Shown here: in pieces, positions 1 to 64,000 of the stretch
Numbering within the stretch: the stretch's first letter is position 1
Layout of the letters: each line of letters begins with the position of its first letter
From: Ornithodoros turicata
Lineage: Eukaryota > Arthropoda > Arachnida > Ixodida > Argasidae
Length of the DNA: 64,000 nucleotides
Direction of reading: 5' to 3'
NCBI RefSeq assembly: GCF_037126465.1
Contig: NC_088206.1
Location: 27,716,790-27,780,789 of the forward strand
Position numbers and translations under genes: made by a program
The notes under the pieces: generated by a model
The model's database searches: none
Seen by the model: the letters and a program-made list of their open reading frames with translations, nothing else
What the model was told of the DNA's origin: nothing

Positions 1-816
1 TAGATCTCGGTGTATGCAGTCATATATATCTGCATTCCATGAGTCGGTGCCGTTTCCAGTTGCCATATACGTCACTCCAAGTAGGAAAGTCATTCCATCT
101 CTTGTTGCAATCCGCCCACATGTGTTCTTTGCACATTTTGGTCTCTTTAATATCCACCAGTGATCGTCTATATAGGAGGCCGACGCCACCCCCTCTCTTC
201 TCCCCCGTTTTTCGATTTGTGCCGACCCATCGCCATTCGTCACTGAGTAGTGGGATTTCATCGTTGCGTAGGTGAGATTCTCTTATCGCATACACAAATA
301 TATTCTGTTGTATGCCATTGTATTGCAATTCTTCCCACTTTAGCTTGTTTCCACCCTGGATGTTAAGGGTTGCCAGATTTATATCTTTAGGGGTGACGGG
401 GATGTGCTGCTTGCGTCTTCTCGCTCGTTTTTGCCGGGTGCTCCTTTGTTGTGCGTCACTTGTTCTCCTCTGTTCGCGGGTGTGGTTGCTCTGTTTTTTG
501 CTGGTTGCTCTGTGGTTGCTCCTTTTTGCTGTGGATCTAGATGGTCATTAGCCGGGTCTATAGGCGGTGTGTTACTGGTCTGCTTGCAAGGCGTTATTGC
601 TCTTGGTGTTGGGTGGTGCGCATTTAGTTGCGTTGTGTCCGCTGGTTGGTCGGTTGAACTACGGTGGTCGGGTGGAGGGTTCGTTCTATGTTTCAGTAGT
701 GGGAGTGGAAGAACCACCGATCGTCCCGTGCTTTCGAGAGTGTCGGCGGGTGGCTCCACCTGGGGTACCTTGGGTCGGGCGGCGGTAGATTGTGGGTCCA
801 CCTGTTGGGTTGCCAT
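1..816 (-). pseudogene. LINE ORF2 start: Pro/Thr-rich leader and APE endonuclease
   Basis: ORF2 starts at the ATG at 814-816, overlapping the ORF1 stop. About 145 codons are rich in Pro, Thr and Gln (379-819) and end with a stop near 379. A change of frame then gives a typical endonuclease beginning (NLATLNIQGG) at about 345-375 and the conserved stretch with a Glu-Ser-His-Leu block and GGGVGLLYRR motif at about 150-270. This nuclease nicks target DNA for target-primed reverse transcription. The Glu expected in the catalytic ETH block is present as E-S-H. Whether the frame change is programmed or a mutation cannot be told from one copy. Confidence 0.7.
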
Positions 817-2017
817 CACTGGTCGTGGCGCCGGTGGTAGTGGTTGTAGCGGTAACCTCTCTCTTCGTCCCGGTCCATTCTTAAAAAAGCTTTTATTTTG
901 TCAGCGATCTGTTGAGCCACTCTGTCACTTCCTTCCGGGGAAAAGTGGATGTCGACTAGGCCCGAGTCCCTTACTTCGCGTAAGGCATGGTAACTGCTGA
1001 TGAACACTGCCCTTGGTGTGTTCTGGCACGCTGATCTTAGCTGGTTGTTAACCTCTCGGATTCTTTTGCGGGTGTCCTGGCCCCTGTCTCTGACTTAGGG
1101 GAGTGAACAGATTCCGAAAGAGATGTTTTGGTAATCATTGTTCTGTTGCTCGACATGGCTCATGATAGTATTTATTATTTCCCCTGGTTCTTTCCCGTTC
1201 AGAATGTCGTTCAGGCCCGCCATCACTATGATCATCTGTTCTTCGTCCTCGCTTTGTGGGATCTTTCGTATTTCATCCACTACGTCACGTGCTGTGGCTC
1301 CTGGGAATCCCCTGATTGTGAAGCGTTTGTCCCGTCGAACGTTATAGAGTAAGGGGCTCTTCACCCTGTTTACGTTTGAGTCCCCAATGAGCCAGACACT
1401 CGTCTGCTTGTCGCGCCGAGTCGTGTGCTGCTGTCGTTCTTCCCTATGGATTGACCTATTTGTGGGGGCGTCACGGCTGTCTTCCCCGTTGGCTATCTGG
1501 GACGCTTCCCCGGGGGACTTTGTTCCTTTCTTTTCGTGGCTTCCTGACCTGCTTTCACTTTCTCGGCGTAGATTGGTCGGGCGCCATTTTCTTGTTCGTT
1601 AGGTTCCCGTAATTCTGGGCGATTTAGGTTCACTTCCAAGGTGTTACCTAGCACTTCTTCTGTTGCTTGGAGTGCTGCTTTTAATTGCTCATTATCTTTC
1701 TCAAGTGTGTTCACTTTTGAGGTCAATTGCTCAATCAGTTTCAGTTGTTCCGCGTTTTGCTCGGAAACAGCTTTGAGTTTCTCTTCTAGCGCTTTGGTTT
1801 CTTTTCTGGTGTTTTCGGACTGTGCCTGCTGTTCATTCGCGATTCCCTCAAGCAGTTCGAATTTCTCGCAGATCATACATGTAAACTTTTCTTCCAACTG
1901 CTGTGCTTCATCGAAGGAATGGAAGCGTGTCTCATCGACATACATCCACCGGAGGCATCGGTCGCACTGTATTTGGTGGTCAAATTGGGTTTGGTGTTTT
2001 GTACCCATCGTCTTCAT
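816..2017 (-). pseudogene. LINE ORF1: zinc head, coiled coil, SGNH esterase
   Basis: The start at 2017 opens a 174-codon stretch with Cys pairs of PHD/RING type (CDRC near residue 19, CMIC near residue 47). It is followed by a long heptad-rich Glu/Lys/Leu coiled coil at about residues 60-125. A frameshift near 1,500-1,520 leads into the esterase part, which has SGNH block I (GDSN, about 1,390), the core at 1,100-1,364 and the terminal DxxH block (VDIHFSPEG, about 960). One in-frame TAA at 1,095-1,097 interrupts it. The stop at 816-818 overlaps the ORF2 ATG as TGATG. ORF1 proteins of this type bind RNA and form the retrotransposition particle; the esterase role is unclear. Confidence 0.75.
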
Positions 2018-2227
2018 CCAATTCCGTCGTATTAAAAAGCAGAAAGATACACTGACCTTTACAGACGTTCAAACTGCGCGCACAACACTTCTCGCGCACA
2101 ACACAGCAGGCCGACACTCGGGCGGGCCGACACACACTTCTCACAGGACAGGAGTTAGACAGGATCCGCTTGGGGTATCACATGAGGAACACTAAACACG
2201 AAAGGAAAGGCAATCCAATCCAATCCA

Positions 2228-3190
2228 TGTCTTGGTATCATTTGAACGATTTCAAAGTTGCGTCGGTTGGATAGAGCAATACAATGGAGCTACTGAAACC
2301 TGAAACTGCCCAGCATTGTATTCCACGTTCAGTGTGCTTCAGGCGCATATAGGAGGTGAAACTCAATGCCTCGCCCCGCCACGAAACCGCCATCGCCGCT
2401 GATATCACCCGATTGCAAGTTGCAACAGAACAGGCGTTCCACGGTGCTCGCTCGGATGGCTCGGATGAAGAACAAAGGAGAATGTGATTTCTGCGTCGTG
2501 AGCTGCCTCTGCTAATTTCAGTCTCGATTCTGTTGACTTCGCTTCTTGGAAGGGTAAGCCAGTGGACCAACTTACAGTTCGAACATGACTAATACGTGAC
2601 TGAACTTTTCCTTGAACATTTCAGATTTGTCTTTCTTCATGCTGCACTTCCAATATTGGATCTCGAAATGTCTCGAGATTCATATCGTACCTGATCATCT
2701 TAAGAAACGCGGACTGCAGCTTGTCATATTGTCTGTCCATTGTGCGATACCTTGTGACATTGAAACATGTGCATACGTGTGAAACACTTCCGGACAGTGT
2801 GCGCGAGATGTTTTCCATTATTGTGTCAACCTGGATATGCCACTTTCAAGGTATGTATTTTCGTAATAAACTAGTGTGTTGCTCAGTACCTCATTGTGTG
2901 TGTGTTTTATGCACGTCGCGAATGTGTGAGACTGTTTCAGTTTGGACTTCGCTGGCGGCATGATTCCCTTGTCCATGTCAGGTTAGAAGCTTGAAATGAG
3001 AACTGACAATGTTTGACGTTTGTCTGGTCTGGTTCGTACGTGGCGATGGTGCATCGTATCGGATGTGTACCTCATGCACTAAACGGTATGTGCGCGGTTC
3101 TTCATATTTTATCACGTTAGCCGTACATCTTGAATCATAGAAAGAAGATAATGTACCTGATGTTCGTGTGGTACGTAACCGTTACTGGGC
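2228..3190. other. No confident gene
   Basis: Only short ORFs occur here. A 65-codon minus-strand ORF at 2,621-2,818 has even amino-acid use (contains RYRTMDRQYDKL) but matches no family I recognise. Nothing else can be supported. Confidence 0.5.
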
Positions 3191-3198
3191 GTATAGTG

Positions 3199-3440
3199 TA
3201 AGCTGGAAACTGAAGTGGACACACTAGCAAGTGGTTCTGCAAGTGGAGCCATTTGCAAATAGGTCCCAAAGTGGAAAAGCATATGTAAGTGGTTTCCGAG
3301 GTGGAACCACTACCAAGTGGTTTCCAAAGTGGAACGGCTTCGAAGTGGATTTTAAAGGACAATTTCCAAGTGGTTTCTCAAAGGGGTATTTGTTTCATAA
3401 ACAACTTGCAAGTGGTTCCACTTGCAGATATTTTCCACCT
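3199..3440. repeat. Degenerate AAGTGG tandem repeat
   Basis: About ten copies of a loose 15-25 bp unit built around CAAGTGGTTCC and its complement GGAACCACTT are spread over about 240 bp. The hexamer AAGTGG recurs in both orientations. The spacing is irregular, so it is not a simple microsatellite. A hAT transposase remnant lies 400 bp downstream, and hAT ends often carry clusters of a hexamer bound by transposase, so a subterminal binding array is one reading. Confidence 0.65.
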
Positions 3441-3852
3441 GGGGAGGGTGCGGTCAGCCTGCTCTCTGTTCGACTTGCAAGCAGGGTGTACCAATGAAGG
3501 AGGAAAGGGAGGGATGCCACGTTTGACCTCCACTGTCGCATGCGAATGGCGGGAGGTGTGTTGCATACGCGGTAGGATTGTTGCACAATGTTGCGCCCGT
3601 TGTTGACAGCTAAGTGAGCGCATATCACATTGCACGTTCATGTGGCTTCGTACGACAGCCTTGTCTGCCACGCCATTCTTCACTCGTGACGCGTAGGCTT
3701 CGACATGGCAATACTTACATCGTAGCCTATCACCCAGTATTACATCAGCTATTGTGATATGATGCTTATTGACACTGGAAATAGCCATCACGAACGAACT
3801 CAGCGACCTGTGATCACCTTCGCTGGACATATGTTCTTACTCTCGTTCTTTC

Positions 3853-4152
3853 GTGCTGGACGATGCGAGCCCAGTAATTTTATCCGGAGAGGACAGCGAG
3901 CTAGATTTATTCCTGAAAGCGCCCTACAGCGCCTATGACCCCGTCGTATACAGGGAAAAGAACCGTGCTACCTATCCCCTGGTTTCCCAGGTTGCTGCTG
4001 TGTGCTTTGGTGTTCCTGCGTCGTCGGGTTCTGCTGAGCGACTGTTTTCGATTGCGGGAGCACTGCAGAGGGCACGCCGTTCGTCTCTATGCCCAGGGAC
4101 AATTGAGCACCTCATACTAGTTGGAGAGAGTGTGAGGCGCAAATTGAAGTGA
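3853..4152 (+). pseudogene. hAT transposase C-terminal dimerisation domain remnant
   Basis: The 99-codon ORF ends with the conserved hAT C-terminal dimerisation region: PLVSQVAAVCFGVPASSGSAERLFS followed by a basic R-rich stretch and the terminal helix. The S-x-x-x-E-R-x-F-S core is diagnostic. The catalytic RNase H-like part is missing, so this is a 5'-truncated remnant. No matching terminal repeat or 8-bp duplication could be found nearby; the AAGTGG repeats upstream may belong to the same element. Confidence 0.75.
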
Positions 4153-5380
4153 AGACTGCAAGGAGCCCGGAAGACAAGCAATTTACAGTCCGGGAAACAG
4201 TTTTTTTCTCTCTCTTCCGATCTGTGCATAAATATACGTCGACACAGTTTACAATAATTCCCACTCTTGCCTATTTTATTTGATGTTTGCAAAAGACCTC
4301 TCATCATAATCACCTGACCCTAGTGTTAGTCACTTTTTGAGGTAACTTCGCCAAAGTATCATGAGCGAAGTTCTTCTTCGAAGCGCTTCTCGTTCAAGCA
4401 GGCAGAACGCAGAACGCGGGCTCCTTCCTTTTTATTTTGCTGCTGAAAAATCCGATGGCAGTAACCTCGCCTCCTGCCACGTGCGCGGCGCCAGCCTGTC
4501 TGCTCCGCCTCGTTGCTGCGCGATGTTTTGGATGTACGGTACCACGTTTCCAACGTGTTTTAGCAACGTGTCGCCGCAGAGCGTTCGTTTTTGGAGTTAC
4601 TTGTGCATTTTTTAATCGGGAGTTGATAGGACCAAACTTGGCGGCAAGGTTCTGTGAAATGTGCGCGGAAAATGGGAACTCGCTGAATTTGGACTTCCGA
4701 TTCTTGCTTTGTGTCCAATTGACAAAGTTTAGTCGGACCTCCGCTCCCAACTGTGATAATACTAACTGATTACGCATGCAAATAACTAATTTCGGCATGA
4801 TAGCAAGAACTTTCATTTCTCACTTAATTTCATTTTCAGAACTTGAAAGTCGGTACTGACTTCGTTACACATTTTGTTCAATGACTAGCAGCGTAACTAG
4901 CAACTTTCGCGTAGTACTTTCGTAGCACTTTCGTAGCTAGCAACGCTTGAGTGGTATGGTAATTAACTTCCCCATCTCTGCTGAAATGTACTTTATTGAC
5001 GATGAATATCTAAGAAATGGTAGCTGCGTGCTTTGATGAAACACTGGTGTCCGATGGATGCTACACGCACGAGGAACAGATGATTCCCCAAAATATGACC
5101 TATGCACCTCATATAAATAAGAGAGATATAGTAACTCCTGTGTATTATATTTAAAATAAAAGACGTCCACAAAAGAATGCCAGCCCGATCTTGTGCTATT
5201 TGGATCCCAATCAAACAAAGTAAAAAAAAGCAATCAGAAGACACAAAATAAGTCTAGTAAAACACACATCGTCAGCAGGACAGCAGTCTACCGCCGTCTA
5301 GTAAAACGCGCATACGCGACCCAAGGCCAAGGCTCATAAGTGCTTGCAAAATGTATTGGATTCCCGTGAGAATTTTTCAC
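4153..5380. other. No confident gene
   Basis: Short ORFs on both strands have no recognisable domain. The stretch 5,100-5,240 is AT-rich. The tail resembles ordinary intergenic or old transposon sequence. Confidence 0.4.
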
Positions 5381-5399
5381 GCTGAACCGCAAACATTGG

Positions 5400-5598
5400 A
5401 GTCAGGAGCAATGAAGGGCTCCGACGATGAGGCGGTCGGGTGACCAAACCAAGAAAAGGACCCGCGAGCCGCAAGGACGACAGACTGGGTGCGTGGCACC
5501 GACGAACAAGCGCTCGAGGCTGGGAGCCTACGGACAATAAACCGTTGACCACCATACTAAACCGGCCTGGTATTCTTGACTGGCGCAGTCGACAGGAT
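5400..5598 (+). mobile_element. Gypsy-type 5' LTR end with primer-binding site
   Basis: An AATAAA signal at 5,536-5,541 is followed 40 bp later by TGGCGCAGTCGACAGGAT (5,581-5,598). That resembles the tRNA-Ser-type primer-binding site used by some insect gypsy-family elements such as 17.6 and 297, with about two mismatches. A small ORF starting with ATG at 5,597 follows immediately. The left LTR border is not resolved and no direct repeat of this LTR was found in the next 3 kb. Confidence 0.5.
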
Positions 5599-5665
5599 GT
5601 CAGAAGAGTCTTCGCTGGGACCTGCATATCCAGAATTGGCGACCCGTGGCGTAGTCCAGCAGTGA
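5597..5665 (+). pseudogene. Short leader ORF after the primer-binding site
   Basis: The 22-codon ORF begins MSEESSLGPAYPELATRG and stops at TGA 5,663-5,665. Its position directly after the primer-binding site is where gag starts in gypsy-type elements. It is likely the broken 5' end of gag, but it is too short to assign by sequence. Confidence 0.35.
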
Positions 5666-5825
5666 AGCTTAGGTCATCGTCTCGGTCTGATCGTCTGCGG
5701 GACAGTATTCTTCGTCCACGTCTGTCGGCGCTGATCTTCTCACCTGACTGCAAGTCTTTGTGTGGATACCGTATCTCGGAAGTGGATGAGACCTTTGACC
5801 GATTTTCTCCGGGAGAACCAGTGCA

Positions 5826-6212
5826 ATGTTTAGGACGCGAGAGGTGGTAGATGCGGCCACAGAGTTGAGGGCCGGTGAAATAGATGATGAGATACATCGA
5901 TTATGGGTAGAGCTGCAGAGTTTGAGGTAAGAGACAGCTTCCTGGGAGCGGTTGAATTTGAGACTCAAAGGTCAGATGGTTCATGATGGTTTTCAGACAG
6001 CATGTAACAGTGGTAGCGTAATTGACACGATGACTGTGGACACGGTGGACATGTTAGACGTGGTGGAAGAGCTCGAGCTTGAGAACATTGAGCCAATAGT
6101 CGTCGAAGACGCAGTAGGCCTAATTGGAGAATACTTCGTAGAGGAGCAGCGGAGAGCGCATTCTTCTCTGGCGCCTGGGAACGAGTTGGAAAGCAGGATC
6201 ACGGTAACGTAG
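5826..6212 (+). pseudogene. Unidentified retroelement-like ORF with one stop
   Basis: From ATG 5,826 the frame stays open to 6,212 except for one TAA at 5,928-5,930. The first third is helical and charged (TELRAGEIDDEIHRLWVELQ), the last third very acidic. Being downstream of a primer-binding site, it may be the remains of an internal LTR-retrotransposon gene, but no protease, reverse transcriptase or integrase motif is present. Confidence 0.35.
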
Positions 6213-6280
6213 ATAACTTCTCACGTATCAAATCCAGATCGGATGATTGTTACGACGACGGATCTGGTGAGAACCCGTAG

Positions 6281-6907
6281 ATGTCAATCTGTGCAATCTC
6301 TCAGGACACGCGTTGCGACCGAATTGAAAGCAATTTAGGCAGCATGAGTGAAAGGCATGTAGAGCCACCACGTACTGGTCACGTGAACGAAGATACGTTG
6401 CCACGGATAGAGATGCCACTTAGTACATTAGGAGGGCGATTCTCTAGTCTCAGGTGCACAGGCGCTCCTTTAGTTATCGATGGATGTACACACTCGAAAC
6501 AATTTACTGGTGCCATCGCTGTGGAGTATTGGCGCAGTGGTGGGGTTCGATTGCAGGACGAGTACAATGCGGTGCTTGATGGTTACGTCGCTATCGATGT
6601 TGGGATAAATGGTGGTCTAGAGAAGCTGGAACCTGAGGATAGCTATACGGACGCAGCACGGAAATCTAACAAATCGGCAGGAGCAACTAGCGACGCGGTA
6701 CTGTTTGGCGACTTGCGTAGTGAGAGGGATATTTATCGCATGCATTTGACAGTAACGTCATGTCTAGTTCTGAGTTTTGTCACGAACGCTGTTCTGAGCG
6801 CATGTGGGTATCACCTAGGAGGTGTCTTGTGGAGTAGTAGGGACAGGAAAACAGTCGTTGTATGCACAGCTTCGGCAGGTCGTCTGCTGTTTGACACACT
6901 TGACTGA
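6281..6907 (+). CDS. Unidentified 208-aa ORF with a C-terminal hydrophobic helix
   Basis: The ORF has balanced composition and a hydrophobic segment near residues 160-185 (LTVTSCLVLSFVTNAVLSAC) followed by a basic stretch, which could be a membrane anchor. I recognise no domain. If the upstream LTR belongs to it, an envelope-like gene left after deletion of pol is possible but only a guess. It may also be a chance ORF. Confidence 0.25.
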   Translation: MSICAISQDTRCDRIESNLGSMSERHVEPPRTGHVNEDTLPRIEMPLSTLGGRFSSLRCTGAPLVIDGCTHSKQFTGAIAVEYWRSGGVRLQDEYNAVLDGYVAIDVGINGGLEKLEPEDSYTDAARKSNKSAGATSDAVLFGDLRSERDIYRMHLTVTSCLVLSFVTNAVLSACGYHLGGVLWSSRDRKTVVVCTASAGRLLFDTLD

Positions 6908-8340
6908 CTTGACTTGTTTGACTGAAATATTTGCAGGTTCGAGCTGGCGGCATTCCCCATCGTGTGGGCACTTGACATTTGAACGCTGGGGTAAGAATAA
7001 CCTTGCCGCCGGGGGCGAGTTTGTAGTTAATTATTCGTGTCTGGGTTTGCGTGTAAAGATGTAACGTTGGTCCGTATTCTATAGATGTTTTCCGCTTTGT
7101 CTTTCTGAGGGCTGTAAGTTACTGTAGCTTTGTACGGATGTTGAGTTAGGGCACTCTGATTGGCCGTGTCACGCTGATTTTCCCTGGTGCACTGTCTGGC
7201 CCATCCAATGACACGACCGCAATCCTGTTTACGAGTTTAGTAGAAAACGAGAAGCCATAACAAACCCTCGCGCGCCGCCGTTCCTTATCTTGCGGCTCCC
7301 CCGCCACCAATGCAAGCAGATGAACACGGATTTGGGCGCAGGATAGTTTAGCGAAAGAGCGCTTTCCTGCACTGCTCCGCGCAAGAAATTTGTAAACCGA
7401 AACCAGTTAATTACTCAATCACTAAAAGTCAACTATTTTTTTATTGGTTTGGCACTCTCTCAGAGTGACCATTGCTACGGCACAGGTACCAAGGCCCGGC
7501 GAAGTAAAACAAAAACGTCAGGATGTTTATTTAATGGAAATGTGGAATGGGAAACTGAGTGGCCAGTTCGTGGCCGGCGCATCAAGGATAGTAAAGAAAA
7601 CAAAGATTCCCGATAGGTGGCGCAGTTTTCGAATTATTCGGCCGGGGATTTTCATGAAACACCCTGTATATACAGGAAGGGAGTTGCCTCAGGACAGAAG
7701 CCGCCGATATTTCGAACAGAGACTGTTCTTCTTCTGGGCACCGTCCTCATCATTGGCATGGTATTTAAAGGGTTAGGTGTGACGTGTTTAAAGGTTCATG
7801 CGAATTGTGGGTCAACAGCCCGGAGGGAAGAAAGGTTTCGTACGGGCTTTCACGGCCGGAGTGAATGGCTGCTTTGTTAGAGTGTGGAGGGGATTATGTG
7901 AACGTAGTGATCTAGGCTACAGACCGGTTACAGAAAAATGGAAGGTTCACGAACACGTGGACGAAACGGGACAACAGCCAAGAATTGGCAAGCATAGCGA
8001 AAGATAAGGAGGTTAGTGGTTACGTGGGGAAAATTCCATTGCCAATTCTGCCAATTCCATTGCCAATTGGATTTGCAATATGTCTGGTCCTATAAGCATC
8101 GGTGAGAGTTAGAAACCTGGACCCCTGCCCCTGAGCCCTGCGCGTATTTTTCCATTCGCGGCGCGTGTCCGGAGGGTTGTCCGCGCGCTTATCGGCGGGG
8201 GGGGGGGGGGCTGCGCGTGCGCTCATCGTAGCGTATTTTTCAGCCTGGGCAGACTTCTTGGCCATACGTGGGCCGACTTCACATATCTTTTCCGATACAA
8301 CAGGTGAGCGGTTTACATGCAGAGACATGCAAAGGATAGC
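6908..8340. other. No confident gene; remnants of repeats
   Basis: ORFs at 7,444-7,880 have no recognisable domain. The motif GAAACACCCTGTATATACAG near 7,656-7,675 is like the ends of short arthropod repeats, and a related GAAACACCCTGTAT occurs at about 37,621. A run of G lies at about 8,198-8,210. Confidence 0.4.
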
Positions 8341-8573
8341 CAAACACAAAAGTACAAGTGAAAATATATTTATTAAAGTCATCAGTGTCAGAAATTATGT
8401 TATGACTCTGTGTGAAGGAGAAAAACCCAACCAAAAAACCTTATGCAGAGAAACACAATACACGTAACAAAGAATATACTTATTACAGGCATGATGCAAT
8501 AGCATTGAATAGGTATCACAGATCAAACACAATATTTTTTATTAACAGTAATCAGAAGGGATAACACATTTAA

Positions 8574-9420
8574 TCAAAGAAGATATTCTTAATCAATACG
8601 ATTACAATCAAAATTACAAGTTTTATTACAAAAGCCTGAGACGTGAGAACCTGATAGATATAAGTAATTTCGAGCACAATATGGAAGCTAAGTATAATAT
8701 TCCAACATGACACAAATTTAATTAATCAGTTTCTTATGAAGTGAACAGCGCAGACATAAGCCAATAATTCGAATCAGCACATAGCATTAATATAGAACCA
8801 ATCATCCAACATGTAGGGAAATAATAGCTACACCATATCAAAACGAGAAACGATCACCACATTTATTCAAAGAAGATATTCTTAATCAATATGATTATAA
8901 ACAAAATTATAAGTTGTGTTATAAAAAGTATAATATTCCTATACGTGAGAACCATCAGTGCAATAGCGGGTGATAGTTGTATGTAATTAGTTGTGAACAG
9001 CAGAGACCCTGGAAGACTATGGGACACGAACACAAGAGGAAATAAAATCTATACCACTACAAAGAAGATATTCTTAATCAAAACAACATAGTAATCTATC
9101 ATTCAGAAAATCATAAGAAAAATCAGAAAATAGACATGTTAAAAATGAACTTCACCACATAGCACGCCCATAGCCAACAAACAGAACTAATGAAATCTGC
9201 CCTGATTTGTTGAGACGGGTGCCAATAGATGTATGCAAGACCACGGAACACGAACGACAAGAACACAAGAGGAAATAAAATCTATACCACTACAAAGAAG
9301 GTATTCCTAATCAATACGATTACAATCAAATTACAAGTTGTATTATAAAAAGTCTAATATTCCTATACGTGAGAACCATCATTGCAATAGCGTGAATATC
9401 TGTCATAACATTTCGAGCGC
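8574..9420. repeat. Dispersed direct repeats of a ~100-bp AT-rich unit
   Basis: The core AAAGAAGATATTCTTAATCA recurs at about 8,576, 8,868 and 9,062, and with two changes at about 9,294. The copies at 8,868 and 9,294 share about 100 bp more, through TTCCTATACGTGAGAACCAT. The copies at 9,062 and 9,294 also share about 30 bp of upstream sequence (GAACACAAGAGGAAATAAAA). Spacing is 190-290 bp. These look like short homologous repeats within one larger sequence rather than transposons. Confidence 0.7.
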
Positions 9421-10032
9421 AATAGGGAAACTCAGTTTCATATTCCAGCATTACTCAACTTTTAATTTCTTATTAAGTGAACACCATAGACGTAAGGAAA
9501 TAATAACGAGAAACAGCACAATCAACAGCTCTACAATTAATAGAGAGCCCAACCTGCCCACCATCCAACACAGAGAAATAATAGCTAATCAATCTATGAA
9601 AGGCGAAATAGCACAGACTTAACACTATAGCACAGACTTAACGCTGAAGAACAGAGGAACACGCGGCGACACGTAAACAACAACAGAGGAAAATAATCTA
9701 TCATTGAACCATCATAAAATCGACCACTATACAATTTTCATTCTAACAAACACTACGAACCTTGATGCAGGTATCCAAGACGTAGAAAGTATATACTCAA
9801 TCAAAAACGAGAAACAAATTTAATTACGTCAATTTTTGTAATATCTTGCAACATAAATTTCTAATGAACCACACAGAAATATGAAATGTGAAATGCAACT
9901 CAGAGTTATGAGGCATTCCCATCTTAGAGGTACTTACTTATGTCAATCGAGTGAACAATTGAAACAAATACAAGACAATAATTATTTCAGGCAGTAAGTT
10001 CACAACTCATAGAATATCAATCGAGTGAATAC

Positions 10033-10992
10033 TTGAAACAAAGTCAAAACAATAATTCTCACGACAGGTGGAGATTCTATCATTCTAAACCAGATAATAA
10101 AATTTTAATCAATAAAATAAACATAGATATGCTTTTAATTAAGTGTAAATGTGCACTTGAAAACAGAAGAGACAATTGCTCTACATTGAAAAGATCGACA
10201 GATTTTGTACTCGATAGCATAACTCATGGGAAGATGTGATAAAAAACTGCTTCGAAAAGGAGGAGCCGCGAAACGATTCCATTATCGCTGCATTTCAATA
10301 CGTCCTAGACATGGTCGTATTCGGAGATTTGGTACAAACTACAGAACTTAAGATGCAAGAATTTATATGCCGAATCTACAATACTTATAATGGCGGAGTT
10401 TTTGAGGTTTGCTAACAAAGAATTGAAATACACTAGACCAGATGTAATTGTAATCATTGCAATGGGCATTGCGTTCATCAAGAAAGCAGTCGGATCAAAT
10501 TATCATATACAAGCGGTCTATATCGCACGATTCATTACGGATTAGTTGAAATTACACATATCTGAGATGGGAAGTACATAAAATTTTATCACATGATATG
10601 TTCTACTACCACGGCAACGCATTTATTTTATTTACCAGTCAGTGATGTCGAATGAGCAGAAGTTCAATATTGTCGTGCAAGGTCTGATGTATTATCACCA
10701 GTTGAAACTCAACAAACATATCAATTGTGGTGGACCACCGGACGATTTTCATCAAATACTCTCTTGTACGCCATTCAAGTGTCTTCATACAAAGAAAGGA
10801 AACATCAATAAGAGACTGTGCAAGTTCATCGCGACAAAGTACAAATTGTTGAAGCAATACAAACACGGCGACAACATAGCGCATGCGTTAATCAATGCTG
10901 GATTCAAGCGCCCAATAATCAGAATAAACTATTTAATGTCTTCGGAATTCATCAATGAAGACAACAAACGAAAACTTCGGAGTTTGAAATAA
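10033..10992 (+). pseudogene. Decayed unidentified gene in AT-rich block
   Basis: Coding-like stretches in three frames follow one another: 10,033-10,239, about 10,225-10,410, about 10,395-10,545, about 10,550-10,640 and 10,642-10,992. The joints need four or so frameshifts or stops. The last piece is open for 116 codons, Lys- and Asn-rich, with a Cys/His cluster (CGGPPDDFHQ; CTPFKCLH). Codons strongly favour A/T. I recognise no family. The repeated picture of good amino-acid composition across broken frames argues for a former gene of about 300 residues. Confidence 0.45.
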
Positions 10993-11465
10993 AACTGTAA
11001 TTTATCGAAATAAACAAGTGTATAACTGAAACAATAAGTGTAATCTTTGTCATCATCATAATGAATTCTACGCATCACAATGAAAAACACATTGCATTTA
11101 GCATGGCTAGACATGTCTTCGGAATTCATCAGTGAAGACAACAAACGAAAACTTCAGAGTCTGAAATAGAACTGTAATTTATCGAAATAAACAAGTGTAT
11201 AACTGAAACAATAAATGTAATCTTTGTCATCATCATAATGAATTCTACGCATCACAATGAAAAACATATTGCATTTAGCATGGCTACACATGTCTTCGGA
11301 ATTCATCAATGAAGACAACAAACGAAAACTTCAGAGTTTAAATAGATCTGTAATTTATCGAAATAAACAAGTGTATAACTGAAACAATAAATGTTATCTT
11401 TGTCATCATTATAATGAATTCTACCCATCACAATGAAAAACACCTTGCATTTAGCATGGCTAGAC
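10935..11465. repeat. Three tandem copies of a ~176-bp unit
   Basis: The unit starts with ATGTCTTCGGAATTCATC at 10,937, 11,112 and 11,289, and runs through GCATTTAGCATGGCTAGA. Copies are more than 90% alike. The first copy contains the last 18 codons of the decayed ORF ending at 10,992, so the array arose by triplication of a gene end plus its 3' flank. Confidence 0.85.
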
Positions 11466-11641
11466 TGAGAACAGTGATCGCTAAGGAAACGAATATTCCA
11501 CAATTTGTGTAAGAATTCTCATATGGAATGAGACCTGACCACCAAATAGGTTTTACTCGACTACACTCTGTACAAGTTCAACACCCGAAGGATAGAATTG
11601 CCGGAGAAGGATCGGTCATTGAAATTTAGAGACATGATACA
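11418..11641 (+). pseudogene. ORF fragment interrupted by the Polinton
   Basis: An open frame starting with ATGAATTCTACCCATCACAA at 11,418 runs through one TAA at about 11,509 and stays open to a TAG near 11,625, just before the Polinton. Beyond the right end (26,887 onward) another frame is open for about 15 codons. The Polinton may therefore have inserted into a gene of the AT-rich block. The product is unknown. Confidence 0.3.
11636..11641. repeat. Polinton target-site duplication, left
   Basis: GATACA stands directly before the first base of the left terminal repeat and is repeated exactly after the right end. A 6-bp duplication is the known signature of Polinton integrase. Confidence 0.95.
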
Positions 11642-12245
11642 AGTAGTATAGAAATGTGTCCTATAGCCAAGAGTTTTCTCTAATCCAATTCCAATCCAAT
11701 TCTAATCCAAAACGAATCCAATTCTAAGCCATAATCCAATCCTAATCCAACACAATCCAGTTCTAAGTCAACACAAGCCAAATCCAAAGCCATCTGATTG
11801 GCCGCCATTAGCTCCGCTCACTTCACGTTGATTGGCCCATGCTAAGCCTACTGATCTGATTGGCCGCCATTAGCTCCGCCCACCTCACGCTGAATGGCCC
11901 ATGCTAAGCCTACTGATCTGATTGGTTGACTGTAGCTCCGCCCCTTTATGCTAATTACTCGGCTCTGCCCACTTCACGCTGATTGGTGCATGCGTATCGC
12001 TGAGCACAGCTCCGCCCCTTTATGCCGATTAACTGGCTCCGCTGATTGGTCCATTCGAAGCCAACTGATCACTCTCCACATTTTCCAGACTTTCTGAGCC
12101 CTCTGATTGGCCGTCCTCAATTTAAGCCTACCGATTGGCCCGTTCTAAGCGCACTGATTGGCTGACTAAGCCCGCTGAACATAGCCTTCGTTAGCGCCCG
12201 CCAGATGGCGCGCTCGGCAGCGCCCCTGCTGCGGCTTTATCTCAG
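11642..12245 (+). repeat. Polinton left terminal inverted repeat
   Basis: The 604-bp repeat matches the right end in inverse order. The outer 160 bp is made of AATCCAATTC-like units; the inner part is made of about 60-bp modules each holding CTGATTGG (an inverted CCAAT box) and often AGCTCCGCCC (a GC box) and TTTATGCTAAT. About nine ATTGG boxes are present. The inner border is the shared GCGGCTTTATCTCA at about 12,231-12,245. Confidence 0.93.
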
Positions 12246-12362
12246 ACAGACAGGGAAAAAATACCTTTCAACGTTTAAAGAGTACATGTTTGAGAAGAAG
12301 CATGGCGGTCTTGGAGAGATTGATTCCTTTGATGCTGGGCATGGTTCCGCGGAAGTGACGGA

Positions 12363-12713
12363 TCATGTAGATGTGTAGATGTCTCCGGGACAGCGGCTGA
12401 GAAAAATTTCGTCCTCCGTGAGTTGGCACTTCCACGTGCACTGGATATCTTCGTAGCTGTCGCTCACGTCCAGCGAGTGAAGGCACGTGCACAGTGATTC
12501 AGTAGCGTTTCTGTCCAGGTTAATGCCGGACCGCATAGGTACCACGTGCCACTCTCTGATGGCTAAGATGTTGCCAGGGCATTCGTGCGCGTACGTGTGC
12601 TTATCCTTCTCCAGCTTGATGCTCGCAGTACAGTTGCCGGCGTCCAGCGCCAGCGCGCACGAGACGAGCCAGAAGAGAACCAGGTACCACATCCTTCCAG
12701 TGACGCAGTCCAA
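12363..12713 (-). CDS. Small secreted Cys-rich protein of the Polinton
   Basis: The ORF encodes 116 aa. A second Met at residue 8 starts a strong signal peptide (MWYLVLFWLVSCALA), so the mature protein probably begins near LDAGNC. The mature part has seven Cys, one CxC and a CxxxC, plus two N-glycosylation sequons (NCT, NAT). It lies about 70 bp downstream of the polymerase stop and 118 bp inside the left repeat. It is not one of the conserved Polinton core genes. Function is unknown; a captured host secreted protein or a virion/host-interaction factor would fit. The odd Cys count could mean the 3' end is shifted; the overlapping frame at 12,268-12,492 continues further. Confidence 0.55.
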   Translation of the reverse strand: MDCVTGRMWYLVLFWLVSCALALDAGNCTASIKLEKDKHTYAHECPGNILAIREWHVVPMRSGINLDRNATESLCTCLHSLDVSDSYEDIQCTWKCQLTEDEIFLSRCPGDIYTST

Positions 12714-12786
12714 ATGACGCTACTCCTACTCATCCTCTGCATTATCTGTGCGGTGGGGGAAAGAACACCGGGTGAAATCCCGCTAT

Positions 12787-15700
12787 CTACGTCATCCACT
12801 CGAGCTTACCATATTCACAGCTTCCGTACGGGTAGGAGTCCACGTCATTGTAGAGGTATCGTTTGTCGTCGTATGCCATCAGACTTCTTTTCACATTTCT
12901 GATGGTGTACATGCACTGTTTCTTTCCCACTATTGACACCTGTTCATGCGATACGCTAGCGTGCTTGAATAGGGTATCGCGGTACGTATCATGGAGGAGG
13001 TGTTTGCGCACAATGTTCTTTTTGACCCCTTTAGCTCTTGCTATCTGTTTTCCCCCGGCTAATTTGATGGAATACATTTTGGCTTTCAAGCATATTACTT
13101 CCTCGATGGGTACGCTACCCGTTTCACTTTTGAACGCACCAAGTCTGCCGCGATTCCTCTCGCTGTACAGTGGATGATCACGATCGAAGGAAGACAAGTC
13201 TAAATGGTCGTCGGCGATCGCACGTAACTGATCTTCGTAGTCCTTACAGAATAGGCCGAGGATCAGAGAGTCCGTGTCAGAGTAGCAGGTAATCACCGGA
13301 CAAGTGAGCTTGCTCAACAGGGTTTCATAGTAGAACGAGTACATGGTTAACTCACTCAGTTCTAAAATCGTGAAGCCAATCTGCAGTTGGAAATCGCATC
13401 GCACTTTTCTCTTGCGCATTTCGTACATGACGCAATCGGGGGATAAAATTTCCATTCGCGCGCATTCCGCCTGACTTCCGAGGCGACTCGCCGTCTCATC
13501 ATAGAAGGCTCCTCGAATGTCCCGCATATTAAATTTATTTAGCAGCGTACGCCCGAAGACTGCATTATTTGAGATTTAATAGAAATTTTTCTCGAACGTT
13601 GTGCTCGAGGCGACGCGTCTGGCAACATTTTCCTCAATGTAGGGACGCAGGAATGGTGCCTGATGAAATTTTAGAATTCTGTGAATTTTCGTCACCCTCA
13701 TGCCCAGTCTACAATAGAGCGCGAGCAGCGCGTGAATTACGTACTCGACCTTGTCCTTGCACGTGAGCAGCAGCTTTTTGCTGTTTGCCGGCTGATACAT
13801 TAACTCTTCGAGGAGCCCTCGCTGGAATGGTGAGAGCCATTCCTTCGGAACGATCACCTTCTCAGGAGCCAGGGGGAAGTACCGCGTCAGCGCGTGGATA
13901 GATTTTGGATACTCCAAATCGCACACGTACACGTATCCCACGTCCGAATCTGTGGGATGATGCATAAAATCCACGGAGCTAAAATCCTCCACCCATTCCA
14001 AATCGCCGACGGGGAGCTGCTTTATCATGGTGAATCCATAAAGATTGTTGCAATCTATGTACGATATGTACACCTCCTCTTTATCGGGATCGTAGCCACT
14101 GCACAGCGGGTTGTTAGCCCGTAAATGACGCCTGCTCGCCTGACAGAGTCCGCCTCTAACACCCGATTCGATGGTTTGGTACATGTCCTCGTCGATGATC
14201 AGCTCCAATTTTACCCGCGTGTAATTTAGAGCGCATTGCCACGAATAGGATGCCAGCGAAACGCAATGAAGCAATTCGAAACCGCGTGCGTCGTAGCACA
14301 GGCGCCGGAAGTGCTGCATTACGTCAGCATGTAACAGGGCATCCGTTTTCAGGTACAATGCATTATAATCCCTCAGATTCAAGCATCCAAAACGTTGGAA
14401 TAGTTGCAGCGCATACTGGTAGTCTTCCTCGCTTATATCCTCCCCAGTGAGATCATTTCGGAAGGCAGATTTTGCCGGCATGGCCAATTCGTCGTACACC
14501 GCAAAAGAATTAACGTGGCTGTATGGGAATACACCTTTACGAAGCAGAATTTCGTAGTCGTTTCCAAATACCTGCTTCAGGCACTGGAACGCCTCTGCGC
14601 CCCCCATGGATTTGACGGTTTCCACGAGCTCTCCCAGCGACGAATTTAGGTACTGCATGGTATCTCTGAATAGGAAGGTGCCAATTTCGAACGATCGAAT
14701 TTTTTCAATGGAACTGGCAATGATGAAGGGAGCTCGCTTCCACCCGAGAAGGTGAAATTCCCGCAGCAGTCCGGCCAAATCGTAGGCCAGATTGTGCACC
14801 ATGATCGGTAATTTTTCTCTCGTCGTGCACGCCACGTTACAGGGGCTGCACAGCATCGCAATGTAATTTGTGTCCCTGGCAGTACATCGTTTGGAATGGT
14901 CGTGATGACGGACACGGGGTAGATCTTAAGTGAACTCCCGCCCGCAGTACGTGCAGTGGGTGGCAGCTCTGTGCAGTGCTCGTTGCTCATCATTTAGCAC
15001 CATTTCCGTGGGGCAGGCGTTCAGGGCGATCATCTCGTCCCGCATTTCCATCAAAGCTCTGACGCAGTGCCTCGCGGAATCTTCGCCGTGGTGCGTCCTG
15101 ATGCGCATCACCTTCGAGTCGTGGGTGCGCACGAGCACGGCACAGAAGCTAGAGGTGACGTAACGCTGCATGCCAACACCACGCGAGTACGCTCTCCGTG
15201 TCCAACGCGACGACGTAGTTATACTGCTGCTTGTACTGCATTTTAGTAAATTCTACAAAGTGTTTGCCCGGTTCCCAAAATTCCAATATGATTTTGTTTA
15301 CGTCCGCGCACAGGCGACGATGCTTCGCCATGCTCTCTTCCTTCAGGAAAGAGCACCTGCAACGCTCGCAGACGAAACGCTTGTCTTTCCTAATCAGTAA
15401 CCGCTCGAGGGACTTGATTCCAAAAAAATGCTGGTCTATAGCCAATAAGTGAATTTTCTTTTCATACTCGAGTTCGAGTCTTGGGGGTCGCGACACGTGC
15501 ACTCCCTGATCGACGTACGCGTATACGTACACGGATATCTTGTTTTTGTCTTCGAATTCGTCCAGGTCAGAGTAGGAAACGGGGAAGCGACTAGGCCACC
15601 AGTACTCCGTTGCGTAATTTTCATATTCTTTTGTCCATGTATTCTAACTCTGTGGATGCAGGAGTGCGAGCGTGTTGTATTTAAAACACTCACCCTCCTT

Positions 15701-16320
15701 ACGTGCCGGCAAATGAATATTTGTTAGCACGTTCCTGCGCTTAGCCAAGTGATCGGGAAGCACCCCATTGCAGCCGCGTTTTCACCGTGGAAATACATAT
15801 TTGAACGTTTTGAACGTCAGTGGACACGAACCTGCTCCATTCCCGCTGATAATTTTCTGCGCGCCCCGTGGGCTCCTAAATCACGTCCATTAGGGTATTC
15901 GCGATGGCTCCGTCGCTGTGGACTTCGCGAGCAAACGCCATAAAGTGGGCGATGTGCGCGATTATCTCCCCCCGAGTTCCCCTCACCATTAAAACATCGG
16001 AACAAATGCAAAACCTAAAGGGTATTCTTTGCGCTCTCAATATAGCGAGCATATCGTGAAAGTGACTCATTAAATATTGTAGCAAATCCTCTACTCCCTG
16101 ATCGTGAACAGATGCCAATAGCACGTACCTTTTAACGACATCTCTAAATGCACTGTCAGTCGGGAAGAAGGGCAGGAAGGATGTCGGGGTGCGATCGCAT
16201 CACGTGAGCAGACAGTGTAGAAGGTGCGCCGTCCCGAGAATCGTCGTCCGATTCATCCTCAATATCACGAGGGTCAAAGAGCAGAATACACACCGAGGCA
16301 CTGAAAATAAACGGATCCAT
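12787..16320 (-). pseudogene. polB: Protein-primed family-B DNA polymerase, broken
   Basis: This would copy the Polinton genome. The start is ATG 16,318-16,320. The N-terminal part is spread over 16,320-15,150 with frameshifts near 16,175, between about 15,640 and 15,880, and near 15,175. It includes a Cys/His zinc-like region (CERCRC...H...C, about 15,330-15,370) and Exo I (LDTE, about 15,195). Then come a CTYCG...HDH nuclease-like zinc motif (about 14,870-14,950), Exo II (HNLAYDLAG, about 14,790), Exo III (YLKTDALLHADV, about 14,345), motif A (DCNNLYG, about 14,050), motif B (NNAVFG, about 13,560) and motif C (YSDTDS, about 13,270-13,284). In-frame TAA stops stand at 14,926-14,928 and 13,576-13,578; the latter falls on the conserved Lys of motif B. 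Confidence 0.92.
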
Positions 16321-16398
16321 AAGAAATGTGCAACAAGTGAGGCGAATAACTTACTTTTGAAGCGAGTGAAGGCAGACTGTTCCCCCCTGAGGCGATCA

Positions 16399-16414
16399 TG
16401 CGGCTTATAAACCA
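16399..16414 (-). promoter_or_regulatory. Probable TATA box of the polymerase gene
   Basis: On the minus strand GGTTTATAAGCC (about 16,403-16,413) lies some 85-90 bp before the polymerase ATG. A GTAAGT sequence near 16,350 could be the donor of a short leader intron. Inferred from motif and position only. Confidence 0.4.
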
Positions 16415-16430
16415 GCAGCCATGCTGCATG

Positions 16431-19220
16431 TCAGAACATGTTGGGGCCATCTGTTTTATATCAAAGCTCGCGTATTCCCGTGCTTTGGTGCTTGTAAATC
16501 ATGCGTTCCAAGAAATGAGGTCAAGAGGCCTCCGCGGCCGCGGTGCACGTGTCAACACGTTGGGGCCGTGTGTTTTATATCAAAGCTCGCGTATTCCCAT
16601 GCTTTGGTGCTCGTAAATCATGCGTTCCAAGAAATGAGGTCAAGGGGCCTCCGCAGCCGCGGTGCACGTGTCAACACGTTGGGGCCGTGTGTCTTATATC
16701 AAAGCTCACGTATTCCCATGCTTTGGTGCTCTTAAATCATGCGTTTCAAGAAATGAGGTCAAGGGGCCTCCGCGGCAGCGGTGCACGTGTCAACACGTTG
16801 GGGCCATGTGTTTTATATAAAAGCTCGCGTATTCCCATGCTTTGGTGCTTGTAAATCATGCGTTCCAAGAAATGAGGTCAAGGGGCCTCCGCGGCCGCGG
16901 TGCACGTGTCAACACGTTGGGGCCGTGTGTTTTATATCAAAGCTCGCGCATTCCCACGCTTTGGTGCTCGTAAATCATGCGTTTCAAGAAATGAGGTCAA
17001 GGGGCCTCCGCGGCCGCGGTGCACGTGTCAACACGTTGGGGCCATGTGTTTTATATCAAAGCTCGCGTATTCCCATGCTTTGGTGCTCGTAAATCATGCG
17101 TTCCAAGAAATGAGGTCAAGGGGCCTCCGCGGCCCCGGTGCACGTGTCAACACGTTGGGGCCATGTGTTTTATATCAAAGCTCGCGTATTCCCATGCTTT
17201 GGTGCTCGTAAATCATGCGTTCCAAGAAATGAGGTCAAGGGGCCTCCGCGGCCGCGGTGCACGTGTCAACACGTTGGGGCCGTGTATTTTATATCAAAGC
17301 TCGCGTATTCCCATGCTTTGATGCTCGTAAATCATGCGTTCCAAGAAATGAGGTCAAGGGGCCTCCACAGCCGCGGTGCACGTGTCAACACGTTGGGGCC
17401 GTGTGTTTTATATCAAAGCTCGCGCATTCCCATGCTTTGGTGCTCGTAAACCATGCGTTTCAAGAAATGAGGTCAAGGGGCCTCCGCGGCCCCGGTGCAC
17501 GTGTCAACACGTTGGGGCCATGTGTTTTATATCAAAGCTCACGTATTCCCATGCTTTGGTGCTTGTAAATCATGCGTTCCAAGAAATGAGGTCAAGGGGC
17601 CTCCGCGGCCGCGGTGCACGTGTCAACACGTTGGGGCCGTGTATTTTATATCAAAGCTCGCGTATTCCCATGCTTTGATGCTCGTAAATCATGCGTTCCA
17701 AGAAATGAGGTCAAGGGGCCTCCACAGCCGCGGTGCACGTGTCAACACGTTGGGGCCGTGTGTTTTATATCAAAGCTCGCGCATTCCCACGCTTTGGTGC
17801 TCGTAAATCATGCGTTTCAAGAAATGAGGTCAAGGGGCCTCCGCGGCCGCGGTGCACGTGTCAACACGTTGGGGCCATGTGTTTTATATCAAAGCTCGCG
17901 TATTCCCATGCTTTGGTGCTCGTAAATCATGCGTTCCAAGAAATGAGGTCAAGGGGCCTCCGCGGCCCCGGTGCACGTGTCAACACGTTGGGGCCATGTG
18001 TTTTATATCAAAGCTCGCGTATTCCCATGCTTTGGTGCTCGTAAATCATGCGTTCCAAGAAATGAGGTCAAGGGGCCTCCGCGGCCGCGGTGCACGTGTC
18101 AACACGTTGGGGCCGTGTATTTTATATCAAAGCTCGCGTATTCCCATGCTTTGATGCTCGTAAATCATGCGTTCCAAGAAATGAGGTCAAGGGGCCTCCA
18201 CAGCCGCGGTGCACGTGTCAACACGTTGGGGCCGTGTGTTTTATATCAAAGCTCGCGCATTCCCATGCTTTGGTGCTCGTAAACCATGCGTTTCAAGAAA
18301 TGAGGTCAAGGGGCCTCCGCGGCCGCGGTGCACGTGTCAACACGTTGGGGCCATGTGTTTTATATCAAAGCTCGCGTATTCCCATGCTTTGGTGCTCGTA
18401 AATCATGCGTTCCAAGAAATGAGGTCAAGGGGCCTCCGCGGCCCCGGTGCACGTGTCAACACGTTGGGGCCATGTGTTTTATATCAAAGCTCGCGTATTC
18501 CCATGCTTTGGTGCTCGTAAATCATGCGTTCCAAGAAATGAGGTCAAGGGGCCTCCGCGGCCGCGGTGCACGTGTCAACACGTTGGGGCCATGTGTTTTT
18601 AATATCAAAGCTCGCGTATTCCCATGCTTTGGTGCTCGTAAATCATGCGTTCCAAGAAATGAGGTCAAGGGGCCTCCGCGGCCGCGGTGCACGTGTCAAC
18701 ACGTTGGGGCCATGTGTTTTATATCAAAGCTCGCGTATTCCCATGCTTTGGTGCTCGTAAATCATGTGTTCCGAGAAATGAGGTCACGGAGGAGAAATGA
18801 GGTCACGGAGCTTCATCTGCCATCCCAACACGTTGGGGCCATCTGTTTTATGTCAAAACTCGGGTAGTCCCATGCTTTGGTAGTCGTAAATCATGTGTTC
18901 CAAGAAATGAGGTCAAGGGGCCTTCGCGGGCGCGGTGCACGTGTGAGCACGTTGGGGCCATGTGTTCTATATCAAACCTCGCGTATTCACATGCTTTGGT
19001 GCTCGTAAATCACGTGTTCCGAGAAATGAGGTCACGGAGGAGAAATGAGGTCACGGAGCTTCATCGGCCATCCCAATACGTTGGGGCCATCTGTTTTATA
19101 TCAAAGCTCGCATACTGCCATGCTTTGGAGGTTGTAAATCACGTTTGTCAAGAAATGAGGTCATGGAGCCGCGGCCGCGGCGCTGCATGTCTCAACAAGT
19201 TGTGCCATCTGTTTTATATC
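16431..19220. repeat. 119-bp satellite array inside the Polinton
   Basis: About 20 units of exactly 119 bp run from 16,431 to 18,780, followed by three or four diverged units to about 19,220. Each unit holds GTTTTATATCAAAG, AGAAATGAGGTCA, GCGGCCGCGG and GCACGTGTCAACACG. A block of five units (16,900-17,494) is repeated almost identically 833 bp (seven units) later, which shows higher-order amplification. The overlapping 100-103 codon ORFs here are by-products of a stop-poor unit whose length is not a multiple of three. The array fills the space between two diverging genes, so it may be an amplified regulatory or replication sequence. Confidence 0.97.
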
Positions 19221-19366
19221 AGCAAGCTTTCTGTAACCAAAAATAAAGGGTTTGCTTATGCACTTTGGTTTCCAAGAAGTTCCAAATGTCCTTCGCAGCT
19301 AAAATGCTCGCTCGCCGTATATCACGGGCTGTTTCTATGTTATTGTGTAAACAAAATCCCAGGGGT

Positions 19367-19573
19367 GCTTTATATAAAAGTTGCGATATATACAACTCAT
19401 ATGAGGTCTGTGAAGCTACTTCCGTCGGTCGAATCCCGGTGAAGCGCACAACGAGAAAGGTATGTTTCACTATTGTCTTCAAGATGAGGAATGTTAGGTA
19501 ATAGTTGTCCTCATTTTCAGTTCATTTGGCGTGCGTAGAAACTTGCACTGAGAGATACGTCATCTATTTTCCA
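19367..19573 (+). promoter_or_regulatory. TATA promoter and leader intron of the + strand ORF
   Basis: TTTATATAAAAG at about 19,369-19,380 is a good TATA box. About 80 bp later AAAG|GTATGT (about 19,459) is a donor, and TATTTTCCAG at about 19,564-19,573 an acceptor (an alternative AG lies near 19,520). The ORF starts 47 bp after this acceptor. This implies host-type spliced transcription of the Polinton. Confidence 0.5.
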
Positions 19574-19619
19574 GAAGCTGGATAAACTAAAGACACCTGG
19601 AAATGGGGACATTCAGAAA

Positions 19620-19883
19620 ATGAGCAGTGTTCCGAAGAAGCTCGACGTGTTGGACTTACGCAAAGTGGATACTATGTACGGGGAGTCCGTGTACGTGGAA
19701 CTCCTGATGGACAACGATAAACGCGTAAAGGTGTACCTACCCAGTTGTTTTAAGCAACTCACAGATGAAGATTTGGAAGAAATGCGAGAATTACCAGATC
19801 TGAAACTAGAGAAGGAGGGATTCAGGGACGGTAAAACAGTCGCATCGCTGGACATCATCTTTACTCACGCGAAGAAGAAGTGA
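19620..19883 (+). CDS. Small conserved Polinton ORF, possibly ssDNA-binding
   Basis: The 87-aa protein reads like a small beta-rich domain: KVDTMYGESVYVELLMD, then KRVKVYLPSCFKQLTDEDLEE. Proteins with this K-x-x-T-x-(Y/F)-G-E...(V/F)-x-L-P pattern are, to my knowledge, common near Polintons, and an OB-fold single-strand DNA-binding role is a reasonable guess. It is the only clear gene on the plus strand of the element and is intact. AATAAA at 19,923-19,928 follows the stop by 40 bp. Confidence 0.6.
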   Translation: MSSVPKKLDVLDLRKVDTMYGESVYVELLMDNDKRVKVYLPSCFKQLTDEDLEEMRELPDLKLEKEGFRDGKTVASLDIIFTHAKKK

Positions 19884-19922
19884 CCGCGGGACCAGCGAAA
19901 GTCCGCGTGTAACCAGCAGTAA

Positions 19923-19928
19923 AATAAA
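19923..19928 (+). terminator. Polyadenylation signal
   Basis: AATAAA lies 40 bp after the stop of the plus-strand ORF, in an A/T-rich stretch. A second AATAAA occurs at about 20,092. Confidence 0.5.
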
Positions 19929-20112
19929 AAACGTGTATTTCTGATTTTAAGAGAAAAAATGTTGCATTCTTGTTACGGATTAGGAAGATAGGCTGATATG
20001 ATGGGAAGCTCTATTGATAGAATGATATGATAGGGAGCTATAGCACGTATTCATCGACTAAGCAAGTATAGTTTGTGGGGAGCTATAGAGAATAAAGGAA
20101 ACCACACTTTTT

Positions 20113-20539
20113 TTAAGCGACAAACAACTTTTCTAGCAGCTTTATTGAATTTAGGTCATTAGCGGCGAGATTATCGGAAAACAGGGATACAATGCTCTTC
20201 AGTGATTTCCCTTTCGCCAACAATGTCGCCACGATACACACCACACATTGGAGAATACAGGCTTTGGATACAGACATCATTATATTCGTCGACGCTGAGG
20301 CGTTTCAACTCGGGTTCGATGGGTGGCAATCCGAAGGAATCAAAGTAGATGAGGTCATCCTTCATTTTCGCGTACAGAATCCAGTGCTCCCCGGCTTGCT
20401 GTCGCCGATCGGTGTTCACCACGATTATACCCGGTCTATCCAGTGCGGGCAGACGGTCGTCTCGAGCGTATACACCGCGGAAGAGTGCCGAAATGTAATC
20501 GTTGTACTTCAGGAGTCTCTCGATATCTTGCTCGAACAT
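20113..20539 (-). pseudogene. Adenovirus-type cysteine protease, frameshifted
   Basis: This enzyme matures virion proteins in adenoviruses and Polintons. The ORF from 20,539 shows the catalytic His in GEHWILYAK (about residue 52), the acidic partner in IYFDSFG (about residue 65) and the catalytic Cys in SPMCGVY (about residue 98). Right after CGVY the frame is lost at about 20,216. The family-typical C-terminal helix region (KSIVSLFSDNLAAND) continues in another frame to a TAA at 20,113-20,115. It starts 2 bp after the end of the major capsid gene. Confidence 0.88.
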
Positions 20540-20541
20540 CG

Positions 20542-21867
20542 CTAATCCAGTGTGACGTTCCTGTTCTTATCGATGGACATAATTCGCACACTCTCGCACA
20601 GTATGAATACGGTCGTGGGTTCGGTCAAGGCACGTCGGAACTTGAGTTGCAGACGAACGTTTCCACGCCTGATCGGTGACAGGTGGACGGAGGATTGATC
20701 GGGATCCAGGTCGTAGTACAGTAGGAACTTGTTTCCAACGTAGTGGTCGTATTCGTAGGAGACGTGCTTCTCACACAGCTGCTCCAGGAGGTTGAAGTAG
20801 CTTCGGTGGTTCAGGTTATTGTTGAAGTCGAACATGTCTATTCACTGCGTCCCGTTCACGGTGAGCGTCGCCGACTCAATGTCGCAGTTCACAAATCGAT
20901 ACGGGTCCCGATTGAATGCTCCCTGGTAGGCTAGGGTGGGCACGAACGCGACCACCACCTTAGACGGTATCTTCTCTGGAAATCTTCCAGGCATGCATCC
21001 AGGTTGCCAACTGGTAGCGAACGAATACGCGATTCACTTCCGGCCAGTGTGTAGAGAGCCTTGCGCTGCTGCAATTCCGTTTCGTGTCCGAGGAATAGGC
21101 TGGGAGACACGGCGATTTTCTTTATGTACAAGGTAGCACTCATGATTGCCACTTTATGCGTGTGCTGCTCCTGATCGGTCTTCATAATGCGGAACGCGTC
21201 GGAGCCTTGATAAAAAACAAGCCTAATTTCCACTCCCGATATGAGTAGCTTAGGCTGCAGGAAAATGTCCGAGTTGATCCTGGAAACCAAGTCGATGGTC
21301 TGAGGTTGTGAGGTTGTATCGTTCGGAGGTTGTATCACCACCACGTGTGAGGTTGCATCGTTCGGTCGGTCCACGAGCGCGAATGTTGTTTTCCGATTGA
21401 CGCGCTTCTTCTTGCGTGTACAGACCCGCTTTATGAGTGGTATTTTGCTCCGTGGTGCTGGCGTGAAGCAAAATATCCAGGTAGCTTCCATAGCTATACA
21501 AATCATGATTCGTAATCATGGTCTGATTCAAGAAGACGGCTACGTTCTTGAAAAGCGAGCTGGCGAACGCGTTGACGGGGTAGACCTCGTCGTAGGTCGT
21601 CCGATCGCCAGCCTGTGTTTCCGGTAGCGAACCATCGTCACGTACGATGCGGACTTTCGTCACTATGTACGCGGAGTTCAAATCGAGATAGTGGTGCCCC
21701 AAATTCGAAAGCTGGAACTCTATGACGGAGGATATGTCAGCCACCGGGTAGAATACCTCATATTCCCCCTTCAGTATATGCCACTGCGTTCCCGGCATGG
21801 AAAATAACTGTGTTTCCAACTTAGCCAACAGAGGAGTGTCAGGATGTACGACGTCAATCGTGTCCAT
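20542..21867 (-). pseudogene. Major capsid protein (double jelly-roll), broken
   Basis: The start is ATG 21,865-21,867, 7 bp after the stop of the preceding ORF. The N-terminal part (KLETQLFSMPGTQWHI, then DLNSAYIVTKVRI and FLNQTMITNHDLYSYGSYL) and the middle part (INSDIFLQPKLLISGVEIRL) match Polinton major capsid proteins, as does the C-terminal part (FLLYYDLDPDQSS...GNVRLQLKFRRAL...KNRNV). Breaks are a frame change near 21,400, one near 20,985, and a TGA at about 20,836-20,838. A short duplicated CCGAACGAT(A/G)CAACCTCAC segment at about 21,300-21,370 expands the protein at the first break. The protein would form the icosahedral shell. Confidence 0.88.
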
Positions 21868-21874
21868 CTCACAA

Positions 21875-22214
21875 CTAAATTGTGGCCGCGCAACCAGCGT
21901 GATGTATGCCGTCGAAGACGTCCGGGTTTCTCCTCTTTCTTCGCCCGCCAGCCCCTCCGAGGTCGAGGAGAATTTCACGGCCCGTATCTTTCGCCGATCT
22001 TTTAAGCGCACTTCGGAAAGAGTCTCCCTCCGACAGATTTTTCGCCACGCGCTTAGCGGCCGCAACAGCCGTCTTTTTTAAGTAGGGCGATACGCGTTTA
22101 AAGAATGGAATAGCGAAACGCCCGAGCTGAGAAATTGCCTACCTTCTGGTACAGGTGCGACCTGTATACCGTCGGAACGCCAAATCCGTAGATTGGTACC
22201 GCTTTAGTGTACAT
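21875..22214 (-). pseudogene. Small basic capsid-associated protein
   Basis: ATG 22,212-22,214 overlaps the stop of the penton gene by 11 nt. After about 24 codons (PIYGFGVPTVYRSHLYQK) the frame changes near 22,140. It then stays open for 87 codons: a hydrophobic/basic stretch, repeated KRxAK motifs and a GGAGGRRKRR tail. Small Lys/Arg-rich proteins with a G-R-K-R tail sit next to the major capsid gene in Polintons and adintoviruses and are thought to be virion components. Function is inferred from place and composition. Confidence 0.55.
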
Positions 22215-23478
22215 GCTTAAAGTGCAGCGTCAGCGTCGATCTACCGCGATTTTGTAGCGGTAGCTTGCGACCCGTGTCGTCGCGTATAGAGACGGTGATT
22301 GAGGAAATTTTGCGCTGCACTAACTTAAAATACTGAACGGGAAGAAAGCTGAAACTCAGTTGTTCTTTCGTTCTATCATATACGAATGGAATTAATTTCA
22401 GTATCGGATGCCGCCCGTTGCCCACTATGGAGGGCGTGACGAGATCTGTGTATATCATAATACAGTTAATGGGAAGATCTATGGTCACTTTGTCGATGCC
22501 CGTATCGTTTTCGGTAAATACGGTTTTTGCGCCGAAACCCAGTAGGTACGCAAAGTAATCGGATAATGTAAGCGACACGTTTTCCCGCCAGCTCAACGAA
22601 CACTTCCTCGCCCATGCATCGTACGTGAGGGAAGCCAGCTGCAGACGCTCATGGATGGCGCTCACGAGAGCTTCGGGTGTTTCGTAGTAATTCGGTGGAA
22701 GTGAAATGTGCCGACTTTCCGTCTCTCGAGTGTTTATGTGGATGCTGTAAGTCTTCACTATGGGATTACACGTGATGCGCTTTCGGGATCCTTCAACCTG
22801 GATGGGCTTCACCTGAATGAGCTCCAGGAACTCGGTTGACAAGTTGAAATTCGCCGGGAGAGAGAGCGAGTAAGTGTTGTCTTTGTATTCCACCCTTGAT
22901 TCAGTATCGTTCGTCGCTCTGAAGAATTCGTTGAATATCTCGGTAATGAGCGATCGGGGTTCTAAAATTAGATCGTTGTTGATCACCATCACGCGGCGAA
23001 CTCGCATCATAATGGCTCTTTCCTCCGCGAGCGGTAACACGTTTGAGACGGCGCGTACTCTACCACCCTCCGGGTGATCTGCATCGATGTCGACGATTCC
23101 AAAGGCGAGATGCAGCGGTCTGTCGACTAGTTTCACCGAGCGCACGCGCGATGGTAGCTTAAACACGTAGTGATCTTCCTCGTAAGTCCACTCTATCCCA
23201 TATTCGGGGAATATTTTATTCAATAGCGTGTCCGTGTCTTCGAACGTGAGCTGTTTTGTTTGCCACTTCTCCGTTGATAGCGTTATCAGGTTATCAGGCG
23301 CTTCGTTCGCGTTCAAGATCCTGTTGGGAATGGAAAATCCCTCTAGACCGACGACGTACAAATCATCCAGGTGTAGCGGCTTATAAAACGCGATCGTGAA
23401 GTCATTGAGCGTGTTGGACGGGTAAAGGTCCATGCTGGCGTTCGAGAGCAGATACACATAAAATTCATTTCCTGACAT
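22204..23478 (-). CDS. Minor capsid (penton-type) protein, intact
   Basis: The 424-aa ORF begins MSGNEFYVYLLSNASMDLYP, the conserved opening of Polinton vertex proteins (FYV-L-SN-SM---P-N). These are single jelly-roll pentons occupying the five-fold corners. The following DDLYVVGLEGFSIP block also fits. The length is normal for the family and there is no stop or frameshift, unlike nearly all neighbours. The start chosen is the first Met of the conserved block. Confidence 0.9.
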   Translation of the reverse strand: MSGNEFYVYLLSNASMDLYPSNTLNDFTIAFYKPLHLDDLYVVGLEGFSIPNRILNANEAPDNLITLSTEKWQTKQLTFEDTDTLLNKIFPEYGIEWTYEEDHYVFKLPSRVRSVKLVDRPLHLAFGIVDIDADHPEGGRVRAVSNVLPLAEERAIMMRVRRVMVINNDLILEPRSLITEIFNEFFRATNDTESRVEYKDNTYSLSLPANFNLSTEFLELIQVKPIQVEGSRKRITCNPIVKTYSIHINTRETESRHISLPPNYYETPEALVSAIHERLQLASLTYDAWARKCSLSWRENVSLTLSDYFAYLLGFGAKTVFTENDTGIDKVTIDLPINCIMIYTDLVTPSIVGNGRHPILKLIPFVYDRTKEQLSFSFLPVQYFKLVQRKISSITVSIRDDTGRKLPLQNRGRSTLTLHFKHVH

Positions 23479-23568
23479 CGCTGGCGGGCACCCAAGAATC
23501 GTGATCTTTGGCGTATCCGAACCAATGAACCAAGTAGCGTAATACCCCGTTAATTTTCTTCTTTCTAA

Positions 23569-24438
23569 TCACCGCGGATATGAGTCGTATGAGGAAAGAT
23601 GGTGGACGGGCTGCAGCTCCTGCTCGTAGAATGATCCCAGTATTTCTTTTCCCGTCGAATCTTTCACGTACACTATGGGCGGATCGGTCTTTCTCGTTCG
23701 CGACAACTCAAACACTTCGGCCGTCCACCTTTGATCGTAGCCTTTGGCGAACACACCGCGATCTAACGCGAGCCTCACCTGGTCCCCTGCTTTATACTTG
23801 CTCTCGCGCGGGGTCGTCTTACGATTCAGTCTGTTGAACAGAGCTACTTCATTTCCGGCGTTCACGTTTTTCGCCCGTGACGCAGTGTACCTAGTCGTTA
23901 TAGTCGGCCACTATCTTCGGCAGCGCGTTGATACAATTAAACTTCCCCGTACTAGTGAAATGCCTGGCTATTCTTTCTCTAATTGTTCTCTGCATGCGTT
24001 CACAGGAGGCCGCTTTCATTCCGCTCTGCGTGCTATAGTGATTTAGTAGCGACTGAAAGTACTGACGAACAGGAGAACCGCAAAATTCGCTTCCATGATC
24101 CCTGAGCAAATTCTTCGGAATTCCGTGACGGAAAACTCGTTGGAAAGCTTTCTTTACGTCTTGGGGGCGCTTTGTGCGAATGGGACCATGTACAGGTACC
24201 TCGATAGCGTATCTATGACCGTTAAGATGTACCTGAAGCCCTTGTTAAATTTCTGATATTTACGCATATCCAGAAGGTCTGCCTGATATAAATCCCGCAC
24301 GTGAGTTGCGATGATGGAGCGTCGCTTAAATTTTTTCTTCACTGGCTTGTGAAGGGTGTAAGCATCTTCTTTTTTCAGCTGTTCAGACGGCTTCTGCGCG
24401 CATGAGCTTGTGATAACGTCGGTAACGATCCACTCCAC
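23569..24438 (-). pseudogene. Retroviral-like integrase, broken into three frames
   Basis: This enzyme inserts the element and makes the 6-bp duplication. The pieces are: core start with first Asp (QADLLDM, about 24,270) and IDTLSRYLYMVPF (24,154-24,438); second Asp (RDHGSEF, about 24,100) and the Glu region (SCERMQRTIRERI, about 24,010); and the C-terminal SH3/chromo-like domain (YKAGDQVRLALDRGVFAKGY...FYEQELQPV, 23,569-23,865). Joints near 24,170 and 23,890 need one-base shifts. The N-terminal zinc domain is not clearly seen upstream of 24,438. Confidence 0.9.
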
Positions 24439-24461
24439 CTAACCCTTTCTCCTTGATCTTT

Positions 24462-24902
24462 CTATAGGGCCCCATGTTTGCTCCAGCGAGCAATTCGTTG
24501 TATTTTCAGAGCGCTTATAATTTTCGATACGTTTTTGTACCAGCTGGGTTTCTTGATGAGCGCGCTACGACGTGCTAAGTAGCTCGCGAGAGCCACAATG
24601 TCTGAGCGATTGATTCGCTTCCCTCTATATACTAGCACATTATCCACCCGCCAGGTGAAAACTTTCTTCAATTCTTTTAGCACAGATTTCGCCTGTGCTT
24701 TATCAACGCCGGAGGGTAGAAGATTAAAATCGAATGGATTGGGCTCCGGTTCGGGCTCCGAATGGACGGGTTCCAGAGGAGGAGGAGGATGATAGTGAGC
24801 GCGCTTCAGCAAGTAATAGAGGGCTTCCAGTATTTTGCCCACCTTTACGTCGTCCGAATCGTTAGATTTCAGAACTTCACCTATTTCTATTCTATGAGCC
24901 AT
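24462..24902 (-). CDS. Conserved Polinton protein of unknown function
   Basis: The start is ATG 24,900-24,902, overlapping the stop of the previous gene by 11 nt. The 146-aa product has an N-terminal helix, a Pro/Glu linker (HPPPPLEPVHSEPEPEPNP) and a C-terminal block FTWRVDNVLVYRGKRINRSD with SDIVALASYLARR. A W...G...I..S-(N/D)-I-x-x-L pattern is shared by a Polinton/adintovirus protein whose job is not established. The ORF is intact to a stop at 24,462. Confidence 0.55.
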   Translation of the reverse strand: MAHRIEIGEVLKSNDSDDVKVGKILEALYYLLKRAHYHPPPPLEPVHSEPEPEPNPFDFNLLPSGVDKAQAKSVLKELKKVFTWRVDNVLVYRGKRINRSDIVALASYLARRSALIKKPSWYKNVSKIISALKIQRIARWSKHGAL

Positions 24903-25246
24903 GACCGATGGCTTTGGATATCGCTCGCCCGGCGACTCCCGCCACAAGACTTGATAGCCCTGAGAGGAGCAGTGGAAGTATAGGAATGAGACCACCTCGT
25001 TGTCCCCTAATATATTTCTTCAACTGCCTGGGGCACTTATGAAGTGACTTGTTAGCGAGGAAGCGGAGGATTTTTTTTGTTTCTTATGTTCAGACAGTTC
25101 AGAATGTTCAGAATGTTCAGACAGATTTCCGAAAGGATTCGAATGTCGCCGCAGCTGAGCTCTTTAAGTAACTCTGCGCGGTGCGTTGGTTTGCTGGCGG
25201 CCAATACTTTGAGGAGCGTGAGATGTCTTCTAAGATTGGCCGTCAT
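24892..25246 (-). pseudogene. Small helical/hydrophobic virion-type protein
   Basis: The ATG at 25,244-25,246 shares ATGA with the ATPase stop. The N-terminal part (LTLLKVLAASKPTHRAELLKEL...ILSEICLNILN) matches a widespread Polinton protein. The C-terminal part has a glycine/hydrophobic stretch (GGLIPILPLLLSGLSSLVAG) like membrane-active minor virion proteins such as adenovirus pVI. A frame change falls in the eight-base A/T run at about 25,070, so the break could be a homopolymer error. The stop is at 24,892-24,894. Confidence 0.6.
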
Positions 25247-25858
25247 TTCGCGGGCGTAAACAGGAACTGCCGGTCGTGCGGTAAAATACCCGTTCGCAGG
25301 CTACGAGATGGAGGTGTTTGCGCGTGCAGATCCACAACTAAATAACTGTGCGCCTTCTCCGTCGCCTGGTTATATGCGTCGAGAAAATAGGAGAGCCCCT
25401 GTTTCCCGAATACCTGACGTCCGAAGGTTTCGATCTGTTGTACGGACCGAGCGTTCCAGAACAATATGATATAACTGGCGTCCAGCGATATCGTTCGAAC
25501 AGCGGCGTTGTGATAGAACAAGGCTTGTGTGATCAGGATCACGGACGCATTCTTATGATGGCTACCACGTACAAACGACTCTACCTCCAATAGAACCCCC
25601 CTTTTCCGTGATTTGATCGTCAATAACTATGAGAGTGGGATATCGCTCATCCCATTCTGCGGGTATCCTGTTCATAAACTCCACACCGTCGAAATCCTTT
25701 TCCCAGCCGGCTGCATACTTTCGTACGTAGAGTATCTTCTGCGGTGGAATGCTAAATAATTCGGGATGTCTCATTATATTCTGCGTGAGCACCGTCTTGC
25801 CACACAAGGACGCGCCGGAGATGAGAATTCGAGCAGGGTGCTGGAACTGCATGCGCAT
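25243..25858 (-). pseudogene. FtsK/HerA-type genome-packaging ATPase, frameshifted
   Basis: The product would pump DNA into capsids. The first part holds Walker A (ILISGASLCGKT, about residues 10-22) and Walker B (TLIVIDD, about residue 76). The second part holds the HHKNASVILITQALFYHN block with the sensor Gln and the C-terminal region to a stop at 25,243. The two parts lie in different frames, with the change in or near a six-base C/G run at 25,596-25,601. Walker A has Leu where family members usually have a small residue. It lies between a small ORF upstream and the helical protein downstream. Confidence 0.9.
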
Positions 25859-26151
25859 CGTGGAATAACTCGAGCAGACTGTGTAGCGAGGTGTGATGCA
25901 TCTTTATTTTCATCCATAGCTCCTAGCGCGATTGATGATCGTCTCCAGGACTCTATTTCTTCCTGACATAGTTCCTGAAGCTCGCGTAGTGATTGCTTCC
26001 TGTAAGCAGAGATTTCGCGTATGATTTCCCGCATCTTGTTTGCGGTGATACAGGAGCGCAATATGTGGCAGCACATCTCGACGAAGTTCTGTCGCTCGTA
26101 TGACGCCTCAAAGTGGAACAGCGTGGAGTTGATGCACCTGAGTCGCGCCAT
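25774..26151 (-). CDS. Small helical ORF at the right end of the Polinton
   Basis: The 125-codon ORF starts 28 bp inside the right terminal repeat. The first 80 residues are strongly helical and charged (MREIIREISAYRKQSLRELQ). The last 40 overlap the ATPase start in another frame and probably are not native. I recognise no family. It is the first gene of the leftward transcription unit. Confidence 0.4.
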   Translation of the reverse strand: MARLRCINSTLFHFEASYERQNFVEMCCHILRSCITANKMREIIREISAYRKQSLRELQELCQEEIESWRRSSIALGAMDENKDASHLATQSARVIPRCACSSSTLLEFSSPARPCVARRCSRRI

Positions 26152-26179
26152 CTGCTGGCACGAGGTAAGTTTGGATGTA

Positions 26180-26880
26180 TGAGATAAAGCCGCAGCAGGG
26201 TCGCTGCCGAGCGCGCCATCTGGCGGGCGCTAAAGACGGCTATGTTCAGCGGGCTTAGTCAGCCAATCAGTGCGCTTAGAACGGGCCAATCGGTAGGCTT
26301 AAATTGAGGACGGCCAATCAGAGGGCTTAGAAAGTCTGGAAAATGTGGAGAGTGATCAGTAGGCTTCGAATGGACCAATCAGCGGAGCCAGTTAATCGGC
26401 ATAAAGGGGCGGAGCTGTGCTCAGCGATACGCATGCACCAATCAGCGTGAAGTGGGCAGAGACGAGTAATTAGCATAAAGGGGCAGAGCTACAGTCAACC
26501 AATCAATGATCAGTAGGCTTAGCACGGGCCATTCAGCGTGAACTGGGCGGAGCCAAGCCAACTAATTAGCATAAAGGAGCGGAGCTACGGTCAGCCAGTC
26601 GAAGATCAGTAGGCTTAGCAACGGCCAACCAACGTGAAGTGGGCGGAGCTAATGGCGGCCAATCGGATCAGTAGGCTTAGCATGGGCCAATCAACGTAAG
26701 GTGGGCAGAGCTAATGGCGGCCAATCAGATGGCTTTGGATTTGGCTTGTGTTGACTTAGAACTGGATTGTGTTGGATTAGAACTGGTTTATGGCTTAGAA
26801 ATGGATTTGATTTGGATTAGAATTGGATTGGAATTGGATTAGAGAAAACTCTTGGCTATAGGACACATTTCTATACTACT
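26180..26880 (-). repeat. Polinton right terminal inverted repeat
   Basis: The 701-bp repeat is the inverse of the left one but holds about 100 bp more, equal to extra copies of the internal CCAAT/GC-box module (GGGCGGAGC...CCAATCAG). It ends in CTATACTACT followed by GATACA. The two repeats agree closely in the outer 50 bp and the inner 200 bp and differ in module number between. Confidence 0.93.
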
Positions 26881-26886
26881 GATACA
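26881..26886. repeat. Polinton target-site duplication, right
   Basis: GATACA follows the last base of the right terminal repeat, identical to 11,636-11,641. Confidence 0.95.
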
Positions 26887-28140
26887 TCAGTCTAGAATTA
26901 CAAAAAGGATCACTAATCTCCTGTGAAAACTTATATTTCATGAATTAAATTCCACAGTGCATGTATATTTCTCAATCAGTTGCGCTAGCCAAGACGTAGT
27001 AAAAGAAGAAGAAAAGGCGTATTTGACAAGCAACCCGGTTGGAGTGCATAACAAATAAATAAATAAATATTTCTGTCAACACAGTTGTCCGTTTGTATGA
27101 CTGGATAGGAAAAATGAGCCGTCCAAGATAGGGCAAAACAGGAAAGAAGGCAAAATAACTGATTGTGGCGGGATAAGTCAAAGCGTTCGCGACACAGTGT
27201 CTTCGACTTTTACAATCGCATTCGGGTTCAGTGCCTGGGAGATAATACAAAGCCTTCGCAAAAAGCGAATCTATTATCAGATGCCACAATGCAAACGAAA
27301 GATTTTACGAGCATGACGTGCAGGCCAAGTCTACATTTCTAATCATGTAGTCTTCGTAATACACAGCACACAAACGTATATGAAATAATTTCTAAGTGGC
27401 AGTCAGATTTTGGGAGAAGCGTATCATACAACAGCCATCAGAAGTGCTTAACCAATATACAATGAAGATGAACGTTATGCATAAACACAAGGGAATATAT
27501 GTTATATTATAATAACCAGATCAGCGCAGGTCACACATAAACGTAGATCCAATTCACAAAATATACTCGAGATTTCCCGTAGCCATACAGAAAAACTATC
27601 ACATTATTTTAGTGTCATAGCATCCGGGCACTACAAATGGAAAGGCCATCTTTAACTCATAACATTGTAAAACGGAAACTCTACACTAAAGATCATTTTC
27701 TTCAAATTTTCAAAGTCAAAACTGCAAGCTATATCTTGCATTTTTCTAAAGATATAGATTAAAAAGTTGTGCATATAGTCACACATACTATACAAGATAT
27801 TTGATTGTGGATTAAATGCTAAATTTTCACGTTCAGGAGAAGTGGTGACTACCACACATCAGTAAGAGTTTAATTAAAATTTGAACAGGTGTTGCGATTT
27901 ATGATCAGTGTTGTAGAATGTGTAATTTCACAATACGCAAGCTTTAATTCGCTCACTTTGACAAGCACTCTTTCATGACGTCAGGGAAGTTCATCGAATG
28001 GATTGATATTTTCTGTATACACTATAACATAATGCGAATTCTTTATGTCGTAGATATTAAAAGTTACGAATATTTTCCGAACGAAATTTACTTAAAACTC
28101 GAAGAAATGGTCACCCGCGTCGACGAACCAGTTTCCGGAA
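26887..28140. other. AT-rich block, right part
   Basis: AT-rich sequence resumes after the Polinton, interrupted at about 26,985-27,300 by less AT-rich sequence with an AAAT microsatellite. Two ORFs look protein-like but are unrecognised: 27,652-27,855 on the minus strand (67 codons, Phe/Asn/Ile-rich) and 27,975-28,265 on the plus strand (96 codons; SGKFIEWIDIFCIHYNIMRI). No confident gene can be named. Confidence 0.4.
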
Positions 28141-28265
28141 AAAAGCAACATGCTCGCGTGCGGTACCGCGTTAACGCGTCGGGCGCAGAATCGCGTTCGG
28201 TTTCGGGTACGGCATTCGGGGAAAAGCGGCCCGGCGTGTTGCCGAAACGTCTTGAACGATCTTGA
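27975..28265 (+). CDS. Unidentified 96-aa ORF
   Basis: The N-terminal half is AT-rich and Tyr/Ile-rich, while the second half (after about 28,110) is suddenly CpG-rich and basic. The switch suggests that two sequences were joined. No domain is recognised. It may be a fragment of the AT-rich block fused by chance to later DNA. Confidence 0.25.
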   Translation: MTSGKFIEWIDIFCIHYNIMRILYVVDIKSYEYFPNEIYLKLEEMVTRVDEPVSGKKQHARVRYRVNASGAESRSVSGTAFGEKRPGVLPKRLERS

Positions 28266-28269
28266 TAAG

Positions 28270-29078
28270 AAACGACTTGAGGTTAACAACAACCATGTAT
28301 ATAATATCCCGTACTGCGTTCTGGACAAAAATTGTTCCATAAAGAACGGTCCGGGAAAAGATATACTCGCATGGCAGAAAGAGATCGTTCTGCAGAATCA
28401 CAGCCGTTGTTTTAGCCGTGTATGCGTTTAGTATGATTTATATCAAGCATCGCCTTAGAAAGAGTCTTCTAGTAAACGACAGCGGTGCTTTGCCTCGCAA
28501 ATATGGACACACCGAAGCAGCCCAAATAATTACTTCACGCAATTAGATCACACTCGTTAGGACAGTTAATCAGGTAGTGATGTAAGCTTAATCAATTAAG
28601 TTACTTAGAAAGTGGTAACACCTCCTTGAGACACAGGACTTATCTCTTTTTGAACTAAGTACAGCCGTTCTATGTATGTTTGCTTCTTCCTTTATTTGTT
28701 CTGATTATTTGCAGGCGCGGTTGTGCCAAACTGAATGTCCTTCTCGAGCACTCACATGCTTTTGTTGAATACAAATGCAGCGTGAGAAAAGCTGCTTGGG
28801 GACGGGGTCCTGCCATCCAGTGCTGACTTTGTCATGCTTGTTATGTGGAGCATGTTCCAAAAAATGCAGCTCCACATATGGTCTTCAAGTTGCAACAGGA
28901 CTATTTGGAGCTTGAAACAGTTGTGATTTTGTCATTTTGGCTCTCGTGCACCCTGTCTGTGAAACGCAAACAAAAAAGTCTAACACGATATGCTTTTGTA
29001 ATGAAGATCACTGATGATGAGTAAAGAGAATATACGACAATAAAAAAATGGCTAGGAAGCAAGCGAGCTGGTGAAGAT
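28270..29078. other. No confident gene
   Basis: No domain-bearing ORF or repeat with clear borders was seen. Confidence 0.4.
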
Positions 29079-30346
29079 GATGCATAATGTAAAAACCCCG
29101 AGACTAGGGAACACGAAGGGACAGACACAGCACGAAGTCTCAAACACAGCTGAAAATTTTACTTCACAAAACAAGAAATATATACAAACAGAAGGGAAGG
29201 GAACACTATTTGAGAACAAAATAGGAGGTCATTTCGGGGGAACGAGCAGTTTGTTCGGTAACATCTCATTACGGCCAAAGTCTCATTACGGCCGAAGTCT
29301 CATTACGGCCGAAAATCCTTTAATCCCCAAGTGTCTCGTTACGGCCAAAGTCTCAATACGGCCGAAGGTAGTCTCATTACGGCCGAAGATGTCTCATAAC
29401 GGCCAAAAAGAAAAAAGAAACATCCACCATAGTAGCTCTGTATATACTGTGTTTTATGCTTCCCAAAATGTGTCCGAGGCGGTGTGCCCCCACGGCTTGT
29501 GTCACACACAATGGTTCATGCACACAATATTGCGACAGAGTTTGATGCATCCCTCGTGAAAAATGTTTTTATTGTCATATGTGTCACACGATATTTGTAT
29601 GTGTTACGCCATTTTCTCTCAGCATTCAAGCAACATCCTACTCGTTGGTTCTGTGAGCAAACTGTGTGTGTGTGTGTTCTGAAAAGTACTCCACAAGGGA
29701 GCCCACTGAGAGCTCCAGGAGTCACATGACCTATGACCATGATCTTCTCCCCCACTAGCTGCCTTCTACAATTTACGTCCACCTGAAATTTACAAAAAAG
29801 TACATAAGGCACTGAACAAAATGACATATGCTCTTGTTTGATGATGACCATAAGACACATGCTGTCAAGCAGACTTTTTTTTTCATATATTCAAAACATA
29901 TTCAAGAATTATGGACAACAATGACAATTACGTCATAATAATGCAGCTGCATAGCCAGGAAAATATTTCAGGAGGTGTTTTATGAGGCTTGACATGGGGT
30001 GGAGGAGTCCCCCTCGTCAGTGCTTTATCCAGACCCCCCTAACTTTTTTGCCTGTGCACCCCCTACAGGGGGTGCCCTTGCGATTTCAGCTTCAGATACG
30101 TCTGTAATGATATGTTATGCTGTAATGACGTAACTATTCCAACAATTTTTTCCAACATCGGCCGTAATGAGATACAATCGTTTGTTCAAGGCCGGACCGG
30201 GGATTACTGAAGGTTTGCTGACACAGTTTCCACAAGAAGTTATGAAAAGGGTCTCTCTCAAAAGTCTTCTGTGAGGGTCCACTTCGGATGCCTTTACAAT
30301 TGTTTCATCCCATAGAGGGAAGCAATCTGAGCATTCTTCCAAATGT
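29079..30346 (-). mobile_element. Penelope-like element copy, minus strand, interrupted
   Basis: The segments 29,079-29,256 and 30,180-30,346 together form the inverse of the plus-strand Penelope copy at 30,707-31,045, with more than 95% identity. They are split by a 923-bp insertion flanked by an 8-bp duplication. The first segment is 3' UTR; the second codes the end of the GIY-YIG endonuclease domain (LEECSDCFPLWDETIVKASE). The copy meets its partner head to head at about 30,346-30,353. Confidence 0.8.
29257..30179. mobile_element. 923-bp non-autonomous DNA transposon with GTTTGTTC duplication
   Basis: The ends are GGTAACATCTCATTACGGCC and, inverted, GATTGTATCTCATTACGGCC. GTTTGTTC stands at 29,249-29,256 and again at 30,180-30,187, and the undisrupted site (GCAGTTTGTTCAAGG) is seen in the plus-strand Penelope copy. 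Inside the left end TCTCATTACGGCC recurs about six times within 130 bp. No transposase is encoded. An 8-bp duplication suits hAT, P or Merlin transposases; the family is not determined. Confidence 0.8.
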
Positions 30347-30352
30347 TTTGAC

Positions 30353-31045
30353 TTGAATGTGTTGACTTCTGGTTCACCTGAAACTAAGCCCTCTGTCCCC
30401 AAACGGGTGGTTTTACCCTTCTTTCACAAAGTGTCTCACAACTTGTTAGCCGTTGCGAAGAAGTTTCAAATCAACATCGTTTTCAAGAACAACTTCTGTC
30501 TTGACCGCCTCACGCCTTTCGCCAAACCTGAAGTTTTTTGCAAGAATCACTGGAATAAATTTGTCCCCTGTTCTTCAAACGTTGCTTACCAGATCCCCTT
30601 AGCTTGTGGTTTCTGTTATATTGGCCAGACAAAACGTTGCTTAAATGATCGTTTGAGAGAGCATTCTTTAAAAGTAAAAAATAAAGCTTCAAACTCTGAA
30701 ATTGCAAAACATTTGGAAGAATGCTCAGATTGCTTCCCTCTATGGGATGAAACAATTGTAAAGGCATCCGAAGTGGACCCTCACAGAAGACTTTTGAGAG
30801 AGACCCTTTTCATAACTTCTTGTGGAAACTGTGTCAGCAAACCTTCCGTAATCCTCGGTCCGGCCTTGAACAAACTGCTCGTTCCCCGCAAATGACCTCC
30901 TATTTTGTTATCAAATAGTGTTCCCTTCCCTTCAGTTTGTATATATTTCTTGTTGTGTGAAGTAAAATTTTCAGCTGTGTTTGAGACTTCGTGTTGTGTC
31001 TGTCCCTTCGTGTTTCCTAGTCTTGGGGTTTTTACATTATGCAGA
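30353..31045 (+). mobile_element. Penelope-like element, 3' part with GIY-YIG endonuclease
   Basis: A 180-codon ORF (30,353-30,895) ends a Penelope-type polyprotein. The GIY-YIG core is CGFCYIGQTKRCLNDRLREH at about residues 88-107, with a CxxH-like HLEECSDC region after it. The reverse transcriptase is absent (5' truncation). About 150 bp of 3' UTR follows, ending in GGGGTTTTTACATTATGCA, the same end as in the minus copy. Penelope elements insert by reverse transcription with a GIY-YIG nick, and inverted partial copies are typical of them. Confidence 0.88.
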
Positions 31046-32130
31046 ATATATGAGTTCAAGTTTATTCAATATTTTATATCATTATATTATTCAACATTTT
31101 ATGTCAAGTTTATACAACATCAAGTTTATTCAAGTTCAAGATTTATTTCTTGCACTTATGTGTTTCAGGATACAATGAACGTGCAGGGAGGTCGCAAAAG
31201 ACTACATTTATTGTTTTGTGACCTTGCTACAATGGCAATATATATTTTAGGAATGACAATGGTCAGGTACGCTCTCTCAATTTTAGGTTGGAATGAGCAA
31301 TGAATAGCAACTTCCCTCCTGATATTTTCTGATATATGCTAAATTTTAAATTTAATGTGATCGAATATGTGATAATATAATAATAATATATGAGAATATA
31401 ATATGTGATAAATGAATGTGATCAACAGTAGATGTAAACAACATGAGTAGCCAGAGAAGTGCATTCTCAATAAATAATTTTCTTCTTATAGCGTATATGT
31501 GCATGCTTATTAACTGAAACAATTATCACAGTTCCCTGATAAGTTTTAATTTCTGAGAGTGTACCGTAGAGGCTGCTTAGATCTACAACAGTTCATACAA
31601 GGTATTATATACTGTGAATGCCTTTAAAAATCCCATGTGACACATATGCCTTTACTTTCTGGAGGTGCTGTTTGTGGGCATTACGCAGGTTCTGCACCCA
31701 TTTCTTGAGTATGTCAAGGCAGCTGTGAAGTAACCTGCATTGATGATGATTATTCCAATTTTTATGGTGCATCGACAACAAAGGAAATAATACATCAGAA
31801 CATTGGTTCGGGTGCAACCAGTTAAAAATGAATATATGGTGTTTAATAAATGCATTGGACAAATGTTAAAACATCAGTTTAAAACATGGTTTACAATCCC
31901 TGTATCTTCTAAAAATTAAAAAGATTAAAAACTGTCCTAAAGAGAATATGGGGAACTCTTCTAAAAAGAATTATAATCTCTAATTATTATATTGCTGGGT
32001 GATGGAGCCTAAAGTCTAAGGTGTGTTTCTGATGTGAACATGTAAGAAAATATGCAAAACTGAGAGAGGCTAACCACAGTGCGTGCACTGAGGTTGTTCC
32101 TTCCTGTAAAGTAGAAACCAGTGGATGAGG
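31046..32130. other. No confident gene; possible intron of the minus-strand host gene
   Basis: The sequence is AT-rich. Near 31,050-31,150 AAGTTTATTCAA-like words repeat. An ORF at 31,605-31,862 on the minus strand has no known domain. If the gene starting at 32,841 is real, this is intronic or holds its later exons. Confidence 0.35.
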
Positions 32131-32139
32131 AACGTGATA

Positions 32140-32161
32140 CTTACCTGTACACCCAGCCGTA
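32140..32161 (-). CDS. Candidate 22-nt microexon
   Basis: On the minus strand a TGTGCAG acceptor precedes TGTGATACGGCTGGGTGTAC and a GTAAGT donor follows. In phase with the exon at 32,773-32,841 it reads CDTAGCTG, a CxxxxC pair like the first half of a small zinc finger. The polypyrimidine tract is weak, so this is tentative. Confidence 0.2.
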
Positions 32162-32772
32162 TCACACTGCACAGATTATTCACTGCGTAGCCCTCATGAC
32201 GAAACCTGTATGAGAGACCACTTTTGCCTTAAAAACTGCTACAAATAGCACGACACGCTACAAATTATTACTATCGTAACAAGCTGACGATACAGCTCAG
32301 ACACAAAGGCGTTATTCAAGTCGCGCCACACCACCGTTACGTAGGATTCATTGTCACAAATCAAACCAAGGCACAAAACAATACCAATACACGAAAAAAG
32401 GTGACAATCGTGGTCTCATTATGACGTAATACCGAACTTGTGCGCGAAGGTAATTCAAAGAAATGAATGTGGCACTTGCTTCCGCAGAGAACACCGTGTA
32501 CCATGCTAGCAATGCATGCAAAAAAGCGCTAGAGTGCTTGCACATATATTGATGACAACACTACCTGTGTAGTGTAACGTGTTCTTTCAAGCATATTATG
32601 CATTTAAACTGTACTTGCCGCCGGGTAAAATGCAAATGTGCTCGATTGAACGTCGGAAGAGCGATCAAGCAACCTGCATCCAGTGCTCGTTTTGGGCAAA
32701 AAAACACTTCATAATGGTCAACTAAATATACAGAATGGACGCCTATTTATTCCTCGATGAAGAGTGACTCAC

Positions 32773-32841
32773 CTGTATAAATTTAGGCCCTGTAACCTTG
32801 CCAGTACGGTTGGTACGACCGTAATTGCAAGAAGTTGCCAT
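32773..32841 (-). CDS. First coding exon of a host gene
   Basis: ATG at 32,839-32,841 opens 23 codons (MATSCNYGRTNRTGKVTGPK, then FIQ) that end exactly at a consensus donor CAG|GTGAGT. The upstream region is CpG-rich with promoter motifs. I do not recognise the protein from 23 residues. The combination of ATG, phase-0 donor and promoter is much better than chance. Confidence 0.5.
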
Positions 32842-32990
32842 GATCGCTGCGGCGGCTGTTGTGGGTACAGTAAGATGGCGGCCGGATTCTTCACGCTCGC
32901 GCTCCCTATCCGCGATCAAGCCTTTTAAAATCGAGATCAGTGGTCCGGAGGAGGGTTCCGTGACGTCACCCAGCACTGTCGTCTGCTTCC
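32842..32990 (-). promoter_or_regulatory. CpG-rich promoter with CRE and YY1-like motifs
   Basis: A palindromic cAMP-response-type site GTGACGTCAC lies at 32,960-32,969. GGCCGCCATCTT (complement of 32,872-32,884) is a YY1-type motif, typically found just downstream of transcription starts. Both suit TATA-less transcription toward the exon at 32,773-32,841. On the plus strand the same YY1 motif contains an ATG, but its frame ends after 16 codons. Confidence 0.45.
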
Positions 32991-33230
32991 AAGCCTGCGT
33001 TCTTTCTCCCTTGTCGGATGCCGAATGATGTCAGCAGCAGTGGTGATTTCGTTGCGGAGTCCGACCTTCAATGGTCATGCAACATTCAGTTTGCATATAT
33101 TTCGCTTACCCGTGAAAGTCTCTGTACTACAGGTGCCAGGCACAATTTCTACCTCCCTAAAACAACTTTGTGGGCTTGTTGGGACATAGCTTCCGTACGG
33201 GTAACATCGGATAGGATAAGATGTATATGT

Positions 33231-34218
33231 CTCCTGTGCAGACCTGTAAAAATTACTTTTCCAAAGTAATTGAATTACGATTACAATTACATGTTCACAA
33301 AAGTAATTAAATTACAGTTACAATTACTCATTTTCTATTGTAATTCAATTACGATTACAATTACTGAAAAAAGTAATTGCAATACACTTAATTACATTCA
33401 CAAAGTTGACTGCAACAAGCAAACGACGTGCAAACTGCAAGATTTGATGTACACATTTATTGCACATGTTCTGAAAGGTGGTGGTAGTTGTGCTTGTGGT
33501 AGAAAAACAAGTTAGAGAAGTCTTACACAAGGACAAGTCTCTTCCCATGTTAAAGAAACACCGAACATCACAGTCAAAAGGCTTTCTTTCTTCAGGTATG
33601 TGAACAAAGTGCAGATAATGAGTGAAGCTTGTAACGTCTTTGCTTTCAAGGGTAAGGTATTCTCGAAGTTCTTGTCTGTAAGGCTGCCACGTCTCCTTGT
33701 CATATCAAGACCACCAACTGAAAACAGACGCTCCACTGGTGCACTGTTGGGCAGCCCAACATTGTACTTCATGAACACCTCGAGCACACAAGAAAGATCT
33801 TTCAAGCACTCTAACGACTGTGAAGTGCGGGTCGATATCCACAATTCGTACTCCTTTTCCCAAGGCGCAAGAGTTTTTCTGCTTCCACATTCAAATGTAA
33901 AAAATTTGTACCGAAAAATGTACCAATCTGAATCGAGTCTTTGGGTAATCACTGTGAAAAAGAAAAACAAAAAGGAAACCGAAAGACAAACGGTGTGGAA
34001 CTGACCCAACTTTAAACATCGGGCCTTCCCAGATAGCGTTCAAAGTAATTCCGAAAGTAATTCAAAATGCGTTACACGTTACTTGTAAAAGTAATTCAAC
34101 TACAGTTACAATTACGTAAAACCTAATGTAATTCCGGAAAGAATTATTCACTAAGAAAGTAATGAATTACAGTAATTCAATTACTTGTAGTTAATTATTT
34201 TACAGGTCTGCTCCTGTG
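33231..34218. mobile_element. Complete decayed hAT element with CTCCTGTG duplication
   Basis: The element spans 33,239-34,210 (972 bp) and starts CAGACCTGTAAAA with the exact inverse TTTTACAGGTCTG at the other end. CTCCTGTG stands on both sides (33,231-33,238; 34,211-34,218). Both subterminal regions are full of GTAATTGAATTAC-type words in both orientations. Inside is the 3' end of a hAT transposase gene, so it is an internally deleted copy. Confidence 0.92.
33512..34009 (-). pseudogene. hAT transposase C-terminal fragment
   Basis: The conserved dimerisation region is visible near residues 85-125: KYNVGLPNSAPVERLFSVGG followed by MTRRRGSLTD. The catalytic core is missing because of internal deletion. 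It lies wholly within the 972-bp element. Confidence 0.8.
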
Positions 34219-34393
34219 TACGTGTTTTTAGCGCTCTTATTCGTATGGGTTCTACCTCGCATCTGCCGCCAAACTTCCTGAAGTGTTCTCTGAAGTTCTT
34301 GAGAGGAACTATTTCGCTTTCCGCTCGGCAGTGTTGTCTTCCGAGGTGCCGCACCCCGGAGCAGTTGTTTACCCAGAATCCGAAGCAATGGAG

Positions 34394-36560
34394 CAGTGGT
34401 TCTCAACGTTTCCAGCTCCCCGGACCCCTTTTCGCACTCGTCAAGACGTCATCCCCCCCCCCTCCTCCCCTACGCGCGCTGGAGTGAACTACGCAGGAAC
34501 AGATGCCCGACCACACGAGTACAGTTAGACGGTGTCCAATTACGGAAAATACTTTATTCAAGGTTGACTAGGACCACAATGTCCACGGGACCTCGTGTTG
34601 GTAATCTGAACATTAATATGTAGCACGAGAGCGCATATACCATTTTCAGCATCGCCGACGCAGTCCACATTTTAAATAAAAGTGAGGAGGGGAGAACAAA
34701 CGAGTGATAGGCAGGCACAATTACGCCACGCGTCAGTGGGAGTTCCGAACACACAACGGTCAATGCGACAGTTGTGACTGCTTATTCTTCAGGAGTTCCT
34801 CGATTCGCGGAGCTGTGCACGAAAGAGTGCTGCGCAGATGAGATTCTACATCTAGCCTGCTTCGTTGCTTCGATTTGATCTGTAAAAGCGCCGAGAACCC
34901 AGACTCGCACAGGTAGGTTGATACAAAAGGAAGCAACGTGCGAAGCGCTTTTTCCGAAACTTTGGGGTAAGAACAGCACATCAGCGGCCAGAACTCTGTT
35001 ATGGGTTTCCCTTCGAAGATATCCTTTGCTGCGGAATCAGTCTGCAGTTCCAAAAATTCGTCCTGACAATTATCAGGCACCTTCACCACTGGGAGCTTGG
35101 AAGGGTTCCGCACTAGAGCCAAGTCGTCGTCCCTAAGTTCAGGGAAGTACCTGTGGAATTCCCCTTGCAAAGCTGTCAAGTGGAACAGAATTTCTATTCT
35201 GGCGAACACTGGAATTTTGCCATCATGGTAACTGCCGCAAAGCGTTGAGGACAGCTTCTCGAACATTGCGACGTTGCCTCCATTCACTTTCCTTTTCCAG
35301 TTTTGCACTTTGCACAAGAAGGCCTTCAGTGAATCGATGAACTTGATTATGTTCGTGTTTCTTCCTTGGATCTGAAGGTTCAGCTTGTTCAGCTGCTCAA
35401 ACATGTCCACGAAGTAGGCGAGACGCAATATCCACGCTTCTTCGTTCAACCAGGCGAAATACGTCGTCTTGCCCTGTTCTTGGAAGAATACCTTAAGCTC
35501 TTCACGGAGTTCGAACAACCTGGCAGTCACGTTCCCCCTTGAAAGCCAACGAACGTTCGTGGAGGAACTGATGTCCTGCGTCCATATCACTGCACAGATC
35601 CTTGAAGAGTCTCGTGTTGAGAGCTCCCCCTTTGACAAAGTTGACAATCTGGATCGTTTGATCCAGGACCTCTTGCAAGGAAGCTGGAAGCGTTTTTGAC
35701 GCGAGCGCTTGGCGATGGATCATGCATGGACGCTCTTGACTTCAGGAGCTCGCTTTTTCACGGCAGCCTGAGAACCAGATTTTGACCCAAGCATAGCCGG
35801 CGCTCCGTCCGTACAGCAACCGCAGACCTTGTTCCATAAAAGGCCACGTGACTCGAAGAATGAGGACACTTTTTCGAAGACATCTGAGGCTCTTGTTGTA
35901 GATTCTAACGTAGAGCAAAAGAGGAACTCCTCTTTAAATGAACCCGCGTGCACATATCTGGCTAACACCAGCAGCTGGAAGCCTGATGCCACGTCAGTAG
36001 ACTCGTCCAGCTGAATTGAGAAGAGTCCAAATGCTGCCGATTTTATCTGCTGAACAACTTGATCCCTGATGTCGTCAGCCATGTCACTTATTCTTCTTTG
36101 AACAGTGCTATTTGAGAGGGGAACAGCTGCCAGTTTCCGCTCTTGCTCCTTACCCAATAATATTTCAACCATCTTGAAGGCACAAGGTTTTATCAAGGTT
36201 TCGCCAATGGTGTGTGGCTTTTTTTGCTTCGCTATTTCCAGTGCTATGAAGTAGGAACCTTCCATAACGTTGTGGCCTGCAACTTGGAAGGCTCCCGTAG
36301 AGTCTAGCTTCACCTTTTTCAGGACGTTTTCATGACGCTGGAAAAAGCACTTTTCCTTATCGCTGTGCTGAGGGTGAACACTGTGCAAATGTTCCTTCAG
36401 CTTGGTCGGCCTCATAGAGTCGTTAGACAAGACCTTGTTACAGACGACGCATTGAGGCCTTTGTTCCCCGTTTATGACTGTGCATGTAAATCCGCACTGA
36501 ATGTACGACTCATTGTACCCTCTTCTTTTGACGCTCATTGTAGCCTTCAAGACCTGTAAA
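34394..36560 (-). mobile_element. Buster/Charlie-type hAT transposon
   Basis: The downstream end is CAGTGGTTCTCAACGTTTCC (34,394-34,413), a classical hAT terminal repeat, preceded by CAATGGAG. The transposase gene begins 366 bp inside. The other end was not found; the sequence beyond 36,560 lacks a matching CCACTG plus CAATGGAG, so that end is lost or diverged. Confidence 0.75.
34760..36538 (-). pseudogene. hAT transposase with BED-like zinc finger, two frameshifts
   Basis: From ATG 36,536-36,538 the order is: zinc finger (CVVCNKVLSNDSMRPTKLKE...H....H, about residues 28-55), catalytic core with LDESTDV (about residue 175) and CTDGAPAMLG (about residue 240), a helical insertion domain, then the C-terminal dimerisation domain (TYLCESGFSALLQIKSKQR, about 34,880). 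It resembles transposases behind the vertebrate ZBED5 and SCAND3 genes. Frameshifts near 35,722 and about 35,575 are its only serious breaks, so decay is recent. Confidence 0.9.
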
Positions 36561-36689
36561 ACAGACCATCTGATGTAGGGTAAATGCTTAACCTTCTTCA
36601 CGGGGACCGTATGAAAAAAGACAACGTAAAACGCATTGGCCGTCTCGCTATACTTTGAGCAGCTGTTTTGGCGGCCAGCTTAACTGCAG

Positions 36690-36960
36690 TATGAAATGAT
36701 GGACCCGAGTTTCATCACCAGCGGCACGGCCGAACACGCTAACACGCTACTCAGTGACGATTACCAAGGTCTCGTGCCAAGGACTGGGAGGTGGTGGGTT
36801 CAATGCCCACTGCTGGACGTCCTCTCTGGGGTTTTTCCTGGCTTTCCTTCAGACGCTAAATATACAGGCGTAATGCCGCTCCCTTAGACGTTGGACAAGG
36901 ACGTTTCACCCAAGGTCAGGAATCGACAAAGCAGGTTACTTCGACTGTGATTAATAATAG
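36690..36960 (+). mobile_element. tRNA-derived SINE-like sequence
   Basis: GGGTTCAATGCCCAC at about 36,796-36,810 is a good RNA polymerase III B box. It is followed by TTTTTCCTGGCTTTCCTTCA, a body common in arachnid SINEs to my knowledge. An A box is only weakly visible upstream, and the borders are approximate. Confidence 0.55.
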
Positions 36961-37219
36961 CGACACCGTAATTCAAATATGTTCACTCCATTCTTATCTT
37001 GTTTGACAGGGCAACAATCCTGGCACCCGCCGCGCTGACGATTTCTTCATACTCAATTTGTTGTGCAAGATCTGGGGAACCTGCGTCCCACATTCTGATT
37101 TTGGGGACTTTTCTCTCATTACAGCCCTGCCACGGTGGCTTCTTGATCACACGGTTACACTCTCATACGTGTGCCATAACAATGCCATAACCCCAGACGA
37201 CACAATGACGTGCATAGGA

Positions 37220-37435
37220 CGAGATGGGGAGATATAGCCCCACCTGCTTTATTGTTGCAAAAATGCCTGCGCAAAATGTGCAGGAACAGGAAGAAGTTCC
37301 CACCTTGATTTTTTTTTTCGTTTCTTTGTGCATCAAGGTCAAACCTGGGAAAAGAAAGGTAAAGGAAGAAGCGGGGATACTTCTTCCCTGCAACTAATCT
37401 GCTGGCTTTTTGCAACAATCAAGTCGGTAGGACTA
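37220..37435. mobile_element. Short MITE-like inverted repeat element
   Basis: CACCTGCTTTATTGTTGCAA near 37,231 is the imperfect inverse of TTTTTGCAACAATCAAGTCG near 37,408. The interval of about 200 bp contains a T run and further partly palindromic words. No coding capacity was seen. Confidence 0.4.
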
Positions 37436-37702
37436 AAGCGTCACTTTTACTTTTTTCTACCGTTTCTGTTAATACTGCGCATAGGTTTTGTTGGGTCTGC
37501 GGTCATCAAATTGTCCAAAGCCTTCCTAAGTGTCGGCAAAAGCTGCCAGAGGGTAATTGCCAAAAATCCCACAATCCTATACGTCGTGTACGTCTACGGT
37601 TAGAATTTATCACGACAGGTGAAACACCCTGTATGTGCGGCCTTCTACGTTGCAAAGTTATATCTGGCTGTATTGTCGTCACCTTCCAATACACACGAAC
37701 AC

Positions 37703-37735
37703 AAAGACAACTCGAACAATATTCGAGTTGTCTTT
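37703..37735. repeat. Perfect 14-bp hairpin
   Basis: AAAGACAACTCGAA, a 5-nt CAATA loop and TTCGAGTTGTCTTT form a perfect stem in a region with AAACACCCTGTAT nearby. It may be the end of a small transposon. Confidence 0.6.
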
Positions 37736-37837
37736 ATGTATTATTATTCACAATCAAGCTTATTACCCTCACCAAAAAGTTATTAACTATTTGTCAAAAT
37801 TATGGTCTGCTCCCGAGCTCTCTACACAGAATAAACT

Positions 37838-38260
37838 TTAACATAATCCCACCTTCTGTTTCATGAGCTGAATTTTTTTGTCCAACATTATACATGGAAA
37901 ACCCATTAATATTGTCGATGTGTATTGCATAGAGATGACAATGGCATAACACTTTTTTATTTTGAAGGCAACATCTGCATAGCCCTCAGTCTGCAGCCAA
38001 ATATACAGAGGAAAGAAATGTGTATCTACCACACTCTCAGAGAAGGCATATTTTTTTTCTCTCGTGAAATCTAGAGTCAAAGCTAGGCCTGAATAGTTTC
38101 GCACGGATTGGCCCAGCTGTCGCTGCTGTTCTGTGTAGTACTCCGAGCCCTTATCTTGTGTCGACGTCCTGTCGTGAGGTTCTTTGGCGTGCCTCAGCCA
38201 GGACTTTATGTGATGCTCTGCTTTACTGCAGGTCACGTCCTTGAGCAGCCGGTTTGACAT
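37838..38260 (-). CDS. Unidentified 140-codon ORF, possible exon
   Basis: The middle (about residues 12-80) looks coding (KSWLRHAKEPHDRTSTQDKG; RQLGQSVRNYSGLALTLDFT) and is preceded by a possible acceptor GACCTGCAG at about 38,226-38,234. Later residues are hydrophobic with no known domain. Function is unknown. Confidence 0.3.
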   Translation of the reverse strand: MSNRLLKDVTCSKAEHHIKSWLRHAKEPHDRTSTQDKGSEYYTEQQRQLGQSVRNYSGLALTLDFTREKKYAFSESVVDTHFFPLYIWLQTEGYADVAFKIKKCYAIVISMQYTSTILMGFPCIMLDKKIQLMKQKVGLC

Positions 38261-38269
38261 TACAGTTGC

Positions 38270-39980
38270 TATAATTAAAAACGTGACTTGGCTTCAGAAA
38301 CACAGGTGACAGGTCAGATATACAGAATATGCAAACACATATTTTAATACTTACTGCAGCATGAATGCAAGGGTGTGGGAAAATGCTTATTACTGACAAC
38401 AAATTGTTCAGCACTATAGCTGCACATGCATTCTTTATAGCAAAGTGGGACGGACTAAGTACTGTTCTTGTAGCCAGCACTGTAGTTAAAACTTACCATA
38501 TCACTATTCGAGTCCAACTTAGACACATCGCAGTAAACCATGACGAGGGAGTTCACAAAGATGAATAGGATTGCATAAGAACTTATGGAATCTTACAAGA
38601 ACTTACATCACAGCATAACAGGTCGCAGAACTTCATCTTCCCCTTGCCTCACTGCGAGCTGGAGGAGGTTGCTACTTTGTCCTTCATGAGCGCTCGTAAA
38701 ATTCTCAGTTTCTCAGGTGAAACTGATTAGCAGGCCACGTCACTCATCTTTTCACGTAAATATGGGACCTCGAAGAGCAATTTTTTTCGCACCAGTCGCC
38801 GCTGCCCGGAGAAATGAACTTCTGTTAGAGAAATGTTCAAAGTCAAATTTGCTCCTCGCTCAAGTCTATTATCACGAAGTTGGAACACCAACTTGCCTTT
38901 CTGGTATCCTCAAATGTTAAAAGCTTCGGTTCTTCACCAGAAAATTCTACGATGAAAGCGAAGAAATCCATCGGCCATCTCACACTTTTATCGACAGCAA
39001 ATAAGTATAGAGAAGCTGAACAGACTAGTCACTTCTTCAGGCAATAGAACAGGCTACGCCCGAACCAGCCTGCCTATTAAACGAAATTACCCTAGAAGCA
39101 AACTTCGGTAACATCAGCGTTGGGAGACAACGAAATTAATGGCATTGTAAGTACAGTTAAATACCTTGATGTCGAAAATTTTGTGCTTAATTTGAGAAAC
39201 ACACAATGTGGAAATTTGTCAGCCTTAGTCAGGCCAGCATTTCCTTTTGGGACACAGAACTAAGCAAGTCATACCTGAATATGCTATGTTTCTTGATCGC
39301 ACTGTTAGAAGCAGCGAAAAAGCTATAATTACTCTGTCCTGTGCGTCCTGGGTACGTCCTGAAATATTTGAGAGCGCACTCGCAACTTGATATTATGTAT
39401 CAGTATCTTCGCCCTGCTCACTGTTCGCACAGTAGTGCTAGCCGAGTCTGAGATGTCGAGCAAGCTGACGAAGGAGCGCGTTGAACAGCTGCTTTTCGCA
39501 CGTCAGTGGAAAATGCCATCGATCTTGTCATTTTGTCAACACAAAACACAATGGGATCTGCACTACACGAACGCATGCACATAAGCACAAACGAAACAGC
39601 GCAACTTTCTATTTCACAACACAAATACAAACATTCGTAAACAATCCTTCCTGACTCATTACCTTCATACTTTTCACTCACCCATTGTGAAACTCAGATT
39701 CTTCTGCATTTACGTACACGCATGAACACCAAAAACGGTCACCGCAACGAACGCCACAAAACAAATAACGGATTGGATTGGATCGGCCTTTAGTGCCCTG
39801 CGCCCTGCGTTGACCGCTCGGGGTACCGACCATAGTTGCTGACTTTCTACTTCTTTTATGACAGAGCCAGCTGGCGGCAATGTATTGCTGGATTCCGATG
39901 CGTGTTCGCGCGTCATACGCGTTTGTTTTTTAGTGGTGGAAGCGGCGTCAGCGACACAAGTGAACACCACTTTGTAACCA
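38270..39980. other. No confident gene
   Basis: One ORF at 39,387-39,584 has a signal-peptide-like start (FALLTVRTVVLAESEMSSKL) but no ATG at the natural place and no known domain. Nothing else was supported. Confidence 0.35.
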
Positions 39981-40019
39981 CGCAGATGCACACACATTCT
40001 CACACATCGTGTAGATTTG

Positions 40020-40060
40020 CAAATCGTCGAAGAAATGAGGTCGCGGAGTTGCGTTTTCAT
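40020..40060 (+). repeat. Relic resembling the Polinton satellite unit
   Basis: GCAAATCGTCGAAGAAATGA followed by GGTCGCGGAG parallels the variant satellite units near 18,765-18,795 and 19,020-19,060 (GTAAATCA...GAGAAATGAGGTCACGGAG). The match is about 25-30 bp. Confidence 0.4.
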
Positions 40061-41870
40061 TGTAAAAAGTAGCGATTTAGGCACCGTTTCAAATTTATGT
40101 CGCAGGCCACATTGCGAGGGATACAGAAAATATTGCATGTCAAAAATTTAATAAACCAGGATCTAGATCGCGCTTAGCGCGTAGGTCCTGGCCGCACTGC
40201 CAGGCAGCGCTCGTCATGGTGTCATTCACATTGATGGGGCAAGTTGTTGTGCAGTATATAATCAAAGGGTGGGGGGGGGGATATACATTTATTGAATGGT
40301 ATAATCAAAGGATAATAAAGTACAGTACAACGTTTTGGGACTGCCCTGTACATACAGTGGACTTTTTCAGTAAGCGTGTCTAACTGCAGATATATGTCGT
40401 TTTTTCTGCTTCAGGCACAGCGTAATTTCAGACGATCAGATACACACTTATGTGATATTATTGGTAACCACAGTTCCGAAATTTCACCTGCTCAGGAAGC
40501 CAAATGACGAAGGACAAAAATTATCCCGGCTAGACGCCTATGGGATATTCCGTGTCTTGTCCTGCTGAAACATGCGTGGGATATCCCCGCAAAGTTTCAG
40601 CGGGACATTCTTATTTTTGGGACCTGATGGGAACGCGAGGACATCCGAGGGACTTTGCGTGTTGTCTGGGACAGGCCCGTGAAACTTACCGGGTTGCTGT
40701 CACTGTTCGCTGTTCAACGAGCTTGTCAACACTTCGTAACGCACGCGGCGTACAAACTGTGACATCTTAATTAATTGGCTACTAACAGATGGCAGTGCTG
40801 GCGTCTGGCCAAACCCTCTTGCCACCTCAGGCGCGCGTCGCGAGCTTGCATCAGGCTCCAACAGCTCCCCATAGAGCCCATAGTTTGAGATAATTCACAC
40901 AACACTGGGCACACGACCAATGAAATTGCGACGTGGTGGATATTATGCACAACCAGTCGGCCAATAAGGAGCCTCCATGTCTGGCTGGCTTTTCGGTCGG
41001 TCCTGGCTACCATCGACTTCTACTGGATTTCAGGCCTGCCGCCGTTACTCGGTATTCAAAATAACTAAAGCGATTTTGGGGTAAACTAAAGATTTGTTTG
41101 ATACAAAGCACTAATTCAAAGTACTGATACATGGGTGCACTGTGCGTACAAAGCCCACTGCGTTGCTGACACACTGGGACAAGGTTCGAACATGAAGCAG
41201 AACGAGCACACCGTTCAACTCCAAATACCGAGCCCGTCTCATAAGTGCGTACCATTTCATGATGAGCATCTTCTTTCGCTGCCTGCAGTGCATCCATTAT
41301 AGCGAAGCGAAAAGCGCTTGTGTGGCACGTAATCCTGTCTTTGTTGACAGTGCTCGAAATCCAACGGCGCCCGAACTTGTTCTTCACGCTCCAACTCATG
41401 AAGCATTTCGGTACCGCAGTTGACAAATTGTTCGTGGGATAATAGTTGTGTCCAGAAACAGCACAACACACGTAGACCCACAATGACGCATGAATAAACC
41501 TGTTCTGTCGATTCACACCACCGAACACAGGAGGACGACATGCCGGCCATGCTATTTCGAAACTATGCTGAAACGGCCGAGACGCTGTACGCACATGCGC
41601 GCGTACAAAATGCGATTTCAAAACGTTCTCGACCAATCGGAGCGCGCGCACAGTCTAGGCCAATGGGCTTGTAACATGGTGTATGGGCGCAGTGGTGCAT
41701 ACTCTACAGCCGCGTCCGCGGGTACCTGAGGAGGACTGCTTGCACCGTGCTTGGAGCGTGCGCTCCCGCTGCCTGCAAGGCTCCGAAGAGAGTCACCGTA
41801 GATTTGAGGCGCCGTGCAAGCCCGCGACTTCTGGTGCGGCGTGCGGTGTTCCTACTAAAAAGCGAAGGTG
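40061..41870. other. No confident gene
   Basis: ORFs on both strands lack recognisable domains. A G run lies near 40,271. Confidence 0.4.
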
Positions 41871-41879
41871 GACAAGGTC

Positions 41880-41955
41880 TAGGCGGGCCTAATTCCTCCC
41901 CTGGAGGCATGAAATTCCTCCCCAGGGGGAATTCCTCCCCGGTTGACAACCACTG
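41880..41955 (-). mobile_element. hAT-like terminal repeat, isolated
   Basis: Read on the minus strand, CAGTGGTTGTCAACC (41,941-41,955) is a hAT-type end. It is followed by three GGGGAGGAATT-like repeats. The opposite end was not found, so this is a fragment or solo end. Confidence 0.45.
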
Positions 41956-42664
41956 CACTGGAGGATGTTGAAGAAAATGGGGGGGGGGGGGTCATTGTAT
42001 GTATTAGTGACGAGCTGTCCCGTCTGAGGTATCGTCGGATGTAGAGGTGTGTCCGCATCTGCACCGTATCACTCACACTAAAATATGAAGTCCAGACATA
42101 ATGCCTCCCTACTTTTTTTCATGGTGGGAAGTTACTCTTGTAGTAGAAATGTGTTGAAATGACACGCACTTACTAATATTCCTGCCACAAGCTTTATTTT
42201 AGCAGACAAACTGGGCGTTACCCAAGAAGCTTATTACGCCTGTACTATGTCCTTAACTTGCGCTGATCTTCATTCTCTTAAACGCTTGTTCAGAGTGTTG
42301 TCCATCGTGGAATAACCAAGAAGGCTGTCACGCAAAGGATAACCAGAGATGCTGGAGCGGTTATGCCACCTCCTGAGCATAGCGACGGGCACGCTCCTGG
42401 TGCCAGTAGGTTCTGAATCTTGTCGTCATCGTCATCTTTCACCACGCAGCGGACTAGGAAAAGCTTGGAGTAGCACGAGACTAACTTGCACACCGACCTG
42501 CAAAATGAACAAATTAAACTGTGTGCAACGCTACAGCAAACTTACTCTGCTGCACAGGGCCTAGCATAGTACTGTGGCGTAATGCAGAGGGTCACCAGTT
42601 GTGGGACTGGGAATTTGCAGTCACAAAAGAAGGACAACTTCTCTAAACATTATGAATAGTGTTT

Positions 42665-42925
42665 TACCCTATTGAAAAATCCTACAAACTTTCTTACAAG
42701 ATTAGAGCTTTCTTTTAGGGATTCTCACAGAGGATGTGGATTCTTACAGACATTCTTACAGAGAACACAATTTCTCACACAAAATCCTTTAAATGAACTT
42801 CTGATGGTCCATCTTAAGAGAAATTTCAAGGATGGTTTTTGTGAGAAGAGATGCAGATTTCTGTAAGATCTCTCACGGCTTCTAAGATCTGTAAGAGAAC
42901 TCTTTCTCATAGAATTTCTCACAGC
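42665..42925. mobile_element. MITE with TACCCTATTG end and palindromic body
   Basis: The left end TACCCTATTGAAAAATCCTA (42,665) recurs inverted at about 49,621-49,640 in another copy. The body is made of TTCTTACAGA/TCTCACAG-type words, which become TGTGAGAA/TCTGTAAGA words past the middle, so the whole can fold back on itself. Reading frames on the two strands mirror each other for this reason and are not genes. Confidence 0.6.
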
Positions 42926-43119
42926 AACCCCATCTGAGTCATGTGACAGACTGGCGCCGTGTTTCTCTCTCTACTAGTACAATCTACTGTGTTTCACTCT
43001 CTTAGACTGGCGCCGTGCCTCAACGAAAGATGATCTAGTAGACCATGGTGTTCGCGGTTTGACCGTTTGGCGCCGCCATTCAAACACATGTAGTGAACGG
43101 TGCAGGAGTGTGCTGCGAA

Positions 43120-43800
43120 TACTCAATATGCGTCCACGTAAACTACACCGAAGACGGCACGGAAGCGATACTTCGCAAGTGTATCATGGAATCTGAGACA
43201 ACGACCATAGGAAGGCCTCAACAAGAACATTAAACTGGCGTTTTGATATGCTGAGTAAAAATCCGTGGAGGTAAGCTCAGTTATCTCATTCAACGTGGTG
43301 ACTGCTCCTGAGGAGTACGCATTTCTAGAGGGCATTGCATTTGTGTAATTGCGTACAAGCGTCTTGTAGAGGTTTACAGCTTTATCTACTTTTGTGCAGA
43401 AACCGAGAGTGATCTTATTACGACTGGAAGAAAATATACCCATACCTCGTGTTTTGAAGTGCGAAAATTTATTTCAGTAGACCAGTTCCTGGGAGGAACT
43501 GGTTGTTTCGACTGGCCGCCGAATCCATCCATGCATCGCGTCAACTGTAGTCAGTTTCATGTTGCTGTTTGGGTGAGATGTTCAGTCTAGCGTCCAAAAT
43601 TTTAAAATGATTGAGGTATATAAACTAACGGTTACGCTGATATAGGAAGTGCTGTACGAAGCTTCCAAAATTGTGTATTTAGAATATTGTTGATCTCCCG
43701 CTAGAGAAAATTATATCTCCCCCAGCACACCATCAAATATCGTATTTGTGTAGTAGTTGTAGTATCCTCCACGCCTCTTCTTTTTTTTGGTAGGGGTGGG
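43120..43800. other. No confident gene
   Basis: A minus-strand ORF at 43,123-43,443 has no known domain. Nothing else was found. Confidence 0.35.
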
Positions 43801-43844
43801 AGACAACGACGATTAAGCTGAGCTGCGGTGAGTGATTCTGTCCC

Positions 43845-43920
43845 ATTCTACAGTTGGCAATACGATTCTGTCCCATTCGACAGTTGGCAATACGAGTGAT
43901 TCTGTCCTTGTTCTGATTTT
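43845..43920 (+). repeat. 30-bp tandem duplication in LINE 5' region
   Basis: GATTCTGTCCCATTCTACAG plus TTGGCAATAC is repeated twice in full and once in part. Tandem units in the 5' UTR are common in LINEs. Confidence 0.75.
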
Positions 43921-44003
43921 CTGTAAATATCTGTGTGTTTTCCTTTGTGTGATTCTATTGTTGATGATGGGCTAGTGTCATTCTTTTGGCTAGTGTGTGT
44001 GCC

Positions 44004-45061
44004 ATGGCCAGCCGGCCGCTCGATTTTCGCGTAACACTGTCGTCTGCAGTGTCACGCGTGGAATTCCTTCTCGCTCTTGTGAAGAAGGCTCCTGGTGGCT
44101 GTATTCAATTTTTCAGCACCAGGATGAGTAATATATTGAGCTCAAAGCTATGTCTCTCCAAGAGGCTGCAGCCCTGAAAGGTTTGGCCTCTGTAGATGTA
44201 AATGGTGTTGCCATTCCTGTGGCTTTTTGGAAACCAACCTCACCGTAGTTACGGCGTCTAAGGCACCGGTTAGTATGGATAACGCGCACATTGTTTCAGT
44301 GCTGGGCCAGTATGGCACAGTAAAGGACATTGTCCGCGAGACATACGACCATCTAGAACTCAGTTTCATACAGACCGGCAACCGCCGTATGCCTATGGAA
44401 ATGAAGTCTCCGGTGCCGAACTTCATCCGCGTTAGGGGTAGGCGAGTTATATTTCGCTACCCAGGCATGCGGAGAAATTGTTTTAGGTGTGAGCAGTCAG
44501 GACATTTTAAAAAGTCCTGCTCGGTGCCTGTGTGCTCCAGGTGTGGGGAGGTAGGTCATGCTACCTGTGAGAAACCCTGCCATAGGTGTGCAGGAGACCA
44601 TGCTGCTAAGTCATGCTCGGTGAAAACCTGGGCGTCCCGTGTGGTAGCCATTCCAAATGTCTCGGAGACCGGTGGCGCTGGGTCTGCACCAGCAGAGACC
44701 AGAGAGTGCGCCTTCTGCGGATGTAGTGTCGGAGGTCTCCGATTCTGTGGCATTTGAGCCTGCAGCTGTTGTCGCTCCTAACACAGTGGATGGGGTGGAG
44801 GCAGGGATATCCTCCGTAGTTTCCGTGCCGCTTCCGAGCGACTCAAGTGAGAATGAGTGTGACCATGACAACTGTGATGCAGTCGTCACAGTAGGCGGCG
44901 AGAAGGTGCCTCGGGGAGAGCCTGCTGTAGATGATGGTCGCTGGTTCCCGAGCGACGTATCTCTTTCGAGTGACGATGAAGCGTGGGGTCAAAATGATGG
45001 TGACATTGATATGGAGGCAAAGGCGTCAGCTGTTGTCTCAGAGGAAGCAACATGCGTGTAA
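44004..45061 (+). pseudogene. LINE ORF1: RRM-like region, CCHC knuckles, acidic tail
   Basis: The ORF begins at ATG 44,004 and changes frame at about 44,130-44,230 and again near 44,660. The central part has CFRCEQSGHFKKSC, CSRCGEVGHATC and CHRCAGDHAAKSC, three CCHC-type zinc knuckles typical of nucleic-acid-binding ORF1 or Gag proteins. The C-terminal part is very acidic (DVSLSSDDEAWGQNDGDID). It packages LINE RNA. Confidence 0.8.
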
Positions 45062-47755
45062 TTGTAGTTTTTGTGAGGGCATTATTTCAAATTACGGCAC
45101 TTTCTGTGGCTACGCTGAATTGTAGGGTTTTTTCTCGCTGTACAAAGCAACTTTCAGTATTACAGTGGGCTTCTAGTCATTCCATTGATATTCTTTTGTT
45201 GCAAGAAACTCATTTTCTTTCGGTAAAGGCTGTCAGGAATTTAGAGGCGAACCATCATGTTAGGGTGCTTTTTAGTCATGGCTCATCTCGTCGGTCAGGA
45301 GTTGGCATTATAATTTTTCCACCTTGTCGCGGCGTGGTAAAGTGGTTCGATCGCGATTGGGATGGTCGCGTTATTTCGGTTTGAGTTGGACCTAGCGGGC
45401 ACAGTTCTCAGAATTGTGAACTTGTACGCTCCGGTCCGCCGGGGTGACCGTACGGAATTTTTTGGGGGACTCGATTATTTCATGCTGGGTAACCCAAACC
45501 TTGTGATTGCGGGGGACTTTAATTGCACTATTGACGGTCATGGGAGTGGAAGCCGACCTGTAAACCAGGGCCTGTTGCAATTAGTTGGCGGCCTAGGACC
45601 CATAGATGCATTTTCGCACATAAATCCTGGAGTTTACCAGTACACGTGGTGCAATGCTCAGGGTGCACATAGCCGACTTGACCGTTTGTACGTTTCTCCT
45701 TGTTTGGGTAGCCATGTTTTGAAATGTGATGTGCTTCCCTCTGGAGATCTTTCTGACCATGAGGGTGTGCGTCTCTCACTCACTGGATTGCGAGGTTCTC
45801 GCTCCGGATCCGGCTGTTGATGGCTTTGTGCCGAGCTACTGTGAGACACAGAAATTCGAAATTCGAAACGACGTCAAAGCATTCCTTGTTGATCGCTGCG
45901 CTGACACTTTAGTCTCACCGGAATGGTGGGAAGAGACCAAATTAGGAACCGCGAGACTTTTTCATCAGTGGAGAGCTAGGCGTGCCAGGGTGAGCCGGGA
46001 GGAACTTGTGCACCTCCGGCAAGTGCTGTCTATTTTGCGCCATCCTGGGTCGCGAGGCCCAGGCAATGATTAAGCCATACAAGACGTGCTAGCGAGGCTA
46101 GCCTCTCTGAGGTTACGTTTCTGGGACCTGTTTGCGGCAGCACAGACTGTCGAGCACTGGTCGCGAGAAGCATATTGCCTTTGCATCGCCTTTTGCTTGG
46201 CCCTTACCTCCGTCGGCCTCCCAGTGTCATCGAGCAACTTGTTGCAACCGACGGTTCGGTTTAGGAGCACCCTGATGGAGTTCGATCACTGCTGCGTGAT
46301 CATTTTGTGGCGCTTTTTGACTCCGTGCAGCCTGCCGACGTCGAGGGTCGAGCGTTTTTGCCGGACGCACGACGTATCGAGCTCAGTGCAGCTCCGTTCT
46401 CTGAGGACGAATATGCTCCTGCCGTCAAAGCTCTTCACACAGGAAAGTCTCCCGGTTCCGATGGCCTCCAAGCTGAATTTTATAAATGCTTCTGGACCAC
46501 TCTTCGGAGGCCTTTGAGAGTTCTGTTGAATCAGTGCTTGGCACGACATCTCCTCTGTCCGTCCATGCGTGAGAGCATTGTCACCTTGTTGTGCAAGGAT
46601 GTTTCCGAAAAACAAGACCCAAATACCTATCGTCCTGTCTCACTGCTCAATACTGACTACAAAATTTTATCAAAATCGATTTTGCAACGCATCTCTCCAG
46701 TTCTTGGTACAGTCATTCCTCCTTTCCAGGCCTGTGCTGTCCCTGAGCGATCCATCACGCTTCATACGCAGGCTTTAAGAGACGCCTTGTACTGGGCAAA
46801 TAGTCGGCGGCGACCTTGTGTTTTAGTGTCGTTTGACCAAAGGAAGGCCTTTGGTCGTGTGCCTCATGAATACATGTACCGTGTGTTGGAGGCGAGTGGG
46901 TTTGATCGCGAGATCATATCGTGGTTCCGAGCACTGTATGCTGGTGCGTCAGCTTCCATTGGTGTCAATGGGGGTACCTCTGCTAACTTCCCCATAAAGG
47001 TGGGTGTCCGCCAGGGCTGCCCCCTGTCACCGGCACTGTATGCCCTGTTGTTTACCCCGCTTTTAGAGTCCCTCGCATCCTCGATTGCATCCCGGATGCT
47101 TGCCCTTCCGGGCACATCTGGGTTACCGCTTTCTGCGTATGCCGACGACCTATTTCTCATCTTGACCGACAAGGAAGCTATCGGGAATGTTCTCCAGGTA
47201 ATTGAAAGCTACGGTATGGTTTCTAATGCACAGATCAACAGAGATAAAAGCGCACTACTTCGTCAACCTCATCCCGTCGTGCTCCGCACCCTTTGGCATT
47301 CCTGTGAAGAATGCCGTGCGCGTTCTTGGGATGCCTTCAGGAATATCTCCCAGTACCTGGGTACGTGTCCATATGCGTAGTGTTCCTGTCCTCCAGGACT
47401 TGAAAGAGCTCGTACTCCCCATTACCTGCAGAGCGCGCCACGACGCAGCAATTGCTGCGTCTTGGTTTCTGAGTAAATATTGGTTTTAGCCAATATCTCC
47501 ATCCCTCCGCGGACTACTCTTCAGGCCGCTACACGTGCGGCGTTTCAGTTTATCTGGGGCGGTTCTGTAGAATGGGTATCAAGAGGTCGTATGTATCGGC
47601 CTCCCGTAGATGGCGGCCTATTGGTGCCCGATTTTGAAGTGAAGTACCTTGCCTTAGGTCTGCCCGGGATCTTTCAGGGTCTTCTAGAGCAGCGGCATCC
47701 TGCTCAGGGTCTACTAACTTTTCTGTTAGGACCAGACATTCGTTTTTTTTTCTGA
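45052..47755 (+). pseudogene. LINE ORF2: endonuclease and reverse transcriptase
   Basis: Endonuclease motifs in order are VATLNC, LLLQETHF, NLYAP, AGDFNCTIDG, SRLDRLYV and SDHEGV (45,090-45,790). The reverse transcriptase at 46,307-47,380 has the GSDGLQAEFYK block, motif A VSFDQRKAFGRVPH (the usual second Asp is Gly), VRQGCPLSP, and AYADDLFLIL as catalytic motif C. The C-terminal FIWGGSVEWVSRGRMYRPP block (47,545-47,600) fits the L1/Tx1 group. Frame changes lie near 45,365, 45,790-46,300, 47,380 and 47,470. Confidence 0.88.
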
Positions 47756-48330
47756 CCTGACACACACTCGCTCGCGCTCAGAGTGCATGGCTCCCCACCT
47801 GAAGGCATACATCGTGGTAATGCGCAGCCTGCGAGCTTCTTTCCCTGATGATGACATAACATCATGACCTGTGCGGCGCCTTTACATGGCACTACAGGGA
47901 GTCAGCAGAACATGCTTTCAGTTTATGTTCGTTGCAAGGTGCCCTGTAGCATCGTGTAGGAGGCCTCTATAGCCTGACGGATGTTGAATGGAGCACGGTT
48001 TGTGGTCTGTACCCCCTCCCTGTCTCGCAGCGGGATAGGCGGCATTTTGTGCTCTTAGTAGTCGAAATCAATTACCAAGCGTGGATTTCACGCTGTCGAC
48101 GAGTGCACGCGCAGCAGAGCCGCAGTGTGCAGGAGGTGATTCGACTAGTTAATGCCGGTATTCGCAGAGTTCTTTGCAGGAGCGTGCGGTGCTTGGAGCA
48201 GTTGAGTTTCACCGTCGCTGGATGACCTTTGACATCCTCTTCAGGGTGGACAATGGCAAGTTCCATGTTAACCAATGAGGTGTCCACATCCTCGTTTTGT
48301 TCTCCCACTTGGAGCTTTCCAGTGTCATGG

Positions 48331-49440
48331 ACTGTTGCATGGCGAAACGGACACGTATAGCAATCTCTAAACAGCCTTAGTCGCTGGGCGAGAGTTGGTA
48401 TTCAGAATGTTGTTCGAGTCTGCTTGAGATGCTACAGGAAGCCTGTCCCTGGGGCCAGCCTTCCATGATGCGAATACACTCTCACTTACGAATTATACAG
48501 AATGACATTTCTTGTCTTGCAATTTATGTGCTGTGCGTGGTTTTTTATGAATTCATGCTGTATCTGTTTAGGTCTTGCTCGACTGTGTATTTGTATTGCA
48601 TCTTTTTTACAACTTTCTTGCTCTGCAAGTCAAAATATGATTTATGCTTTAGACAATCGCGTTTGTATGGTGACCCAAAATGCATGACTACTCTGGATGC
48701 ATGACTACTATGCATCTTTATTTGTAGACGACTTTTTTTCTGTTTTTACGGACTTTCGGAACCTTCTGCATGCTGAACATTCTGTACCAAACGTAAGACC
48801 GTATAAACAGCATGTAGATCTGTTTATACGTTTGGAACAGAAGGTGCAGACCACGGAAGGTGCATAAAGCAGAATGTGTTAGGCCCATAAAAAGAGCATG
48901 AAAATTAAAGCAGCGTTCTTTATTCTCATATTGGAATTCTATATGACTCGCAATAATGATCTCTCCACAGTGATATGGTTTATCATAACTAAAACAGCTT
49001 ATCCCGCACAGTAGTCTCCATTACCTGCGAGTATAAATTAATACTCCAACTGAACTGAGCGTGTGTATCATAATTGTGGTTTTCTGGCCTAGATTATGAT
49101 TTTTATTGCACCATATGCCTGTATTTTAAAAAAATGTGTGCTCCTTCATCCAATTCCCGCACACACATGGTTTGCCTGCTTTTCCAAACAAGAGCATATG
49201 TAGCATCGTAAAGTCACAATTGACATTATGACGTTCTTACTTCTTACTGTTTTCTTTTTTCTTTCAGATGCATATAAACGATATCTTAATGAGAGCCCCC
49301 CCCCCCCACCGAAGGCTACAAGGCTGAGTTCTTTTGTTCTTGTTTGAACGATTTAAATAAAGGGTGAACAGATTACACAGATTGTCACTTGGTGTAGAAC
49401 ATCATTTCTTTACTGTCTCCTGCAAATCTTAAAAGAACAT
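48331..49440. other. No confident gene; LINE tail and palindromic words
   Basis: CGTATAAACAG and CTGTTTATACG form a stem at about 48,810-48,840. A C run lies at about 49,298. No domain-bearing ORF was found. Confidence 0.4.
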
Positions 49441-49641
49441 TTGGGCAGTGTATTGTGAGAAACAAGCTATAAGAATGTCTATGAGAAACCCTTAAGAGAA
49501 ACTCTGAGATCTCATAGAGATCCTGTGAGAAATTCTATTAGAAAACCTGTAAGAATTTAGGCAATAATCCCATAGAATTTCTCTTAGGATTCTGTGAGAT
49601 GTTTCTTGTGAGAATTCCTGTAGGATTTTTCGATAGGGTAT
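49441..49641. mobile_element. Second copy of the TACCCTATTG MITE family, inverted
   Basis: The body is of TGTGAGAAA/CTATGAGA words and the right end GTAGGATTTTTCGATAGGGTA corresponds to the inverse of the left end at 42,665 with one change. The left border near 49,450 is unclear. Confidence 0.55.
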
Positions 49642-50290
49642 TGTAAACGCCAAAGCTGCTCGGGTGAAAAGTGAAATGACAATGGGATATGCGAGAAAGT
49701 TTACTTTTGCAGGCATTTTTCTCAGCAAACACTGGAGAAAATGCAAAATAAATTTAAGTTAGTGGGCGCGGGAAATGGGGGCTTACGAGCACTACCCACG
49801 GACGCATTGTGGGTACACCCGTATTTTACCTGCAACCCGCACCGACACTGAATTTTTACCCGGAGATCACAAAAGTGCGCGGGTATCTCTGGCAACTGCG
49901 TGTATACCTGCACCCGCGCTCACGCAATAAGGTACAATAACCAGGGGGGGGGGTCTATTTATTTTCACAGGAAAAGTCAGCAGTAACCAGCAATGTACGA
50001 GTACTCCTGCTATAGCCTTTTTTAAGGCTGCAGTATGTACAAATAAATAAATAAACACTAAACGCAGTTATTGTCGTAAACGCAGAAACCGCAGCGTAAA
50101 CATGATATGGAATGTTACAAATACATTGTAGACAAGCCTGGGTAGTATAAGGAACACTCCTTTGAGCCACAAAATCTGCTACGTGCGTTACCATAGGAAA
50201 TTTTTCGGGTCCAGTTAGCGGCTTGAGCCGTTATCTGACCCCGGGCTTCCAAATCGCACCAACATCCCAAATATAGACTTTACTTTTAAT
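49642..50290. other. No confident gene
   Basis: A G run at 49,945 and an AAAT microsatellite at 50,040 are the only notable items. Confidence 0.4.
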
Positions 50291-50299
50291 CAGGTTCAT

Positions 50300-50430
50300 T
50301 GAGGTTCAGGTTTTATTCTTCTTTCATTTCTTTTTCTTTGCGGAAGAGCAAGCCGGCGTCCGGTTTGGCTGACCTTTCCCCATATTTCTTTCATTTCCTT
50401 TGTTCTAATAAATATCCCCCCTCCCCCCAG
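50300..50430 (+). mobile_element. LINE 3' UTR tail
   Basis: GCAAGCCGGCGTCCGGTTTG, GCTGACCTTTCCCC and an ATAAAT end parallel the tail of the LINE at 58,855-58,935 (GCAAGCCTGCGTGCTGCATG, GCTGACCTTTCGCC, AATAAA). It is a strongly 5'-truncated copy of a related LINE. Confidence 0.6.
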
Positions 50431-52185
50431 GTTCATGCAATGGATAGACATATACACAAAAGTAGTCTGGCCGACGACGAAAACGACTCCAAGGCAGGCA
50501 ACACTGCGCGGGTCCCGGACACGTTGACGCGATATTCCGAACCGCATGCGACTGTGTTGCTTGTTCCCGGAAACGACTTCATGGTCGGAGAGACGACGCC
50601 TATACACACACACAACACTTCATGGAGATACCGCTTCTTCAACTTTGAATACTCTACATATTTCTAGGTAAAGACTCTATAAAATTTCCCGAACCTCCGT
50701 ATTCTGTTTTCTTCTTTTTTTGCTGGAGACTGTTCTTCCTGTTTACATGCTAGAAATTTTTCCGGGCAAAATTGGTCCATTCTATAAAAAACGCCCAGTT
50801 GAAGTTTCTCCTCCGCATTCCTTCTTACTCTCGCCGATTCTCCTCTCATGCCTCCTCCAACTACACAAGGCTGTCAAATCTCATTCGTTACGTCACCAGT
50901 GTGTCTCAATGCCCGCCGACAGGAGTGTGGTGTGCGCCGTGCCGGTCGCACCGCACCGTTCCAATATGGAGGTATTTCTCTTCTCTTTGTCGCCAGCATT
51001 TCTTTATGGATGGGCACCACAATAAACTGCTTTTTGTGTGTCAGGTGTTTGCTGCCCTGGCGCTCGCAGGTGTAACATCGGAGTGGTTCCTTGTGTTCCA
51101 TTGTTTACAGATGTAACCGTGTTCTGCTGGGTGGCCGATCAGAGCAAGCATCCTCAAGCTCCTACTTCCGCGGCAATCATGTTTTTGCTGCCGTGCGTGT
51201 TAACAAAGCCACGCAGACCGATTCACTCCAACACTGTGACATTGTAATATCGATGCCACCGATGGATCGTGTCTGGTAGTTGCTTGACGTGGCAATTTAT
51301 ATTTACGTGATGGCATTTGCATAACAAAGCAAGCGCTTTGTCAAGTACGACTGTGATCCTTGCAGGCTGTCTCCATTCGTTTCTCGATTTGTTTGACGGA
51401 TTAAATCTAAAAGCTGTGTTGCCTAGTGTATTGTTCGGCTCTGTTTCAGCGTGCATTCTTAAAAGCAGCTTCGCACTTTCAACCGATACTGATTTATTCT
51501 GCATTGCATGGTATACAAACGCGACGGGCTGGCCGTATTTCCTTTCAAATGACCTATTTACTTAGGAATATGTGTGTTTCACGCAAGGATTTTTACGAGG
51601 TATTCCGTGTTGAGCATGCACTGAATATTAACAACCATGCCTGCAGAAACTCAACGACAGCTTGTCCGAAGTTTTCATAAGCACATATTAAGAGTTTAGT
51701 ATGAAAACGAAGTATTCTGCACATCATATTTACTTCGGATATCCTTTCACGTTTATTGTCGAACCAAGTTTACAGTACTACTTATGTTAAGCTAGAAGTG
51801 ACCAGTTGAGGTTCCTGGAAAAGAAATAGAAGCGCCATAATAAAACCGCCCCCAGCAGCCACGCCTTATTTTGCAATGCAAGAAAAAATAAATTTGTACT
51901 TCTTGAATTGAAATTCCAGTTGGTTCACTGGCAGAAATCTGACTTCTTCATAAGAGAGCTGTCATATCCGCCACCCGAACAGAATGTCCTGGGAACAGTG
52001 CAGGCTCCGCCGAGGATATGGGCCCATTTTCATGTGTCTTGAGGATGAGGGACAATGCTCAAACAACTAAGACGTCGATGTGTAAAGGGACCCTGACCAG
52101 AAGTTGGACAAATATTTCCTTTACATCTGTTACGAAAGTATAATATGCCTCCAAGCCACACGCGAAATATTTTGACTGACCGATC
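50431..52185. other. No confident gene
   Basis: Several ORFs occur on both strands, none with a recognised domain. Confidence 0.35.
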
Positions 52186-52191
52186 TTCAAA

Positions 52192-52672
52192 ATGGACGTC
52201 GAAGCAACCAATGCGGAGATTCCAAACCCGGAACTTTTATCTGCCCTTTCTGCGATCGACGAGGAAATTATGTTGCGTGCTGAACAGTTCGGGAGTCTTC
52301 CTTTCGAAACATCACCGATGCTGCGAATGCAAGTCGAAGTCGAAGCTCCACGAACGTGGGGCACAGATCAAGCAAACACCATCAGTTGCCTGTCTTCGAC
52401 AGACTGGTAAGTGATGATCTTTTTAGCGCGTCCTCATATTTAATGCGCAGTTGTTGTTTAAGGTACCGGCGCAGCTCTTATGTCATAATGACCAAAGAGA
52501 TGGAATGCTTGTGCTGCAAGGAGCTCGCGAAAGCACTCTTGAAGAACTGCAGCATAAGTACATTACAAACCACGAATATTCTCAACTTTTATGCCTGAAT
52601 ACGACTCTCCTGAAGGTGGCATATTTTGAACTCCGTGGGCAGCGCGAACATATGAGCGCCCATATTAAATGA
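52192..52672 (+). pseudogene. P2X7-type intracellular (zinc) domain gene, broken
   Basis: Exon 1 (52,192-52,406) starts MDVEATNAEIPNPELLSALS and ends at a donor ACTG|GTAAGTG. A second exon begins after TTGTTGTTTAAG at 52,463. The joined reading W-Y-R-R-S-S-Y-V-I-M-T-K-E-M-E-C-L-C-C matches the zinc-binding pattern WCxCxxCxxM....ECxCC of the P2X purinoceptor 7 C-terminal domain, but the first three Cys are Tyr, Arg and Tyr. After about 15 codons the match continues in another frame (ITNHEYSQLLCLNTTLLKVA). It is therefore a degenerate member of a family that is often multiplied in invertebrates, sometimes with transposons. Confidence 0.6.
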
Positions 52673-52799
52673 GTCCCATGTGTTCTTGTCGAACGATTTT
52701 AAAATTTGTGCGCTAAACATTGCATAGTTTGGTTCTGCATTAAAGTCGACTCCAGTGTAGAGAAACACCTCAAAAGACAACACAATACACAACTCTGAA

Positions 52800-53970
52800 C
52801 TGCGGAAAGTTGTGTAATTGTCAGTTCAGTACTGTGTCTTGAATAGCCTTGCCCAGCGCTTAGGTTCTCAGCGATGTTAAGTGTTCTTGCTTGTATGATT
52901 TAGTGAAACGTAAAAATGCTGGTTTCTAAAAGAATACAGTGTAGTTTAGTATACAGGGTGTGTGCATATGAACTGCAGTGGCTCTCAGGTACGAGTGCAA
53001 ATGCAACTGGAGTTTATCTGCACCTGTTACCCACTTGCATAAACTGCATTTTTTGTACATCTGTGTAGACGATACAGATACACTACGTATCCCCAGTTTG
53101 CGAGTTGAGTTTGGCCCAAGCTTGGCAAAAACAAGAGGATGGTCATCCCAGCCTTTGCAGTGAACAGGATTCGGCAAGCCTTCCCCAGAGAAACTGCTTT
53201 AGGCTTCAAGTACCCAAGATCCTAACTGGAGGTACCTCTTCGCACAGCTCGTCTATCGCATTTACAATATTTCAGCATCTGTATTTTAGGATGATTCATA
53301 GCATTCATGCATGGCTATGAGTTCCAAAATATGTTGTGTTGAAACACAACACTGAAGTCCTTTTTTATGAGTATTGCGGGGCGGGGGGTTTGTTTATTAT
53401 ATAAAAAATAGGAGGGAAGGGTTAGTCTTTCGGGACGATAGATGAACTCTGCTTTTGTGACATTGTGTACCGTTGCTATCAATGAACAATTTCTTGACCA
53501 AGGCTGATGAACAAACGAAAAGCACTGTCAATCTTCCAAATATCAAAACCAGCAAGAGATGTAACATACATTTGTTATGTGGGTTACAAGCTTTCACACA
53601 GGGTCTTGCCGAAGGAGCCCAGCCTTGTATATATATTTTCAAATATATGTTTCATGTCGTGCTGTTTTTCAGAATTCTTGAACCTTTAAAGCCATTACAT
53701 ATGAGAACAAAATTAGCCTACCAGATAGGTGGCCATGAAAGTTGCACGTTGTCACATAGCAGAAGCCACACTAGGAAATGCTACTGTTGCCTGAATCAAT
53801 ATGTCATTGTTGCTTGCGTTGGTTGCATGTATAGTTTCGTATTCATGTTTACCATGCATCTGTATATGAAGATGTGTGCAATCTTTTATGTAACTGGCAA
53901 TAGTATGCATACCCTTGTGAAAAATTGTTTGGTCAGCCAATAGATAAGCCATGGACAAAACGTCCATTGA
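52800..53970. other. No confident gene
   Basis: TACAGGGTGTGTGCATATGA near 52,951 resembles a short arthropod repeat end. An ORF at 53,473-53,943 has no known domain. Confidence 0.35.
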
Positions 53971-53978
53971 AGCTATAG

Positions 53979-54021
53979 ACAAAGGTGGTCTGTGGGAAGC
54001 CTTCCCACAGACCACCTTTGT
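53979..54021. repeat. 43-bp perfect palindrome (21-bp arms)
   Basis: ACAAAGGTGGTCTGTGGGAAG, one central C and the exact inverse CTTCCCACAGACCACCTTTGT. CTATAG words surround it on both sides (53,973; 54,074; 54,089; 54,134), so the palindrome may be the centre of a foldback element. Confidence 0.85.
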
Positions 54022-54129
54022 TCACACCTCCTTCCTTCCCATAGCCGGTCAATGGGAGATTGGCAGCAACTGTCTATAGACAACCTACTATAGAAAGGAA
54101 ATGATCAACTGCCATTGCCTGTCTATTGA

Positions 54130-54735
54130 CTTTCTATAGTCCATTGACTGGCCACTGATCCACGATTGCCTTTTTATTATCATTAAATTCACCCAATTCG
54201 GATTCATGAACTGTAATATGTTGAATATGAATCCGTAATTATGTTGAGTTCCTGTTGTGTGAATATGTATTGATGTTTTTAACCTATACTGACACGCAAT
54301 ACATGGCCGTCATTGGCACACGTCCAGGGTCATGGTGGATAATCATTATGCGCCATTCGCAATTACTTAATTCTAGTGGTTTCAGGACGCCCACCTATGA
54401 GCATGTAGCATTGGCATCCCTAAGAGAAAACAGATACCATATATTGCTTGACTTGCGAGCTTCCGCAAATTCGAGTGTCGTGCTTGCCACTGAGTCAGAA
54501 TGAAGGGTGAGGTATCCCTGCTTAATTCGATTCCGCATTCATCCAAGACCGAAGTAAGGAATATCTTGGAGTATTAAATCACCACCAAGATAACGTCTGT
54601 GTTTGTAACTGCCTCCGGTTTGAGACATTGAGTAGGTCCACTGAAAGTGAAACTTATGCAATGAGAATGCTACCTGCATCAATGTGAACCTGCATGGAAA
54701 CTACGCACTGCACAAGTTTGACTTTCAATGAACCT
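54130..54735. other. No confident gene
   Basis: No recognisable ORF or repeat borders were seen. Confidence 0.4.
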
Positions 54736-54741
54736 ATTGAA

Positions 54742-55792
54742 TGCCTCAGAACGAAAGCAGGCGGGTATTGAACGCTTCCTTGCCGTGTCGTCGTAGACGC
54801 TTGCGTCCGGAGACTGCTCCTCCCGCACCGTTACCGAGGGACCGGATAACCGAAACCATGCCGTTTGACGTCGTTGGGATTGACTTTTGCGGACCACTGT
54901 ACTGCCGCGCGTCACAAAACACCGACAGGAAGGTGTACATATAGTTGTGTTCTCGTGTGCAGTGCCAAGAGCGATCCACCTCGAGTTAACGATTGATATG
55001 ACGGCACGAACATTCCTCCTTGCCTTTCGCCGCTTCGCTTCGCGACGGGGTGTGCCGTCCACCATCTATTCGGACAACGCCAAGACGTTCCGTTACCGCT
55101 CTAAAGTACTGCGCGCGCTCTTCGACGACTCTGTCCAAGACCATGCCAGTTCCCTCCGCATCCAGTGGAAGTTTATCGCTGAAGGTGCGCCCTGGTGGGG
55201 CGGTTTTTGGGAACGGCTCATTCGTACTATCAAGGACGCACTGAAACGTTGTCTAGGGCGCAGTAGCCTCTGCTATGAGGGGCTTCTCACCGTACTACTC
55301 GAAGTTGAGGCGGCCGTCAACTGCCGTCGCCTTACCCAGCTTGCCGACGACACAGAGGACTGCGAGGCTCTGACTCCTTCCCACTTCTTGATCGGAAGGC
55401 GCGCTGTAGCCTTACCGGCTAGCCTGGGGTTAGAGATGCCCAGTTCCACTCCTGTAGGTCTTCGTCGCAGAGTTCGACACAGACAGGCTCTTCTTGTTCA
55501 GTTATGGACTCGTTGGAAGCAGGACTATCTCCTGCTTCTGCGTTCTGCACACCACAGTCAACCGAGGGCACATCCGGGAATGCGCGTCGGCGACATCGTG
55601 ATAGTGGAGGACAATGCACTGCCACCTCTGGTTTGGAAAGTTGGACGCATAGTTGGTTCCTTCCCAGGAAGAGATGGTGTCCAGCGCTGTTTCAGAGTAC
55701 TTCTCCCGAATGGTCAGCACCTCCGGCGCCCTCCCCAACGTTTGTACCTGCTGGAAGCTGACTCGTCCAACGCGGCCGCGGGAGGATGTTGA
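54742..55792 (+). pseudogene. BEL/Pao integrase and DUF5641-type C-terminus
   Basis: The catalytic triad is visible: Asp in VVGIDFCGPL (about 54,870), Asp in TIYSDNAKTF (about 55,070) and Glu in WWGGFWERLIRTIKDALKR (about 55,210). The terminal domain has HPGMRVGDIVIVEDNALPP and ends RPPQRLYLLE. One frameshift near 54,943 splits the core after the first Asp. The stop lies just inside the LTR, as is usual in this group. Confidence 0.9.
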
Positions 55793-55913
55793 GTATGCCG
55801 GAAGGGGGCGGCACTGGAGGAAGATGAGCGAGCGAGCGGGTTCGCACGAGCAAATGAAAATAAACAGTTCTCCAGTAGAATACGGTCGGCGTCAGCCTCC
55901 TCTATCCTTAACA
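55787..55913 (+). repeat. BEL/Pao 3' LTR, 127 bp
   Basis: It starts TGTTGAGTATGCCGG and ends CTATCCTTAACA (TGTT...AACA), with AATAAA inside at about 55,860. A purine-rich GCGGGAGGA stands just upstream as polypurine tract. The LTR is very short for this group. Confidence 0.65.
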
Positions 55914-56457
55914 CGCGTTATTAAGAAAAGAAAGGGAAACTACACTAACCTCGACGCTTTGAAACGCTTTGAAAGAATAAATGAGAACATCACCTAGCTT
56001 CATCATTGTGTACTCTTCAATAGCTTAGCTGTATTATTCATGAATATCTGACTTGATCCGAAATGTTAACATGAAAGGGCATTCACGAGAAAGCACATCC
56101 GCGCGTCTATGGAGCACACAGCTGATTCCTGCTTGGGAATTATTGCTGTTTCTTTTTTCCCTCTGAGTATTGTGGATAACACAAAAGCTGGTTGTTATTG
56201 TCAGAGGATGAGCTCTACTGTACTGTGTACTTGAGGAACAGTGAATATCACACATGTCAGCCAGTGTCGTTTAGGGTAGTATGCTTGAGATCAGGTTTAG
56301 AAGATTTGTTTTCTTTTTTGTCTCAATCTACACCTTCCATAATAGTCATCCGATGCTCAACATTATATGCAGCTTTTTAAGCCTTGTATGCAGCTTTGGA
56401 ACCAAGGAAGACAAAAGCGCCCTTCTTCCCTGCCGAAACAACTTTATGAATACATAA

Positions 56458-56690
56458 TTATGGGCATCCCCTCTCTGTGTGAATGATATGCATTAACTGT
56501 TTCTCAGGAGGTATGTTGTAACACTTTGCTTCATTGTGCCTAAAGCGTAGTCGCAACTCTCTTATCGTCGCCACAACCTCAATCTCCAAAGCAGTACAAA
56601 ACCCAAGCACTTGGCGTTTGAGCAGCTCTTGAGATGCAGCAGGCAAGAGCTGAAGATCGCATGACTGCCGTGGTCTCTGGATGTAAAGAA
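56458..56690 (-). CDS. Unidentified ORF fragment
   Basis: The last 75 codons of a minus-strand ORF look coding (LLPAASQELLKRQVLGFCTA; VATIRELRLRFRHNEAKCYN). It is cut at about 56,690 by the LINE. No family was recognised. Confidence 0.3.
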
Positions 56691-58690
56691 AGCGTACGAC
56701 AGAGTTTTCTATAGTGCCATCATCGCGACACTGCAAGGAACTGGTGTCGGAGGCGCTCCCCTTCTTTGGATCCAGGACTTCCTGAGCGACCGCTTCTTGT
56801 TTGTTCGGACCACTGAGGGGGGCACTGACCCCCACCCTGTTAGCCGAGGCGTTCCTCAAGGAAGTGTGCTCAGCCCCCTGCTCATAAATGTCATCATGAC
56901 CTCTCTTCCTGCACTGGTGCCCCACCACACGCGTCTCACGCCATATGCCGACGACATCTGCTTATAGACATCTGCCGCTCGCCGCGACACCATTCAGCAT
57001 CGACTGCAGGGAGGTTTAGATATTATCGTCGCGTATCTCGCCGACCGCGGTCCCTCCGTTTCACTCAGCAAGATTGTGGCCATGGTGTTCACTCGTCGAT
57101 CACCCACGAGGTTCACCCACTTGTCATTGAAGGGTCCCCATTGCCATTTGTCTGGTACTGCAAGTACCTGGGCGTGGTACTCGACCGTGACCTTTCCTGG
57201 TCTCGCCACATTAAGACTCTCACCACCAAAATCAACAGCTATGTGGCGGTTCTTCGTTGCCTCGCTGGTTTGCGATGGGGCCCGTCCTTCTCTGACCTCC
57301 GCCGTGTCCACCAATCCCTCGTGCTGGGTTGTCTCCGGTATAGCCTTCCCATCTTGCATGGTATCAGCCGAAGCAGAAATCGAGATCTCCTCTTTAGCCA
57401 AGCCAGGAGCCTCCGCGTCTGCATGGGAGTCCCTTCGACTACCGAGACATACTCTGTCCTAGCCGAGGCATGCGAACCGCCGATCGATGTCCTGCGGGAC
57501 GGCGCAACCCTCCGCGTTCTCGCACGGTACCTTACTCGGCACCCTCTTCACTACCTTCGCCACGTCGACGAAGACTGCCCGGCCTCTGACTTCGGTCGTG
57601 CTCTCGTTCGCCTCAATGGGTCCGTCCCTGCACAGTTCTCCCCGCCGGTGCACGCCCCGGCGATGTGTACGCATGCAAGACCTGAGGTCTGTGCCAGTAT
57701 CCCAGGCCTCCAGAGGAAGAACGCAGTGCCTGTGACAGTAGCCCGCTAGCTCGCGCTCGAGCATCCGCAGAGGCGCGCCATCTATACTGACGGGTCGGTA
57801 GCGAATGAGTCATCGGCAGCGGCCTTCTACGTCTCGCAGGAAAACCGTGACATCGCCCTCCGACTTCCCTACACAGTGTCCTTCACGGATGCGGAGCTGC
57901 TCGGACTGCTTGCCGCTCTGCGGCACATCGCTGAATCTGTGCCTGATGCGTGGGTCGTCCTCACAGACAGCAAGGCGTCTTTGGCACTTCTGTCAGCATG
58001 CCACCTGACCGTCGTGAGTGATCTGCGTACCATGGTCCTTCAGGAGTACGCCAACTCTCCATGGTCGGCCAGCGTATCTGCCTTCAGTGGGTAACCCCCG
58101 GCCGGTGGGCGCGTATTTAGATCTGCTCTTTAGAGCAGAGCGCAGGGAGGAAAAGGACGCTGTTGATTGTAGGAGAGTGAGGAGGTAGACAGGAACGGCG
58201 TATACCCGGGCATGGAGGGCTACACGGAAACGCTGTGCTGACGTAGCTGCGAGACGCGACGCGCTTGACGCGGCCACGCCGGTGCCCCTACTGCCGCTCC
58301 CGGTGTCTGCGTGTCGCCAGCTAATACGGCGTCTCTGTGGCGACGGCACCAGCCTGTTTCTGGTAGACGCTATTAGAGCTCATGCATTCCTGCAGTCCAT
58401 CGACCCCTCACTGGAGTTTGTCATCGGCAACCCGCGAGGAGGAGTCCCTTCTACATCGTCTTCGGCTGAACGTTGCCCTCACTCGCTCACTCCTGTTCAA
58501 AATGGGCCGCGTCCCATCTCCCACTTGCCCCTGCTGCGCCGTAGAAGACGATATCTCTCATCAGCTCCTCCACTGTCAGCGTCACCACCATCATCGGGCC
58601 GTGCTCAGGCAACACCTCGGAGCTTGGGTGCACGCACGGACGGACAGACGTTTCTCTCGCAACACTCCTTGGCCCCGTGCAGCGAGCTAG
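56690..58690 (+). pseudogene. LINE ORF2: reverse transcriptase and RNase H
   Basis: Motif A is SLDVKKAYDRVFYSAI, followed by RGVPQGSVLSPLL and PYADDICL; a TAG at about 56,966 replaces the Trp codon expected after motif C. 57,141-57,749 gives YCKYLGVVLDRDLSW and QARSLRVCMGVPSTT. RNase H follows at 57,780-58,060 (IYTDGS, AELLGLLAAL, VVLTDSKAS: Asp, Glu, Asp of the active site). At 58,400-58,640 NVALTRSLLFKMGRVPSPTC and CPCCAVEDDISHQLLHC form the C-terminal zinc-like motif. Several frame changes. Confidence 0.88.
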
Positions 58691-58940
58691 GCAGTGGAGT
58701 GTCACAAAAGCGGTGCTCTGCTTTCTGCGTGACACCGGTCTCCTGGGCTCCCTGTGACCCGAGTGTCTTTTTCATTTTTTTTCTTCTTGCTTTTATTTAT
58801 TTATTTATTTATTTGTCTTTTTGTTATTTCTTTCGCTTTTCTTTTTTTTGTTGAGGGAATAGCAAGCCTGCGTGCTGCATGGCTGACCTTTCGCCGTTAT
58901 TTTTTTCTTTTTCCTTTTTCTGCCAATAAACCCTCACACA
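56690..58940 (+). mobile_element. 5'-truncated LINE with RNase H (I/LOA/R1-like)
   Basis: The order is reverse transcriptase, thumb region, RNase H, C-terminal zinc-like region, then a 3' UTR with TTTA microsatellite and AATAAA at about 58,925. The 5' end of the copy is near 56,690. Confidence 0.85.
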
Positions 58941-59561
58941 CACTTAGCATTTCAACATTTAAGTACTATAAAGTCAAAGAAACAGGGATAGAAAAACAAC
59001 TATAGAAAAATCAAATAACCATTTCCTGGGCAGTTGCGACACCTCTGGAACAACAAAATAGCATATATCTCAAAAATCACAGTTTGAAATCCTAGCTCCT
59101 ATTTAAGATATCTGGGGTATGGTGGGTGCCACTATTTACACACGGCTTTGTCGTGGAAAGATTTGCTGAAGTTTGCATCTATGTACTAGCCACTAAGCCT
59201 GATGAAATTACCTGTCGTGGCAATAGTTACTGAATGTACTATACAGAGATTCTGAAAGTAAAGAGGTACTACATAAAAAAGGGCGCAAAAAGTAAATCAA
59301 AAGCTGACACATCTAAACTTCAAAGAAATCCTGGTGCTTTCACGTGGCTACTCAAGACTCAGTCCTGGATCAGATCCCTCTAGAAAACGGCTTTTCTTAG
59401 CATCAATGAGTGATTCCCTTGAAAGCCCCAACTGTGAAGCACTACTCACTGGCTTGGTGGCAAGCGTGCTTGGGAGCAAGGAGCATCTCTCGACAGTCTT
59501 ATGAAGAAGGGTGTCAACATAACCTGTCGAGGCACAACATCTCGTATTGCTTTCAGTAAGT
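58941..59561. other. No confident gene
   Basis: No domain-bearing ORF or clear repeat was seen. Confidence 0.4.
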
Positions 59562-60907
59562 ACACTCTCGGAAAAGCAACTCTTAAAATAACTCTTACTC
59601 CGTGTATTACTCTTAGTAACCGTAATATGCGACGCGGACGCCCACTGCCCTATCCGTTATCATGTATTTTACTTGTAGTATCCGTTAAAACCCGCACTCT
59701 ATTCGTTAAGGCACTTGTTTTCACCGTCATTTCTGCATTTACCCTTAGAAATTGACGCATAGAATTTCCCCTTGACCGATAAACCAACCTCGGACTCATC
59801 ACTCACTGCTTTTACGCTTATTCTTAATTAACCTTGCCAAAAAAAGAAAACAAGAAAGTCTGGCTGTGCGTGCACAGTTTGGACGCAGGCTTTCTCGATT
59901 GGATCTTCCGCGTCTCGAGCAACCCAAAGTTTTCGGCTGCGGTCGCTAGATAGGGTTTTGACATAGGGAACACGACCGTATGGGGGGCGGTCGCTCCCCC
60001 CCCCCCTTAAATCCGCCACTGCTCAGGTGTGTACTCTGCTCGCGCTCGTACTACTACGCGACCGCTCGACGATGTTTATCAAATGGCCACTAGGGCCACT
60101 CCGTTTTTTCCACCACTTTTTTCGTTTTTACGTTACACGGCTGTTTTACATTTAGACTCCCGAGCCTGGACTTCAAGAGCGGCGTGAAGCAGGTGCATGT
60201 GCCGTGAAGTAGAGGGCGTTCAGGAGGTGAGTTTTGCAGATTTTTCGCAGAACCATGTGGGTGAGCCCTACCGATTTCTTGTTTTATTCGGTGTGAATGC
60301 CCCTCGTTGTTATTCAGAGCACAGGTGATGGTTGTACAAGCGCCAGTGGAGAGATAGCACAAACAATATCAACGTATTTAGTCGGTCAGCTGCGAGGACG
60401 CTGTCCAAACTGCGACTGTTCGGGATACCTGCGGGCTGCTGTAGACGCGTTTGCCTATGCTAAATGCCCCCCCCCCCCCCTGGCTGGAGTTTCATGTGTG
60501 GCCACCCACCAGCAGACCACGGTCTTGTAGGTGAGTTACCCTTCATTTCACTGAGTCTTGAATGAGTCTTCAATTTCAGTAATGATACTTTTTATTATCA
60601 AAGTATAGGTGCAGCTGTTGCATCGGTTCGTCTAATTGCCCTGATGCAATTGCCGATTTCAGAACCAAGATGGAACGCATGAGGTGGCAACAAACGTTCC
60701 TTCTTCGGAGGTCGTCCTACTTTGTTGGCGCTGCAGCCGATGCGAGCGCAAGAGGAGCCCGATGTTGCTTAAAATAAAAGTATGAAAATGAACGATTCGT
60801 GACCCTTACTATCCGTCATCGCCCCAAGCGTAAGGTGATGACACGCGGTCAAGAGCGGTCAAGAATCGAACGCTTACTTTTACTATCCGTTGCTTTTCCG
60901 AGAGTGT
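59562..60907. mobile_element. 1.35-kb DNA element with 19-bp terminal inverted repeats
   Basis: ACACTCTCGGAAAAGCAAC (59,562-59,580) is the exact inverse of 60,889-60,907. Words like TATCCGTTA and its variants recur just inside both ends. No clear target duplication was found, and no transposase is encoded. A second transposon end is nested at about 60,007-60,021. Confidence 0.7.
59835..60021 (-). mobile_element. hAT-type end nested in the 1.35-kb element
   Basis: On the minus strand CAGTGGCGGATTTAAGGGGG (starting 60,021) is a common hAT-type terminus. The other end is not evident; the left limit at about 59,835 is a guess. Confidence 0.35.
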
Positions 60908-60909
60908 TC

Positions 60910-61275
60910 ACTGGAACATTGTTCATAGAAGCAACGGCCATGCGTGTTGGGAAGGCATGCTAAAGTTGCCTGAGGCAGTGCTTCCCGAACTGGAAGTAAG
61001 GGTCAAAGAGTATCTTGTGAGAGGGACAGCGGCAGTGTCCGGAGAAAACACTTCAGGAATTTTGCACAGGTTTGGGGGTCACACCTTTTGCAACTTTTTA
61101 TGGACAGCAGGGTGTGGGAAACACTGACCTCAGATGTATGAATTCTTCTTGTTATTTCCAACTGGGTACCCATGTTCTAGTAATATGAAAAAGCTATAGC
61201 TCTCTGGCAGGAAATTGCTAATTAATCTGAATGCGTTTTGTGGAAACAGGTTCCAACTGTTGTGGTCCTAAGGAC
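60910..61275. other. No confident gene
   Basis: A plus-strand stretch at about 60,960-61,140 looks weakly coding but shows no known domain. Confidence 0.3.
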
Positions 61276-61279
61276 GAAA

Positions 61280-61518
61280 CTGTCAGCTAGAGTTGCTACA
61301 GGGCAAGCAAGTGAGTCAGACACGACCAACCATCTGCTCTGGTCCACACGCACTTCATTATCCTTCACCAGGACCATTTATTTTCGTCAACGTCAATATA
61401 GCGACAAAGAAATATAAGCGATAACCGATAATATATCAAAGAGCAAGACTACTACAAAAGGAAAGACAAAAGGATTTGCGCTCAACGCAAAAAAAAAAGA
61501 ACTGTTCGGTTTAACACA
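61280..61518 (-). repeat. Probable copia LTR
   Basis: On the minus strand a purine-rich CAAGGAGGCG is followed by TGTGTTAAACCGAACAG at 61,518, with AAATAAATGG at about 61,373. This is the expected LTR place after the copia RNase H. The far end near 61,280 is uncertain. Confidence 0.45.
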
Positions 61519-61542
61519 CGCCTCCTTGCGTCAAGCAAATCC

Positions 61543-62215
61543 TCAGGAGGAGCTGAAAGACACAAAAAGAATACCTTCCAAACCAAATCCCTTTGCGCAC
61601 ACTAGGTTCTTTGCATTTGGAACGGATGTGGTCAGTGAATCCGCAATCATGTCTCTAGTTGGCAAAAACTCCACTGGCAAAAAAGTACTTGCGGTTAATG
61701 TGTTTCCTTTTTTTTTGGGGGGGGGGGGTGGCAATATGTTTAATGCAAAGAAAAAAGGAGAAGGGGAAAAAGGGAAGGGGATGTGTGTTGTTCGCTGATG
61801 GCACATTGGATTTTCGCCTATTTTTATAGCAGATTGGTTGTCGCACCTAACCTCCACGGTGTCCGTGCCGTATTGGCTGAATCGTAGTTCGCTCGCGAAG
61901 GTCGGAATCCATTTTCCCTCTTTCACAGCTTCGACAAGCGCAACATGCTCCGCCTCACAAGGCGATAATGCAATCAGATGCTGTTTTGACGATTTCCAGC
62001 TAATGGCGCCCTGAGCCATGGTGTGAACATAGGCACCTCTTGATTTCCCCGTACCATACTCGTTCCAGCTAGCATCAGAATATCCGATAATGGCTTGGAT
62101 GCTCTATACATTATACCGTCGTCACGAGTTCCTTTCAGATAACGGAGCACCATCTTTCCCATTTCCCAGAGGTTGTTGGTGTAACAAAGATTGAACTGAG
62201 AGCGGAGAGTCCTTC
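61543..62215 (-). pseudogene. Ty1/copia RNase H end of pol
   Basis: Two frames give MVLRYLKGTRDDGIMY (about 62,150) and ISWKSSKQHLIALSPCEAEH (about 62,000), then VRCDNQSAIKIGENP (about 61,840) and FLPTRDMIADSLTTSVP (about 61,660). The order is that of copia RNase H. A low-complexity G/A-rich stretch at about 61,700-61,790 replaces the usual sequence between the last two blocks. A frame change is needed near 62,030-62,060. The LINE at 62,249 cuts the upstream part. Confidence 0.85.
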
Positions 62216-62248
62216 CCAGAGTCGTTTGGTTTTGGACATATAATTGTT

Positions 62249-64000
62249 TTGCCCAAGAATAGTGGTGACCATGCTGACCCAGAAAATTGGTGGCCCATTA
62301 CTCTCCTGAACTGTGACTATAAGTTCCTGACCGCGATATTGGCCAAGCGAATCCAGAGTGTCTTGCCATCCGTCATACATCCTTCACAAACGTGCTGTGT
62401 GCCAGGTAGGAGTATGTATGACACTCTTTCTGGTTTGCGCGACATTCTGCGTTATGCTACGGCTACGTCTGTGTCATCGCGGGGCTGCTTGTTATCACTC
62501 GACCAGGCGAAAGCTTTTGATCGTGTCGAGCATGCGTACATGCTCGCTGTGCTTCAGGCGTACGGGTTTCCGTCATGGATCTGTGGTGTCATTAGACGAC
62601 TGTACAACCACCACCGTAGCCGCATCTTCATGCTGCACCGCTTCTCTGATGAGTTCACCGTAACCAGAGGTGTCCGACAGGGCTGCCCTCTTTCTCCCGC
62701 CTTGTTTACACTGGTTATTGACCCTCTTCTATGGGCCATCGATACAGACGCGCACATTCGCGGCATCCCGCTTCCAATCTCTGGAACGTGGAAGGTGGCT
62801 GCTTACGCAGATGACGTTACGGTCCTACTGCGTGATGCTGGTTCGGTTGATGAGGTCCTACGCGTCTATGATGCATATGCAGTCATCTCGGGAGGGTTAC
62901 TCAACTATCGGAAGACCAAGCTGATGCCTCTCGGAGATTGGGCTTCCTATTCGTTACTGCCCTTCTCATGCGCTACATCCCTTAAAATATTAGGTGTTGT
63001 GTTCGATCGTCACGGTCCTACGACCTCAAACTGGACGACTGCACTGCAAGATCTCTGCTCCAGGTGTAAAGCTTCTGATGCATACGCGCTGTCCTATCTA
63101 GAGCGTGCATATCTGGCTCGGAGTGTCTTCTGTGGCCGGTAGTGGCATCTGAGCCACGTTATAGTTGCGCCTCATTCCGTAGTCATACCTGCTCATACTG
63201 ACCTTCTGTCCTTCCTTTGGAGGAAGCGGCGAGGTAGGCCACTAGCTCGTACTCTGCTATGTTTTCCTCTGTCTCAGGGTGGACTGGCCCTACCTGACAT
63301 AAGCCTGATGAGCAAAGGGATTGCCATGAACACCGTCCTGCGGGTACTTCGTGGGGAGCCATCGCCAACGCAAGTGCTCCTAAAGTACTGGATGGGTCCA
63401 TTAGCGCGAGACCTTTTGCCAGAGGCATATGATCCATCATTCCCAGCGGCGCGATCTCCGCAGCGTTTCCATGCTACTGTTCATGCTTATCATCGTAAAC
63501 TGGAGTCTCTCTCTGTGTCCGTGAGTGCCCCATCACGAATGTCCCAAGCAGTTTTATGGAGCGAAGTGCAGGTCAGCGCAAACTGGATTGGACGCCTTCA
63601 GCAGGTTAGAACAGTTCCATGGGCGTCAGCCATAGGTTCGTGGCTCCTTGCTCCCTTGCGTGACGTGGTGTGGAACTTTGCATGGGGCATCCATCCCACG
63701 CGGGACCGCCTTCAGACATGGAACTTGACCCCGACGGACAATTGCCCGTACTGCAATTGTGTCGAGACGAACTACCACGTGCTTTTTGACTGTCGGATTG
63801 CAAGAATTTTTTGGCAATTGGCTCGGCGGCATACGAACATTATATGCCCAGTGCCCTTACATCGTCGACAGTCCTGCCACCGGATTAGCGCACTTTTAAC
63901 GGCTTGCGGGGCACAGGTTCTGTGGGCAGCGCGCTGCAAAGCTGTGGCACAACGTCTGCGCAACATCCCTGTTTTCCTATTGGTGCGGAAATTGAGAGTT
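62249..64000 (+). pseudogene. L1/Tx1-like LINE ORF2, one in-frame stop, runs off the edge
   Basis: The frame opens in the reverse transcriptase (WWPITLLNCDYKFLTAILAK; usual Arg is Trp). It has motif A LLSLDQAKAFDRVEH, VRQGCPLSPALF, and motif C AYADDVTVLL (about 62,800). A single TAG at 63,140-63,142 interrupts it; the same frame then stays open to the window end. That stretch includes LSQGGLALPDI (about 63,280) and a zinc-like CPYCNCVETNYHVLFDC motif (about 63,740-63,790). The copy is 5'-truncated at about 62,240. Confidence 0.9.

Follow-up and report, generated by a model that had tools for sequence, protein, structure and literature searches.

A tandem array in the divergent intergenic region of a tick Polinton: a candidate upstream control region overgrown in one copy

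What is a tandem array of about 23 units doing between two divergently oriented genes of a mobile element, and how did it grow there? We addressed this question in the window, a 64,000-nucleotide stretch of the genome of the tick Ornithodoros turicata, for which an initial annotation had placed a 119-bp satellite in the promoter region of a Polinton and proposed an amplified enhancer, a replication or packaging element, or a seed of host satellite DNA as explanations.

The array and the element that carries it

The carrier is a decayed Polinton/Maverick of 15,239 bp (11642–26880), and its inverted termini, target-site duplication, DNA polymerase B match and chromodomain bear out the Polinton context of the array. 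Both hallmarks sought at its ends were present: the 6-bp target-site duplication, GATACA (left, 11636–11641; right, 26881–26886), and long terminal inverted repeats of about 600–700 bp (left, 11642–12248, plus strand; right, 26176–26880, minus strand). Aligned over 615 sites, the two arms show 27 differences (~4%), a count that includes a short misaligned inner end. They also differ in length by about 96 bp, and tandem repeats of 62 bp (11792–11943) and 96 bp (26467–26730) lie within them; three 177-bp tandem copies (94% matches; 10936–11465) lie immediately beyond its left terminus. Elsewhere in the window we detected remnants of a hAT-like transposase and two reverse transcriptases (34760–36601, 46307–47380 and 62249–63142).

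The leftward PolB remnant (12787–16320, minus strand, with a probable start near 16320) is broken by in-frame stops and frame changes into adjacent stop-to-stop frames; one piece matched DNA_pol_B_2 (E 2.1e-12), and two pieces were 92% identical to an O. turicata protein. Rightward of the array lies a small open frame (19539–19883, plus strand) with homologues in three other Polinton families and no relative in the protein database (six candidates). The chromodomain (23465–23707, minus strand) is taken as part of an integrase remnant; the integrase core had no match in the element pieces tried. Protease, packaging ATPase and capsid proteins had no Pfam match in the pieces tried and were assigned by eye, as was an adenain-like protease remnant (20171–20566, minus strand) apart from a non-significant match to 1avp (E 0.51).

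Tandem Repeats Finder delimited the array at 16435–19221, with a period of 119, 23.2 copies, 91% matches and a score of 4522. This corresponds to 23 complete units, of which 20 are 119 bp long, two 129 bp and one 121 bp, followed by a 28-nt partial unit (19194–19221), in agreement with the annotated count. The units share a common head and carry one of two tails: tail b, found in units 1–19 (16435–18697, plus strand), contains a G+C palindrome, exact or nearly so, and an E-box, while tail a, found in units 20 and 22, contains a second copy of AGGTCA. Units 20–23 (18698–19193, plus strand; 129, 119, 129 and 119 bp) appear to be older terminal units, and units 1–19 a private expansion. Sixteen unit types were distinguished among the 23, in the order ABCDEFGHIJHEFGHKFGLMNOP; unit similarity peaks at distances of 7, 4 and 11 units, an exact second copy of a 598-bp stretch lies at a distance of 833 bp within the array, and unit 1 and the right-hand units are more diverged than the middle ones.

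Each unit had been described as carrying three motifs, of which one proved universal: AGGTCA is present in 23/23 units (twice in each 129-bp unit), whereas TTTTATATC is exact in 18 of the 23 full units and CACGTG occupies its usual place in 20 (units 1–19 and 21), lying elsewhere in unit 22 and missing from units 20 and 23. The initial annotation read AGGTCA as a nuclear-receptor half site and CACGTG as an E-box. Both are frequent in the rest of the window (33 occurrences of AGGTCA, counted on both strands, and 18 of CACGTG, or ~0.06 and 0.035 per 119 bp), so either could sit in one founding unit by chance; their presence in such a unit says little, and their repetition is no independent evidence for them. 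The longest invariant run is a 13-nt block, AGAAATGAGGTCA, identical in 23/23 window units (42 of 5000 permutations). Two other accounts of the array were rejected. If it were coding, its 187-aa frame might have a protein relative, but none was found (22 candidates); and CpG methylation decay as a source of unit variation finds no match in CpG observed/expected ratios of 1.12 for the array, compared with 1.17 for the remaining element. Neither RNA families at gathering scores nor tRNAs were found.

Copies in the tick genome and growth of the array

A search of the 1.07-Gb genome with one unit gave 145 candidates, of which the best 40 were scored. The matches listed, some of the 226, lie at 40 loci; one is the window, and all 39 others were fetched. 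These 39 are the best-scoring candidates, so the sample is biased towards close relatives. In every one of them (39/39), the units are flanked by matches to the left and right flanks of the window array, between the 5' end of PolB and the flank of the small rightward gene. The array therefore behaves as a transposon-internal one and not as a chance insertion: separate copies have it in one position, with 4 to 13 units of about 119–129 bp. Most copies (32) have five unit heads; four copies have six, and single copies have 4, 7 and 13. The two unit types follow the order HaHaHbHaH in all but one of the five-unit copies (31/32). Comparing unit number across the family thus upheld the homology of the array in all relatives examined, but the length of 23 units is private to the window. 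The copies with 13 (L130) and 7 (L131) units are identical at 998 of 1000 sites left of the array, and a 743-bp block occurs twice in the former (734/743 identical) and once in the latter.

The 89-nt unit heads indicate how the window array may have reached its length. Heads of units 1–19 are all nearest to unit 1 of one other copy, L128, whose order is HbHaHbHaH, and heads of units 20–23 match positions 4, 3, 4 and 5 of other copies; the window thus looks like the L128 state with its first unit multiplied from 1 to 19. The left flank of L128 differs from that of the window, so it is a separate insertion (its right end lies beyond the stretch fetched). Head differences among units 1–19 average 3.8%, with a largest value of 10%, close to the divergence of the inverted repeats. 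This similarity, together with the exact 598-bp repeat, which would have to be younger, suggests that growth took place around and after insertion, with block duplications probably continuing afterwards. Units 1–19 would then derive from one b-type unit, partly by post-insertion duplication of blocks of several units, and growth from 5 to 23 would be the neutral outcome of slippage or unequal exchange once the copy was dead, and not adaptation.

We also detected a diverged subfamily at four loci (L174 and L179–L181), with full heads 70–79% identical to the window unit and at least 3–7 units beside the left flank in 4/4 loci; the right flank was reached in one. Among its 22 heads, AGGTCA is kept in 15, TTTTATA in 11 and CACGTG in none, and the single CACGTG in the four stretches lies outside the units of L181. 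The E-box is not family-wide and is confined to one of the two unit tails.

Three other Polinton families (L189–L191) were sampled upstream of PolB after a spider PolB search of the genome, in which 68 of 3,679 candidates were scored. All three (3/3) have a homologue of the small gene (45–72% identical) on the strand of PolB and upstream of it, with the two frames 15 nt apart in L189. In the window's family, by contrast, the two genes stand back to back, so an inversion or rearrangement is implied. The array unit was not found in these three families; among the families seen, the array therefore belongs to the window's. An unrelated repeat of ~135 bp, in two to three partial copies, lies upstream of the small gene in L190 (1440–1781). 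Outside ticks, we found no units in viral contigs (exact 22-mer) or phage records and no PolB in phage records. The unit 15-mer gave at least 117 scattered single matches in prokaryote genomes, which are uninformative, and two viral contigs with a PolB relative (L118 and L119) are too distant to inform.

Predicted promoters and the function of the array

Candidate TATA/initiator promoters directed outward were found on both sides of the array. On the right, a TATA box, TTTATATAAAAG (19369–19380, plus strand), is followed 28 nt from its T by an initiator, TCATAT, matching TCAKTY at 5/6 positions and giving a predicted start at 19399 (plus strand). On the left, a TATA-like box, TATAAG (16404–16411, minus strand, first T at 16409), fails the strict TATAWAWR rule and precedes a predicted start at 16378 (minus strand; ACAGTC, 5/6 to TCAKTY). 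The rightward 12-mer is kept in 35/39 copies, and in 35/35 of those the initiator fits at 6/6 positions, which counts as about one observation since these copies share descent. The leftward box is likewise kept in 35/39 copies, with GACTGT or GACTGA at the place of the initiator in 39/39.

How unusual these pairs are depends on the rule applied. A first scan, whose rule included TTATAAG since it had already been seen in the sequence, returned three TATA/initiator pairs within the Polinton, of which two point outward on either side of the array; shuffles of the rest of the element gave 0.54 pairs on average. Shuffling of the flanks yielded the leftward pair in 2/1000 cases, the rightward pair in 26/1000 and both in 0/1000, under a rule partly set after the sites were seen. 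With a stricter rule the leftward box no longer qualifies; such a scan gives six pairs within the Polinton and another 23 across the other 61 kb of the window. The two TATA 8-mers rank at the 82nd and 85th percentiles of flank 8-mer conservation, no better than many others.

The best reading of these observations, on balance slightly favoured, is that the array represents, in overgrown form, an ancestral upstream control region built of tandem units and serving two divergent promoters. Each unit would bind the same factor, or the same set of factors, and the set of units would act as a shared upstream activator of the two TATA/initiator promoters just outside the array. The proposed amplified enhancer therefore stands in the form of an amplified upstream control region, with a regulatory role that, judged from sequence, we consider a little more probable than its absence. 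A control region is what the place, order and age of the array speak for, but the conservation statistics are no proof of one. The five-unit copies (n = 32) diverge by 3.6% in the array, compared with 2.9% in PolB, 3.4% and 4.1% in the two flanks, and 6.0% for the small gene, so the array resembles its surroundings and enjoys no special conservation. Identical columns do not cluster significantly between unit positions (1523/5000 permutations).

These same statistics are compatible with a neutral minisatellite, a chance intergenic duplication inherited without counter-selection and with no regulatory role, which we regard as a tentative alternative of appreciable but clearly less than even probability. 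The divergence of the array, the unclustered identical columns, the range of unit number from 4 to 23 and the decay of the element all agree with it. They must be set against a place and two-type order kept in 31/32 five-unit copies, the occurrence of the array in a diverged subfamily as well, and the 13-nt block invariant in window units. A more elaborate regulatory reading, in which a two-type enhancer of roughly five units acts bidirectionally, unit number is an expression dial under selection, and copies with 13 and 23 units gain or lose activity, seems to us improbable.

A replication origin or packaging element, comparable to the hr regions of baculoviruses, is very unlikely. A protein-primed polymerase starts at termini. 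Polintons encode such a polymerase, according to passages of PMC6431247, which speaks against an internal origin. The parallel draws on hr regions being repeat arrays, with enhancer activity for hr1 of AcMNPV in passages of PMC6368282, and on the 12-bp G+C palindrome of the tick units. That palindrome is exact in 11/23 units, under half, and one unit folded no significantly better than its shuffles (z −1.03). This part of the initial annotation found no positive evidence.

We further considered an amplified core promoter, in which each unit would be a duplicated TATA/start-site segment, as in the analogous ribosomal spacer promoters. In its favour, the array region has the word TATAAAA on its minus strand twenty times, and the alignment of the right flank to the unit beats 295 of 300 shuffles; against this, neither rule finds a TATA/initiator pair inside the array (best initiator score 4/6 in the stricter scan), and the flank alignment is long, gappy and one of six tests. 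We rejected this explanation on the missing pairs and the gappy alignment, and give it scant probability.

The 15-mer of the unit occurs at 254 genome places, against 2 for its reversed control, a frequency that could suggest dispersal outside Polintons. We listed 100 of the 254 places (C1 and most of C2), among which the largest cluster held four hits, and fetched short stretches at 20 further C1 loci, the first 15 in order and five further along. Nine of the 20 hold units, the four loci of the diverged subfamily among them, all with Polinton sequence on at least one side; the other 11 hold no unit and belong to one unrelated repeat family. This repeat (L169, L171–L173, L175–L177, L183, L184, L187 and L188) has the 15-mer in common with the unit, and its copies share up to 1.2 kb at about 86–97% identity. 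No unit outside a Polinton context was thus found among the 48 other unit-bearing loci examined (39 + 9), nor any long array independent of the mobile element, as satellite DNA would form; for the 15-mer, the listing covered 100 of the 254 places. Absence from relatives together with an independent host satellite, which would point to a chance insertion, was sought and not seen (39/39 and 9/9), and the suggested seeding of host satellite DNA gained no example in the part of the genome's matches inspected. A host satellite inserted into the Polinton, or already seeded by it, is accordingly the least probable of the explanations, with Polinton sequence adjoining the units in all 39 copies and in the nine further loci.

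Known systems and significance

Comparable tandem repeats have been described in several systems, and the tick array resembles each of them in part. Tetris of Drosophila virilis, with its TIR-220 repeats, likewise carries internal tandem repeats, which also form longer satellite-like arrays; passages of PMC4079207 place them in foldback terminal repeats that built genomic satellite arrays. The tick repeats, in contrast, lie between two genes, and at the loci examined no array was seen beyond the element itself. Helitron-associated satellites of Crassostrea gigas are, as here, short tandem arrays that form a standing part of a mobile element, though the carrier in the portions of PMC8268682 concerned is a Helitron and not a Polinton; one 1,656-bp satellite in a table of that paper, CgiSat52, does match a Polinton. 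The locust satellite LmiSat34-299 is also a tandem repeat with Polinton similarity, but resembles Polinton coding sequence and not the promoter region, as far as passages of PMC4935994 describe it. Baculovirus hr regions, like the tick array, consist of non-coding repeats that vary in number and belong to a dsDNA element found in arthropods, and hr1 is reported to have enhancer activity; in passages of PMC6368282 their repeats are 28-bp palindromes (five to sixteen palindromes in SpexNPV), located at several genome places, and the parallel is one of how they work, drawn without sequence comparison.

A satellite of this kind inside a Polinton had been thought undescribed. Since Polinton-similar satellites are already in print (in parts of PMC4935994 and PMC8268682), the claim to novelty is narrower, and what holds concerns position: a promoter-region array in a Polinton was not found in the PMC literature searched, passages of PMC8097293, PMC12220804, PMC12910113 and PMC7859515 included. 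Transcription of animal Polintons seems to be little studied, and among the seven PMC papers found on the subject, no title concerned Polinton promoters. The array offers a candidate control region that is defined and testable, and for which one genome supplies a natural gradation of unit number (4, 5, 6, 7, 13 and 23). It may also be an approximately datable example of how a repeat inside a dead transposon grows towards a satellite.
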